Source: Rhizophagus irregularis (taxonomy: Eukaryota; Glomeromycota; Glomeromycetes; Glomerales; Glomeraceae). Taken from it: a stretch of DNA of 64,000 bases. How positions within the stretch are numbered: position 1 is the stretch's first letter; every line of letters begins with the position of its first letter. Where the stretch lies: positions 1,862,501-1,926,500 of the forward strand of contig NC_089456.1 in NCBI RefSeq assembly GCF_026210795.1. Reading direction: 5' to 3'. The position numbers and the translations under genes are program-made. Shown one piece after another: positions 1-64,000 of the stretch. The notes below the pieces were generated by a model. The model made no database searches and was not told where the DNA came from. It saw only the letters and a list, made by a program, of their open reading frames with translations.

Positions 1-503
1 TTTTGTAGCCCAATTTTCATCCTGTGAAGGATCATCAATCCCTTAACTATCCAAAATAATAACCCGCTTTTGAATAGTCTTACCATCATGTTGTTTACTT
101 ATTAATTTGAAAGGGGGAGACCACATGTATATTCCACGTGTACATCCTTCAACTTTTGCATCCAGTGCAAAACCGTCATGATGACCATGCAAAACATTTG
201 CAAACCAAGATTTACCATGACGATAAGAACCAACTGAAGAGGAAATAATATTAGTTAATATAATTTAATTAAATTAAGTTGAATTGAAATATGTTGCTTA
301 CCGACTGAAATAATAGCAAGAGGTTCATTAATTTCTTTAATAATATCCAACGCTTTTGGATTAAGAAGAATTTGACCAAATTTTTCATTTTCGGTTTTTT
401 CACTATATCTTAATAATTGAATTGGTGAACCTTCCCGAAATTCAATTTCTCTTCCAAATTTATTGCCCATTTTTATGTCGTGATCGCTGGATGGTGAAGT
501 CAT
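1..503 (-). pseudogene. GB1/RHD3-type (guanylate-binding/atlastin-like) GTPase, 5' part, nonsense in G3 motif
   Basis: Start codon at 503-501; exon 1 runs to 302, a 68-nt GT-AG intron occupies 301-234, and exon 2 runs from 233 off the window edge. The spliced frame reads IISVVGSYRHGKSW, a P-loop (G1, GxxxxGKS) split by the intron, followed by a switch I-like stretch (KVEGCTRGIYMWSPP). The G3 motif (DxEG, magnesium/gamma-phosphate contact) should follow, but codon 45-43 is TAA, giving L-D-S-stop-G; one base change from GAA would explain it. The family uses GTP hydrolysis for membrane fusion or stress signalling. Frame and splice sites are otherwise clean, so the inactivation looks recent, or it could be an assembly error. 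Rest of the GTPase and helical domain lies outside. Family call is from motifs, without a search. Confidence 0.72.
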
Positions 504-1566
504 GACTAAATTATATTTTGGTATAAAGCGAATTGTTTATAAATTAATATTTAAATGCAAAATTAGTTAACATATATATAAGCCGAATATTAATAATTCG
601 ATCAAAATAATGCAGGTAGGTGTATGATAATTAATAACTAAATAGTCATTTATGAAAGGAAAAAAAATTTTGAGGCGCAGCAACTAAGAGAAAAATGCTG
701 AAATTTGTATCATCATACAAAATCCCTTTTTTCATTTTCTTTACGCCTTGCGCCAAGTCTAACAAAGATAATAATGAATTGTCCTGAATAAATTCATTCT
801 GGCTGCTACAATAAGCAAATTTCATAACAAACTTAATATTTGTGATTGTGATATCACTTATTTTGGACACCTGGCAAAAAATTGGCCAAGAAATCGGAAA
901 AAAGTAAAACACTATTAAAAATTGAACACGTGACATTTAGCCAATCAATCTAACGCCAAATATTTTTTATTATCGATTTATAAGTCTTTCAAACTCATTC
1001 CTGATTTGTTTATCATCTGAACTCTGTTTAATTAAGTAATGTCGTGAAAGCTGACATTAATTCTAAAGAAATTTTTTTAAAAAAATGGTTAGATTGTGTA
1101 ACTATTATTTTATCCAAAGAATTATTATGTGAAAGATAACTATTATGTAGCCTTATAGATTCTCAAGAACCTTCTATGATCAAAAATTGCTTGAAATAAT
1201 CGATAATAGATGAACAAAATAAAATAAAAAAATAATTTATGCATACTGTTAATAATCTTTTTAGCATTTTCTCTATTTCACTGTGTTTGTTATAATTCAA
1301 AAGTAATACAACAATTGTATGTATTAGAAACGGTAAGTTTCAATCATTTTGTTCATTTCTTGTTTTATTCAGAAAATTTTTTTATAGAATTCGAAGATTT
1401 TGCTACTAAGATATTATATACTGTATATTTATCATGTAATTTAGGATAATGAATCAGATTTTTTTTTTAGCCTAGTGCATTTTTAGTTGGTACGTTGCTT
1501 TTTGTAATTTTTTCAAATTCATTGTTTAAATTAATAATATATAAAAGAGTACAATCTAGACATTTT
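504..1566. other. Intergenic, no gene recognised
   Basis: AT-rich spacer between two divergently oriented broken genes. It holds a 96-codon minus-strand ORF (936-646) with a hydrophobic N-terminus and no family I recognise; I do not call it a gene. No RNA gene seen. Confidence 0.5.
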
Positions 1567-1665
1567 AGCACTGCATACAGTACCCAAAAAAAGTCAGCTT
1601 AAATTGAATAGTTCAGGGTACTACTTAAAGGGATACATTTTCAAAGGGATACTGTATGCAGCGCT
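1567..1665. mobile_element. 99-bp inverted-repeat element (MITE-like)
   Basis: The ends are imperfect inverted repeats: AGCACTGCATACAGTACCC at 1567-1585 and its near reverse complement at 1646-1665 (two mismatches and a 1-nt offset). Too small to encode anything. No clear target-site duplication, so superfamily is unassigned. Confidence 0.4.
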
Positions 1666-1873
1666 CTACGGTAGTAAATCTTTTATAGAAAACGTTACAG
1701 ATCATCCATGCATAATATGCAAGTACGCCAGACTTTGAAAAAGATTTTAGTTTGTACAACTTGCGTAGCGAATGATTCTTGAAATAATCATGAGAATTTT
1801 CTTTTATATAAATAATCATGTAAAAGATAAACAGCGTAAAACAAAATTTAAAAGTTGATTATCACATGAGATA

Positions 1874-4800
1874 ATGGCGCAAAACTTGCCATCTCAGAAA
1901 ATACACACTACAGAAATCACAGCTGTTACTATCTCTCAGGATGGCAAATTTATCACTAGTTTTAGTAAATTAGATGAGATAGTTGCATTATGGAATTATC
2001 CTACTGGCTTAAATACTCCCGTCACTCTCGAACTGAATTATCTTAAAAAAAATAAAAAGGTTGATATTAAAATGATAATTGATACCAAAAATAAAGTTAC
2101 TTGCGAGTTTGATCTGACCATGTCTAAGAAGCTATTGTATGATAATCACCTGTTTATTATCTTATATTCATCAGAATGTGATAAGCCCATGATTTTGGAT
2201 GATGAAATGGAATATTTTTCACCAGATTGCTTGAAAGACGTTTTTGGCCGCGCTGAGTTTCTTGCTGATGGAGAAATGCTTGGTATCTATAATAAAGAAA
2301 CTATTCACATTATTTCTATTAAGTCCTGGCCTTAGATATTGCTCTGTCGTATTTGTATACAAAATAATGATTTTCAAGTATTCACTCTCAACCCTTTAAC
2401 AAATAAAAACTACGCCATCTTTCGCCAGTGGGAACCGCATAACATTTTTGATGTAATTGATATTGATACCGGCAAATGTTATTTGCGTATCATGCCCGCG
2501 CAAGGTGAGACAACGTATAAAATTAGCAATATGCGTATTTCATCTGCAGGTGATCTCCTTGCTTTTAAGACTAGTTTAGGTGGTTTGCATGTATATGATT
2601 TATGTTCAGGTTTAGCTGTAATGAGCAAAAAGTTGATCTTTCCATGTGATTTTCAATTCGTGAATGGTGGTAAGAACTTGCTCATAATTAACTTTGACAA
2701 AAAAAAGGAGCACATTTTAGCTACATTATACAATGCACGCTCGGGAACAGAATTGGCACATGTAGCACTATCACAAAGTAATACAAAAAATGTTCGAATT
2801 ATTAATGAAGAACAACTTTTAGTTGTTTCATCTAATCTTAATCATAACATCCTTATTGTTGATGAATGGAATTGGATAAATATGTTTCGCAAACAGCCGA
2901 TTCAATACACAGATGTCTTTACAAGCAATTACAAGGACGATCGCGATTTAATTACTGGATATAAAGTAGAAAAATACCCAAGTTTTTCACCTTCCGTTAA
3001 ATTAGTGTCTGTATTAAACATATTTGAGAATAAAAATTTCAAACTTTACGTTGAACATCAAATAATTATATGCACATTTATTTTATAGTAGAGATTTTCT
3101 GGATGTAAATGTACCACTGGGAAAGCTTGTACTCGATGAAAGTTGCAGCGAATATGTCATAAGCAGCCGTTCATTGCAGATACGATTTGCTAGTGGAGTG
3201 AAACTATTTTGCATAGATGAACAAAATATTATTTTAGTATCTTCTCGAATGATTATTTTGTTCTATGCAATAGATAATGATATGCGGAAGTTAGTATGGA
3301 GACCACCACATTACTTGTTAAATATTAATAAATTCTCATACCAGTGTATCAACGATTTTTCTAATGGACGTATCCTATGGATTGATATTACTTACGGTGA
3401 TAGTATGAAAAATTATTATACCATAATACCTCTAGATGTAGCCATAAGTGGCCATGATTTACCTGATGAATGGATGCAACACAGTTGTGAATGCCAGGGG
3501 CCAGTAGAATTTTTAAATTTGTTATCCATCAAATTGTATAAACATTGCAATACATTTAATAGCGCAAAGACTATATGCAACCTCATCCGCTATAAAGTAA
3601 CTCGATATGATGAATATACACCAACTGAAATTTTAGAGGAAATCCTGCAGCATAATCATTATAAACCAACAATTTGGGTTTAATGGTGAAAACCCTTTAA
3701 CGATTGCCATTCTTGAATTCAAAAGTGTTGAGATTCAACAGTTACTTGATTATTGCATGTACCATTGCATTCATGATGGCCAACCAGGATTTATGTCTAT
3801 AGTCATTGATGCATTACCAGAACTCGCTAGGCATTACCCAAAAATACTGGACAAACTTATGAAGCAATGTACCTGCGTTAAGATTCCACCAATAATATGG
3901 AAGTTGAAACCAGAAAAATACGATTCAATTCATGAAAACCTTTGGGGTGACAAATTTGACGGTTCTGTTTTCATGACAAATTCTAAGAAACATTTCCTAA
4001 ACACTTTATTTGACAAGTTTGTACATGTTTATTTGTTTTCTTTTAAATTCTATTGGTCATATATTAAATTTGGCTTATTTATTAACTAAGATGGGAGACA
4101 ATCCCTCAACACTCAGCCACGTACTGCTTCGTACCATTGCCTGGCTTATGCACTTATCTGGAGATCAATTATCCTTGTCATTGGCTTACCATTTTCCTTA
4201 ACACTTTGATCCCTCTCCACCCGAGTATCTTTGTCAAACTCACACGTCTTCATCCTTTCGAGGCTTTTAAATATTCACCTTTTGAGGCAATTGTAAAATT
4301 CAAGTGGCATGCTTTTGCACGATGGCGCTTTTTCCAATTGTTTTTTCTTTATCTCGTTCATTTCGGACTTTTTATCTCTGCAGTCAATACTAATCGTGGA
4401 CAACTGATGATTGCAAGCATGATCTTAGGAGCAATTCTGATACTTACGTGGATCCAATGATCTATTATACATTATGTGAATGGTATTCGCTTTTTTACTG
4501 TATTTGCAACTTATATTGAACTTGCAGCGTTTATTCTTCCTGTAATTACCGGATCCTTAAAGCATGGTGATAATGTCGCACCTTCAGAACTTCAATCTCT
4601 TTCAGTCTTGTCCTTATGGATTTTCGTTGCTGCGCAGTTACGTGTCTTCAAAGGTATTGGAGTAATCATTGCTGGTAAGAATTACTCAAAAACAATCTTT
4701 AACTAAGGATTTGACAGATCATTAACTTTTATTTGATGATGCAAAGTTGTCGCACATATTTCTAGAAAGATTTTGTGGTTTCTTCTCCTTTTAGCTTTTA

Positions 4801-5527
4801 TTCTGTTCGCCTTCGCTAATTCATTGATGATTTTATTATTGGAAGACCCCAATTTTACAAGCTTTGATAATTCTCTCAAAAATGTCTGGTCAATGTTTTT
4901 ATGTGATTATGATTCTCTAAAACAATGGACAGATAATCGTTTGGTAGACATATACAAGATCGTTTTTTCATTTAGCACAACAATTATCTTAATGAACATT
5001 CTAAGTATGTTGTTACATGTGTACATCTATTCCTTCGTAATACAGTATCTCCTCTAATATTTTTTTCTTTTTTTTGATAGTTGCAATATTGAGCGATACT
5101 TATGAGAAAACAATCAATTACGCACGGACTGTATGGGTCATAAAACGAGCAGAAATTATTATTGATATTGAACTTTCATGGATGATGCCATCAGAACGTC
5201 AAAATCGGTATGTTCGATAATTCTTACTTTTGAAATGGTACAAAAAAATGTATAATTAATTAAATCTGACTTATTTTACTCAGGAATTATTTTCCGTGGA
5301 GTATTATTTATGAAGCTTTTACTGAAGATGTTGACAAATGGTCCAAGAAATCTGATGCTCCAATTCCATGCGAAATGAATGATGAAGTAAAGGATGTAAT
5401 AGCAAAAATAAGAGATGAAATAGATGAAATAAAAGATGAAATAATAAAGTTTAAAGATGAATTGAAACAATCCCTCTCTGAATTTCAGAAATTTCATACA
5501 AAGGTAGTTGAACAAGAAATTAAATAA
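1874..5527 (+). pseudogene. WD40-like plus ion-transport-domain protein, six exons, disrupted
   Basis: ATG at 1874. Exons I reconstruct: 1874-~3006, 3089-4016, 4091-4674, 4747-5004, 5081-5207, 5284-5527, with GT-AG introns of 72-82 nt. The last four introns join codons exactly (for example MNIL/IAILSDTYEK across 5005-5080). The N-terminal half carries beta-propeller-like repeats (TAVTISQDGKFITSFS, IVALWNYPTG). The C-terminal half has about six hydrophobic helices, an acidic pore-like loop and an S6-like helix, then a charged coiled coil (DEIDEIKDEI) before the stop. The plan resembles WD40/ion-transport proteins expanded in Glomeromycotina, presumably membrane cation channels. Breaks: TAG at 2333-2335, a +1 frameshift between 3637 and 3683, and TGA at 4458-4460 (one transition from CGA). 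The donor of the first intron is uncertain. Confidence 0.75.
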
Positions 5528-5983
5528 GTCTATTCTTTATATATACTGTATGTATTTTTAATTTGCTTTGATTTATATATAAAAATAAGAAGTATATTAT
5601 TTTGTAGTCCTTCTAATTCATTTTGTACTATTTCAATTTTGTCCAAAAAAACTTGCATTGAACGAAGATTTTAAAAAAATTATTTTACCAGTTGATTCCT
5701 CTTACTAGAAGTTGGTTTTAAATATTTATCTAACAGTCCACGAAACTGCGAAATTTTCAAATTTCTGAAAATTAGTTATGGAGACGCAAAGTAACTGAAA
5801 GATGAATAAAATAATACACAGTCAAAATATATTTGTTTTTCTTTTAGAAATACGTGCATACAGTTTCAAATGTCAATCTATATTTTGATCTGCATAATTT
5901 TTATTTTTAACAAATTTCCTCTTTAGCTAGAATATACATTATCCGACTTAAACCTCTGGATTTGAAAAGTAAAATTAGAAAAT
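5528..5983. other. Intergenic spacer
   Basis: AT-rich 3' flank of the broken channel gene; nothing recognisable. Confidence 0.4.
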
Positions 5984-5987
5984 TTAA

Positions 5988-7318
5988 TTCGTGATCCGTC
6001 TCCAAATCAGTGAATTCTACTAATACATTTCGGGGAGTTATTTTTGCAAATTAATTAGCAGGAAATTTAGATAAGAGCAACAGATATAACGGGCAGGAAC
6101 TGAAATGTGATGTGAACTTACAAAATTAGTAGAAGAAACTGACATTCCAATAGTATCCACCATTCAAAATTAGATATACCGTTCAGAATAAGCAAAATAT
6201 GATGCAATAAGCTAGACAGCCGGGCATTGCTAAATCTCACCGCAGGTGATTTTCACCGCACTAGCATTAGCAAATATTAATGGGCGGAGTTTCATGACAT
6301 TTTTAATTCTGCCCAAAATTCTACCCTAATTCTGGTGAGGTGACAATCACCGGCAGTGATATTTTAAAAATAAACTGTGATCGTTATAATTCTTGTAATT
6401 GTTTAATATAACGTTTTTAAAGGCCGAAATCCAGCGTTGCTAAAGAAAAAATTTTTAATTCCCTCAGTATTATAAATTTTCTTTTTATTTATTTTTTTTT
6501 TTAACTCCAGGCAAATGGGGGGAAATCTACGTTTTCATCATTTTGAGAAAAATGAAATTAACTTATTTGCAAGAAAAAACATTTTGCTTTCGTGCCGTCA
6601 GTTAAATTTGGTGGCTAAACTTTTATCCATATCATGTGACTTTACCTTCATCATTACGTCATAATATTGCTAAATAAGTCAATGATCTTCAAATAATCAA
6701 ATGATTGTCCCTATAGCAGTTATTTGATTTTTTTATTTCGATAATTTATTATGATTATCGGCATACAATATTAAGTGAAAATAGTGTACATTGATGGTTT
6801 ACACAATATAAGCCAAAAACCTCAAATTTGGTTTTGAGGCCCTTTTTAACTGATGCACGCCCAAATAGTTACACTATTTTTCATATGGGTTGTAATACAA
6901 ATTTGGCTACTTTCTAGGCAATATCACCAATTTGTATGTTGATTAAACTTATCCCTATAAAAAAGTTGATCCGTTTTTTATATTCCATTTTTTTCGTAAA
7001 AGGCTCATGTTTCCGGAATTAGTAACCTAATATCACGCAATTTATCAATTTATTTACATTTTCCATGAATAGATCCGTGAAAGGCTCATTTTTACAGAGT
7101 TTTTGCAAAAATAATGGATAAAATTTTTATAGGGGCTTGCAAAACTAATGTATGATGACGCAAATTTATCATACTTCAGAATATTATTCTGTAACATTTT
7201 TTTTAAAAAAAAAATTCTGGGCAAATTAGCTCAAAACCATTTAAGGGATAATTAATTTGCAAAAATGATTCCCTGAAAAATATTAGTAGTTTTCACTGGT
7301 TCGGAGATGGATCACGAA
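5988..7318. mobile_element. Non-autonomous TIR element flanked by TTAA
   Basis: Terminal inverted repeats of about 80 bp begin TTCGTGATCC (5988 inward; complement inward from 7318) and continue through CAGTGAA and TTTTTGCAAATTAATT on both sides. Each end abuts TTAA (5984-5987 and 7319-7322), the target duplication expected of piggyBac or Kolobok elements. Length 1331 bp, no transposase ORF. The interior has a CACCGCAGGTGATTTTCACC motif near 6238 that recurs at the ends of the foldback element at 32.8-35.7 kb. Confidence 0.65.
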
Positions 7319-7354
7319 TTAAACGCTTAGTTCCATTGAAAAACGAGATCTCTA

Positions 7355-7669
7355 CAGTCTACTCGCTTATAACGAAGTTGTTAGTTTGGTCAATCAGGCC
7401 TTTATTATAAGAAAATTCGTTAACATGATATGAAAATCTGGTAAATTGTATTACGAAAAATGCATGTCACACAAATGTCTTTGAAATAAAATTTGTTATA
7501 ATAAGAGTCATTTTATACTGGTCATTAATCTCATAGACTTACAGTACATGTACTTCGTTAAACGATATACAGCATTTTGTTAATAATCTTCGGTATAGCG
7601 TGATTTCTTTTATTGATACAACATAATAAGAAATTCGTTTAAATCAAATTCGTTGTAGCGAGCGGACTG
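7355..7669. mobile_element. Pogo/Tigger-like MITE (315 bp)
   Basis: Ends CAGTCTACTCGCTTATAACG and CAGTCCGCTCGCTACAACG (complement) form TIRs, flanked by TA (7353-7354 and 7670-7671). A CAGT start plus TA duplication is the Tc1/mariner-pogo signature. No coding capacity. Two relatives by end structure lie at 43138 and 57215. Confidence 0.7.
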
Positions 7670-7956
7670 TATTCTTCGCTCTGTTTTAAACTGTAGCAGA
7701 TATTAAGCTTTTAGGTTTCCTAAAAGTAATAAGATAATTTTTACCAAATAATGAAATGGTTCTTATTATTTTATTAGAAAATATTTTTATGAGATAGGCA
7801 TTGGTTAGAACAATAACAGGTGGAAAGTGATGTTATGAATTACAGTATAAATGTTAATTTTTTTAATTTCAATATCATTACTACAACATGATATGTATAC
7901 AAATAGCAAAAGTGCAGATTAATTAGCGTCTCTTGTATTATTAATTGTGCCCGTAA

Positions 7957-8392
7957 AGCGGCAAAGAATTTAAAGAAAATAATCACAACGTATACAGCAT
8001 GAGACTCAAGCAAAAGAAGGTCAGTATTGTCACAATATTATGGCTCTTCAATTAAAAGATACCAACAATGTTTAGAACAAGTGGATTCACTTACCAAATT
8101 CAAAATACGTTCCATGAACGTGCAAAACCCAAGAATTATGATACGATCAAATCGACAACTATTTTAACCCCTAATACAAAAACTGACATTTACCATATAA
8201 GTGGCCTTTCCAAATGAAAAATGGTCAAATGGGAAAAGAATTTGACTATTCCTCCAGACTGGCTTACAGTAATACATCAGATGATACTAAAGAATTAGAA
8301 TATCGACCTCAGCTAACCTGCTATGAAAGATACTCACGTTCAAAAAAATTAAAACCTGCTCTTAAGCTCCCTGATGATGGCCAAGTGATAGG
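7957..8392 (+). pseudogene. Decayed coding relic interrupted by a hAT-like MITE
   Basis: One frame (codons from 7957) reads as protein-like sequence, for example ATG 8068 with TYQIQNTFHERAKPKNYDTI and later NLTIPPDWLTVIHQ. It is punctuated by stops at 8053 (TAA), 8215 (TGA), 8296 (TAG), 8314 and 8350 (TAA), 8386 (TGA) and 8389 (TAG). All are one C-to-T or G-to-A step from CAA, CAG, TGG or CGG. The last two are supported directly: the other copy of the target duplication (8725-8732) still reads TGG CGG. A 62-codon ORF in another frame (8214-8402) overlaps and may be chance. Family not recognised. Confidence 0.4.
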
Positions 8393-8724
8393 TAGGGATT
8401 GAATCGGTTTGTTTGTTCTAATTCAGTTCCACATCAGCTCTAATAAATAAAAAAAATGAGCAAAATTTAAGACACAAGTAGAGTATGTGATGATGATTAA
8501 TCAGAAAATTTTTGATTGGCCTTCAAATGATCATAGTTGGTGTGTGATCGTCAGGTCACTCAGGTGACTCAATTTGAGTCAGTCAGTTCAAAATCGGTTC
8601 GAAGTTCAGAATGGTTTTTATGATTAAAAGCAGTTTTAAGCCCAAAAGATCCAGAATATTTTGAATTTAAGATAGATTCCAGAATTGACTTGAGTTGACT
8701 AGTTTTGAACCGATTCCATTCCTA
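8393..8724. mobile_element. hAT-like MITE (332 bp)
   Basis: Ends TAGGGATTGAATCGGTTTG and, inverted, TAGGAATGGAATCGGTTC. Flanking octamers GTGATAGG (8385-8392) and GTGGCGGG (8725-8732) match at 5 of 8 positions, and the three differences are all G:C to A:T transitions. TIR start and 8-bp duplication fit hAT; the same TIR family ends the element at 37031. The interior carries GAGTCA/TGACTC repeats. Confidence 0.55.
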
Positions 8725-8732
8725 GTGGCGGG

Positions 8733-9612
8733 TCCTTTTTCTGATCTAAGTAAAACATTTATCGTCATTTTTTACTGAAATAATTGTGGATCATTCCATA
8801 CCTAACAGTATTTACGTATGGCAGCTTCTCAGTTGAAAGAAAAATATGGGTTTTGGTTCCTTTTACCTTAATTGTTATTTTATTATTCTTCTTTTAATAC
8901 CCTTAGTTAGCCTAGACTCGTTTTCTGAGTGTGAGCTCTTTTTTACAAAGAGTGAACCCTTATGGGTGCGCATTTTTAACTTGCCTCAGTAATTGTATGT
9001 AATTATACCACTGGTTGACAATCTACACATGGTTAGTCATAGTGTAAATAAAATAAAAAAGATTAACGTCTCTTATAATCGTAACACAATTCTACGGAAT
9101 AAGACGGATAATAAAAGCTAAAAAGTTTCTAATATACAATAAATTAAAACTAAATTTAAGCTATTTGTGAAATTTGAACATATATTATTATGTAAATTTT
9201 TTTAGCAACGGTATGTGATATAATTGAATAAATGATCGGCAAATGATCATTCATAAAACAGCCGCTATGCTTCGGATAAATCGGATTAAATTAACCGGGT
9301 TTATAACATGTTTTCCTGATCAACAAATCCGTAAAAATATATGATGTGATCGGTATTACCTATTAGTAATAAAAATTGAAAATCAACTATCACTTATCTG
9401 GTTATGTAAATAAGATATTTGTAAGGCTGCATGTGAATATTTTTAGATATGGAATTAACGAAAAGTAATTAAACATAAATGGAGTAAAATCCCGAAATAT
9501 TTTGATCAATTCGTTCGATAAAAGATTCTCGATTTTTTTTTCTTATATATATACAAAGTCAAAACACTTTTCTTTTTTCATTATTCGTACTTTCAATCAT
9601 ATTTAATAAAAC
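8733..9612. other. P450 upstream region with a transposon-end relic
   Basis: No gene. From about 8991 onward it is the 5' part of the segmental duplication shared with 39.6 kb. Around 9217-9268 it holds a stretch with tandem ATGATCGGCAA and GCTATGCT, resembling the right end of the 24999-28585 transposon; the other duplicate lacks it, so it inserted or decayed here only. Confidence 0.45.
9544..9553 (+). promoter_or_regulatory. TATA-like box of P450 copy 1
   Basis: TATATATATA lies about 60 bp before the ATG, followed by a pyrimidine-rich leader, and is conserved in the duplicate at 40085. Confidence 0.4.
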
Positions 9613-11256
9613 ATGTTCTTAAAATCACTTTTATCTTTTGAAACTTCCACTATGAATTATTTTTTATTATTCATAATTGGATTGGTAACTTACGTCGGTT
9701 TATTTTATTATCGTTATTTTACTCGACAAAGTCCATTACCTGGTCCAATTCCTTTACCAATTATTGGTAATGTATTACAATATACTGGAGATGCCGGAAA
9801 ATTTGTAGAAGCATTACGATTAATTTATGGCGATATATTTGAATTTTATTCGGGAACCAGGAGAGTTGTATGTGTATGCCGATCAGAAATGGCCGGAAAA
9901 TTGTTTAATTCCCCATTGAGAGTACATTCAAATGATGGCTTGGACGAATATGGCATGAGCAATAAAGGAATTCTTTTTAATAGTGATTATGATAATTGGT
10001 CAACTCATCGTCGATTCTTACAAAAAACTATTGCTACACCTCAATCTTCCAAAGAAACGGTCGAATTTACTCAAACTTTATTTCAGGAAATGGAAAAATT
10101 ATGGAAACGAGTAGATAGTAATGATGGTGATGTTAAAGAAATTGATTTTACTGGATGGTTATCTCGATTTATATTTGAAAATATTTTATTTTTGATGACT
10201 AAATTGAGAGCACATGCGCTTACTAATTATTATAATGCGATAAATCCACAAAATAAAGTTGTGGAACCTGAAGGAACTATTCCAAAATCGCATTCTTATA
10301 TCGAAATCTTTAAAACAGCATTTGAAGGAGCTCATTTCTTTTTGCTCACTCCAAAATTATTAAGGAATTCTCCAGGAATGCGTGAAACAAGAAATCGTTT
10401 GTTGAGTAACAAGACTTGGGCGAGTACGAATCTCTTAAAAATTATTGAAGAGCGAAGAACTCAAATTGTAAAATCAAATGAAAAAATCGATAGTAATGAT
10501 CTTTTAACTAAATTCTTAACCGCTAATGAGAAAATTAGTGATGATGATATTAGAGCTACTATTATGGATCTTCTTTTAGGTGGAACTCTTACAACTGTAA
10601 ATACATTATCTGCCATCGTTTATTATTTAGGTCATAATCCTAAAGTACAGAAACGTATGGTACAAGAATTGGATGATGTATTGGGAAGTGATCGTGATAG
10701 TAACATCACTATTGATCAAGTAACTAAACTCGAATATACTGACGCTATCTTCAAAGAAGGTTTGTAATCTATTGTAATCTATTGTAATCTTATAGTATTT
10801 ATTGTTGTTATAAGACGGTAATAAATTCTTATTAATCTTTTATATTATATAAATTTAGCTTCCCGTTTATTCCCTACTATACCAGTTAATATACGTACTA
10901 ACGCGGAACCGAATGAAATTGCGGGATACAAATTCCCGGCCAAAACACAATTTTTGATTGACGTAGAAAGAATTCATCGATCACCCGACTACTGGACTGA
11001 TCCTGATACGTTCAATCCAGATCGATGGTTAAATAAATCCGACACTAAAATGTACAGTAGTTACTATCAATTTGGAGGTGGTGCACGTGAATGCCCAGGA
11101 AAGAAGATGGCTTTGGCTGAAGTGAAAACTTTAATAGCTTTATTATACAGGAATTATGATATAGAATTGGTGGACAAAGTTTCACCATTTAATTATAAGT
11201 ATGATCTTATTAAGATGGTTCAAGGACTTGAAATTAAAATTAAACCTAGAAATTAA
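9613..11256 (+). CDS. Cytochrome P450 monooxygenase, copy 1
   Basis: Two exons, 9613-10759 and 10859-11256, with a 99-nt GTTTGT...TTTAG intron; spliced product 514 aa, normal for a microsomal P450. Seen: N-terminal membrane anchor (NYFLLFIIGLVTYVGLFYY), proline-rich hinge (SPLPGPIPLPIIGN), helix K ExxR formed across the splice (KEASRLFP), FNPDRW, and the heme loop FGGGARECPG with the Cys thiolate ligand. The I-helix reads GGTLTT where most P450s have (A/G)Gx(D/E)TT, so the acidic residue is replaced by Leu. Predicted ER-bound, needing a reductase partner; substrate unknown. Compared with copy 2 it has unusual changes (Trp for Gly in SNKTWAS, Val-Asn for Ala-Ser after GGTLTT), suggesting relaxed constraint. 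Two ATGs occur (codons 1 and 14); the first is conserved in both copies. Confidence 0.9.
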
Positions 11257-11985
11257 AATTATAAAAAATAAGATCGTTAAGTAGTTATGACATTTTTAAA
11301 TATTGCTGTATCAAAACTTATAATGAATATTAATTTTCTTTTCTTTTTTTATTTAATAAAAATATTCAATGTATAGAGTAATAATTAAAGGACATTAAAT
11401 ATACAGTACTATTTTTATATAATCGATACAAATATTTGTTGTTATCCATTCTTATATAATCGAAACAAATTTATTTTTATCCATTTTTATATAATCGATA
11501 CAAATTTATTGTTATCCTATAATTATAAATATGCGCACGAGTAAATACTCGTAAATCATGTCACCCTATTCATATTCGAATTTCTTCTAAATTTGTAATT
11601 TTTGTAAATGTAGCAAACATTTCTCAAAATGTAGAAAGACCCTGCATAAACTTTCTGCTATTGTTGATGATCGGCCCACTGAATAGTGCTGGATTATACT
11701 TGCCGCCCAAATAAATGGGATGGGAATCCCATCCCAAATTTTTCTTACGATGGCCAGAAATAATGCGATCGGCAAAGCAACAATTCTCCTTTTTGAAATT
11801 TGTGCAACGTCACGGGACGTAACGAGGACGGATTGGATTTAATGTATAAATGGGTTGATGTTGTGAGATGCCGATTTGCGTCAGCTGTGCGTCAGGCCTA
11901 GTAATGCTGGTCAACCTACTTAAGGCATTAATAATATTGGCAATATCGGGCCGATAATATAGGCCGGCGTCGGTACAACATTTAT

Positions 11986-13192
11986 ATTGTTGACACCATA
12001 TACAGATCACGCTATATAGTTAACAATATCATGTGATCTTCATTTTAATAGTGATAGTCCTTGTAATTGGTTGTTATGCTAATCGTGCTATCCTGGAAGG
12101 GAAGGAAAATTTAGTATAGGGTACATTTTTATATTATTGATATTGATATTGATATTGATATTGAGTTGATATTGAGTTCAATATTACGAACAATGGTCGT
12201 TATAAAAAAAAAAAAAATTGATCATGGTCTGCAGCATGATCCGAATTGGTTGATCAAAAATCATGAGCTAACCATATATTGACATCAAGGAATTATGAAT
12301 TGTCAATTGGCTGGCCAAAAATCTGGGAGCTAACTACATATTAACATCAAGGAAATATTTATTATTCGTATAGTACATTGTTCAGGAGGCTAATTTTTGT
12401 GATTAATTATAATAGGAATTGAAGGAAATTAAATATAAAGCGAATAACATTCTTAAATGAACCTGATCAAATATAAAAAAAAAATATGTCTGAATTTTAT
12501 TAAAATATACATATATCCAAATTATATAAAAAATATATATATCCAAAAATATATATATATCTAAATTTTATTTTATTAAAAAATATATATCCGAATTTTA
12601 TTAAAAAAATATATATCTGAATTTTATTAAAAAATATATATATACCCAAATTTATTAAATTTATTTATTAAAAAACATTATACGAGTTTATTTATTAAAA
12701 AAAAGTATTATACAAATTTAGTAATTATTAAAAAACATTATACAAATTTAATTATTAAAATATATATTACATGCATGAATTGATTTATTAAGAAAAATTA
12801 TATATCCGAATTTATTAAGTTTATTTATTAAAAAAATATTTATTAGTAAAAAATTATAATTAAAAAACATAATACAAACTTAATTATTAACAACATTATA
12901 TGAATTTAATTATTAAAGAAAAATTATATGATTTACTTATTAAAATATATATTACATGAATTGATTTATTAAAAACATATGTGGACATAGAATCGTCCAA
13001 ATTTGATTTGAAATATCCTGCAATATTAAGTTTTTAATCATTTGAAATAAATTTTATTGAATTATTTTATTTTGGTTAGAAACAAAAAAATTTTTTAAAA
13101 AAAATTGTTTTTTATAAATTCTTCTTTTTAAGGCCAATTACAAGATTATTAAATCAAAACGTAAAAAACAAATTAAAATATTTTAGATATAA
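11986..13192. other. AT-rich low-complexity spacer with microsatellite
   Basis: Absent from the corresponding place after P450 copy 2. Contains a (TTGATA)n run near 12136-12176, two imperfect direct copies of a GAGCTAAC...CATCAAGGAA unit (12245-12350), and about 500 bp of A/T tandem repeats with ATATATAT and ATTTATTA cores (12470-12975). No gene. Confidence 0.5.
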
Positions 13193-13535
13193 GTTGTGCA
13201 TCAAATCAGAATGAGCGTAAATTTAAAAAAGAGTTACGTCAGATGGAAATTTGATGTCTGATCAATTTATCATATTTATCATTTATGCATCAAAATTGAA
13301 ATGCATAAAAAATGTAATAATCATGATAAAATAGTTTATTTAGATTAGTATTAAAATAAAAGATATTTTAAAAGTAATTAAAAGTTTCGGTATTTTTTTT
13401 TCATTTTGTTTTTCTTTGTATTAGAACTGAAGAATTATTGAAAACTTGGAGCCAAATGAAAAAGAAAAAGCTTTGACTAATCAGAAAAAATTGCAAAAAA
13501 TAAAGTAAGTTCTTCTTAACCCTACAAATACTACA
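13193..13535. mobile_element. Fragment of a long-TIR element (left end)
   Basis: Starts GTTGTGCATCAAATCAGAAT and then matches the first about 330 bp of the complete 574-bp element at 42535-43108. The inverted right end is missing; similarity fades at about 13535. Confidence 0.55.
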
Positions 13536-14387
13536 TTATGTACTTAACATTTGGGGCTAAAATAAATTCAGATTCCTATATTGTACTTTATACTTTGCAG
13601 AAACCTTTAAAATCAAAACCACATCGTGATCAAGTCAAAATTATATCATAAACCTTATAACCAAGGTTTGGTCATGATATGGTCTCACATCATTACAATA
13701 AGTTCAAGTCAATCGTATGTATAAAGTTGACGCATATTAAGGAGATCAACACCTGATTTAACTAGGTTACTAGGTCATACAAAAATAGTATCGAGATTAG
13801 TAAAGTTACAGTATGTTAAATCCATATTAACGTTATATTTAATGTATATTAAAGTTATATTTAATGTATATTTAACATATGACAAAGTTATATTTACTGT
13901 ATCGTAAAATTGTTTTCAATATATATTAAAGTTATATTAAATTTATATTTTCAATGTCGCAAATAAATTGTAAATGTTCTATAAATTTTAATTAAGAAAT
14001 ATTAAAGTATTCTATTCTAAATCTAATCATACTCAAATCTACTATTATTCTACTAATCTATAAATAAAGTTATTCTATTAATATAAATTATTCTATAAAT
14101 GTAAAATGTCTTATTAACTCTATAAATAATATTCAAAGTTCAAAACTTGGGATTCCTGTAGAAGCCATTTCCCTACTAAATAAATAAATTAATTTCATGG
14201 GTGTAGGTATAATACATATGGAGAAATCTACATTTTTAATAACGGTACTAACTTTCAAATTTTTTTTTTCTGTTTATTAACTTCAGCACGTAATTTCACC
14301 ACTTTAATCAAATGAAATTGACTTTCTAAATTAATTGAAATTGTTGAGCAAGGTTAAAACTACATGTATATTAATTTTTATGGGTAT
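13536..14387. other. Intergenic, tandem A/T repeats and tail of the 14-30 kb unit
   Basis: Several short tandem runs of a GTTATATTTAATGTATATTA type (13830-13950). 14204-14350 is similar to 30121-30210 plus 31214-31310, the sequence that also follows the second large unit. No gene. Confidence 0.45.
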
Positions 14388-15380
14388 ACTTTGCTGAAAC
14401 CTCGAATTTAGCAACTATAACACTTCTGGCATGTGACTATCATGTGACTATAGAGTCGATCACTGGTGGCATTTTTTTCATTTTGACTGTCCAGTTTCTA
14501 CCTCACTACTTTACATTTTCCACATGGAGTTAATATGAAACTTTATTTGTTTTTTAATTTTGAAAATATGTTAAAAAATACAATTATTTTTTTTTAAAAA
14601 AAATTATGGAATTATAGATTCTAGCTTTTCACTTCATATCTTCTATATAGCGATGTCAATATAACAATTTATTAATTTTAAAAGTACCATTAATGAATAT
14701 ATTCAAAAATAAAACTGCGTAAATTATTAAAATGTATAGTAATATTAAATGTATAATATTATTAAATGTATAATATTATTAAATGTATAATGTATTATTA
14801 TTAAATGTATAGTATTAAGTATAGTACGAATCATTGTAAAATTTTGTGTAATTTATTATCAAAGACATTGTATATAATATATATTACTGAAATGCATTAT
14901 AATAATATAAAAGAACTTTGCTGAAACCTCAGATTTAGCGACTATAACACTTCTGGCATGTGACTATCATGTGACTATAGAGTCGATCGCTAGTGGCATT
15001 TTTTTCGTTTTGACTGTCCAGTTTCTACCTCACTACTTTATATTTTCTACATGGAGGTAATATGAAACTTTAATTATTTTTTAATTTTGATAAATACGTT
15101 TTTATTTTTGAAAAATACAATTATTTTTTTTAGAAAAATTATGGAATCATACAGATTCTAGCTTTTCACTTCATATCTTCTATATAGCGACAATAAATCA
15201 TTTTAATTTTAACGAATATATTCGAAAATAAATTAAAATGTATTAATTAAAATGTATAGTATTATTAAAATGTATAGTATTATTAAAATGTATAGTATTA
15301 TTAAAATGTATTATAGTACTAGTACGATTCAGTCAAATCATTGTAAAATTTAGGCATTATGAAATGCATTATAATAAATA
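14388..15380. repeat. Direct tandem duplication, unit about 527 bp
   Basis: Two adjacent copies start ACTTTGCTGAAACCTC at 14388 and 14915. Both contain GGCATGTGACTATCATGTGA and end in a run of ATTAAA(A)TGTATAGT repeats that differ in number. Non-coding. Confidence 0.8.
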
Positions 15381-15487
15381 TATAATAAAAATTCTATAAA
15401 TTTAAATAATAAATTTAAATATATCGATATAATAAAAATTCTACAATAAATAAATTGTGTAATTAAACATAAGATATATCGATACAT

Positions 15488-16782
15488 ATAGTTGGGGCTT
15501 CATAAACCTCGTAGCTGCGCTTATTTAAGGCAATGTATTACTAGATCTACGCTAAAGATAACTTTAGCAAGGCTTTCTTTGTGAATTAAAAGAAATTTCA
15601 TACACCCTGCCAGCTGGTGAGCAAGCCTATGAAGTAACCCACATTAACACCCCCACATTAACACCAATAAATAAAACTTCATACAAATATTTAACGAAAT
15701 TTCTAACTCTAAATAAATTGCAAGTATTCTAAAAAGAAGAAAAAAATTAAAAACAATTAGTAAACATTTGTTAAAGAAAACAAATTAAAATAGAAAAAAT
15801 AAATACTTTTATTCATAATCACATGATATCAATCGATAATCATGATTTGCACCTTATGATTCGTACAGACGATCCCAGAAAAATTACAGCCGAATATAAG
15901 GAATACGATCGCTAAGAGGACCTGAAGAATTAAAAAAAAAATAATTCAACTATCTAGATTCATCTAAAGAGCAAATATTCGCCGGAAATCATCCAAAATT
16001 TTAAAAAAGAGACGAAAAGAATGATAAAATATGCAATCTCGTCATTTTAAATAATTAAATTTAAATAAATTTTCGAAAAAAAATCTTAAAAATATTTTTT
16101 TTTATCGATAAATAAAGATAAAGTTTATATATTGATTGAGAAAAATCTATTTGAGTTATAGGGAAAGATCAAAAAAGTTTATAAAAATGAATAATTTAAA
16201 CTTATATTTAAGCTTATATAAAGAAAGTCTAAAATTCTACTATTCCATATATCAATAAATAAGCTTTAACGTGCATATTAAACTTTTATATATAAAGAAA
16301 AGTCTAAAAGTTCTACTGTTCCATATACCAATATAAGCTTTGTTAACAATTAATCTTTTATATATAAAGAAAAGTCTAAAATTATATTGTTCCATATATC
16401 AATTAACATGCATATGTTAACAATTAACCTTTTATACATATAAATCTAACAATAAACTTTTGATAATAAAACAAAAAAAAACGTTCAAGAAAGAATTTTT
16501 TCTTCGCCCTTTTCACACTGATTGATTAATAAAAATCTTTGTCCTCGACACTCCTATTGTAACACTGATTTATTACTTCACCTTTATTTTCACCTATTGT
16601 AACACTGATTTCGCCTTTTTCGCCCTTGCATGACACTGATTGATCCTTTGTCTTTATTCCTTTATTTTGTGAATTTTATAAAATAGCTAACAAATTAAGC
16701 AAAATTTCGTATTTAATTTTTATTAGTTATATATATCAAACATTTATAAATACATTATCTTTAAAATTCGTGAACTTGAAAA
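15488..16782. repeat. Upstream block of large unit A
   Basis: Parallels 19921-21449 in order and sequence: ATAGTTGGGG..CTTCATAAAC, then TGCCAGCTGGTGAGCAAGCC, then AT-rich sequence, then a segment rich in CACTGATT, and finally a shared 5' leader directly before the conserved ATG exon. No ORF. Probably the promoter and 5' region of the mini-exon unit. Confidence 0.65.
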
Positions 16783-16885
16783 ATGCGTAAAAGTTGTCTT
16801 TCAACAACTAAACCATTCTCTTTGCGCGAAGGTGCAAATTTTTCTGGACGCAATATTCTTTCAAGAAATAAAAATTTTAGTTCGT
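16783..16885 (+). pseudogene. Conserved short first exon, unit A (1-nt insertion)
   Basis: Encodes MRKSCLSTTKPFSLREGANF in frame, then shifts because of one extra base compared with the intact 102-nt version at 21450. It ends at a GTAAGT donor at 16886. Conservation of ATG, reading frame and donor between units suggests this was a coding exon; family not recognised. Confidence 0.45.
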
Positions 16886-16910
16886 GTAAGTAAAAGTATA
16901 TTAGCCTGGA

Positions 16911-17028
16911 CTAGTGCTCCAGATCGGATCAGATCATAACACAAGAAAATCTGATCCGATCTGAAAAGATTCAGATTTTTTTTTTTAAAAAAAAAAAATT
17001 TTATTTTTTTATTTTTTTAAAAACCCTT
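16911..17028. repeat. Truncated GATC-rich transposon end
   Basis: TAGTGCTCCAGATCGGATC resembles the terminal repeat plus subterminal GATCCGATC motifs of the hAT-like element at 33520. Only one end is visible, followed by an A/T run; it separates the unit A first exon from the mini-exon array. Confidence 0.4.
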
Positions 17029-18370
17029 TCCTGGACGAACGGACGCAGGATGACCAAGATTTAAAAGAATGAACTAGGTAAGTTCATTTCTTTTTTTTTG
17101 TTATTTTTACTTGAGAAAACATAATTAAAGGTTCCCTTCTTTTATATTAGGAAGCCTGGACGAACGAAGCCTAACGACCAGGATTTAAAAAAAAAGAACG
17201 AACCTATGGTAAGTTTGTTTCTCTTTTTTAAGGTTTTTTTTAATTTTTTTATTTAAGGGAACGTAATTTAACATTTTCTTTCTTTTTTTTTTAGGAAACC
17301 TGGACATGGATGAAGTCGTTGACGACCAGGATTTAAAAAAAGAATGAACTATGGTAAGTTCATTTCTTTTTTTTGTTTTTTTTATTTTTACTTAAGGGAA
17401 CGTAATTAACGTTCCCTTTCTTTTTTTTTAGGAAACCTGGACGAACGAAATCGTTAAGACGTTAACGACCAGGATTTAAAAAAAAGAATGAACTATAGTA
17501 AGTTCGCTTCTTTTTTTTAAGTTTTTTTTTTATTTTTACTTAAGGGAACGTTAATAACGTTCCCTTTCTTTTATTTTTAGGAAACCTGGATGAACGAATC
17601 GTTAAAATGTTAACGACCAGAATTTAAAAAAAGAACGAACTATGGTAAGTTCATTTTTTATTTTTATTTTTATTTTTTTTACTTGTGGGAACGTAATTAA
17701 CATTCCTTTCTTTTATTTTAGAAAACCTGGACGAACGAAATCGTTAAGACGTCAATAACCAGGATTTAAAAAAAAAAGAACGAACTATGGTAAGTTCATT
17801 TTTTTATTTTTATTTTTATTTTTTTTACTTGTAGAAATGTAATTAACGTTCCCTTTCTTTTTTTTTAGAAAATCTGGACGAACGAAATCATTAAGACATT
17901 AACAACCAGGATTTAAAAAAAAAAGAATGAACTATGGTAAGTTCATTTTTTTATTTTTATTTTTATTTTTTTTACTTGTGGAAATGTAATTAACGTTCCC
18001 TTTCTTTTTTTTTAGGAAACCTGGATGAACGAAATCATTAAGACGTTAACAACCAGGATTTAAAAAAAAAAGAACGAACTATGGTAAGTTCATTTTTTTA
18101 TTTTTATTTTTATTTTTTTTACTTGTGGGAATGTAATTAACGTTCCCTTTCTTTTTTTTTAGGAAACCTGGACGAACGAAATTGTTAAGACGTTAACAAC
18201 CAGGATTTTAAAAAAAGAACGAACTATGGTAAGTTCATTTCTTTTAAGTTTTTTTTTTATTTTTACTTAAGGGAACGTAATTAACGTCCCCTTTCTTTTA
18301 TTTTTAGGGAACCTGGACATGAGACGAAGGTAAACGACCAGGATTTAAAAGAATGAACTATGGTAAATTC
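17029..18370 (+). repeat. Mini-exon-like tandem array, 10 units
   Basis: Ten units of about 137-149 bp. Each holds a 54-68-nt core opening GAAACCTGGACGAACGAA and ending AACTATG, bordered downstream by a GTAAGTTC donor-like site and upstream by a poly-T tract ending TTTAG. Inferred core starts: 17151, 17295, 17432, 17581, 17722, 17869, 18016, 18163, 18308, with a first partial core near 17029. Just before the pyrimidine tract most spacers carry an 8-bp stem GGGAACGT/ACGTTCCC. All three frames of a typical core contain a stop (ATTTAA or GTTAA), so the cores are not simply coding. Confidence 0.7.
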
Positions 18371-18870
18371 ATTTTTTTAATTTAGATTATTTAGATTTAT
18401 TTACTTTCAGTAATTGTTATTAACTTTTCACTTCTCTTTCTGTGAACTTTAGAATGCGATTTTTTTATTAATTCTATACACTTTATTACGCATCAACAAC
18501 AAAGATCGATACATACATATGAAAGTAGATTAACATATCTAAATAACACAAAATCTTCTGACAATACCAGTTGATACTAACCAGAAAAAAATTACCCACG
18601 ATAAATTTTTTCTAACTAACGTTAAGACAACTATATGGAAAGTATATATATCATCGCTAACATTTATCACTTAAACACCTTATTACCTAATCCACTTTCT
18701 ATATACGAAAAAAAAAAATCTATCTATATTTCTATGAGACATCCAAGTGCCTGCGAATAATTTGATAACATCCATTTAATGAACGCGTCGATCGGTAGAG
18801 AGGTGTTATTTACGAGCTTCATAGGAAAGATGAAGTGTTTTTCTTTTTTCTTCGAAGGTATGTACAGTAG
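18371..18870. other. 3' flank of array A
   Basis: AT-rich, no gene recognised. The 62-codon minus-strand ORF at 18912-18724 shows no family features and straddles the start of the repeat block. Confidence 0.4.
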
Positions 18871-19810
18871 ATAGGGAGTAGGGACACATGACATAGGGAT
18901 TGTGTTTACCATATGACAAATTTTCTTTAAGCAATGTTGATAATGGATTTGTCTTTTCTTGAGGAGTTGAAAGGTTTTGAACCATTCATGTTCTAGTTTC
19001 CATATATATTGGTAAATAGTGTCCTGTAATTATTGGAAATATTTGTATTAGGAGCATCCGTAAAATTTCAAAAAAAAACGCTGAAGGGACGAATTACGTA
19101 GGATAAGTTCGACCAGAAATTATTTCTTACGTATTATTAGGAGAGACTGTAGTAAAATGCACCAGATACTTCCTACAATCAGTACATTTTACATCTCCGT
19201 TAGCCAGCTAGGACACCATCGCCACGAGGTTCCACATTCGGGTCCCAAAAATACTGCAGTAAAGTTTCTGCCCAATCAGCTTGGCTGACTACACCACCTA
19301 ATCATGCATCCCATTCAAATTTATTTCCCAGGTCTCGTTCATGAGAACTTGGCGCAATTTTGCTGCGCCATACTTAACGATTTTTGGAATGTGATCGGAC
19401 TCATATCTATGAATTTGTTATTATATATTTAATGTATTTACTGTGAATTTACTATATATTTACTGCAATTTGTTATATATTTATTATGTATTTACTATGA
19501 ATTCTCTATATACTTATTATATATTTACTGCATATTTATTATAAAGTTAATACAAATTTTCTATGAATTTCTACATGTTTAATGCAAATCACATATATCA
19601 TTACTTTAAATCATTTATACAGTTTCTAGCTAACATTTATATAGTTTCTTTATATTGGCGATACAATTTCTATATTATGACGATAATCTACTATATATTT
19701 TCTATGTTAAATACATACAACTGCATTAGAATTAACATAGAATAGCCGTACGCCTACTATGTTAAGTGGCGGCAGCCGGCAGCATGGCTACTACATAGTC
19801 GTGATTTCAT
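18871..19810. repeat. 3' block of large unit A, with unoccupied insertion sites
   Basis: Collinear with 24975-24998, 28586-28768, 29097-29674 and 29919-30120. It preserves three empty target sites: ACATGACAT (near 18893-18901) for the 3.6 kb transposon, TCCATATA (18999-19006) and CTTTAAAT (19604-19611) for two hAT-like MITEs. No ORF of note; contains TATATTTACT-type tandem runs. Confidence 0.75.
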
Positions 19811-19920
19811 GGGTTTCAGTAAAGAAAATACCAATTGATATATAGCAAAGATTTATAATAAAAATTCTATGGTTTTTGTACATGCATTTAAATTTAAATT
19901 ATAAATAAATTGTGTAATTA

Positions 19921-21449
19921 ATAGTTGGGACTTCATAAACTTCGTAGCCGCACTTAATTAAGGCAATGTATTACTAGACCTATGCTAAAGATGACTTTAG
20001 TAAGGCTTTCTTTGTGAATTAAAAGAAATTTCATACACCTTGCCAGCTGGTGAGCAAGCCTATGAAGTAACTCACATTAACACCAATAAAATATTAAAAA
20101 TAAAACTTCATATAAATATTCAACGAAAGGAGAATTGTGGTTTTCTAACTCTAAATAAATTGTAAGGATTCTAAAAAGAAAAAATAAAGAACAATTAGTA
20201 AACATTTGTTAAAGGAAATAAATTAAAATAAAAAAAATAAATACTTTCGTTCATAATCACATGATATCAATCTGATTTGCACCTCTGGCTCGTACAGACG
20301 ATCCCAGAAAAATTACAGCCGAATATAAGGAATAAGTCCAAAGAATTAGCCCAAAAAAAAATAATTCAACTAAATTTTACGTATCTAGATCCATCTAAAG
20401 AGTAAATATTCACCGAAAATCACCCAGAAATTTTTAAGTTTCTAACTCTCATTATTAGTTTTTTAAAAAGAGACGAAAAGAATGATAAAATATAATTGTT
20501 TCAATTAAGAATGTAAAAAATATAATTGTAAAGGATATATAAAATAAATTTTTAAAATGTTGGTTAAATAGATGCAAATGAGAAAAAACTGCTAAAATAA
20601 GAAAAATACTGCTGATTTCTTCAAAACAATTCTAAAATCATTATCTGCATTGGTTTTTAGAACTTTGCTGGCATGACCACGTCCACAACCATATCCTTAT
20701 CCATCACCAGGACCTCCTGATTAAATTAAAAATAAATAAAAATTATAATAATATTTATTATAAGATATATAAAATACTTACTTGTAAATTCTGTTTTATT
20801 TTGCACAGTATTATTTTGAGAATTTCACAATTTCGTCATTTTAAATGATTATTTAATTTTAAATTTAGTAAATATTCAAAAAAAATCTTAAAATGAAAAG
20901 TACGAAATATTGAAATAATTTTTTTTATTGATAAATAAAAAATAATAATAAAGTTTATATATTGAGAAAAAGTATAAAAGTCTATTTGAGTTATAAGAAA
21001 GATCAAAAAGTTTATTTAAACGAATAATTTAAATTATATTTAAGCTTACTATATAAAGAAAAGTCTAAAGTTTTACTGTTCCATATATCAATAAATAAGC
21101 TTTAACGTGCATATGTTAACAATTAAACTTTTATACATATAAATCTAACAATAAACCTCGATAATAGAACAAAAAAAAATCTAAGAGAATTTTTTCATAA
21201 ATTAATAAAAAGCCTTCGCCTTTTTCTGATTGATTAATAAAAACCTTTGCCCTTGGCGCTCCTATTGTAACACTGATTTATTACTTCGCCTTGATTGATC
21301 CTTTATCTTTATTCCTTTATTCTGTGAACATTTTCTTATATTATAAAATAGCTAAAAAATAAAGCGAAATTTCGTATTTAAATTTTATTAGTTATATATA
21401 TCAAACATTTATAAATACATTCTCTTTTAAAATTCGTGAACCTGAAAAA
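19921..21449. repeat. Upstream block of large unit B
   Basis: Second copy of 15488-16782 with indels, including about 300 bp (20450-20830) not in unit A. Leads into the conserved ATG exon with the same leader sequence. Confidence 0.65.
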
Positions 21450-21551
21450 ATGCGTAAAAGTCATCTTTCATCAACTAAACCTTTCTCTTTGCGCGAAGGT
21501 GCAAATTTTTCAGATGCAATATTTTTTCAAGAAATAAAAAGTTTAGTTCGA
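21450..21551 (+). CDS. Putative conserved first coding exon, unit B (34 codons)
   Basis: Exactly 102 nt, phase 0, from ATG to a GTAAGT donor at 21552. Encodes MRKSHLSSTKPFSLREGANF followed by SDAIFFQEIKSLVR. The same exon occurs in unit A with one inserted base, so frame and donor appear to have been under selection. A possible second exon (near 21707, ending at GTAGGT) continues the frame for 10 codons, after which the third exon-like segment meets a stop, so the full gene may be dead or spliced differently. No recognisable domain. Unspliced the ORF would run to 21674. Confidence 0.4.
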
Positions 21552-22210
21552 GTAAGTAAAAGTATATTAGACTGGAGCTTCGATATTATCCTTTCTCTTT
21601 CTCCTTTCCTTCATTCTTCCTTTTCCTTTCTTTTACTCTCTTTTTTTTCAAATCTTCTTGGAAATGGATCTTAATAAAGGTTACTAATGCTTGTTTCTTT
21701 TTTTAGGCTTTTTTTTATTGTTGGGCGCAAAATTTGGTAGGTAAAACACTTCTTAATTTATTTGTTAATTAGAAAAAAATCTTTTTAACGCTTTTTTTTT
21801 TTACTTTTTTAACGAAACAATTACTAAAGTTTTATTTTTTTCCTTTTGTAGACGATATACATATTTAATTAGATGCATGAAAAATTTGGTAGGTAAGATT
21901 TTCTTACCATTTATTATTTCTTTTGACGAAATGGTCACTAACGTTTCATTTATTCTTTCTGTATCTTCGAATATTTGGATGTATGGAAAGTATTGTTCTT
22001 TAACGAAACATTTACTGAATACTAATGTTTCAATTTTTCTGACTTCATTAGGGTCTTTGGACGTGTAAATTACGGTATGTTTTGTTTTTATATTCTTAAA
22101 CTTCTTTATTTTAATGAAACATTAACCTAACAATTTTATTTTTCATTATTTTAGATGAGTCTTTGGCTCTTTGGATGCGAGTGGTGTTCTCTTAGGTAAG
22201 TTTTTTTTTT
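21552..22210 (+). repeat. Diverged mini-exon-like cluster, unit B part 1
   Basis: At least four exon-like segments follow the first exon. Each is entered through poly-T...TAG (near 21706, 21852, 22051, 22154) and left by GTAGGT, GTATGT or GTAAGT. Cores share TTTGGACG/TTTGGATG, as in the other arrays, and spacers carry GAAACAATTACTAAAGTTT-type imperfect inverted repeats before the 3' site. Confidence 0.5.
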
Positions 22211-22259
22211 ATTTTTATCGATTTTAATTTTTTTTCATTTATTTATTTATTTTATTTAC

Positions 22260-24060
22260 TTGAAAGCATGAGTGCATAAAGACTAACTAAATATAAGTAC
22301 ATGAAGAAAAAATTACAACACATGACTAATTCAATTTTGCTTTTGTTGCTGCCCAAAGTAGAGCCCACCTTTCGCTAATACTAAGAAGAGGAACTAGCGA
22401 TCATGAACGAGTCGTGATGTTAGTTAGAATGGAGCAAAAGCACTACACTAAAAAAAGATGAAATAACTGTATTTTCCTTTCAGGACAAAGAACCGCCTTG
22501 TGTAAATACTGTGAGACAAGGATTGTTATATTCTATTGTAATTGTTTGTGTTGTTATAGTTTAAGGTTATAAGGTATTGTAAAAGGTATTGGTTTAATAT
22601 TCAGTACGAACCGTGTTATTGACAAACTAGAACCCAGCATACAAGTGAAAAAAAAAGAAAGAAAAACAAAAACAGAAAAAAAAGAAAAAGAAAAATTAAA
22701 ACTAGAGTTAATGAGGTAAAAGTAGTTTGTCAGGCACTTTGCATTTATCTTCTCTAAGTCTTTTATTAATTGGAAGTGGTAGTTGTGTAACTGTATGTGT
22801 GGTTGTGATTTGAGAGATTTCGTGTCGTCTGCTGAGGTGTCTAAATATTCATACATTAAGTAACTATATTTTCCATTCATCTGGTAGTCAGAGAAATGTT
22901 CTGCTTCAGGGCCATTATCCAGGTTAGGATTTTGTTTGATACGAGTATATTGTGATTCAAAGTCTGATCATTGTTTGGCAGTAAGTTGTTTTGATGGGAT
23001 CTGTTTGTATCGGTCGTGATGTATGTTTGTAAAGTGTGTGAGCAATTAGATAATGTTTTATTCATCATTGCATCTAGTTGTAATCTATTATCATGTTCCT
23101 GTTGTTGTATAAAGCCTTGAGCTATTTCTATTTCGTCTTGGTGTTTATTATAATTCAACTTGGTAACTCGCCACCATTTGCTTGATCCTACTTGATATAC
23201 AGTTTTTCCTGAACGGCTAGTGACAGGACCGTTAGGAAAAAAGTTCTTGAACTTCTCGAATTTCTTTGCGCTGCAGTTGAGAGATGATGCTGTATAAGAA
23301 GGAGGGTGGTAACTTCAGGTAAAATAACCTTAGGTTTTGGAGGTGTTTGAGGTACGGGCGCTTTATTTAACTTTTCTTTTTTTCTAAGTTCTTTAGCCCA
23401 TTTTCTATTACTATCCACTTGGAAGGAACTTGGAAAGGATTGAAGAACGTTTAACTTTGGGTGAGAATGTGTGATGTACTTCTTTAAAATAACCTGGTAA
23501 TTCTGCACAGAGATGACCCATTGTACAGAGCTTTTCTACACGCATTAAAGGAACAAATTAGCCACTCTGTATTCGTTTATTTCTGCTATCCATGTGGGTT
23601 TTGAATAACTGTTTGTTAGTAATTTTAAGTTTACGTCATGCATGATGTAATTGTTGTTTGCGTGATGTTGATGGTGTAAACTGTGATGGTAGTAAGATTG
23701 CCCATGATCCAAAATACTTACGATACGTGTATTTGGAACAGTGTTGTAGAGATGTTTTTCATTTTGGATAATGGTGGACCATTATTACCATAATCTGAAA
23801 AGGAGGCGCGGATATGTATTTTGTACGTAATGCTGCCAGGATCAACATCATTATCAGTTGGACTTGTGTTTATTTCTAAAAAAAAGATCTGCTGCATTTT
23901 GATTCATATATTGCGTTGTAGCCACATCGATCTGCTTTGTGCATGTTGAAGCGTTTTTATTGGATGTATATTGGAAAGAAGCTTTTGTTACTTTGTGTGA
24001 CTTCAGTATTGCGAGATATATTGTAAAAGTTGTTAACAGATCATTATAAGCTATGTAAAA
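22260..24060 (-). pseudogene. Degraded protein-coding relic, unknown family
   Basis: Reading from 24060 downward, the minus strand gives protein-like sequence in switching frames: about 23940-23720 (with a shift at the A-run near 23880; includes NDVDPGSITYKIHIRASF), 23720-23420 (FGSWAILLPSQFTPSTSR, HLCAELPGYFKEVHHTF, with TGA and TAA interruptions), then three ORFs at 23508-23188, 23158-22877 and 22880-22554. The middle ORF is hydrophilic and Gln/Asn-rich (FIQQQEHDNRLQLDAMMNK). It separates the two halves of the mini-exon cluster, as if inserted in an intron. A decayed transposon ORF is the likeliest reading, but I see no diagnostic motif. Confidence 0.35.
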
Positions 24061-24369
24061 GTTCTTGGAAAAAAACTAGTTAGTATCATTGTCAGTACGT
24101 TACTACAATTATAAAGTGTGTGTATAAAGAGTTTTGAGGGGAGTTAATATGTAGTTTGTGTATATTTTAGACTCGAAAATGGGTTGATACCAGAAACCCT
24201 ATGTGTGAATATAAAAGCCTCGTTTGAACTTTTCTGACGATGACTAAGGGGTTGTTTGAACTTTTAAGGGTTTGAGGTCTCGCCCGGAGGTGGATATTAG
24301 GTACTTTACTTAGGACAAAAGGGTCAGTTTATTTTTTGAAATTTTTTGGTTTGGATGATCATTGGAAAG

Positions 24370-24860
24370 AGTTCTTTTTTTTTATTTATATACTAATTTT
24401 TTTTTTTAGGTTTTTTTCTTTCAGATACGTGAAAATTTGGTAAGAGGAGGAAGGAGAATGTGTATTCTTCGTGTTATTCATTAACTGGATGAAGTGTTTA
24501 TTAAACATCTTGATTTTTCCTTTATTTAGAAGGTTTTCTGGATTTCTTTGGACGCGCTCTTTGGCATTTTGATTTGGGATTTCGGTAAGACCTTTTAATT
24601 AATTTTTCATTTTTAACAAACTTTATTAGCAGTTCTTTTCTTTATCTTTTTTTAATATTTTTTTTTGTAGGTTTGGGTTTGGGACACTGGAACGAAACTG
24701 ATACTAAGACTTGGACACGTTTAGTAAGTTTCATGACATGTAAACTTACTTTTTTTTAATTTTAATTAGAAACTTTTATTAATGTCTCTTTTCTTCCTTT
24801 TGTAGGTTTCGGTCTTTTTGGGGGTGATTAAAAAGTGAAATGGACGAAATTTGTAGAATC
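24370..24860 (+). repeat. Diverged mini-exon-like cluster, unit B part 2
   Basis: Exon-like segments end at GGTAAGAG (24440), GGTAAGAC (24582) and AGTAAGTT (24723), entered through pyrimidine tracts ending in CAG, TTTAG or TGTAG. Cores share TTTGGACGCG, ACTTGGACACG and similar. Followed by GGCTTACAATGGTTCCTATT, which recurs after the 59.8 kb array (near 60662), suggesting a shared 3' end. Confidence 0.5.
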
Positions 24861-24998
24861 TAGATGCGTGGTGGGTTCTTTAATGAAATGATCGCTCTGG
24901 GCTTACAATGGTTCCTATTTCCTAGTTTACTAAGGGAAGCTGAAGTGGTTTCTTTTTCTTCAAGAATACGTGGATAGGTAGATAAGGACACATGACAT

Positions 24999-27900
24999 AG
25001 CATAGCGAACTTGCTTTATATCACTTTGCCGATCATTTGTCGATCACAATTTTCATTTTATTAAAAAATGATTAAATTATGAAAAAGTGCATAGCAAAAT
25101 AAATGCCTAAATAAGAAAAAAATAAAATATGCCACCTTTATTATTGTATAACATTAAATTAAATAATTTATAATATAATTTTTAATTTCTATATGCTAAA
25201 TTATTAATATGTGATAATTTGAAGTTTCAGCCGATTATTGGATAAAAATTGAAGGCCGAAGCCGAATACGCAAATTTGAAACTTGAAATTTTGCATGAAC
25301 ATCCCTTTTAGTATATATAATCTATAAAAAAAAATAATGCAAGGTTTTGGCCCATAATGCAGGTGTTTTGCTTATAGAGAAATTAGCCAATTATTTGTTA
25401 TTGATATATTTCTAATAAAAGGACAAACTTTTTGTTTTGATCTCAGAAATACAAGAATAAATTATTTTGTTTATTAGTTTTCCCATATATTAAACCAAAT
25501 TCTGCTAGAATTATCATTATTTTTTTTTGCTTTATTAGTAATTCATTAAAATGTCAAATAATAATAATACACGAATTTGTGAATTTGATTCTAATGAATG
25601 TAATGGAAGAATTTATAAAGTTGGAGATAAAGTATCAATTCCAGAGACAAATATTGGGTTAATTTCATGTGAAATGTTTCTTTGTATGTTCCATTACAAT
25701 AAGTTTATTCTTAATGAAAATCATAGATTACAAAAAATGCTACAAGTTTGTTCTCATCCAAAACATCAAATTTATCTTAATCAGTCAAATAAACAAACAA
25801 ATTCTAGCTTAATTAATATTCCAAAAAGACTTATCAATGTTTTAGGATTAGATGAAAAATCTAAAATTTGTGATAGATGTAGAAAAAACACTGATAAAGA
25901 TCCAGAATATCTACAAACTGAAGAATATCAAGCACCAATTCCAATTAAATCAAATAATCAAGATAATATAACAAAAATTGGAACTCATACTTATGCATTA
26001 AGGAATGATATTTTATATACTCAAGCAGAATTAAAACAATTAGAACTAGATTATCAAGAGATTATTTCACAAATATCAATTCCATATGAAGTAAGTTTAA
26101 GTGAAAAGATTAAAAAAATGTCTAATATTTTATATAAAAATCAACATCAATTAAATCAAAAACCTATTTATAATCCCATAGTTTTTAAAGAAATGCTAGA
26201 AACAGCTGATAAAGATTTAATTGGTTTTTTTGATGAATTATATGCTGGAACTAATCCTAATACTAAATGTGATAAAACAAATGAAAATAATAAGAAAAAA
26301 TTGGTTTCTTTATGCTATTTTTTAGCCAGTATTAATAACAAATATATCAATGGACTCAAAGCTGATATTGGATCATATCTACAAACTGCTGGAGCATCAG
26401 CATCTTCAATTGATACTCTTAGTAATTTAGGATTTTCAGTTACAAGGAAAACTGTAAATCAACAAAAATTATTGATTGCAAATGAGCATCAAGAAACTGT
26501 AGATAATTATTGTTTACAAAATATTGAAAAAATGTTTTTTCTTAATATTGATGATTATCATAACATTCACAGAAGGAATCAACCAACTTTAATACAAACA
26601 CATAACATATTTCATTTTGTAACCATTTTATTAAATTCAAATCCCAATATTCTTAAAATATCTGCTTACTCATCTAACAATACTTCAGTTCATAATCCTA
26701 TAGGAGTTGATTCTAAACTAATTATTAAGAATTTTAATGAAATCTTTATGAATAAATTAAATAGTTGTTATTATGAACAAAATGAAATATGGAAACAATT
26801 TTTAATAGAAGATTCTTATGAAAATAGAATGGAATTATTTACTGTTCATAATTATGATGGCCGTATTCAAAATCATCAAGAATTAAGATCTATGATTAAT
26901 AGTAAGCTAATAGATTTTGTTTTACATCCTTTACATAGTACAAAGGATTATATTGAATGTGCAAATCTTTTATTTAAGGTTTTTGAGAAACTTAAAAATA
27001 ATAATGAACAAGATTATTTAAGTGATTGTATTATTCCTACAATTTGTGATTGGCCAGGGCAGGTAAATATTAGAAGAGCTATAACATTAAGAAATAATAA
27101 AGGATCAGAATCTGGAATTCCTCTGGAAATATTAAGTTTAATTCCTATAATTGGTCCACTTCATATATCTCTTAATAGTAGAGAAACATTATTTCAAACC
27201 TATCATTTCTTTTTTGAAATGCTATATCATAATTTATTTGGAGAAAAAAAAGTTTTATCACAAAAACCAAAACAGACTATAATCAATTTTATATTAAACT
27301 TAACATTTCAAGGCTGGAAAAAAATTTGTAATGTTGTTATAAATCGTTTTGAAAATTCCAAAGATGCAGAATATAGAATGATGATGGATTTATTAGATAA
27401 TTCTATACCTCTTACTTTAGATATTTATGCAGTTCTTTTTAGAAGTGGATTTTTTGAAGGATATTTAGAAGGTGTTGTAAGAATTTGGGTACTATTTCAA
27501 AGATTAAGAAGACATAATTATAATAAGGCACCACTTATATTTTTAAGTGATATATTTTATTGGACCTCAAATAATCATCCAATAATTGATATTTTAAAAA
27601 ACCATTTGCCAATTTTTAATGATTATTTTGTTGAAAATTTCCATAGTTCTATTAGAAACCAAACAGCTGAATCTAATTCTATACAACAAATTATTCAAAA
27701 AGCAAAAATCATTGATGCTGAAAGGACTAATAATTTGTCTTTTAAAGAAGCTTTTATTAATTTAAGAAATCCAACTACTTTTAAGACTAAATTAGATTAT
27801 TTAGAAAAAAAGACTTCATTATTTTTATTATCTCTATTTGATGATATTTATCATAATATGGGAAATACACAACAAATTAATAGAAACAAATATCCAAATT

Positions 27901-28585
27901 TTAGTCTTCCAACTTTTAATATTAATGTTGATGTAAAAATCCTTCCATTAGCTTGGAATACACAAACTAAACCCTCTGATAACAAATTTTGTGATGCAGA
28001 AAAATGCTTATTATTATTAAGTAATAATTCAAATTTAGCTAATAATAATAATAATATTGTTTTAACATGTGGACATGCCTATCATAAACAATGTTTGGAC
28101 TTATTAAAGGGTAATTGTGAGTATTGTTTTAATTATTTATCTTTAAATATTGAAAAGAATATTACTAGCTTAAAAAAAAGATTATTTACACCATTAAAAG
28201 ACAATGAAAAACCTTTAGTTGAAGATGAAGATAATGATAGTTTAAGTGAAAATAATAATGATGAGAATATTGAAAATATTTTAGAAGTAATAGAAAGTAA
28301 TATAGATAATCAGTTTGAAATATTATACCAAACATGGTTAAATTATTAGTATTATAATATAATTATTAGTATTTGTATTAATTTTATGTTTTATATAAAT
28401 TTTCTTTAATTAAAATTAAATTTTTGTGAAGTTATCTGTAAATTTTAAACATTTGTTATGTTTATTATTGTGTAAAATTAATATGTTACGGCATTTGTAT
28501 TATGTGATAAGATCAAATAAATGATCAGCAAATGATCGGCAAATGATCGGCAAAATTGTGATAAAATAGAGATGTTCGCTATGCT
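24999..28585 (+). mobile_element. Complete TIR DNA transposon (3587 bp) with intact gene
   Basis: Left end AGCATAGCGAACTTG and right end (inverted) AGCATAGCGAACATC begin imperfect TIRs of about 50 bp; both include TTTGCCGATCATTTG repeats. A 9-bp duplication ACATGACAT flanks it (24990-24998 and 28586-28594), and the unoccupied site survives near 18893. One ORF of 932 codons fills most of the interior, with AT-rich flanks. Nine-base duplications are usual for Mutator-like elements, but the protein is not an obvious MULE transposase, so I leave the superfamily open. Confidence 0.85.
25551..28349 (+). CDS. Putative transposase-like protein with N-terminal Zn-binding region and C-terminal RING-H2 finger
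   Basis: Uninterrupted 932-aa ORF inside the TIR element. N-terminus is Cys/His-rich (CEF..C, CEMFLCMFHYNKF, CSHPKHQ, CDRCRK), probably zinc-binding. The central region has acidic motifs spaced like a DDE/RNase H-fold transposase: FFLNIDDYHNIH (about residue 330), ICDWPGQ (about 500) and FVENFHSS (about 695). I infer, but cannot prove, that these supply D, D and E. The layout recalls the DUF6589/KDZ-like proteins common in fungi. Residues about 820-865 fit RING-H2: FCDAEKC, then LTCGHAYHKQC and CEYC, a ubiquitin-ligase type finger or a DNA/protein-binding zinc module. The tail is acidic and Asn-rich. Codon use is as AT-rich as its surroundings. Intact frame suggests a recent, possibly active copy. 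Confidence 0.7.
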   Translation: MSNNNNTRICEFDSNECNGRIYKVGDKVSIPETNIGLISCEMFLCMFHYNKFILNENHRLQKMLQVCSHPKHQIYLNQSNKQTNSSLINIPKRLINVLGLDEKSKICDRCRKNTDKDPEYLQTEEYQAPIPIKSNNQDNITKIGTHTYALRNDILYTQAELKQLELDYQEIISQISIPYEVSLSEKIKKMSNILYKNQHQLNQKPIYNPIVFKEMLETADKDLIGFFDELYAGTNPNTKCDKTNENNKKKLVSLCYFLASINNKYINGLKADIGSYLQTAGASASSIDTLSNLGFSVTRKTVNQQKLLIANEHQETVDNYCLQNIEKMFFLNIDDYHNIHRRNQPTLIQTHNIFHFVTILLNSNPNILKISAYSSNNTSVHNPIGVDSKLIIKNFNEIFMNKLNSCYYEQNEIWKQFLIEDSYENRMELFTVHNYDGRIQNHQELRSMINSKLIDFVLHPLHSTKDYIECANLLFKVFEKLKNNNEQDYLSDCIIPTICDWPGQVNIRRAITLRNNKGSESGIPLEILSLIPIIGPLHISLNSRETLFQTYHFFFEMLYHNLFGEKKVLSQKPKQTIINFILNLTFQGWKKICNVVINRFENSKDAEYRMMMDLLDNSIPLTLDIYAVLFRSGFFEGYLEGVVRIWVLFQRLRRHNYNKAPLIFLSDIFYWTSNNHPIIDILKNHLPIFNDYFVENFHSSIRNQTAESNSIQQIIQKAKIIDAERTNNLSFKEAFINLRNPTTFKTKLDYLEKKTSLFLLSLFDDIYHNMGNTQQINRNKYPNFSLPTFNINVDVKILPLAWNTQTKPSDNKFCDAEKCLLLLSNNSNLANNNNNIVLTCGHAYHKQCLDLLKGNCEYCFNYLSLNIEKNITSLKKRLFTPLKDNEKPLVEDEDNDSLSENNNDENIENILEVIESNIDNQFEILYQTWLNY

Positions 28586-28768
28586 ACATGACATAGGATT
28601 GAGTGAGATCGGAGAATTGCCTCAGAGAGTATAGTGTAATGAAATGGATGTAGTTGCAGGATTGTATTTACCATGTGACAAATTTTCTTTGAGCGACGTT
28701 GATAATGGATTTGTCTTTTCTTGAGAAATTGAAAGGTTTTGAACCATTCACGTTCTGGTTTCCATATA

Positions 28769-29096
28769 TAGAACTTAGACTCGAGTCAGGATGAGTCAAC
28801 TCGAGTAAAACGAATCAAGAATTTTTTTGACTCAAAGAGTACTCGAGTCTAGGACTCGAGTCAGAACTCGAGTTAACTCGAGTTAATTTGAGTCAAAAGT
28901 TAAAGTGCGGGCCAAAAAAATTATCCATAATTTTATTCAGACCGTTATAGTCATAGTGCTGGCAGGAATTACAAATAGGGTTCAGCTGGCACTATCAACC
29001 ACGTGATCCCGGTTGACTCGAGTCAAGAAATTTCTGACTCGAGTGCGAGTTCAACTTGAGTCAACTTGAGTTACATGAGTGCGAGTTCAAGCTCTA
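28769..29096. mobile_element. hAT-like MITE rich in CTCGAGT
   Basis: Ends TAGAACTTAGACTCG and (inverted) TAGAGCTTGAACTCG; 8-bp duplication TCCATATA on both sides (28761-28768, 29097-29104). The empty site TCCATATATATTGG is at 18999. Interior packed with palindromic ACTCGAGT and variants, probably subterminal binding motifs. Noncoding. Confidence 0.75.
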
Positions 29097-30120
29097 TCCA
29101 TATATATTGGTATAGTGTCCTGTAATTATTGAAAATATTTGTATTAGGAACATCCATGAAATTTCAAAAAAAAATGCTGAAGGGACGAATTACGTAGGAT
29201 AAGTCTGACCGGAAATTATTTCTTGCGTATTATTAGGAGAGACTGTAGTAAAATGCATCAGACACTTCCTACAATCAGTACATTTTACATCTCCGTTAGC
29301 TGGCTAGGACACCAGTTCTGCATTCGGTCCCAAAAATATTGCAGTAAAGTTTCTGCCCAATCAGCTTGGCTGACTACACCACCTAATCATACGTTCCATC
29401 CAAATTTATTTCATGAGAACTTGGCGCAATTTTGCTGCACCATACTTAACGATTTTTGGAATGTGATCGGACTCATATCTATGAATTTGTTATTTGTATT
29501 TACTGTGAATTTACTATATATTTACTGCAATTTGTTATATATTTATTATGTATTTACTATGAATTCACTATATACTTATTATGTATTTACTGCATATTTA
29601 TTATAAAGTTAATATAAATTTATTATAAATTTACTACATGTTTAATGCAAATTATATATATCATTACTTTAAATTAAGGTTGCTTGCCAAAACCTAGGGG
29701 TTTAGGCAAGATGGCATTTCACCGAAAAGCGAAATTCTGCCGAAACTATATTAAAGTTATATTAAAAAACTGGCGAAACTTTAGAAAAAGGCGAAACTGC
29801 CGAAACTTATTATCAATGCCGAAACTGCCGAAACTCTGCCGAAACTATAATAAATCTATATTAAAATTTTGATGAAACTAATTGTAGGATTTTGAAGAGG
29901 TTTAGACAAGCAACCTTACTTTAAATCATTTATACAGTTTCTTGCTAACATTTATATAGTTTCTTTGTATTAGCAATACAATTTCTATACTATTACTATA
30001 ATTTACTACATATTTTCTATATTAAATACATATAACTGCATTAGAATTAACATAGAGTAGCTGTACGCCTACTACATTAAATGGTGGCAGCATGGCTACA
30101 GCCACGATTTTATAGGTTTC
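29097..30120. repeat. 3' block of large unit B
   Basis: Second copy of 19003-19810, broken by the MITE at 29675. A 127-codon ORF here (29223-29606) reads through repeat sequence that is not conserved in frame in the other copy, so it is not called a gene. Confidence 0.65.
29675..29918. mobile_element. hAT-like MITE (244 bp) with GCCGAAAC repeats
   Basis: Ends TAAGGTTGCTTG and its exact complement; 8-bp duplication CTTTAAAT (29667-29674, 29919-29926); empty site at 19604-19611. Interior is a short array of GCCGAAACT and GGCGAAACT units. Confidence 0.8.
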
Positions 30121-30212
30121 AGTAAAGTAGGTATAATAATACATATGGAGAAATCTATTTTTTCATAATGGTACTATTGAATTTTTCTTTTTTCCATTTA
30201 CTAACTTTAATA

Positions 30213-31211
30213 ATGGTGTAGTTAGCCAAAATATCCAAATAGCAGTCAATATGAAATAATGACAAAATTTTATTTATTATAAAAAACAAGAAGTACATAA
30301 CATTACTATACTTATTTTTGAACAGTGCATTATTTTTAATTAAATAAAACTACAAAATATTTGTTATTTTTAACTCATTTATTTCTGTCCAACCATACTT
30401 TAATATTACATTTTTAGTAATTTAATTGTAAAAAAGAAATATTTTTAATATTTAATTGTTCTTTAAATTAATAATAAATAGTTTATTTAACCATTAAAAC
30501 TATAACAATACAATTATACAGATAAAATAAAAAAGGGAATTTTTTTTAAGGGATTTGAAAATATATGTGCATTATTTTTTTTTTTATTATACAATGGTGA
30601 AAATATTTTTTGTTTTAATTTAAAGTCTTATATTATTCACTATCTTTGACAAATTTCAAGTTTTTTGCATTATTTTTTATTTTTAATATACTAATTTTTA
30701 GCTAAGTTCCAACTCAAAAAACAAAAAGCATTTGAAAAAATATTTTAATAAACACTTAGAGACTGACAAGTAGTTATATATTCCATATTTAGTCTGGAGA
30801 TTATTTGTATAAATATGTTACATTTTACCTGAAATTTTCAATTTAACCAATTTTAGGCCAGAATTAAGAAAATTTCGGCCAGAATTATGGATTCAAAAAT
30901 CATTAATTTAGCCAATTAAATAAGTTTAGATTGATTTTAAATTTCACAAATGTATTTTATATTTGAAGAGGGTGATATTGACCATAATAAAGTGAATTAG
31001 GAGGTTACATAAGCAATGACTGCTTTTTGGATATTTTGGCTAACTACATTATTATTTAAAAAAAGTGTATTTAGCTGAAAATATTCAGCTGAAAATAGTA
31101 GATGTTGAAGCAATAAAATATTCAAAGATCAATATGAATTTTTTTCGGCTGGGTGTTGTTAGCCAAAAATTTACTGTGCCTTCAGCTGAATTTTATGGCT
31201 AACTACACCAT
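30213..31211. mobile_element. TA-flanked TIR element (999 bp)
   Basis: Ends ATGGTGTAGTTAGCCA and complement, flanked by TA. A further inverted copy of the end (GGCTAACTACAT near 31043) makes the right side look composite. The surrounding sequence matches 14204-14350, which lacks the insertion. No transposase ORF. Confidence 0.6.
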
Positions 31212-31347
31212 TATCTAACTATAGAGCATAATTTCACCACTTTATATTAGTCAAATGAAATTTACTTCCTTTATTTAATTGAAAGTTGTTTAGCAGTATA
31301 AAATCTACTTAATACTTGTAAGATTTATCACATTTTTTATAATAATA

Positions 31348-32308
31348 TGGGCCGGTGCAAAAAGATTCGTACTAAAAATAGATAAGATTTACATTAAGGT
31401 CAAATATTGCACAACATAATATAACGGTCCGAAATTCATATATTTGATAAATAATAACTAAAAGTACTTGATTTTTAATTTTCTTTCTTATACCATCCTT
31501 TTTTCTTTTTTAAAATAAAATAGAATACTGTTAAAATATAACAAAAAAATAGTAATAATTAATGATTGCAATTACACTTTTTAAATTAATTTTATGAGGA
31601 TGAGCCATCTGATGTTCATATTACGCAAGCAAACTGCTGAAGCATTGGGAATTACTAAAAGTACAATTAAAATTATGATATCAAATTAAAATAAGGTATA
31701 GCAGCAGTATATTCATGCTAAAACTTTACATATAAAATGCAAATAAATAATAAACTGTCTAATAATTTACAATATTTCCTTTTTAATAAATGGAAAATAT
31801 CAGAATTTTTAAAATTAATTTAAATAAACAAAGGAAAAGCATTTATTTTCTTGTTCTAAAATAGCAAAATACTATAATTATCAAAAAAATTTTTATCTCT
31901 ACTTATTACCACAAACTTTAACTAATTGAAGGTTTTTAAATAGTTATAAAGTGTAAAATTGTAAGTTTAAGTTCTCATTCAAAATCTTTATCCATTTATG
32001 ATACATTATTAAATTCATTTAAAAAAAAAAAATTTCATAAGTTTTAATTAAATTTTAGATAATGGCATTTAAATATGTTAAAGAATACTTTAAATATCAT
32101 ATAAAAAATGCACAATTAATCAATAAAAATTTAGTGGTTATCAGTTATAGTAATTTTAATTGATAATACACAATTTAATCTTACACTTATATTTTTATAT
32201 TTCCCAAACATATATCAATTCAAATTAAATAAATAAATAAACATTTATATAATAAAAAATTTTTTTATTGGCATTTTGTTGAGGTACGAATCTTTTTGCA
32301 CCAGCCCA
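31348..32308. mobile_element. Tc1/mariner-like element with decayed interior
   Basis: Ends TGGGCCGGTGCAAAAAGATT and, inverted, TGGGCTGGTGCAAAAAGATT, with TA on both sides (31346-31347, 32309-32310). A remnant helix-turn-helix reading frame lies inside; the rest is AT-rich noncoding sequence. Confidence 0.7.
31594..31689 (+). pseudogene. Helix-turn-helix remnant of a transposase
   Basis: A 31-codon frame contains RKQTAEALGITKSTIK, a typical HTH of Tc1/mariner-type or other transposases, then stops. It is too short to work and sits inside a TIR element, so it is most simply the last trace of that element's transposase. Confidence 0.45.
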
Positions 32309-33519
32309 TACTAACTTATGAATTATTGTATAATATATTATTATATTTAAACTACAGTATATATTTTATACAAATATTTTTATTAATAAAATTATTAGTT
32401 TTTTCAAAATAAAACAATTTAAATTTTAATAAATTATGTAATATAGGTGAACTTTACCTTGGGTAAATTTCACCACTGGTGAGCATTAAAATCACTCTTT
32501 AATTTAATTTATATTAATATTAAAGGAACTGAGTAAACTAAATTGAATAGTGTAATATTAGAATAAAATTGCAGTTAATTAATTTGCTGATCAATAAAAT
32601 TTTTTGTCAATGAACATAATAGAGGTCATCATGTGATATTTTTTTTTAATTAATTTAATGAAAAAATGTTGCAAAACGTTTTTTCAAAGTATTTTTAATT
32701 GAAAAAAAGTTTTCACAACGTTTTTTTAATTAATCCCCTTTTTTATTAGCAGATCTTTTTTCTTTACCAGACAGATTTATATATTTTTATTATTAGCTCT
32801 AATGATCATTTATATTCATTAGCAGATCTGCTAAAACTCACCGCAGGTGATTTCACCAGTCAAATTATAATTCCAGCCAAATTCAATTGTGTAACCTAAT
32901 AAAAAGTTTTTGATTTTTTTTAGTTACAATGTGGTACAAATATTGCACTAATGGATCCAGAAGATACCCGTTTATAAGTAAATATGCAGTTAAATTTGTG
33001 TAACCTCACTGAATAAATCACTTTACTTAAGAAATCTATTTCGTAATGGTCAAAAGTGGTCTATTTGACCTTAAAAGTGGCAAAAGTGACCATCAGCTAC
33101 CTTAATTGATGGTCAAAAGTGGTCATATAGCACATAGGAATTTTTCAAAAATTTTCTGTTTGGTTATACTAATAATTGGTAGTTAAAGGCGAGGGCATAT
33201 TTGACCATCAATTAAGGCAGCTGATGGTCACGTTTGACCACTTTTAACCATCAATTAAGGTAGCTGATGGTTATATTTGACCACTTTTAAGGCCAAATAG
33301 ACTACTTTTGACCACCAATTAAGGCAACTGATGGTTATTTGACCATCAATAAGGTCAAGTTTGACCACTTTTAAGGTCAAATAGACCACTTTTGACCATT
33401 ACGAAATAGATTTCTTAAGTAAAGTGATTTATGCAGTGAGGCTACACAAAATTTAACTGCATATTTGATTATAAATGGGTATCTTCTGAACTTATTGGTG
33501 CAATTTTTATACCACATTG

Positions 33520-35563
33520 TAGTGTTCCGAAAAAAATCTGATCCGATTCATATCCGCGGATCTGATCCGAAACGGATCGGATCAGATCAGCTTTTTTATG
33601 ATCCGTGATCTGATCCGAATCAAAAAAATTTGATCCGTTTTGGATCGAATCGGATCAGATCAGTTATTCATTCAAATCGGATTGGATTGAATCAGATTTG
33701 AACGGATTCGGATCGGATCCAGATCGGATCCGAATCTTAGAAAATAAAAAACGTTTTGCGCAATGTTTTTTATTAAGACAATTAAAAACCGTTGTGAAAT
33801 GGTTCTTTTTTGTTAAATAAACCGTTTCGCAACGGTTTTTATTAAAATAATTTAAAAAACCGTTGCGAAATGGTTCTTTTTAGTTAAATAAACCGTTTCG
33901 CAATGGCTTTTATTAAAATAATTTAAAAAACCGTTGTGAAACGGTTCTTTTTAGTTAAATAAACTGTTTCACAACAGTTTATACTAAAACAATTTAAGAA
34001 ACCGTTGCGAAACGGTTCTTTTTTATTAAATAAACTGTTTCGCAACGGTTTTTATTAAAACAATTAAAAAAACCGTTGCGAAACGGTTCTTTTTAATTAA
34101 ATAAACCATTTCGCAATGGTTCTTTTTAATTAAATAAACCGTTTCACAACGGTTTATATTAAAACAATTAAAAAAACCGTTGCGAAATGGTTCTTTTTAA
34201 TTAAATAAACCGTTTCACAACGGTTTATATTAAAACAATTAAAAAAACCGTTGCGAAACGGTTCTTTTTAATTAAATAAACCGTTTCGCAACAGTTCTTT
34301 TTAATTAAATAAACCGTTTCGCAACGGGTTTTTATTAAAATAATTTAAAAAACTGTTGCGAAACGGTTCTTTTTAGTTAAATAAACCGTTTCGCAACGGT
34401 TTATACTAAAACAATTTAAGAAACCGTTGCGAAATGGTTCTTTTTTGTTAAATAAACCATTTCGCAACAGTTTTTATTAAAATAATTTAAAAAACCATTG
34501 TGAAACAGTTCTTTTTAATTAAATAAACTGTTTCGCAACGTTTTATATTAAAACAATTAAATAAACCATTTCGCAACGGTTTATATTAAAACAATTAAAT
34601 AAACCATTTCGCAACGGTTTAAGTTAAAAAACCGTTGCGAAATGGTTCTTTTTTGTTAAATAAACCATTTCGCAATGGTTTTTATTAAAATAATTTAAAA
34701 AACCGTTGCAAAACGATTCTTTTTAATTAAATAAACCATTTCGCAACGGTTTATACTAAAACAATTTAAGAAACCATTGCGAAACAGTTCTTTTTTGTTA
34801 AATAAACCGTTTCGCAATGGTTTATACTAAAACAATTTAAGAAACCGTTGCGAAATGGTTCTTTTTAATTAAATAAACCATTTCGCAACAGTTTTTATTA
34901 AAATAATTTAAAAAACTGTTGCAAAATGGTTCTTTTTAATTAAATAAACCGTTTCGCAACGGTTTATATTAAAACAATTAAAAAACCGTTGCGAAATGGT
35001 TCTTTTTAATTAAATAAACCGTTTCGCAACGGTTTATATTAAAATATTTTAAAAAACCGTTGCAAAACAGTTCTTTTTAATTAAATAAACCGTTTCGCAA
35101 CGGTTTATATTAAAATATTTTAAAAAACCGTTGCAAAACGGTTCTTTTTAATTAAATAAACTGTTTTGCAACGGTTTATATTAGAACAATTAAATTTTTA
35201 ATTAAATAAACCGTTTCGCAACAGTTTTTATTAAATTCGTTAAAAAACCGTTTCACAACAGTTTTTTTTGTTTAAATTGAAATAAAAAACGTTTCGCAAC
35301 ATTTTTTATTAAATAAATCTTTAAAAAAACGTTGTGAAACGTTTTTTTAACTTCTGATTCGGATCAGATTCAGATCAGATCGGTTTTATCCGAATTGGAT
35401 TCAGACCGAATCGAATCAAGCTCATTTTGGATTCAGATCGGATCGGATCCAATTATTTTTGATCCGAATTCGGATCAGATCAAATCCAACTTTTTTTGAT
35501 CCGAATTCGGATCAGATCGGATTCATCTCAAATCCGATCTGATTCGATCCGTTCGGAACACTA
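33520..35563. mobile_element. hAT-like element (2044 bp) with internal satellite
   Basis: Perfect 12-bp ends TAGTGTTCCGAA and complement, 8-bp duplication CCACATTG (33512-33519, 35564-35571). The uninterrupted site is visible, inverted, in the left foldback arm near 32926-32933. Both subterminal regions are packed with GGATCCGATC/GATCAGATC motifs, and the centre is a hairpin satellite. No transposase, so non-autonomous. Confidence 0.75.
33776..35345. repeat. Satellite of alternating inverted AACCGTTGCGAAACGGTT hairpins
   Basis: About 22 units of roughly 70 bp. Each has AACCGTTGCGAAACGGTT and then its reverse complement AACCGTTTCGCAACGGTT, separated by AT spacers (TTTTTAATTAAATA and TATATTAAAACAATTAAA). 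Each motif is a 7-bp stem with a GCGA or TCGC loop. Most differences between units change CG to TG or CA. Confidence 0.85.
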
Positions 35564-35757
35564 CCACATTGTTACTAAAAAAGCCAAAACTTTTTATTAG
35601 GTTGTACAATTAACTCCAGCTTGAATTATAATTTGGCCAAAATAAAATCACCTGTGGTAAACATCACCTGCGGTGAGATTTAGCGAATAAAAATGATCAT
35701 CAGAGCTAATAATAAAAAAATACAAATGTGTCTATTGAAGAAAAAAGATCTGCCAAT

Positions 35758-36300
35758 TTTAAAATTACAAGAGTTGGTAATATTTAATTAGAGAAATTTG
35801 GTATTAAATAAATACAAATCTGTCTAATAATATAAAAAGGAATTGCCATTTTAGGCAAAATCAGTAATTTTAAAATACAAGAGCTAGTATTATTTAAATA
35901 GCAGGAGTTTGTATTAATAAAATACCAATCTGTCCACATCGACGCGCCATAAGATTGAATTGACAATAATCATCGATACAGTTAAAATATCGATATGTAT
36001 CTCTATAGTTTAAAAATTGATAATTATCACTAAAGGTTAAATAACGTTATATTATTTATAGTTAAATATCATTGTATTTATTCATGATTAAATACTTTTA
36101 GATTGTTAAATTAGATTATTTTATTTATTGCATTATTCAATAACAAATGATACATTTTTAAATCCATACTAAATATATACTAATCTAATCAAATCTAACC
36201 TACAAGTGAAGTTTACATTTTTATTAAAATATTAAATATAAAAAATCAAAGTTTTCCTGTTGCGAACTCATATTTTGGTGTTTTCAGCATCCAGAACCAA
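35758..36300. other. Intergenic spacer
   Basis: AT-rich; two near-copies of an AATACAA(A/G)TCTGTC...GTATTA unit around 35810-35940. No gene; the 60-codon minus ORF here looks like chance. Confidence 0.35.
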
Positions 36301-37030
36301 GTAAAATCTACAAAAAAGAAAATAAAAAAAAACATTAATAAACGTTTCTAATTAAATATGAAATAAATTAATTAAAGTTTCACAAAAAAACTTACCATTT
36401 CAATATCCAGTATCCAAATAGTCTTAGAGCCTACAAGAAAAAAAGAAAAGAAATGTTAAACATTTTTGAAAAATGAAAAGAGGTAAGTTAAGAAACTTAC
36501 CAGTTACGAAAAGGTAAAACAAGTTCTGAAGTTATACTTCAAAACCTACCGTTATCCATTAAGGCTGGAGATTCTACAAAATGAATAAAGAAACAGTATG
36601 TTTCTTTAAAAAAGAAAAATTTAAAAAAAAGAATTGAACACTAGACCGAACCTACAAAAAAATAATAATAAAGAACGTTAAAAACATTCCTTTACAAAGC
36701 AAAAAAAAAATATTTTAAAGTCTTTACCAAATCATATTTTGAAATCACCCTGTAATAACAATCCAAGATTGAAGTCAGAAGGAGGCATCTACAAAAAAGA
36801 ATAAAGAAATATTGATAAAACGTTTTTAGAAAACCAAAAAGATAGCTTCTTCAAAGCCTACCTGGCATTCCAACCCAGAATTGAAAGCTAAAGGAAACTT
36901 ACAAAAATAAATAAAGAAATATACCATTTTTTTAAAAAATTAAAAAAAAAGTTTTGAAGTTTCAAAATGAAACTTCAAAATCTAATCGTGTAGTAACTGG
37001 TCAGAAGGAATCTGGAGAGTGCCTACAAAA

Positions 37031-37742
37031 TAGGGATTGGAATCGATTATCATTATTAGAATCGATTTTAGAATCGATTAATCATCGATTAATCGTTAAT
37101 CAAAATTATACTACTACCGGTCATGTGACTATTAAATTTATTAAGATCGATATAAAAAATTTCCTTTTTTGGAATTTTGTACAACATAACTTGAATTTCA
37201 TTGGACAACAAAATTTCCTTTTTTTGGATTTTTGTTAATGTCACGTAACAGCGACCTAACTTCTTATCTTTCCCAGTATCACCGACACTTTTTCCACCCC
37301 TACGTGATTTTGTAATATTCATCACTGGCATCACACCCCACTGCGTTTTCACTGTTTATATTTATCTGAGGGACTTAGTTTTTTTTTGCCTCACAAAATT
37401 ATTTTTTTCACATCCCTTTAAATGTCACTGGTCACGTGGGGGTGGAATTTTAATTATAAAAGTGTCGGTGATACTGGGGTAAATCTAACTTCTTATTAAC
37501 GGACTAGTCCAAAATGTCACGAAACGGCCGGCATTAAGAAATTAAGAAATTAACTATATGACAAATAATGTGGTTTTTGTCAACTGAAATAAAACTAATA
37601 CTTGTAGGGTACGCAGGGGAAATCTTATTAACGCTACTGCATCACAATAAGTAAATTTGATTTTTATTCGATAATCGATTTAAAATCGATTCTTATCGAT
37701 TTTCGATAAATTCGATTATTGTAAAATCGATTCCAATCCCTA
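37031..37742. mobile_element. hAT-like element (712 bp) inside the mini-exon array
   Basis: Ends TAGGGATTGGAATCGAT and complement, with exact 8-bp duplication CTACAAAA (37023-37030, 37743-37750). The target is an acceptor-like TTTTGTAG of the minus array. Subterminal AATCGATT repeats on both sides. The ORFs at 36954-37238 and 37352-37089 cross its boundary or repeats and are not genes. Confidence 0.85.
37268..37484. mobile_element. Nested inverted-repeat element (217 bp)
   Basis: Inverted repeat CCCAGTATCACCGACAC (37272 inward and 37478 inward, 21 bp perfect) lies between direct repeats CTAACTTCTTAT (37256-37267, 37485-37496). A 9-12-bp duplication would suit a Mutator-like MITE. It sits inside the hAT-like element. 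Confidence 0.65.
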
Positions 37743-38010
37743 CTACAAAAGAATAAAAGAAGAAACGTTAGTATAATGTTTCTTACTATTAGAAAAAAAT
37801 AAAATAAAAAAAAATTGTTTCGCAACATTTTGTTGCGAAACTTACCATTTCAAAATTCAACGTTCTGAAGTTTCCAAACTGAAACACTTAAATCTACAAA
37901 AAAAAAAGAGAAACATTAGATAATGTTTCCTACAAAAAAAAATAAAAATAAAAAAAATTGTTCCGCGAAACTTACCATTTCAAGTTTTGACAAAACACTT
38001 AAACCTATAA

Positions 38011-39173
38011 AAGAAACGTTGATAACGTTTTTTATAAAAAACTTAAGTTACGTTCTAATAAAAAAATAAATAAATTTTGCAAGGAAACCTGGCAAAACTT
38101 ACGCGTTGCTAACATCTTAATTAGTCACGCATTGTTAAAGGAGAAATTAAATTTTTTTTTTCCAGATATATAAAGAATTCATTTTTATTTAAAAATTTTT
38201 CTTATGATAGATTATTATAAATTGCCCTTCGAAAGTTAAACTGAAGCAAAGAAGGGTGAAAAAGGGAAAGGGTGAGAGAAGAATGGGTTAGAGAAAGGGA
38301 AAGGCGAGAATGAAGAGGAAGAGGAAGGGTAAAAGGACGAGTTAAAGATGAAAGAGTTTATTTTAAACTTTTATAAAGTTTAAAATAACTTTAATCAGTG
38401 AAAAGGAAAAATATATCACGATGATCACTGATGTAATATACATAATACTTAAAAAGATCGCTATATATATTTCCCTTTTTTACGTTCAGTTTTTTATTAA
38501 GTTACGTTTGTCAAGGAAAATTTCCAAGAATTTTCCTTGATACTACTATGACGAAGTAATGGAGAAGATATGTACCAATATATTTAGATTCAGTGGATAT
38601 GTTAGTACATATTATAGATAGAAGTAACTAAAACAAAAACGTAACTTAAAAAAAAATTATAATTTTTTAAGAAAAGTGTTTAAATTAAAGGGAAGGTTGA
38701 AAGAGAGGAAGAAGAAGAGGGGACTAAACGGAACGAAAAAAGGGAAAGGTAAAAACAGAAGTGAGCCAAAAATGAAAAAAATGGAAAAAAATGAAATTAA
38801 ACAAAAGGTAAAAACGAAAAAAAAAAGAAGAGGAAAAGCGTAAAATGGGGTGAAGTGGTGAAAGGGAAAGTGTGAAAGAGAGACAGGTTAGAGGGAGAAG
38901 GAAAAAGAAGGGTAGAAGAGGGTGAATGGGAAAGGGCGAAAGAAATGTTTAATTAAACTTTAAAAAAAAAAGTTTAAAAAAAAACTTATCGCGTCGTGTC
39001 TTAGCGTCTTAGGAGTTGAAAGTCATGTCACATGATATGATGCACGTGATTGTTAGATAAAAGGACCTTTTAATATTTTTTTTTAATAAAATCATAAACG
39101 AAAATTATCACTACAGAAGTTTATTAACATGCATTTAATATCATTATTTATCTTTCAGATAATTATCAATAAA
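38011..39173. other. Spacer with strand-biased purine tracts
   Basis: 38240-38350 and 38690-38950 are almost pure A/G on the plus strand (GAAAGGG, GGAAGAGGAAG units). A short inverted repeat AAGTTACGTTT/AACGTAACTT brackets about 38498-38650. No gene. Confidence 0.5.
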
Positions 39174-39332
39174 TGGGGGGTCTTTGCAATAGAAAGGTAC
39201 GAAATTCAAAAAAAATTTAAATTTTACTTTATATGCTAATTATGTTTTTTTTATTGAAATAAATGCAAATTTAATATTAATTTAATTTTTAATATTTTTT
39301 GAGTTTCGTACATTTCTATTGCAAAGACCCCA
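39174..39332. mobile_element. Short MITE (about 159 bp)
   Basis: GGGGTCTTTGCAATAGAAA at the left and its complement at the right, continuing into GTACGAAA with one mismatch. Inserted in a tract of AATTATCGATAA repeats. Duplication not resolved. Confidence 0.55.
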
Positions 39333-40084
39333 AATATCATTAACATTAAATAACTTGCAGAAATTTATCGATAAAATTTTTAACACTTAATACCATTAAA
39401 TATCTTTCAGATAATTATCAATAAATAACATTAATGTTAAATATCGTTATATTTTTCCAGTTATTTATCGATAATCATCATAATACGTTAATTATCGATT
39501 TATTCGGTATGATAAAATGGGATAATTATTGATAAAGTGATAATTATCGATGAATATCTCCTATAAAAATTTCCCGATGTTAGTTAGTCTGTTTTCTACT
39601 ATGTAATTGTATGTAATTATACCGCTGGTTGACAGCCTACAAATGGTTAGTCATAGTGTAAATAAAATAACAAAAAAATAAAAAAGATTAACGTCTCATA
39701 ATTATAATCGTAACATAATTCTTACGGAATAAGACGGATATAAGTTGATCCAGTAATTGGCTAATTTTTATAGTGACCAATTAAATTTCAACCAAATAAA
39801 TTGATCGGATAAATCGGATTAAACCGGATAAATTAACCGGGTTTATAACGTGTTTTCCCGATCAACAAATCCGTAAAAAAATATGGTGTGATCTTACCTA
39901 TTAGTAATAAAAATTGATAATCACTTATCTGTTATGTAAATGAGATATTTGTAAGGCTGCATGTGAATATTTTTAGATATTGTTATTGTATGAATTAACG
40001 AAAAGTAATTAAACATAAATGGAGTAAAATTCCGTAAATATTTTGATCAATTCGTTCGATAAAAGAGTCTCGATTTTTTTTTCT

Positions 40085-40094
40085 TATATATATA
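40085..40094 (+). promoter_or_regulatory. TATA-like box of P450 copy 2
   Basis: TATATATATA about 60 bp before the ATG, same position as in copy 1. Confidence 0.4.
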
Positions 40095-40153
40095 CAAAGT
40101 CAAAACACTTTTCTTTTTTCATTATTCGTACTTTCAATCATATTTAATAAAAC

Positions 40154-41797
40154 ATGTTCTTAAAATCACTTTTATCTTTTGAAACTTCCACTATGAATTA
40201 TTTTTTATTATTCATAATTGGATTGGCAACTTACGTCGGTTTATTTTATTATCGTTATTTTACTCGACAAAGTCCATTACCTGGTCCAATTCCTTTACCA
40301 ATTATTGGTAATGTATTACAATATACTGGAGATGCCGGAAAATTTGTAGAAGCATTACGATTAATTTATGGCGATATATTTGAATTTTATTTGGGAACCA
40401 GGAGAGTTGTATGTGTATGCCGATCAGAAATGGCCGGAAAATTGTTAAATTCCCCATTGAGAGTACATTCAAATGATGGCCTGGACGAATATGGCATGAG
40501 CAATAAAGGAATCCTTCTTAATAGTGATTATGATAATTGGTCAACTCATCGTCGATTCTTACAAAAAACTATTGCTACACCTCAATCTTCCAAAGAAACG
40601 GTCGAATTTACTCAAACTTTATTTCAGGAAATGGAAAAATTATGGAAACGAGTAGATAGTAATGATGGTGATGTTAAAGAAATTGATTTTACTGGATGGT
40701 TATCTCGATTTACATTTGAAAATACTTTATTTTTGATGACTAAATTGAGAGCACATGCGCTTACTAATTATTATAATGCGATAAATCCACAAAATAAAGT
40801 TGTGGAACCTGAAGGAACTATTCCAAAATCGCATTCTTATATCGAAATCTTTAAAACAGCATTTGAAGGAGCTCATTTCTTTTTGCTCACTCCAAAATTA
40901 TTAAGGAATTCTCCAGGAATGCGTGAAACAAGAAATCGTTTGTTGAGTAACAAGACTGGGGCGAGTACGAATCTCTTAAAAATTATTGAAGAGCGAAGAA
41001 CTCAAATCGAAAAATCAAATGAAAAAATCGATAGTAATGATCTTTTAACTAAATTCTTAACCGCTAATGAGAAAATTAGTGATGATGATATTAGAGCTAC
41101 TATTATGGATCTTCTTTTAGGTGGAACTCTTACAACTGCAAGTACATTATCTGCCATCGTTTATTACTTAGGCCATAATCCTAAAGTACAGAAACGTATG
41201 GTACAAGAATTGGATGATGTATTGGGAAGTGATCGTGATAGTAACATCACTATTGATCAAGTAAATAAACTCGAATATACTGACGCTATCTTCAAAGAAG
41301 GTTTGTAATCTATTGTAATCTATTGTAATATTATAGTATTTATTGTTGTTATAAGACGGTAATAAATTCTTATTAATCTTTTATATTATATAAATTTAGC
41401 TTCCCGTTTATTCCCTACTATACCAGTTAATGTACGTACTAACGCGGAACCGAATGAAATTGCGGGATACAAATTCCCGGCCAAAACACAATTTTTAATT
41501 GACGTAGAAAGAATTCATCGATCACCCGACTACTGGACTGATCCTGATACGTTCAATCCAGATCGATGGTTAAATAAATCGGACACTAAAATGTACAGTA
41601 GTTACTATCAATTTGGAGGTGGTGCACGTGAATGCCCAGGAAAGAAGATGGCTTTGGCTGAAGTGAAAACTTTAATAGCTTTATTATACAGGAATTATGA
41701 TATAGAATTGGTGGACAAAGTTTCACCATTGAATTATAAATATGATTTTATTAAAATAGTTCAAGGACTTGAAATTAAAATTAAACCTAGAAATTAA
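40154..41797 (+). CDS. Cytochrome P450 monooxygenase, copy 2
   Basis: Exons 40154-41300 and 41400-41797, intron of 99 nt at the same position as copy 1; product 514 aa. Same domain order: N-terminal anchor, SPLPGPIPLPIIGN hinge, GGTLTTAST I-helix (again no acidic residue), KEASR across the splice, FNPDRW, FGGGARECPG heme loop. About 15 residues differ from copy 1. At the differing sites I could compare with general P450 conservation, copy 2 looks closer to typical (Gly rather than Trp in SNKTGAS, Ala-Ser after GGTLTT), so this is probably the better functional copy. ER membrane monooxygenase, substrate unknown. Only the exon 2 C-terminal part shows as a stand-alone ORF; the upstream part of exon 2 is open through the splice. 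Confidence 0.9.
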
Positions 41798-42534
41798 AAT
41801 TATAAAAAATTAAGATCCCTAGAAATTAAAATTATAAAAAATTAAGATCGTTAAGTAGTTATGACATTTTTAAATATTGCTGTATCAAAACTTATAATGT
41901 ATATTAATTTTCTTTTCTTTTTTTATTTAATAAAAATATTCAATGTATAGAGTAATAATTAAAGGACATTAAATATACAGTACAATTTTTATATAATCGA
42001 TACAAATATTTATTGTTATCCATTTTTATATAATCGATACAAATTTTTGTTATCTTAAATATGCGCACGAGTAAATACTCGTAAATCATATTACTCTATT
42101 CATATTCGAATTTCTTCTGAATTTTGTAAGTTTTTGTAAATGTAGCAAACATTTCTCAAAATGTAGAAGACCCTGCATAAACTTTCTGCTATTGTTGATG
42201 ATCGGCCCACTGAATAGTGCTGGATTATACTTGCCGCCCAAATAAATGGGATGGGAATCCCATCCCAAATTTTTCTTACGACTGACCAGAAATAATGCGA
42301 TCGGCAAAGCAACAATTCTCCTTTTTGAAATTTGTGCAACGTCACGGGACGTAACGAGGACGGATTGGATTTAATGTATAAATGGGTTGATGTTGTGAGA
42401 TGCCGATTTGCGTCAGCTGTGCGTCAGGCCTAGTAATGCTGGTCAACCTAATTAAGGCATTATAATATTTGGCAATATCGGGCCGATAATATAGGCCGGC
42501 GTCGGTACAACATTTATTATATAAATATATATAT

Positions 42535-43108
42535 GTTGTGCATTCAGAGCGTAAATTTAAAAAAGAGTTACGTCAGATGGAAATTTGATGTCTGATCAAT
42601 TTATCATTTGTGCATCAATAATTGAAATGCATAAAAAATGTAATAATCATGATAAAATAGTTTCAGTTATTTATATTAGTATTAAAATAAAAGAATATTT
42701 TATTAGTAATTAAAAAGTTTCGGTATTTTTTTTCATTTTTTTTTCTTTGTATTAAAACTGAAGAATTATTGAAAACTTGGAGCCAAATGAGAAAGAAAAA
42801 GATTTGATTAATCAGAAAAAAACTGCAAAAAATAAAGGAAGTTCTTAACCTACAAATAACTAAACTGTATTAGAAAACATGTATGATGAATTTTGTAAAT
42901 ATATTCCATGATTACTCAGCATGGGTCAAAAATAAACTTGGAATAAGATTAGAGCAGTATTAGATAGTTTATGAAATAATTTCTAAAATACAATGATAAT
43001 ATTGTAAATTCTAAAGTCTGCATTTCAATTTGACGCACAAATGATCCATCTGACGATTCTGACGTAACTCAATTTTAAATTTACGCTCATTTTGATTTGA
43101 CGCACAAC
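42535..43108. mobile_element. Long-TIR element (574 bp)
   Basis: Left end GTTGTGCATTCAGAGCG and right end (inverted) GTTGTGCGTCAAATCAAAAT share about 90 bp of inverted repeat containing GAGCGTAAATTTAAAA and GAGTTACGTCAGA. Flanks read ATATATAT on both sides, possibly an 8-bp duplication in low-complexity sequence. A left-end fragment follows P450 copy 1 at 13193. Confidence 0.65.
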
Positions 43109-43137
43109 ATATATATACTGTATATATCAGATAACTA

Positions 43138-43627
43138 CAGTCTGATCTCGATGTAAAGAATTCACACTCTCGACTTACCGAACTTTTTTTAAAAAACCAG
43201 TTTCATAGTATTTAATAACATCTTGATATACCGAACATCATATAAATTTTATATAACGTATACCGAACTTCTATTGATTTACCGCTTATTATTTATTTTT
43301 ATTTTTATTTTTATTTTTAATTCCACGTGCTTTACCGCTTATTATAAACATAATAAAAAAAAATTTTGATCGAACTTAGTCACATGATTTTCCAATTTCG
43401 CCTGAAATCAATTAAATTAGAACCACTTAATTTTGCATAAATTAATTGATGACAAATCTTAATTTTGGGCGAAATTGAGATATTAATCACGTGATTTTCT
43501 CGTTATAACGAACTTTCCCTAAAAAAAACTTAGGGCTCGGTAAATAAAAAAATTTTCTTTACCAAACTTTACTATATACCGAACTTTTACTCCCAAACCG
43601 TGGGTTCGGTATATCGAGATTTGACTG
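43138..43627. mobile_element. Pogo/Tigger-like MITE (490 bp)
   Basis: CAGTCTGATCTCGATGTA and (inverted) CAGTCAAATCTCGATATA, flanked by TA. Inside, repeated ACCGAAC motifs lie near both ends (ATATACCGAAC), a transposase-binding-like layout. No ORF. Confidence 0.75.
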
Positions 43628-43629
43628 TA

Positions 43630-46600
43630 TTGTAACGGTTAAAACTATTCGATTATGTAGCACAAAGTAATTTATTTCTCGTACTTTAATTTTTTTAAAA
43701 TATCAATAAGGAATCGAATAAGATTGATATTACAAAATATCAAAGTATGAAAGCTTTGATATGTAATCTGTCGGTCCTTGTCTCCTAGGACCGTAGTAAT
43801 GTGATGGAATCCAAATCTCATTAATATGGGTGGCAACTGGCAAGTACTGTATATGCTGAATCTAAGTAGACGGAAGTCACAAATGATCGGTTAGAATTTT
43901 CATCCGATGTTTGTTTTATTTTATTTTACGTTGTAATTTTGTATAACAAAATAAAAGTACTTAAACTAGCCGGAAAAGTTAATAACCCAAAGTGACTTTT
44001 AGCTAAGAATTTAAGTAATAGAGTTACTTTTATGTATTTAAATATTATTAATATATGTCAACTTTTGCCTGTTAAACATTATGACGCGTTGTGATGTAAA
44101 CTAATTAAAAATCCGTCTAGAAAATCCAAGTTTTTAAATTTCAATAACTCAGAAATTTTTTTATACAAATCTATTATTAAAAAAAAATACAGAGAATTTT
44201 CCATCTATTATATTCTGATAGAAAACTTATTTTTACCAACCTATTATTTTTTTTACCAACCTTCCATATCGATCTATTGACTCTATTGTTAAAAAAAATC
44301 TCAAAATATATTTATACCAAAAAAAATTCAGTATATCTATTCATAATTTATTATAAAAAAAATCCTAGAAATATTTTTTTATATCTATCTATTGTATTAT
44401 ACTGATCTAATTACCAAAACTTTATCAGTAAGTTTCAAAGTTATTTTCAGCAAATATTAAAACTCATAGATCCAAATGTACACTAGTTAGATAATATTAA
44501 TAATATTTTTTTTTATGATATGATTGATGAACAAAAAAAAATTCAAATATTTAAGAAAAAAAAATTGGGTTATTTAAAAAAATTAATGTGTATATAATTT
44601 TAGATAATTATTTATTGTAAGATTTTAATTTTTTTTTTTTTCGTAAGATTTATTTATTATATATATATATTTATTTTTTATATACAGTATATTAATAAAA
44701 TTTTTTTTTCGTAAGGCATATTAAAACTAAAAAAAAGAAGTTTAAAGTTTTAAATTTTCAAGGAATACTATTAATTTATTATATTACGTAAACCTTTTTT
44801 TTATTATACTTATATTAACTAACTTTACTTTAAATATGAATTGTCGTTACGTAATGATGCGTTCATTTATTTACCCAATTTTAGAATATTGTAATGTATT
44901 TTTTCCACTTTTGTTGTTCAACTTATTCATGCAGCGTAACGGTAATGTTATGTGAGAGTTAAATAATACTAAACTAAGAAATTTATCTTTCGAATTCTTT
45001 TTCATTATGCGTAGATTTATTGACTTTTATTCATTTATTTATTTGATTTCTTTCTTTTTTTTTTAAAAAAAAAAACGATTTATTATTTTAAATCAATTCA
45101 AGTAAAGCTAATACTTACTTGTATATGAAAAATAAATTATTTATGTATTTTTATTTACACAATAATTTAAGCACTTTAGCTAGAAAATACTGGGCTTTGT
45201 CAGGTAATTTAGAATAGGTTTATATTTATGGATAGATAATTGTGTTTTAGTTTGAAAAATTTTTATGTATACTGTATATTAAATTAAATAAATAAAGCAT
45301 TTTTATTTTAGTTGTTAAAATATTTAAAATATTAAAAGTGTAAATTTTTTTTATTATAACTTGTAAATAATTATAATAATGTTTATTTTTTTACGCGAAC
45401 GGTATTTTCTTAAGGAAATAATAAAAACACCCAATTAATTTTTGTGGCTAATAATTTCACATTTTGAGCCAATCATATTTAAGAAAAAAGGGATAATAAC
45501 CTATACCCGGGGTACACAATAATAATGAAAAAATTGAACTTTAAAAACTGAAAAATAAAATTTTAAAAAATTAAAATTAATTAAAATCATTTTTTTTTTT
45601 AATTTAAAATAAAAAAAAACAATTAAGGAAATTTTTTTCGGTTTAAAAAAAAGAATTTTAAAATTTCAGAAAAAATTTCGGTCTATTAAGAGCCGGAATA
45701 AGATATTTAAAAGTAAATAAATTTCCCATAAGAACCGAGACGATGCAATTGACCGCAGCATATCACATCGTATATTTAATGAGCTTTTTTTTTTTGTTAT
45801 TCTTCTATATTTTTTTCAGTTCTTAAACATTGAGAAATTTATAGATTTGAAGGACACCACAAGATGGATTTATGCACATGACCATGATAGCCAATCAAAT
45901 TATTTTTTCTATAATAAATTGGCGCAGACACGTCACGCATTTCAATGTTGCACAATTTAAATTATTATTAAATTTTTTTCCATGGTGCGGTAAGGCTTTA
46001 GTTTATTATATAAATATCTTTATTATTATGCTTATATAACAATGAATAAAAAATAAGTGTATTATAAATACCAGATAGATGATTTGCTACTAGCCAATGA
46101 TATATTGCAATTTGGTTCATTTATTTTACAAATTTAATTAATATATTATGTATTTTATTATTATAGATAAAATACCTTTACCACTTTCATTATTTCAAGG
46201 CATATGGACCATAGTTATAGTAAAATTATAAATGTTGCTGACATAGTTTTGATTAATTAGGCGACGTCTCACCCTAATCACGATTATCCGGTATCACGTT
46301 ATTTTTCTAATTAAAAATGACTATATCGTATATCGGGCAAAAAATCGTATAAAAAAAAAAATTGATCTCGGGCAAAACAGTGCCGAATAACTGTTATACA
46401 TTACTAAGAATACATATGTTTTTTAAAAAATGAAAAGTTAATGGATTCTGTTTTGAAAGATACCTATTACGATGGTTTTAATCTTTTAAAACATTATTTG
46501 AATTTACATGTTATTATGGAGTTAAAGGTATTAACTCAAATCTTGCAGTAAATATGAAACCCTGTAGAAATAAAAATTGCTAGTCTAATATCTTGAAAAT

Positions 46601-47120
46601 CACAAAGTAAACAATAATATCAGTTCAACAAACAAAATTTCAACTAAGTTATTTTTACAATCTAATTAATGTTACAAGGAAAACATATTCTCTCTAAAGT
46701 ACAAAAACTAGTCGGTAATATCATAAAGCAGTAAAGAAATCATTTAGTCCTATTAATAAATTAGTTGAAAATGTTGAAAAATTTAAAAAAAAGTGAATTA
46801 TATATTACTAACATGGAATATTTATTATATAGATTGTAAATTATTTTATTTAGTTTTTAGATACAAATTTTTTATTTTAATAAAAGAATAACTTAATTTC
46901 TTATTAATCTTAATTCAAATTGATGTTTTACTTATAAATTAAAATCTGGTTTGGGCTGAAAAATATCTTTAGAGTTAACATTGACGTTGAAGTTAGTTGT
47001 TTAAGGACTGGCTGATGACTATCACAGTCGCACTAACCACAGTCAAATCACATGATTCACGTGCCCGATGGTTACGTTGGGGAATTTGATCGCGCCACAT
47101 AAGTTAACAAGTTAACAAAG
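43630..47120. other. Gene-free AT-rich region
   Basis: No ORF over 60 codons and no clear TIR pair recognised. Contains long A/T homopolymer-like runs (44260-45400) and scattered TATATATA tracts. GTGCCGAATAACTGTTA at 46380 is mirrored by TAACAGTTATTCGGCAC at 47122, possibly marking the ends of an old element. Confidence 0.45.
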
Positions 47121-47127
47121 TTAACAG

Positions 47128-47262
47128 TTATTCGGCACTTCGTGCCGAATAATTATTATTACGTGTATTTGCATATCCGCGATCCGCGGACCGCCGATCT
47201 GCGGAATGCAATCTAAAATTAGCACACGCATTTTGCAGATCGGCGATCCACGGATTGACATA
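47128..47262. repeat. Hairpin plus inverted repeat upstream of F-box gene 1
   Basis: ATTCGGCAC-TTC-GTGCCGAAT (47129-47149) is a perfect 9-bp stem. It is followed by an inverted pair, about 28 bp each, around GACCGCCGATCTGCGG (47180-47210) and CAGATCGGCGATCCACGG (47238-47256). CpG-rich against an AT-rich background. Confidence 0.55.
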
Positions 47263-47321
47263 ATGTCCATATCTTTTTATTCTTTTTATTGCATCTAATT
47301 ATAGAAAATGTTACACGGCGC

Positions 47322-47372
47322 GAATTGTACAACTAAGTCGGAAACCGCTATTCCGAAGAATTAAATATAAAT
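47322..47372 (+). promoter_or_regulatory. Diverged copy of the F-box upstream module
   Basis: GAATTGTAC..AAGTCGGAA....ATTCCGAAGAATTAAATATAA keeps the order of the module seen before the other cluster members (GTGCGACAATATCGGAA, CCGAAAT, ATAATTT), about 150 bp before the ATG. Confidence 0.4.
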
Positions 47373-47523
47373 TTGTCTGGTTGACAATTATTTATTCTAA
47401 TTTAATTATTTAAACATTTTAATTTATAGAATTAACCATTTAACATTTTTAATTTTTTTTTTTATTACCTATACATATACACAAATACACAAATACATAT
47501 CTTTTTCTCCCCTTGTTTATAAT

Positions 47524-49155
47524 ATGTCTCGTTTAAAAATATTTTCAGGAGATTTACCTGAAATAACATCTGAAGTCATAAAATATTTTAAAAACGATTT
47601 TTCAACTTTACATTCATGTATTTTAGTCAACAGATTGTGGTGTCGTTTAGCGATTCCATTATTATGGGAAAATCCATTTTCAATTCCTACCAGAAATTGT
47701 AAATTTATCGAAATTTACTTAAATAATTTAAATGATGATTTAAAATCAAAATTAAATGAATATAAAATTATTGATAATTTATTTTCTTCTTCAAATACTC
47801 TTTTTAATTATCCTGGTTTTTTAAAATATTTGAGTACACGGGAATTAATTCATACTATTGAAAGATGGTTTGAAAATGTTCTTATAAGAAATAGAATTTT
47901 TAAACGAGACTCAGCAATATCTAATTTAAGAAGTTTAATTAGTATATCATTATTTAAAATATTTATTGAAAATGAAGTAAAATTACATACACTTGATATT
48001 GAGGTCACCGATCATCTTATTCATAATTCTTATCTTGACGATTTTCTTGAATTAATATTACAAAAACCAAATTTTATTTATAATGTTAGTAATTTAAGAC
48101 TTTATATTATGAATTCCTCATTTGAAGATAATAGTAAACATACGTCAATTAAAAATCATATATCACAAATAATTAATTCACATCAAATTCTTAAAAAATT
48201 GGTATTAGGTCATAATAAGAGATTTCCTTTATATCAATCATTATTGTTATCAAAGGATTATAATTGTTCAAATACTTTAAATACAATCGTATTATATTCC
48301 ATCAATTTTAATGATATAAACAATTTAGATAAAATATTTGAACAATTAAATGTTTTAGAATCTGTTCATATAATTTATTGTTCTTCTTTAAATACCAGTT
48401 TTACTCAACAAATTATTAATTTAACTAAACCTTTAAAATTAAAATCTTTATTTATAAATGAGGTATCACAAATTGAGTCATTACAATTATTATTACAAAA
48501 TTATGGTAATTATTTAGAGAATTTTGGATTTGGATTTGGAGTTGGTTATGGTCTATCATTAACATTATTTAGACAACAATTATTAGAATTAATTTCAAAA
48601 TATTGTAAAAATATCAAATTTCTTGATATATTTGAATTTGAAGATCAAGTTACTTATTCAGCATTGAATTTAATTGAAGATATAAAACAAAATATTAATT
48701 ATCTTTCTATTAACGTCGGTCCAATTTCTACAAGTTATTATAAAAGTGGTTCAATTATATTACGAAATTTGGGTCAAATACTTCCTCTTGAATTAGATTA
48801 TTTAAGTTTGACTCTTAATGTTGATATAACCGATTTTGAAATATTCTTAAAGAATTCTCAAAATATTTTTATTAACAAATTATTAATCAATAATTATGGA
48901 GTTCATGAAATTTTACCTTATATAAAAAAATATATTATGAAAGAGAAAAGAGTCAAATATTTGGCTATTAGTGATGCTATTTATAGTAAATATACATGTT
49001 TCTCTGACAAATATTACTTTGAATACAAAGATTTGTTTTCATTAAAAGATGAAGTGAAGGAATTTGAGTTGTATAATATTAAAATTCAAAAATATGATGA
49101 TTTGGTTATAAGTAGTAGATTAAACTTATTAAACTTTATAAAAAGATTGGATTAA
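47524..49155 (+). CDS. F-box-like domain protein 1, intact
   Basis: Single-exon 543-aa ORF. Residues about 10-50 (LPEITSEVIKYFKNDFSTLH, then CILVNRLWCRLAIPLLWENP) match the F-box-like fold: three helices with the RLWCRLAIPLLW signature typical of the Glomeromycotina family. The remainder has irregular leucine-rich, beta-alpha repeat character (NLRLYIMNSSF, LNTIVLYSINFNDINNLDKI, VESVHIIYCSS), as expected of a substrate-recognition solenoid. Likely Skp1-binding adaptor of an SCF ubiquitin ligase; the target is unknown. First and farthest member of the cluster and the most divergent in its C-terminal half, including a GFGFGVGYG stretch at about residue 337 absent in the others. ATG follows a pyrimidine-rich leader. 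Confidence 0.85.
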   Translation: MSRLKIFSGDLPEITSEVIKYFKNDFSTLHSCILVNRLWCRLAIPLLWENPFSIPTRNCKFIEIYLNNLNDDLKSKLNEYKIIDNLFSSSNTLFNYPGFLKYLSTRELIHTIERWFENVLIRNRIFKRDSAISNLRSLISISLFKIFIENEVKLHTLDIEVTDHLIHNSYLDDFLELILQKPNFIYNVSNLRLYIMNSSFEDNSKHTSIKNHISQIINSHQILKKLVLGHNKRFPLYQSLLLSKDYNCSNTLNTIVLYSINFNDINNLDKIFEQLNVLESVHIIYCSSLNTSFTQQIINLTKPLKLKSLFINEVSQIESLQLLLQNYGNYLENFGFGFGVGYGLSLTLFRQQLLELISKYCKNIKFLDIFEFEDQVTYSALNLIEDIKQNINYLSINVGPISTSYYKSGSIILRNLGQILPLELDYLSLTLNVDITDFEIFLKNSQNIFINKLLINNYGVHEILPYIKKYIMKEKRVKYLAISDAIYSKYTCFSDKYYFEYKDLFSLKDEVKEFELYNIKIQKYDDLVISSRLNLLNFIKRLD

Positions 49156-49752
49156 TATTAAAGTTTCTGTAAAAATTTATAATTCTATAAATAAACTATT
49201 TTTATTCTTATTATATATATTATAAAGAAGAAAATAAACAGCTACAGACTATTCAATTATTCTCGTGATATAGTAGTGATCTACGCCTAGTCACAAGATT
49301 GTATAATAAAAAACGAATTTACATTTCAAGTCACATTTACGAATGTGCCAATTTTGATACTTAATTCCACGCTAGTTATGACTATAAGAAGTTTTTCTTA
49401 TGTTTTTTTAAAAAAAATGAAAAGTTTGATTCAATGTAGTAGAACGTATTATAAGACATTTAACTTTGACCAATTATAATGTTGACTGGGCGGCCATCAC
49501 CTTCCTGTGATGATAATTAATAATTATTCAGTCCGAGTGCTTGTTTGCCTGATACATAATGATCATTAATTATAAAATACCGGATAATTACTGGTATGTA
49601 CAATCGTGGGACACATAATAACTTATACCACGACACAGAGTGTGCGACGACAACAATGTATTACGATTATGAAAATTAATATAATTTATCTAATGGATAT
49701 CATAGTTGAAATATAATACTCTTTTTCCCTCTTTATTACAGTATACAGTATA
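49156..49752. other. Intergenic spacer
   Basis: AT-rich 3' flank of F-box gene 1; nothing recognised. Confidence 0.35.
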
Positions 49753-49897
49753 TCATGTTTAGGAGATTTATTCGAATTAACATTTAAAATTTCTTTGGAA
49801 TGATTTTTTCAACTTTATACTCATGTATTTTAGCTAATGTAGCTTAATGATTTCATTATTATGGGAAAATCTATTAACTTTATTGAAATTTACATAC
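49753..49897 (+). pseudogene. F-box-like N-terminal relic
   Basis: About 145 bp match the start of the neighbouring genes at DNA level: TTTAGGAGATTTA (GDLPE region), ACTTTATACTCATGTATTTT (SCIL), CATTATTATGGGAAAATC (PLLWEN) and ATTGAAATTTACATACA (IEIYL). Several indels and stops; no downstream part. The 68-codon minus ORF that overlaps is a shadow. Confidence 0.65.
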
Positions 49898-52800
49898 ATC
49901 ATTAATTGTCCTAATCCACTAAACTTATATATTTGAATATTTGCAAATTTTTGGTTGATAATACTAAAAAAATATAAAAGGATTAGTATGATGGCAAACA
50001 TATAAACCCTATGAGAAAGTACTATCATGCAAGAGAGCAAGGTGCATAGAGGTACCTCCTACAGTCACGAGCTATAGTTGTGAATTTATATACACTAAAA
50101 CATTATATACAAATAACAAATACAAACTTCACTAAATACTATTAAATAAATCTAACAAATAAATCACATTAATCACTTATAGTATAAAATAAATTAAAAT
50201 CTAAATATAATAAATATATGAAATATCTTCACTGAACATTGCCACAATGTTCATCATAAATCAACTATAGAACCTCAGTTTCTCTCAGACTACAGCTGGT
50301 CATTAGCAAAATATAATTTTGCCTAGCAAACAGAGCCATGTACACATGAATTCCTTTCTCTTGTAAGAACATAAAATGATACTTACCAACCCAAACTGAA
50401 GTCCTAGTGAAAAAGAGAGAAGCTCAAGTCTTGTATACGTTGGCCTGTAAGACGTTCTAGCTGTGAAATGTAAACTGCTGAAGCAGCCCAAAAAGGAAGG
50501 GAAGAAAGTAAATTATGTGGTATAGCTTCATCGCTTGTACCAACTTCATCCATGACGGTCTACAGTATCCTTTAAGACAGGGAAGATGAACCATCAATAA
50601 TGATCTATAAATAGAAATAAAAAGGTTATCCTATGATCACTCACATAAATGAGTTATTGAATTACTAGGCTATTATCAGAACGCTCATCCACGCTTACTC
50701 AGGCATATATACCAGATTTCATCTAGACTCACAAAGAATCCCGACAAATAAATATATTTGGAAAACCTTAGACATATATATACGTGAGCAGACCCATGAA
50801 CTAAATCGTAAAAAAGCCTTCATTGTAATTAAAGCTCAAAACACAATAACTCACCTAATATCAGGGATAATATAAAATTTCGTTAAGAATACAAGTGAGA
50901 GTGTCTACGGTCAACTTTAAGCAACATCAGTACAGCTCCGCCACCGAACCATAACTTATCATTCTTATCATGCTGACTTAGTGGTTCCCTTCTTTGTTCT
51001 CTTCTTTTTGCTATTATTCGTTCTAAGGCCTTTCTTTTGGAAGCATACGAACGGTACTACGCGAAAAGATTACAAAAAAATTTGGGAAAAAAGAAATTTT
51101 TTTTTTTAATTTGAAAATAAAAAGTTCGAGAGTTGCATGGGAATTTAATAAGTTCTCCTAAAGAAAAGAGAGACGTCCGAAAAGGGAAAGTAAGAAGTCC
51201 CAAAGAAAATAGAAGTAAAAAGTCCCAAAGAAAATAACGAAGTCCTAAAAATAGAAGAAAATGCGTGATCTGATTTTATCCCCTTTTATATTATTTTCTC
51301 ATTACATGATGAGTCAAAATTAGTCTATTATGAATATTGCTATTAATCTACTCAACTGATGTAATCAATGGCTAATATATCTATGTTTAGAAATAACTAT
51401 GGCTCATATTACATAATAGTATCATTTATATTACCAATATTTACATCCGGATCTATCAAATGCATCAAATATCAAACTCAGATTCAGGTCATCTGCTTAT
51501 TTCCATACAAAGTACTTAATTGTGATACAGTTATTGGTTATTAAATTACGCATAAAAGTATTCCGCAGTATTTATTTCGGACATAGTAAGGTACTTCTAC
51601 CCAAACTTATTCATTTATAAAATCAGTTATGCACGTACTCTAATGGCTCAATAATATATAGTATAATACAAAATAAGTACGTTGGAGTTTCGCACGACTG
51701 GTTTTCAAAAATCGTACAGTAAATACTTACAATTGTGTTACGCAAGTATTGTTATTTTTTTATTTTTATTTTACGCTATTTACAATGGATTACAATATTT
51801 GAATACGGTATTAGTTACTAAGTGCCCATTTAATATAATATATTTCGATTTATTCAATTTGTTATTCCGAAGTGTAACGAAGGACTATATATATTATTCG
51901 TATGTTGTCCGTCCGGTACGTGATGATGCGCAATGATAACTGCGCTTTGGACTTGATAACGGTTCCTAGTTTTATTATATATGAATTTACAAAAATGTAA
52001 TACGTCCTGTAAAATATAACATCAAGGTAATTATAACGCTTTTTATTACTTTCAACGAATAATATGGCAAATTACTTGATATAATTTGGCTTGGGCTACT
52101 TAAATTACTTGTATACGTTTAACAAATCGACTTAAGAGATTTAGGCCATATTTTATTATTATAATGACAATGAATTAAATGTGTTTTTAGGAATTTATGA
52201 AAGTGCTAGTTCTCCATTGTAGAGTTACAATCCGTCTATCTGTCATCTAAAAAGATATAGCGTGATCTGCGGATACGGATATCCGTCAGAATTATAATCC
52301 TCGGATCCATCGGATATCCGGATCAAACATAGTATCCGCCATCCAAAGATACGGATAAACGGATGGAATTACCCGCGGATTGGAACACTACTCCGTTGTT
52401 GTTGCTGTGGTTTTTGTTGTGGGATTTACTCTTTTAGTTAAATTATCATTTTCTGGATCTATGATATTTGCTTTTGTAAAAAAAGCAACATGTGACTAAG
52501 ATAAAGTATATATATGTCAGATCATTTTTTTTACTTAAAAATATTCGTTAAAAAGCCAGAATTTCTGTCTTTCAAATAAATATTAGAAATGTAAATATTA
52601 AATTCCAAAATAATATGCCCAGTATGATTATTTAGTAGTAATCCAAAAATATCAGATATAGCAGATAGGAGTTTTTCTATAACAGAAAAATATAAATAAA
52701 ATTACAAATAATATAATTAAGAAATATTATTACTTCATGACAATTTCTCGATGCAAAATTCCAACATAATTAAAATAATTGAACAAATGCGAATTTTTAT

Positions 52801-53110
52801 CCTAAAAATTGTGATGTGATTCGATATATCATATTTAAACTTATTAGATAAAAAGCAAACAAAGTCTAATTTTTTATTATAATTTGTAATTTATCCTACA
52901 GTATAAACAATTCGGTTCTAGGAAGGAATAAAGGGGACTTTATACAGTTTCTATAATTCTAAGTGAATTGAGGCGTTGATCGATTAAAAATAAAAGTGTA
53001 CAGAATTAGCAAATTGCGCGTAGTTCCTGCCTTTTTTTGGATAACGTCAGTCGGCATTATGTGATTCTAGCTAACTGTTAAACTGCGCCTGAATGTTACA
53101 CTCAATTGAT
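49898..53110. other. Gene-poor spacer
   Basis: No gene supported. ORFs at 50303-50491 (minus) and 51682-51936 (plus) have no recognisable domains. 51110-51260 is a purine-rich run with repeated AAAGTCC(C/T)AAA units. Confidence 0.4.
52258..52391. repeat. CpG-rich inverted-repeat remnant, hAT-like right end
   Basis: Dense GGATAC/GGATATCC motifs and an end GGAACACTA, the same terminus as the element at 33520 (TAGTGTTCC inverted). The left end (TAGCGTGATCTGCGG) is diverged and no target duplication survives. Confidence 0.4.
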
Positions 53111-53111
53111 T

Positions 53112-53148
53112 GTGCGACAATATCATTAATATAATTTGCGCAATAAAA
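53112..53148 (+). promoter_or_regulatory. F-box upstream module (pseudogene 2)
   Basis: GTGCGACAATATC followed by TAATATAATTTGCGCAATAA, matching the module before gene 3 with the CCGAAATC part lost. Confidence 0.45.
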
Positions 53149-53190
53149 AAAAAAAATCCGATACCTCCCTTTTCATTTTTTCAATTACAA

Positions 53191-53632
53191 TATGTCAATT
53201 TCGAAAATATTTTCAGGAGATTACCTGAAATAATATCTGAAGTCATAAAATATTTTAAGAACGATTTTTCAACTTTACATTCATGTATTTTAGCCAACAG
53301 ATTATGGTGTCGCTTAGCGATTCCATTATTATGGGAAAATTCATTTTCAACTTCTGCCGAAAATTATAATTTTATTGAAATTTACTTAAATAAAACAAAA
53401 TATTGAACATAAAATTCTTAGTAATTCATTACCTTCGAGTATGCTGTTCAATTATCCCAGGGTTTTAAAATATTTGAATATGGATGAGTTTATTTTCTCT
53501 ACAGAGAAGTGGTTTGATCCTGCTATTTCTTCTTTAGAACCTCCTGTTTCTGAAAAACTGAGTGATATTGAAGTGCAAAGTTATGATGGTTTAATGATTG
53601 ACTCGCATAATTATATAAAGGAAATCAATTAA
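53191..53632 (+). pseudogene. F-box-like pseudogene 2 with large internal deletion
   Basis: ATG at 53191 (MSISKIFSGD) followed by loss of one T in GATTTACCTG, shifting frame; the next frame continues LPEIISEVIKYFKNDFSTLH to FIEIYLNKTKY and stops at 53406. After a further shift MLFNYPRVLKYLNMDEFIF follows, and at about 53545 the sequence jumps to the family's C-terminal signature (IEVQSYDGLMIDSHNYIKEI). About 350 codons of the middle are missing, so only the F-box region and extreme C-terminus remain. The C-terminal frame ends cleanly, implying one deletion rather than gradual decay. Confidence 0.8.
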
Positions 53633-54044
53633 TTGTTTGGTAGTAGTTTAAAAATATCAGATAGGAACATACTTTTATATAAAGTTGTTTATTTACTTAT
53701 TTTTATCAAATAAATAAAAATCTGATATCATCAATATAAACAAGTATGAAATATTTTTACCCACTTCTCCTTCGAAACTGTTTGTTTACTCCCTCTTTCT
53801 AGCCTTCCCGCATCAAACTTCCTTTCAAGGAACTGAGTCATAATTTTTGGATAAATTATACGTATATTATACTTGTTGAATATTTGTCTAGTTTCCATTA
53901 TACTTTATTTGTAATTTGCAATATAAGTATTTTGATACTCTGTTAAAGAAAAAATAAAATTCTTTGTACACATACTAAGTAACAGGCCAAAAGTCAGATT
54001 GAGTTCATTCAATAAGGTATTACTAAAGAATTAAGAATTTTAAT

Positions 54045-54270
54045 CAGACAGGCTGGACGTGGGTGGGGTCCTACCCAATTCACCTCGGCCTGAGGGCCTC
54101 GCAGCCCTCGCATGGCCTACCTTCCTGCTGCGCGGAGTTGACCCATATCATAAAGGCTTTCAGAGCGCGCTTTGGGCACACCAGGTTTCCCTTAAGAGGT
54201 GAAGAACCTCCAGCCGCCAGGTTCAAGCCCCTATCGGCCTATCCCCCATATCTGTCACCACTGTCATAGT
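54045..54270. repeat. GC-rich element, copy 1
   Basis: About 225 bp of roughly 55-60% GC in an AT-rich region, from CAGGCTGGACGTGGGTGG to CTGTCACCACTGTCATAG. Contains CAGGTTCAAGCCCC, which resembles a pol III B-box (GGTTCAANNCC). A 68-codon ORF (54063-54269) reads through it but is not kept in copy 2. Possibly a SINE or structured noncoding RNA. Confidence 0.5.
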
Positions 54271-54745
54271 TTTGTTTTAGAAAAATTAGTCTTCCAGTAA
54301 GGTTCAGTTATTACTCTAACATTATAAGCTTTATTGATAGGCTTTATTGATATATAGTTTGAAAAATTAAACTTTATTTCATTTCTAATTCGATAATAAA
54401 GATTAAAGAGTGTTAAAGTTTGAAATTGGTCAATATATTGTCATCAGTGGTGATATTCATGAGTTTTTTTTGAATCTTCAAGATTTTTAATTGAAAATGG
54501 ACGATACCAATTATTATAATAGTAATATAAGCAGATTAAGATTTTCTTAAAAGGTTATGACTAAAGTTTGATTCAATAATCATAATTTTTTTTTTTTAAG
54601 AAAAAAGGTTGATAAATTTATTAGTGTTTTTAAATTCTGACCAAATTATAATTTTGGCCAGAATTAGGTGAATGATGATGATCATCCTTACACCTAATTT
54701 TTACACTTACGTTAGTGACGTTACACGCAATTAATTGACTGAATT

Positions 54746-54813
54746 GTGCGACAATATCGGAATCATTACTCCGAAATCGATAATATAATTTTACCCAGTT
54801 TGGCATAATAATA
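54746..54813 (+). promoter_or_regulatory. Conserved F-box upstream module (gene 3)
   Basis: GTGCGACAATATCGGAA, CCGAAATCGATAATATAATT, then ACCCAGTTTGGCATAATAAT, 40-110 bp before the ATG and shared with the paralogues. AT-rich end may serve as TATA-like core. Confidence 0.5.
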
Positions 54814-54853
54814 AGAATTCAATACCTCCCCTTTTCACTTTCAGTTAACAAAA

Positions 54854-56389
54854 ATGTCATGCTCAAAAATATTTTCAGGAGATTTACCTGAATTAATATA
54901 TGAAATTATAAAATATTTTCAAAATGATTATTCAACTTTATATTCATGCATTCTAGTTAACAAATTATGGTGTCGTTTAGCGATTCCATTATTATGGAAA
55001 GATCCATTTTCAATTCCTACAAAAAATTATAATTTTATTGAAAATTACTTACATAATTTAAATGATGATTTTAAAACAAAATTAAATGAATATAAAATTA
55101 TTAATAATTCATTACCTTCGAATATGCTGTTCAATTATTCCAGGTTTTTAAAATATTTGAATATAAATAAGTTTATTTTCACTACTAGGGTGTGGTTTGA
55201 ATCTTCTATTAGTAAAAATAGACTAGTAATTGATTTTGAAAATTTGGGTGATATTTGTGTATCACTATTTGAAACTTTTATTGAAAATGAAGTAAATTTA
55301 CATACTCTTGAAATTGAAATCTATTATCATGCATGTTTTGATAATATTCTTAAGTTAATTTTAAAAAATACAAATTTCATTTACAATATTAGAAATTTAA
55401 ACCTTTGTATTGATAGTCTTTCTATTTACAATAGTGATGAATGTATATCAAGTATATCACAGATAATTAATTTACAACAAAATCTTAAAAAAATTTCTTT
55501 AAATTATTATGGTTTTCCTTTGCTTCAACCATTATTATTATCAAAAGATTATAATTATTCAAATACTTTAAATACAATCATTTTCTATGGCGTGGATTTT
55601 ATTAAAGTTATTAACAATCTAAAAAAAGTATTTGAACGATTAAATGTTTTGGAATCTGTTCATATTTATTATTGTTATTCTTTAAATACTAGTTTTACTC
55701 AACAAATTATTAATTTGACTAAACCATTTAAATTGAAATCTTTATTCATAAGTGAATCATCAAACATTGATGAATCATTAGAAATATTATTACAAAAATC
55801 TGGTGATTATTTAGAAAATTTTGGAGTTAATATTATTGAATCATCATTAAAACAACGATTATTAGAATTAATTACAAAATATTGTAAAAATATCAAGTTT
55901 CTTGATTTTAATCATGGATATGAAATTCAGATTATTTATCAATTATTCAATTTAATTAAAAATATTAAGCAAAATCTTAATTATCTTTCAATCAATTTAG
56001 AGAATAGTAGTAATGGAATTGAATATTGTTCAATAATATTGCAAAAATTAGGACAAATCCTTCCTCCTAAATTAGAATATTTATGTTTGAATTTTTACTA
56101 CATTAAAGTAAGTGATTTAGAAGTGTTTCTAAAAAATTCTCAAGATACTTTTATTGAAAAATTATTAATTAATAACAGTAAAGGTCAAGCTATTTTACCT
56201 TCTATAAAAAAATATATAATGAATAAGAAAAGGGTTAAATATTTAGCTATTAAGGAACCTCATTTTTTAGCTAATGAATTGATTTCATTTAAAGGTGAAG
56301 TGAATAAATTTAGGTTATATAATATTGAAGTGAAAAGTTATGATGGTTTAAAGATTAACTCGGATAATTATATAAAGGAAATCGATTAA
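54854..56389 (+). CDS. F-box-like domain protein 3, intact
   Basis: Single-exon 511-aa ORF. F-box-like region at residues 8-50 (DLPELIYEIIKYFQNDYSTL, CILVNKLWCRLAIPLLWKDP), followed by leucine- and isoleucine-rich repeats (NLNLCIDSLS, VLESVHIYYCYSLNTSFTQQ, FKLKSLFISE, LEYLCLNFYYIKVSDLEVFL) and the family C-terminus (NIEVKSYDGLKINSDNYIKE). Predicted SCF ubiquitin-ligase substrate adaptor, cytosolic or nuclear; target unknown. No stop, frameshift or lost core residue is seen, in contrast to its neighbours 2 and 4. Closest relative is pseudogene 4, with which it shares promoter, 3' flank and the GC-rich element's position relative to the tandem unit. Confidence 0.87.
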   Translation: MSCSKIFSGDLPELIYEIIKYFQNDYSTLYSCILVNKLWCRLAIPLLWKDPFSIPTKNYNFIENYLHNLNDDFKTKLNEYKIINNSLPSNMLFNYSRFLKYLNINKFIFTTRVWFESSISKNRLVIDFENLGDICVSLFETFIENEVNLHTLEIEIYYHACFDNILKLILKNTNFIYNIRNLNLCIDSLSIYNSDECISSISQIINLQQNLKKISLNYYGFPLLQPLLLSKDYNYSNTLNTIIFYGVDFIKVINNLKKVFERLNVLESVHIYYCYSLNTSFTQQIINLTKPFKLKSLFISESSNIDESLEILLQKSGDYLENFGVNIIESSLKQRLLELITKYCKNIKFLDFNHGYEIQIIYQLFNLIKNIKQNLNYLSINLENSSNGIEYCSIILQKLGQILPPKLEYLCLNFYYIKVSDLEVFLKNSQDTFIEKLLINNSKGQAILPSIKKYIMNKKRVKYLAIKEPHFLANELISFKGEVNKFRLYNIEVKSYDGLKINSDNYIKEID

Positions 56390-56758
56390 TTGTTTGGTAG
56401 ATATTTAAAAATATCAGATAGGAACATTCTTTTATATAGATTTGTTTAAATAAATATTTATTTATTTGTTATTGAATTATCAAGAAATTATATATTTTTT
56501 ATTAAATAAATAAAAATCTGATATCATTAATACAAACAAGGGTGGAATATTTGAGATGCAATAATTATATGTACATTATACTTGTTGAATATTTATCTAG
56601 TTTCTATTATATTTATTTGTAATTTACAATATAAGTATTTTGATACCCTGACTCTGTTAAAGAAAAAATAAAATTCTTTGTACACATACTACTGAAGTAA
56701 CAGATCAAAATCAGATTGAGTTTATTCAATTTGGTATTAGCACTAAAGAGTTAAGAAT

Positions 56759-56974
56759 TTTAATCAGACAGGCTGGACGTGGGTAGGGTCCTGCTCAACT
56801 CACCTCGGCCTGAGGGCCTCGCAGCCCTCGCATGGCCTACCTTCCTGCTGTGCGGAGTTGACCCATATCAGAAAGTCCTTTCAGAGCGCGCTTTGGGCAC
56901 ACCAGGTTTCACTTAAGGGGCGAAGGACTGCCAGGTCCAAGCCCCTATCCCATATCTGTCACCATCTGTCATAG
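56759..56974. repeat. GC-rich element, copy 2
   Basis: Second copy of 54045-54270, about 90% identical, with a deletion of roughly 15 bp before the B-box-like GCCAGGTCCAAGCCCC. Lies at the same distance after gene 3 as copy 1 lies after pseudogene 2, so it was copied with the tandem unit. Confidence 0.55.
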
Positions 56975-57214
56975 TTTTGTTTTATGGAAATTAATCTTCC
57001 AGTAAGGTTCAATTATTATTGTAATTTGTAAGGCTTTATTGTTATATAGTTTGAATAATTAAACTTCATTTTATTTCTAATTCGTTTAACAATTATAATA
57101 AAGAGTGTTAAAGTTTAAAATTGATCAATATATTGTCATCAGTGATGATATTCATGAGTTTTTTCTTTTGAATCTTCAAGATTTTTAATTGAAAATGGAC
57201 GATAATACTAATTA

Positions 57215-57727
57215 CACAGTGAAATTCGATAAACCGGATCTTCGATAAACCGGATTTGGGCCTAAACCGGATTTTTTTGCTGGAACCAAATCACGTATAT
57301 TAAAATAGTTTCGATATACCGGAGTTTACTAGTAAAAGCTCGATATTCGATAAAACGGATCAATTTTCTAACCAGCTATAGTAAAAATGATTCGATAAAC
57401 CGGGTCACGTGATCATTAACCAATAAAATTCAAGTAACGTGATGCGGTAAATCTTAATTTTGGCCAGAATTATAAAAATCTTAATTCCGGCCAAAGTTAT
57501 ATATTACTTATATATTCAATTAAAATATTTTATATTTATTTTCATGACCTCTATGACTAAAAGCTAAGATAAAAAATTAAAATATAATGTGTATTAATTT
57601 TATTAGCATGAATTTTTCAAAAAAATTCAGTATAATAGATTTTTAATATATTCGCTATACCGGATATCCTGATAAACCGGATATTTTTAGTGGAACCGAT
57701 AGATCCGGTTTATCGAATTTCACTGTG
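57215..57727. mobile_element. Pogo/Tigger-like MITE (513 bp) in the tandem unit
   Basis: CACAGTGAAATTCGATAAAC and exact complement at the other end, flanked by TA. Interior is AT-rich with repeated ATAAACCGGAT motifs in both subterminal zones. The paralogous flank before gene 3 (54501-54520, ACCAATTATTATAATAG) is uninterrupted, so insertion postdates the duplication. Confidence 0.85.
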
Positions 57728-57970
57728 TACTATAATAGTATTATAAGACAGATTAAGATTTTCTTAAAATGTTATGACTAAAGTTTGACTCAATAATTAT
57801 AATTTTTTTTTTTTTTTTTTTAGAGAAAAAAGGCTATAATATTTTCCAAAAATTTGATAAATTTATTATATAAATTTGGCCGATCATGATTTGACCAGAA
57901 TTAGCTGGTAGTGACGATGATCATCCTTACACTTAATTTTTACATCGTTAGTGATGTTACACGCAATTAC

Positions 57971-58013
57971 TCCGAAATCGATACTAAATTTTACCCAGTT
58001 CGGCATAATAATA
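57971..58013 (+). promoter_or_regulatory. F-box upstream module (pseudogene 4)
   Basis: CCGAAATCGATACTAAATTT then ACCCAGTTCGGCATAATAAT; the GTGCGACAATATCGGAA half has been lost. Confidence 0.45.
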
Positions 58014-58051
58014 AAAATTCAATACCTCCCCTTTCACTTCAGTTAACAAAA

Positions 58052-59602
58052 ATGTCATGCTCAAAAATATTTTCAGGAGATTTACCTGAATTAATGTATA
58101 AAATTATAAAATATTTTCAAAATGATTATTCAACTTTATATTCGTGCATTTTAGTTAACAGATTATGGTGTCGTTTAACGATTCCATTATTATGGGAAGA
58201 TCCATTTTCAATTCCTACAAAAAATTATAATTTTATTGAAATTTACTTACATGATTTAAATGATGATTTTAAAACAAAATTAAATGAATATGAAATTATT
58301 AATAAAACATTACCTTCGAATATACTATTTAATTATACCGGTTTTTTAAAATATATGAATATATATAAGTTCATTACCTCTATTGAGAAGTGGTTTAAAT
58401 CTGCTATTAGTAAAAATAGACTAGTAAATTTGAGTGATATATGTGTATCACTATTTGAAACTTTTATTGAAAATGAAGTAAATTTACATACTTTTGAAAT
58501 TGAAATTCTTGATGACCATCGCACATGTAATGATAACATTCTTGAGTTAATTTTAAAAAATACAAATTTCATTTACAATATTAGAAATTTAAACCTTTAT
58601 ATTGATGGTCTTTCTGATTACAATCATATTAATAAATATATATCAAATATATCACAGATAATTAATTTACAACAAAATCTTAAAAAAACTTCTTTAAATT
58701 ATTATGGTTTTTCTTTGTTTCAACCATTATTATCAAAAGATTATATAATTATTCAAATACTTTAAATACAATCATTTTTTATCATGTGGATTTTAAAGTC
58801 ATTAATAATCTAGAAAAAGTATTTGAACGATTAAATGTTTTAGAATCTGTTCATATTTATTATTGTCGTTCTTTAATTACTAGTTTTACTCAACAAATTA
58901 TAATTTGACTAAACCATTTAAGTTGAAATCTTTATTTATGTGCGATATCATATCACAGATTGAATCATTTAAAAATATTATTACAAAAATCTTGTGATTA
59001 TTTGGAAAATTTTGGAGTTAACAATATTGAGTTATTTGATTTATCATTAAAACAACAATTATTAAAATTAATTGCAACATTTTGTAAAAACATCAAATTT
59101 CTTGATTTTAATCATGGATCTGAAATTCAGATTATTTATCAATTATTAAATTTAATTGAAAATATTAATAAGCAAAATCTTAGTTATCACTCAATCAATA
59201 TAAAGTATAGAAGTTGTGTATCTGCCTATTGTTCAATAATATTGCCAAATTTAGGACAAATCCTTCCTCCTAAATTAGAATATTTATGTTTAAATTTTTT
59301 TTACATTAAAGCAAGTGATTTTGAAGTGTTTCTAAAAAATTCTCAAGATACTTTTATTAAAAAATTATTAATTAATCACATTAAGGGTCAAGCTATTTTA
59401 CCTTCTACAAAAAAATTTATCAATTTTATCTTCTATAAAAGAATATATCATGAAAAAGAAAAGGGTTAAATATTTAGCTATTAAGGAAGCTTCATTATTT
59501 AAGGATTTGATTTCATTTAAAGATGAAGTGAATGAATTTAGGTTATATAATATTGAAGTGAAAAGTTATGATGGTTTGTATGATTATATAAGGGGAAATT
59601 GA
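58052..59602 (+). pseudogene. F-box-like pseudogene 4, multiple frameshifts
   Basis: ATG at 58052 (MSCSKIFSGDLPEL) is the paralogue-supported start; the longer open frame to 57911 is promoter sequence. The frame follows gene 3 to about 58735, where TTA loss and an AT insertion shift it. Further shifts occur near 58900 (one T lost), 58965 (one T gained) and 59420-59450 (small local duplication). The C-terminal match ends in TGA at 59600-59602 with part of the last ten codons missing. Fragments in between (ENFGVNNIEL, LEYLCLNFFYIKASDFEVFL) are still very close to gene 3, so the loss is recent. Confidence 0.85.
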
Positions 59603-59789
59603 TTGATTGTTTGGTAATAATTAAAATATCAGATATGAACATTCTTTTTATATAAAGTTGCTTATAAATTTACTTATTTGCTTATTCTAAATAAAGTATT
59701 CATTTATTGTAATTAATTATCAAGAAATTTTTATTATTTTTATCAATCAAAAAAAATCTGAAATTATTATTAATAAGTTTATAATATAT

Positions 59790-60430
59790 TAGATAAACAA
59801 GATTACCTGATAATCTTTTTTATGTTTCTTTTTCGGCGGACTGGAACAGTGAGTACAGTACATATATTTTTTAATTGACTTCAAAGAAATGTTTCTGACG
59901 ATTTATTTCATATTTTTTTTTTTCTAGGGTTTCCGGATTAATTGTACATACCGGACTTTAAAGATAAATTGAAAGGAGAAGGGTTTTTTTTATTTGTTTG
60001 ACTTTAAAGAAACGTTTCTAACGTTTCATTTTTTACCTTTTTTATCTAGGGATGCCAGGTTTTTGTACATGCTGGACTTTTAAAGGTAAATTAGGAAGGG
60101 AGCTTTCTTATTTGTTTAACTTTAAAGAAATGTTTCTAACGTTTCATTTCTTATTTTTTTTCTAGGGATTCCGGATTTCTTGCACACATTGGACTTTAAA
60201 GGCAAATTAAGTAAATTGAGGGAGGAGAGGCATTTTTTTATTTGTTTGACTTTATAGAAACGTTTCTAACATTTCATTCTTGTTTTTTTTCTAGGGACGC
60301 CAGGATTTTGTAAACACTGGACTTTTTAAAGGTAAATTGGGAAGAGCGAGTTTTTATATTTATTTGACTTTAAAGAAATGTTTCTAATGTTTCAACTTTA
60401 TTATTTTTTTGTAGGAACATAGTTTAAACT
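59790..60430 (+). repeat. Mini-exon-like array, 5 units of about 120 bp
   Basis: Cores start GGRNNCCNGGNTT after TTTTCTAG or TTGTAG (near 59930, 60050, 60168, 60295, 60414) and end TGGACTTTAAAG before GTAAATT or a variant. Spacers carry AAAGAAACGTTTCTAACGTT just before the pyrimidine tract. Some cores are open (MPGFCTCWTFK), others have stops. Same design as the arrays at 17.0, 21.6, 24.4 and 36.3 kb. Confidence 0.65.
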
Positions 60431-62660
60431 TAATCATTTTTTATTTTTTTTTAGTTAATCTTGATTTACTGTAATAAGAAAAATGTGCGTAGTTAAATAA
60501 ATCAATAAAATATTTTTAAGCTGCTTGTAAATCACATGGCTTAAAACTTAATTATTTAAACAACATTAGTTATAAATACAGATAATTGGAAAAAGTATAA
60601 AAGATTGTGTTTAAAAAAGATAAATAAATTAAAATTTTTGTACAAAATTTTTTCGCTTCGGACTTACAACAGTTTCCGTTTCCTAGTTATTAATAAAAAT
60701 TATAGATGGACCGGTCCATACTTTGTCTAAAACTGGTCTGTAATACCTAATATGTTTTTTCATTACTGCAGCTTTGTTTTTGAATAATTATTATCTTACA
60801 ATTGTTAAATAATTAATTCTATAAATTAAATGTTTAAATAATGAAATTAGAATAATAAATAAAATAAATAATAAATTAAATTTATTAAATATACGTTAAA
60901 TTCGTTAAGACGAATTTTTAATTAACAAAATTATTTTTGTGCGGTGTCATGTCTTTTTGACCATAAAAATAAATACAATGAGTAATTAAATTATTAAAAA
61001 ATTACTTCTTTTAAGGAGAAAAAAAAAAAGTAAAAAATTACCGCAATTACTAATAAAATATGATTGATTTATTAATTTAATAGGGTAGTGAGGTCAATAT
61101 AAAAAGGTGGAAAAAAGATCGGCAATTGCGCCTGCTAACTATAAGAAAAATATGCCTAATTTACTGTGTAATTGATGAATGTCCGGATGTCAGTCCGGCA
61201 TGTTACGATGTACAGTACGATAATAAAAATCTTAAAAAAAAAGAGAAAAAGAAAAAAAATTGTTATTAAGTGTGAAGTGCTGTTTAAGAATTGAAAACCA
61301 TCGAAAACGGAACCTTAAACTTAATCACTGTAATGCCGTGATATACTTAGTAAATTTATTAATTATAGGGCGCAGTATTGTATTTAAAATTAGTATATAA
61401 ATTTTTAGTATTTTAACTTTATATTTTTAATTGGTCCGCAACTATGAATCAGGTGAACAAAGGATAATACGTCCGAAAATGACGTTAAACTAGTAAATCA
61501 TTAAATCAAGTGATTTAGAATATCAGGAGGTAATTTAGGACAAACATTTTGTGGCAAAAGTGTAAAAGTACAAAATAATTAGTGGGAGTTTAAAATAATT
61601 TGAGGAAAACATTTAAATATAAGATAACGCGCAGTATCCATAAATGAGATTAATTAAGTTACGATTTTGAAAATTTCAGAAAATGGTTAAGTATCAATTA
61701 TTAATAATAATAATAATTCGATTCTTTTAGCATTTTTCTTATGATGAAAAATTGCCACATTAATTAAATTAATGGAATTAAAGGTTACTAATATGGGGAA
61801 ACTATCGCACTTTACAAATTTTAATATAATTATTTATTTGTTATTTAACATTATTAAACCAAGCATATTGTTACGATGAAAAACAATGCGACGAAGTCAC
61901 GTGATATAATCGTTGATCAATGGTAATTTCCGGGATGATTAATTATTGTTGAATGATCAACGTCATATAACGGGAGGATCAATGTTCGAAATGTTTAATA
62001 TATCAAATATATTAAATATATGGCATATATTGCACATATTGCACATATGGTATATATGGCATATATTAAACATTTTAAACATTTTTAGCTTAGTGTTTTT
62101 ACATATAAATAGATGCATTATTTTTCTATGTATTAAAGATAGATAATTCTGTTATATTTTAATAAAGCATTTATTAAATAAATTATCTCATTGTTTATTT
62201 TTCATAATTGTTATATTTTGTGAGTCAATATTGCGTCTGAGTGTATATGCCCGTGTGTGCAATACCGTATTCGCATTTGACTGAATTTTACATTTTATTT
62301 TATTGTGTAACCTTCGTAAATTGATCGACAGTGATATATTTATTAATATTTACATATAGTTATTTTCACTTTTCGTTCATTAATATTATTTAACACTTAT
62401 TTTATTCAATTATCCTTCTGCTTACCATACACCTATACGCTTATTTTTATAAGCATACAAGAACTGGCTTAACAATATTATTGTATTTATTTATATTAAT
62501 AAAGTATTATTTTTTAATATCTATGGTGGCAACGTGATTTAGGTATTACATCACAAACAACGCCGAGGCGGTAAATTGTGTGTAGATCCTTCCTTTTTTG
62601 GATGATATCAGGAAGCATTACATAATTCTGGCCTTTTACCTATTTATATATTTATTGTTC
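60431..62660. other. Intergenic region between pseudogene 4/array and F-box gene 5
   Basis: No gene supported. 60655-60690 resembles the sequence downstream of the 24.4 kb array. 61990-62110 is a degenerate run of CATATATTGCACATATTG-type units that produces a spurious 66-codon ORF rich in Ile, Leu, His and Trp. Confidence 0.45.
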
Positions 62661-62668
62661 GGTAAATT

Positions 62669-62720
62669 GTGCGACAATATCGGAAAATCATATAATTTAC
62701 CCAGTTTGGCATAATAATAA
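62669..62720 (+). promoter_or_regulatory. F-box upstream module (gene 5)
   Basis: GTGCGACAATATCGGAAA, then TATAATTT, then ACCCAGTTTGGCATAATAAT; here 136 bp before the ATG because about 90 bp of unrelated leader is inserted between. Confidence 0.5.
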
Positions 62721-62855
62721 AAATTTAAAACCTTCCTTTTCAGGGTGAATAATGATAAATAAGAGTACAACGAAAGTTTTCAAGAAAAAAAAGTATTTAA
62801 TCGGTTTGTGAAATAAATGCGAGATACCAGAATTTACGCACCTTCAAATTGTAAT

Positions 62856-64000
62856 ATGTCATGTTCAAAAATACTTTTAGGAGATTTACCTGAATTAGCG
62901 TATAAAGTTATAAATTATCTTCAGAATGATTATTCAACTTTATATTCATGCATTTTAGTTAACAGATTATGGTGTCGTTTAGCGATTCCATTATTATGGG
63001 AAAATCCTTTTTCAATTTCCGCCAGAAATTATAGTTTTATTGAAATTTATTTATATGATTTAGAGATTATTAATAATTCATTATATCCGAATGTACTGTT
63101 CAATTATTCCAGGTTTTTAAAATATTTGAACATATTTAAGTTTATTTTCTCTGTCGATAAGTGGTTTGATCCTGATATTAGAACTTCACCCCCTAAAAAT
63201 GAATCATGTTTAGTACCTATTTCTAGAAATACTATTACTGCCGAGATATGTGTATTGCTATTTAAAATTTTTATCGAAAATGAAATAACTTTACATACTC
63301 TTGAAATTGAGATCTGTGGTAATTGTTATCAACCATGTTTTGATAATATTCTTGAGTTAATTTTTAAAAATGCAAATTTCACTCATAATATTAGAAATTT
63401 AAATCTTTTTACTATTGACGATAGTAGTAAATATGTATCAATTAAAAATCGGATATCACAAATAATTCATTTACAACAAAATCTTAAAAAAATTTTGTTA
63501 AGTAATAATAGTTCTTCTTTGTATTTATCATTATTATTATCAAAAGATTATAATTATTCAAATACTTTAAATACAATCATTTTCCATCGTGTCAATTTAA
63601 ATGGTTTTAACAATTTACAAAAAGTATTTGAACAATTAAATGTTTTGGAATCTGTTCATATTGCTTATTGTTATTATTTACATGCTAGTTTTACTCAACA
63701 AATTATTAATTTAACTAAACCATTCAAGTTAAAATCTTTATTTCTAAGTGAAATACAACAACTTGAATCATTAGAATTATTATTACAAAAATCTGGTGAT
63801 TATTTAGAAAATTTTGGAATTGCAAAACTTAATAATGGTCTATCATCAAATCAACAATTATTAGAATTAATTACAAAATATTGTAAAAATATCAAACTTT
63901 TTGATTTTTATGTACCTATAAGTCAGATTATTTATCAAATATTCAATTTAATTGAAAATATTAAACAAAATCTTAATTATCTTTCAATCAGTTTAGGGTA
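62856..64000 (+). CDS. F-box-like domain protein 5, 3'-truncated by window end
   Basis: ATG at 62856, open for 381 codons to the window edge. Begins MSCSKILLGDLPELAYKVIN and carries YSTLYSCILVNRLWCRLAIP followed by LLWENPF, the F-box-like signature, at residues about 22-57. Relative to genes 1 and 3 it lacks about 12 residues after the IEIYL motif (the NDDLKSKLNEYK segment) and has an insertion near residue 110 (RTSPPKNESC). Repeats such as LNTIIFHRVNLNGFNNLQKV and NFGIAKLNNGLSS follow. Same inferred SCF-adaptor role. Without its C-terminus I cannot say whether it is intact. Confidence 0.82.
   Translation, partial: MSCSKILLGDLPELAYKVINYLQNDYSTLYSCILVNRLWCRLAIPLLWENPFSISARNYSFIEIYLYDLEIINNSLYPNVLFNYSRFLKYLNIFKFIFSVDKWFDPDIRTSPPKNESCLVPISRNTITAEICVLLFKIFIENEITLHTLEIEICGNCYQPCFDNILELIFKNANFTHNIRNLNLFTIDDSSKYVSIKNRISQIIHLQQNLKKILLSNNSSSLYLSLLLSKDYNYSNTLNTIIFHRVNLNGFNNLQKVFEQLNVLESVHIAYCYYLHASFTQQIINLTKPFKLKSLFLSEIQQLESLELLLQKSGDYLENFGIAKLNNGLSSNQQLLELITKYCKNIKLFDFYVPISQIIYQIFNLIENIKQNLNYLSISLG

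Follow-up and report, generated by a model that had tools for sequence, protein, structure and literature searches.

Non-autonomous hAT transposons (Ac/Ds-like elements and hAT MITEs) are characterized by terminal inverted repeats (TIRs), 8-bp target-site duplications (TSDs), subterminal repeats and a partner with transposase domains. Ds1 of maize is a hAT element with three splice donors and two splice acceptors (PMC5432752), and two-thirds of the transposable elements of Rhizophagus irregularis are described as unclassified (PMC11075540). Here we present an analysis of a 64,000-nt stretch of the R. irregularis genome (C28:1862501-1926500, hereafter referred to as the window), with searches covering 146,748,485 bases on 32 contigs. 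A tandem array of exon-like units in this window is almost certainly the interior of a non-autonomous hAT transposon rather than a separate gene, and its family shares the features named above with the non-autonomous hAT elements. The parts of the window are listed in Table 1.

The array comprises ten cores within 17052-18336, as the original prediction had proposed from the DNA letters, and TAG ends all ten of its spacers, again as proposed. GTAAGT donors are present in nine of the ten units, unit 10 having GTAAAT instead, and the cores, put at 54-68 nt beforehand, measure 55-68 nt in the nine window exons with both borders found. Other particulars required adjustment. An 8-bp stem that had been attributed to most spacers is perfect in two of the ten window introns, recognizable with at most three mismatches in six and missing in two. 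Stops in all frames, claimed for the cores in general, occur in seven of nine scored window exons but in only 49 of 144 exons across the family (21 loci), where 74 exons leave a single frame open and 21 leave two open. The natural unit also proved to be bigger than first described, and begins at the left inverted repeat (16912). Introns of the window array are 73-90 nt long, and TRF delineated a repeat at 17172-18318 with a period of 147, 7.9 copies and 87% matches. A scan for chains of linked intron-like units joined nine introns by rule over 17208-18452; the reversed window, the complemented window and 40 shuffles yielded no chain of two or more. The splice grammar in the window exceeds chance. 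In the copies counted, arrays contain 4-12 units, with mini-exons mostly of 53-68 nt and introns of about 80 nt.

Table 1. Features of the window (positions counted from its first letter)
Feature	Position	Strand	Basis or remark
Putative coding first exon, ATG 16783, donor GTAAGT 16886-16891	16783..16891	+	Unrelated repeated sequence, neighbour outside the element
Non-autonomous hAT remnant: left TIR, shortened subterminal region, array	16912..18452	+	TIR search, alignment to genomic copies
Left terminal inverted repeat TAGTGCTCC	16912..16920	+	
Subterminal region (GATC-rich, shortened) with a T/A-rich stretch, like other copies	16921..17028	+	By eye against L002, L007
Ten exon-like cores and ten intron-like spacers, last spacer diverged	17029..18452	+	Unit table, chain scan, TRF
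Intron-like spacer, perfect GGGAACGT/ACGTTCCC stem around TTAAC	17354..17431	+	Unit table
Second intron-like spacer with perfect stem	17498..17580	+	Unit table
Third exon-like cluster, 3 introns chained	24439..24805	+	Chain scan
Sister hAT element, related TIRs, 71-bp palindromic array without splice design	33520..35563	+	
Exon-like chain of 2	36308-36500	-	Chain scan
Exon-like chain of 2 with branch hairpins	37743..37975	-	Chain scan
Second exon-like array, family F2, 3 introns chained at 60085-60414	59875..60414	+	

The identity of the element was established from its copies. Genome-wide, the array was matched at least 56 times (40 of 121 candidates scored). Among the 20 array copies that were fetched, 15 possess both TIRs (TAGTGCTCC...GGAGCACTA) and five a single end only. 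The two-ended, array-bearing copies are 1508-2003 bp long, and perfect, identical 8-bp TSDs flank 14 of the 15. The exception, L015, has both TIRs without a TSD, and its left TIR match may derive from another element. The left-end pattern occurs at 89 genome sites with at most one mismatch, its reversed control at none. Eight further TIR sites picked from these 89 all have a matching right end, with an exact TSD in seven and a TSD agreeing in seven of eight letters in the other. The interiors at these eight sites are never the splice-like array: six sites are short elements of 670-773 bp in all, and two hold a palindromic array. At two of the 89 sites hAT transposase matches occur nearby, in both cases degraded. 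L038 has the same TIRs at both ends and the TSD GTTACTAA, and includes a match to PF05699 with one in-frame stop; fragments of its sister L037, for which no right end was found, match zf-BED, hAT-like_RNase-H and Dimer_Tnp_hAT. The sister element in the window is flanked by the TSD CCACATTG at 33512-33519 and 35564-35571, and has two close relatives elsewhere in the genome (L062 and L063). One set of hAT ends thus encloses at least four interiors, that is, the splice-like array, a palindromic array, short filler and transposase sequence. The element family has the features of the hAT superfamily (8-bp TSDs, short TIRs and relatives with transposase domains), and the TIRs of the array-bearing element are of the TA(G)NG type, which we take to be the hAT consensus.

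The window copy is a remnant of this family and lacks the full set of two TIRs and a TSD: no right TIR was found in the window, and no TSD is demonstrable. Both of its flanks are shared with L001 (86% and 90%), indicating that the window copy was duplicated along with its surroundings in a segmental duplication. The ATG-started exon upstream belongs to a different repeat, which has 11 genome matches, and its 36 amino acids have no match in Pfam. Three of its relatives (L033, L034 and L036) show no array in the inspected stretch after the exon; that the array follows the exon in both the window and L001 reflects duplication of the region together with the exon. At 21450-22250, a second copy of this exon (ATG 21450) precedes an exon-like cluster of another kind, as judged by eye. 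Elsewhere in the window, a block containing a P450-like gene is duplicated (9272-11985 and 39814-42517, 94.4% identity; open reading frames 9610-11256 and 40151-41797, named from their translation), and a dispersed repeat (18985-19611 and 29086-29674, 88.7% identity) ends in an AT-rich tail of TATTTACT units. A 935-aa open frame at 25542-28349 terminates in a RING-like cysteine/histidine stretch, and the region from 47.4 to 64.0 kb holds several related long tandem open reading frames, F-box-like as read from their translations, with pairwise DNA identities of 72-83%.

An alignment covered 157 unit segments drawn from 21 loci. The closest relative of the first unit is a first unit elsewhere at all 21 loci, last units are closest to the last units of other loci at 14 of the 21, and for 141 of the 157 units another locus is no more distant than the unit's own. 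Units are therefore matched by position between insertions, and the array has been copied or moved as a block.

From the family of the window array (F1), 159 introns of 67-86 nt were extracted. GTAAGT is the donor in 139 of these and TTTAG the end in 158, counts that are biased upward because the extractor demands GT-like donors and T-rich, TAG-like ends. A host baseline of 25 chaperonin-gene introns (median 75 nt, GTAAGT in 2, TAG in 15) allows a rough comparison, as its borders were chosen by a script. A branch-site-like YTRAY lies within a hairpin in 136 of the 159 F1 introns, 18 of 24 introns of the second array family (F2) and 7 of the 25 host introns. The F1 hairpin score is 9.12, versus 4.2 for shuffled sequences and 5.1 for the 25 host introns (P 5e-7), and that of F2 is 7.48; the host introns scored the same as their own shuffles (5.08 versus 5.04). 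A hairpin excess was also seen in F4 (P 0.004, n=3) and F5 (P 0.035, n=2), and was without significance in F3 (P 0.29, n=6) and F6 (P 0.35, n=4). Spliced exon-exon junctions were sought as genomic DNA with two patterns at up to two mismatches and found zero times for F1 and zero times for F2, the unspliced exon-donor pattern serving as a positive control (384 sites genome-wide, 7 for its reversed control). Retrocopied spliced transcripts were rejected on this count. As evidence against splicing the missing junctions are weak, since DNA transposons have no RNA intermediate and need not leave such junctions behind.

The design had been said to recur in four other clusters of the window. Four further chains were indeed recovered, two on the plus strand and two on the minus strand, whereas a fifth cluster, at 21.7-22.2 kb, was recognized by eye only. 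Stems like GAAACATTATCTAATGTTTC surround a branch-like site in the minus-strand chains at 36308-36500 and 37743-37975. Behind the F2 array, at 60656-60686, lies a Helentron-like 3' end (2 mismatches), and a decayed one lies behind the third cluster at 24895-24925 (5 mismatches); six shuffles contained none. There are 62 genome matches to the F2 array. Among eight F2-array loci, four have both ends (left GTCCGGAGCGAAGCG, right ...CCGTTTCCTAG), two the right end only, one the left end only and one neither. The base outside F2-type ends is T in 9 of 9 cases on the left and 11 of 11 on the right (13 loci, with both ends in 8), and the right end occurs at 176 genome sites, compared with none for its reversed control. 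Three short copies of this backbone, about 235 bp in length, carry no array. PF14214 has 90 matches genome-wide, counted irrespective of F2 ends. In these sequence features the F2 backbone may be likened to a Helentron HINE, though its repeat spacing differs. F1 and F2 units align with a score of 66 (P 0.008; 500 shuffles, best 76), host introns reaching at most 56, and the two kinds of unit may have a common origin. Visual inspection picked out further arrays of this kind flanking L038 and inside L036; the L038 hAT element is nested in another exon-like array (1-371 and 5738-6301) with the unit GTTTGGCCATTCAGG... and TACTAAC in a hairpin.

Taken as a whole, the locus is probably explained by a non-autonomous hAT element that carries a splice-like array as cargo. 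A hAT transposase supplied in trans by other elements would recognise the TAGTGCTCC/GGAGCACTA termini and the GATCTGATC-rich ends, and cut-and-paste transposition with 8-bp target duplications would spread the whole element, the array travelling as a block. Each unit consists of a mini-exon followed by an intron with GTAAGT, a YTRAY stem-loop, a T-tract and TAG, and the hairpin loop would place the branch site beside the T-tract. Should a sense transcript run across the element, the spliceosome could use these sites to produce a string of short non-coding exons rich in hairpins, in which the spliced product would link GAACTATG to GAAACCTGG over several units; in the window, the upstream-exon donor at 16886 would join the array acceptors. 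We give even odds that the cell actually splices the units. A broader proposal, which we regard as rather unlikely, is that hAT and Helentron-like transposons carry, and may have exchanged, a splice-competent mini-exon cassette whose branch site sits in a hairpin, and that its transcription would give a spliced and structured non-coding RNA of benefit to the element; if so, the cassette RNA might help, for example, by making insertions in genes tolerable or by reducing silencing.

The array could instead be neutral satellite cargo, amplified inside the hAT element, with a splice-like appearance inherited from ancestral intron-containing DNA and not used, and we consider this a serious possibility, although it falls short of an even chance. 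The same hAT ends hold an array without splice design at 33520-35563, L062 and L063, and tandem arrays are common in published non-autonomous elements (PMC7492417, PMC4067079). The original prediction was to be given up if the borders drifted as fast as the rest of the unit and no spliced transcripts used them; what was found answers to half of this, in that conservation at the splice borders does not significantly exceed that of the other columns. Private changes amount to 0.0007 in donor and acceptor columns versus 0.0035 elsewhere (P 0.054), and shared changes to 0.021 versus 0.034 (P 0.25). In the hairpin columns compensatory change is nearly absent, and one-sided, G-U or CpG changes predominate. 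CpG transitions, at 0.11 per site, resemble those of decaying DNA; at 0.29 (other copies 0.02-0.19), the window copy is the most CpG-decayed of the array copies. CG methylation has been reported at transposons in R. irregularis (PMC8647823). However, the complete grammar is retained across sequence-divergent units and in at least two backbones, and four non-CpG branch-like columns show zero shared variants, both of which argue against neutral cargo.

A host gene for a multi-exon noncoding RNA, of which the transposon copies would be captured derivatives, is improbable. The units do come in an order of first, middle and last types, and F1 folds well: exon and intron hairpins have z values of -3.2, -3.1 and -4.3, the value of -4.30 being that of a spacer from L002, and exon strings fold better than shuffles with z of -1.3 to -7.2 (21 loci, 15 shuffles each). 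Yet none of the 20 fetched copies is without transposon features, the left TIR still begins the window and L001 copies, and the exons of F2, F3 and F4 fold no better than shuffles (F2 exons z -0.14 and 0.66; F2 intron z -0.94). Nothing in the window reached the gathering score of an Rfam model, and a known structured RNA family was rejected there on the same ground. Least probable of all, to the point of being barely credible, is that the units form a coding repeat gene or, behind a conserved first exon, a reservoir for exon shuffling. It would fit the ATG-started exon with GTAAGT upstream of the array, and the second window copy of that exon, which also precedes an exon-like cluster. Against it, exon lengths spread over the three modulo-3 classes (77, 38 and 29 of 144), and the longest stop-free run in joined exons is 32-63 aa, never above shuffles (21 loci, P 0.32-0.95); a coding repeat gene was rejected on the frame and open-run tests, and relatives of the upstream exon lack an array in the inspected stretches. 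SP7-like effector genes with repeat exons were also considered and show no link to the array: for them PMC11333574 mentions a single conserved intron ahead of the initial repeat rather than a separate exon for each repeat. An intronic snoRNA host gene was likewise considered, from the literature alone, and set aside. Finally, the element might be an introner that itself becomes a new intron upon landing in a gene. It is a DNA transposon with splice sites, and introners with inverted repeats are known (PMC7789003); the element, however, holds many complete introns separated by exons rather than one, and we think this reading very unlikely. As to the three explanations offered by the original prediction, the repeat that mimics splice sites came nearest, as mobile-element cargo with donor, YTRAY, T-tract and TAG, and the multi-exon noncoding RNA is possible as a reading of the sequence. 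The reservoir behind a coding first exon was not borne out, as joined exons have no above-chance open frame and the exon is a separate repeat.

Recognizing a non-autonomous hAT element with splice-like cargo identifies one such unclassified repeat, defines its ends, assigns it a probable transposase and shows several interiors sharing one set of hAT ends. Should the arrays be spliced, every insertion would add a ready exon string, a natural test of the effect of transposon-borne splice sites on genes and silencing; otherwise, gene finders would still predict false multi-exon genes at the arrays. A literature search, covering main texts of openly available papers, retrieved no description of such arrays in R. 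irregularis and no case of arrayed complete mini-exon units, with a hairpin at the branch site, occurring in two backbones.

The array element differs from other non-autonomous hAT elements in that its interior consists of tandem splice-like units. It is like maize Ds/Ds1 exonization in being a hAT element bearing several splice donors and acceptors; it differs in that the putative sites are distributed over 4-12 units in tandem, where a stem-loop accompanies the branch-like site. Among HINEs (DINE-1 and oyster Cg_HINE; PMC4067079, PMC7492417), F2 finds its likeness in inverted repeats near both ends and a 3' palindrome, and equally in T on both sides, a central tandem array and no TSD seen. 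The inner repeat of F2 lies 23 nt from the 3' end, compared with about 38-60 in PMC4067079, and its array differs by the splice grammar. Introner elements likewise combine mobility with inverted repeats and signals for the spliceosome, whereas the array element has many introns and exons per element. The internally symmetrical stwintrons of Hypoxylaceae are also multiplying fungal introns with internal symmetry, but the array introns are carried inside a DNA transposon. Tandem arrays within non-autonomous elements are known, and the splice-like mini-exon cargo is what is unusual.
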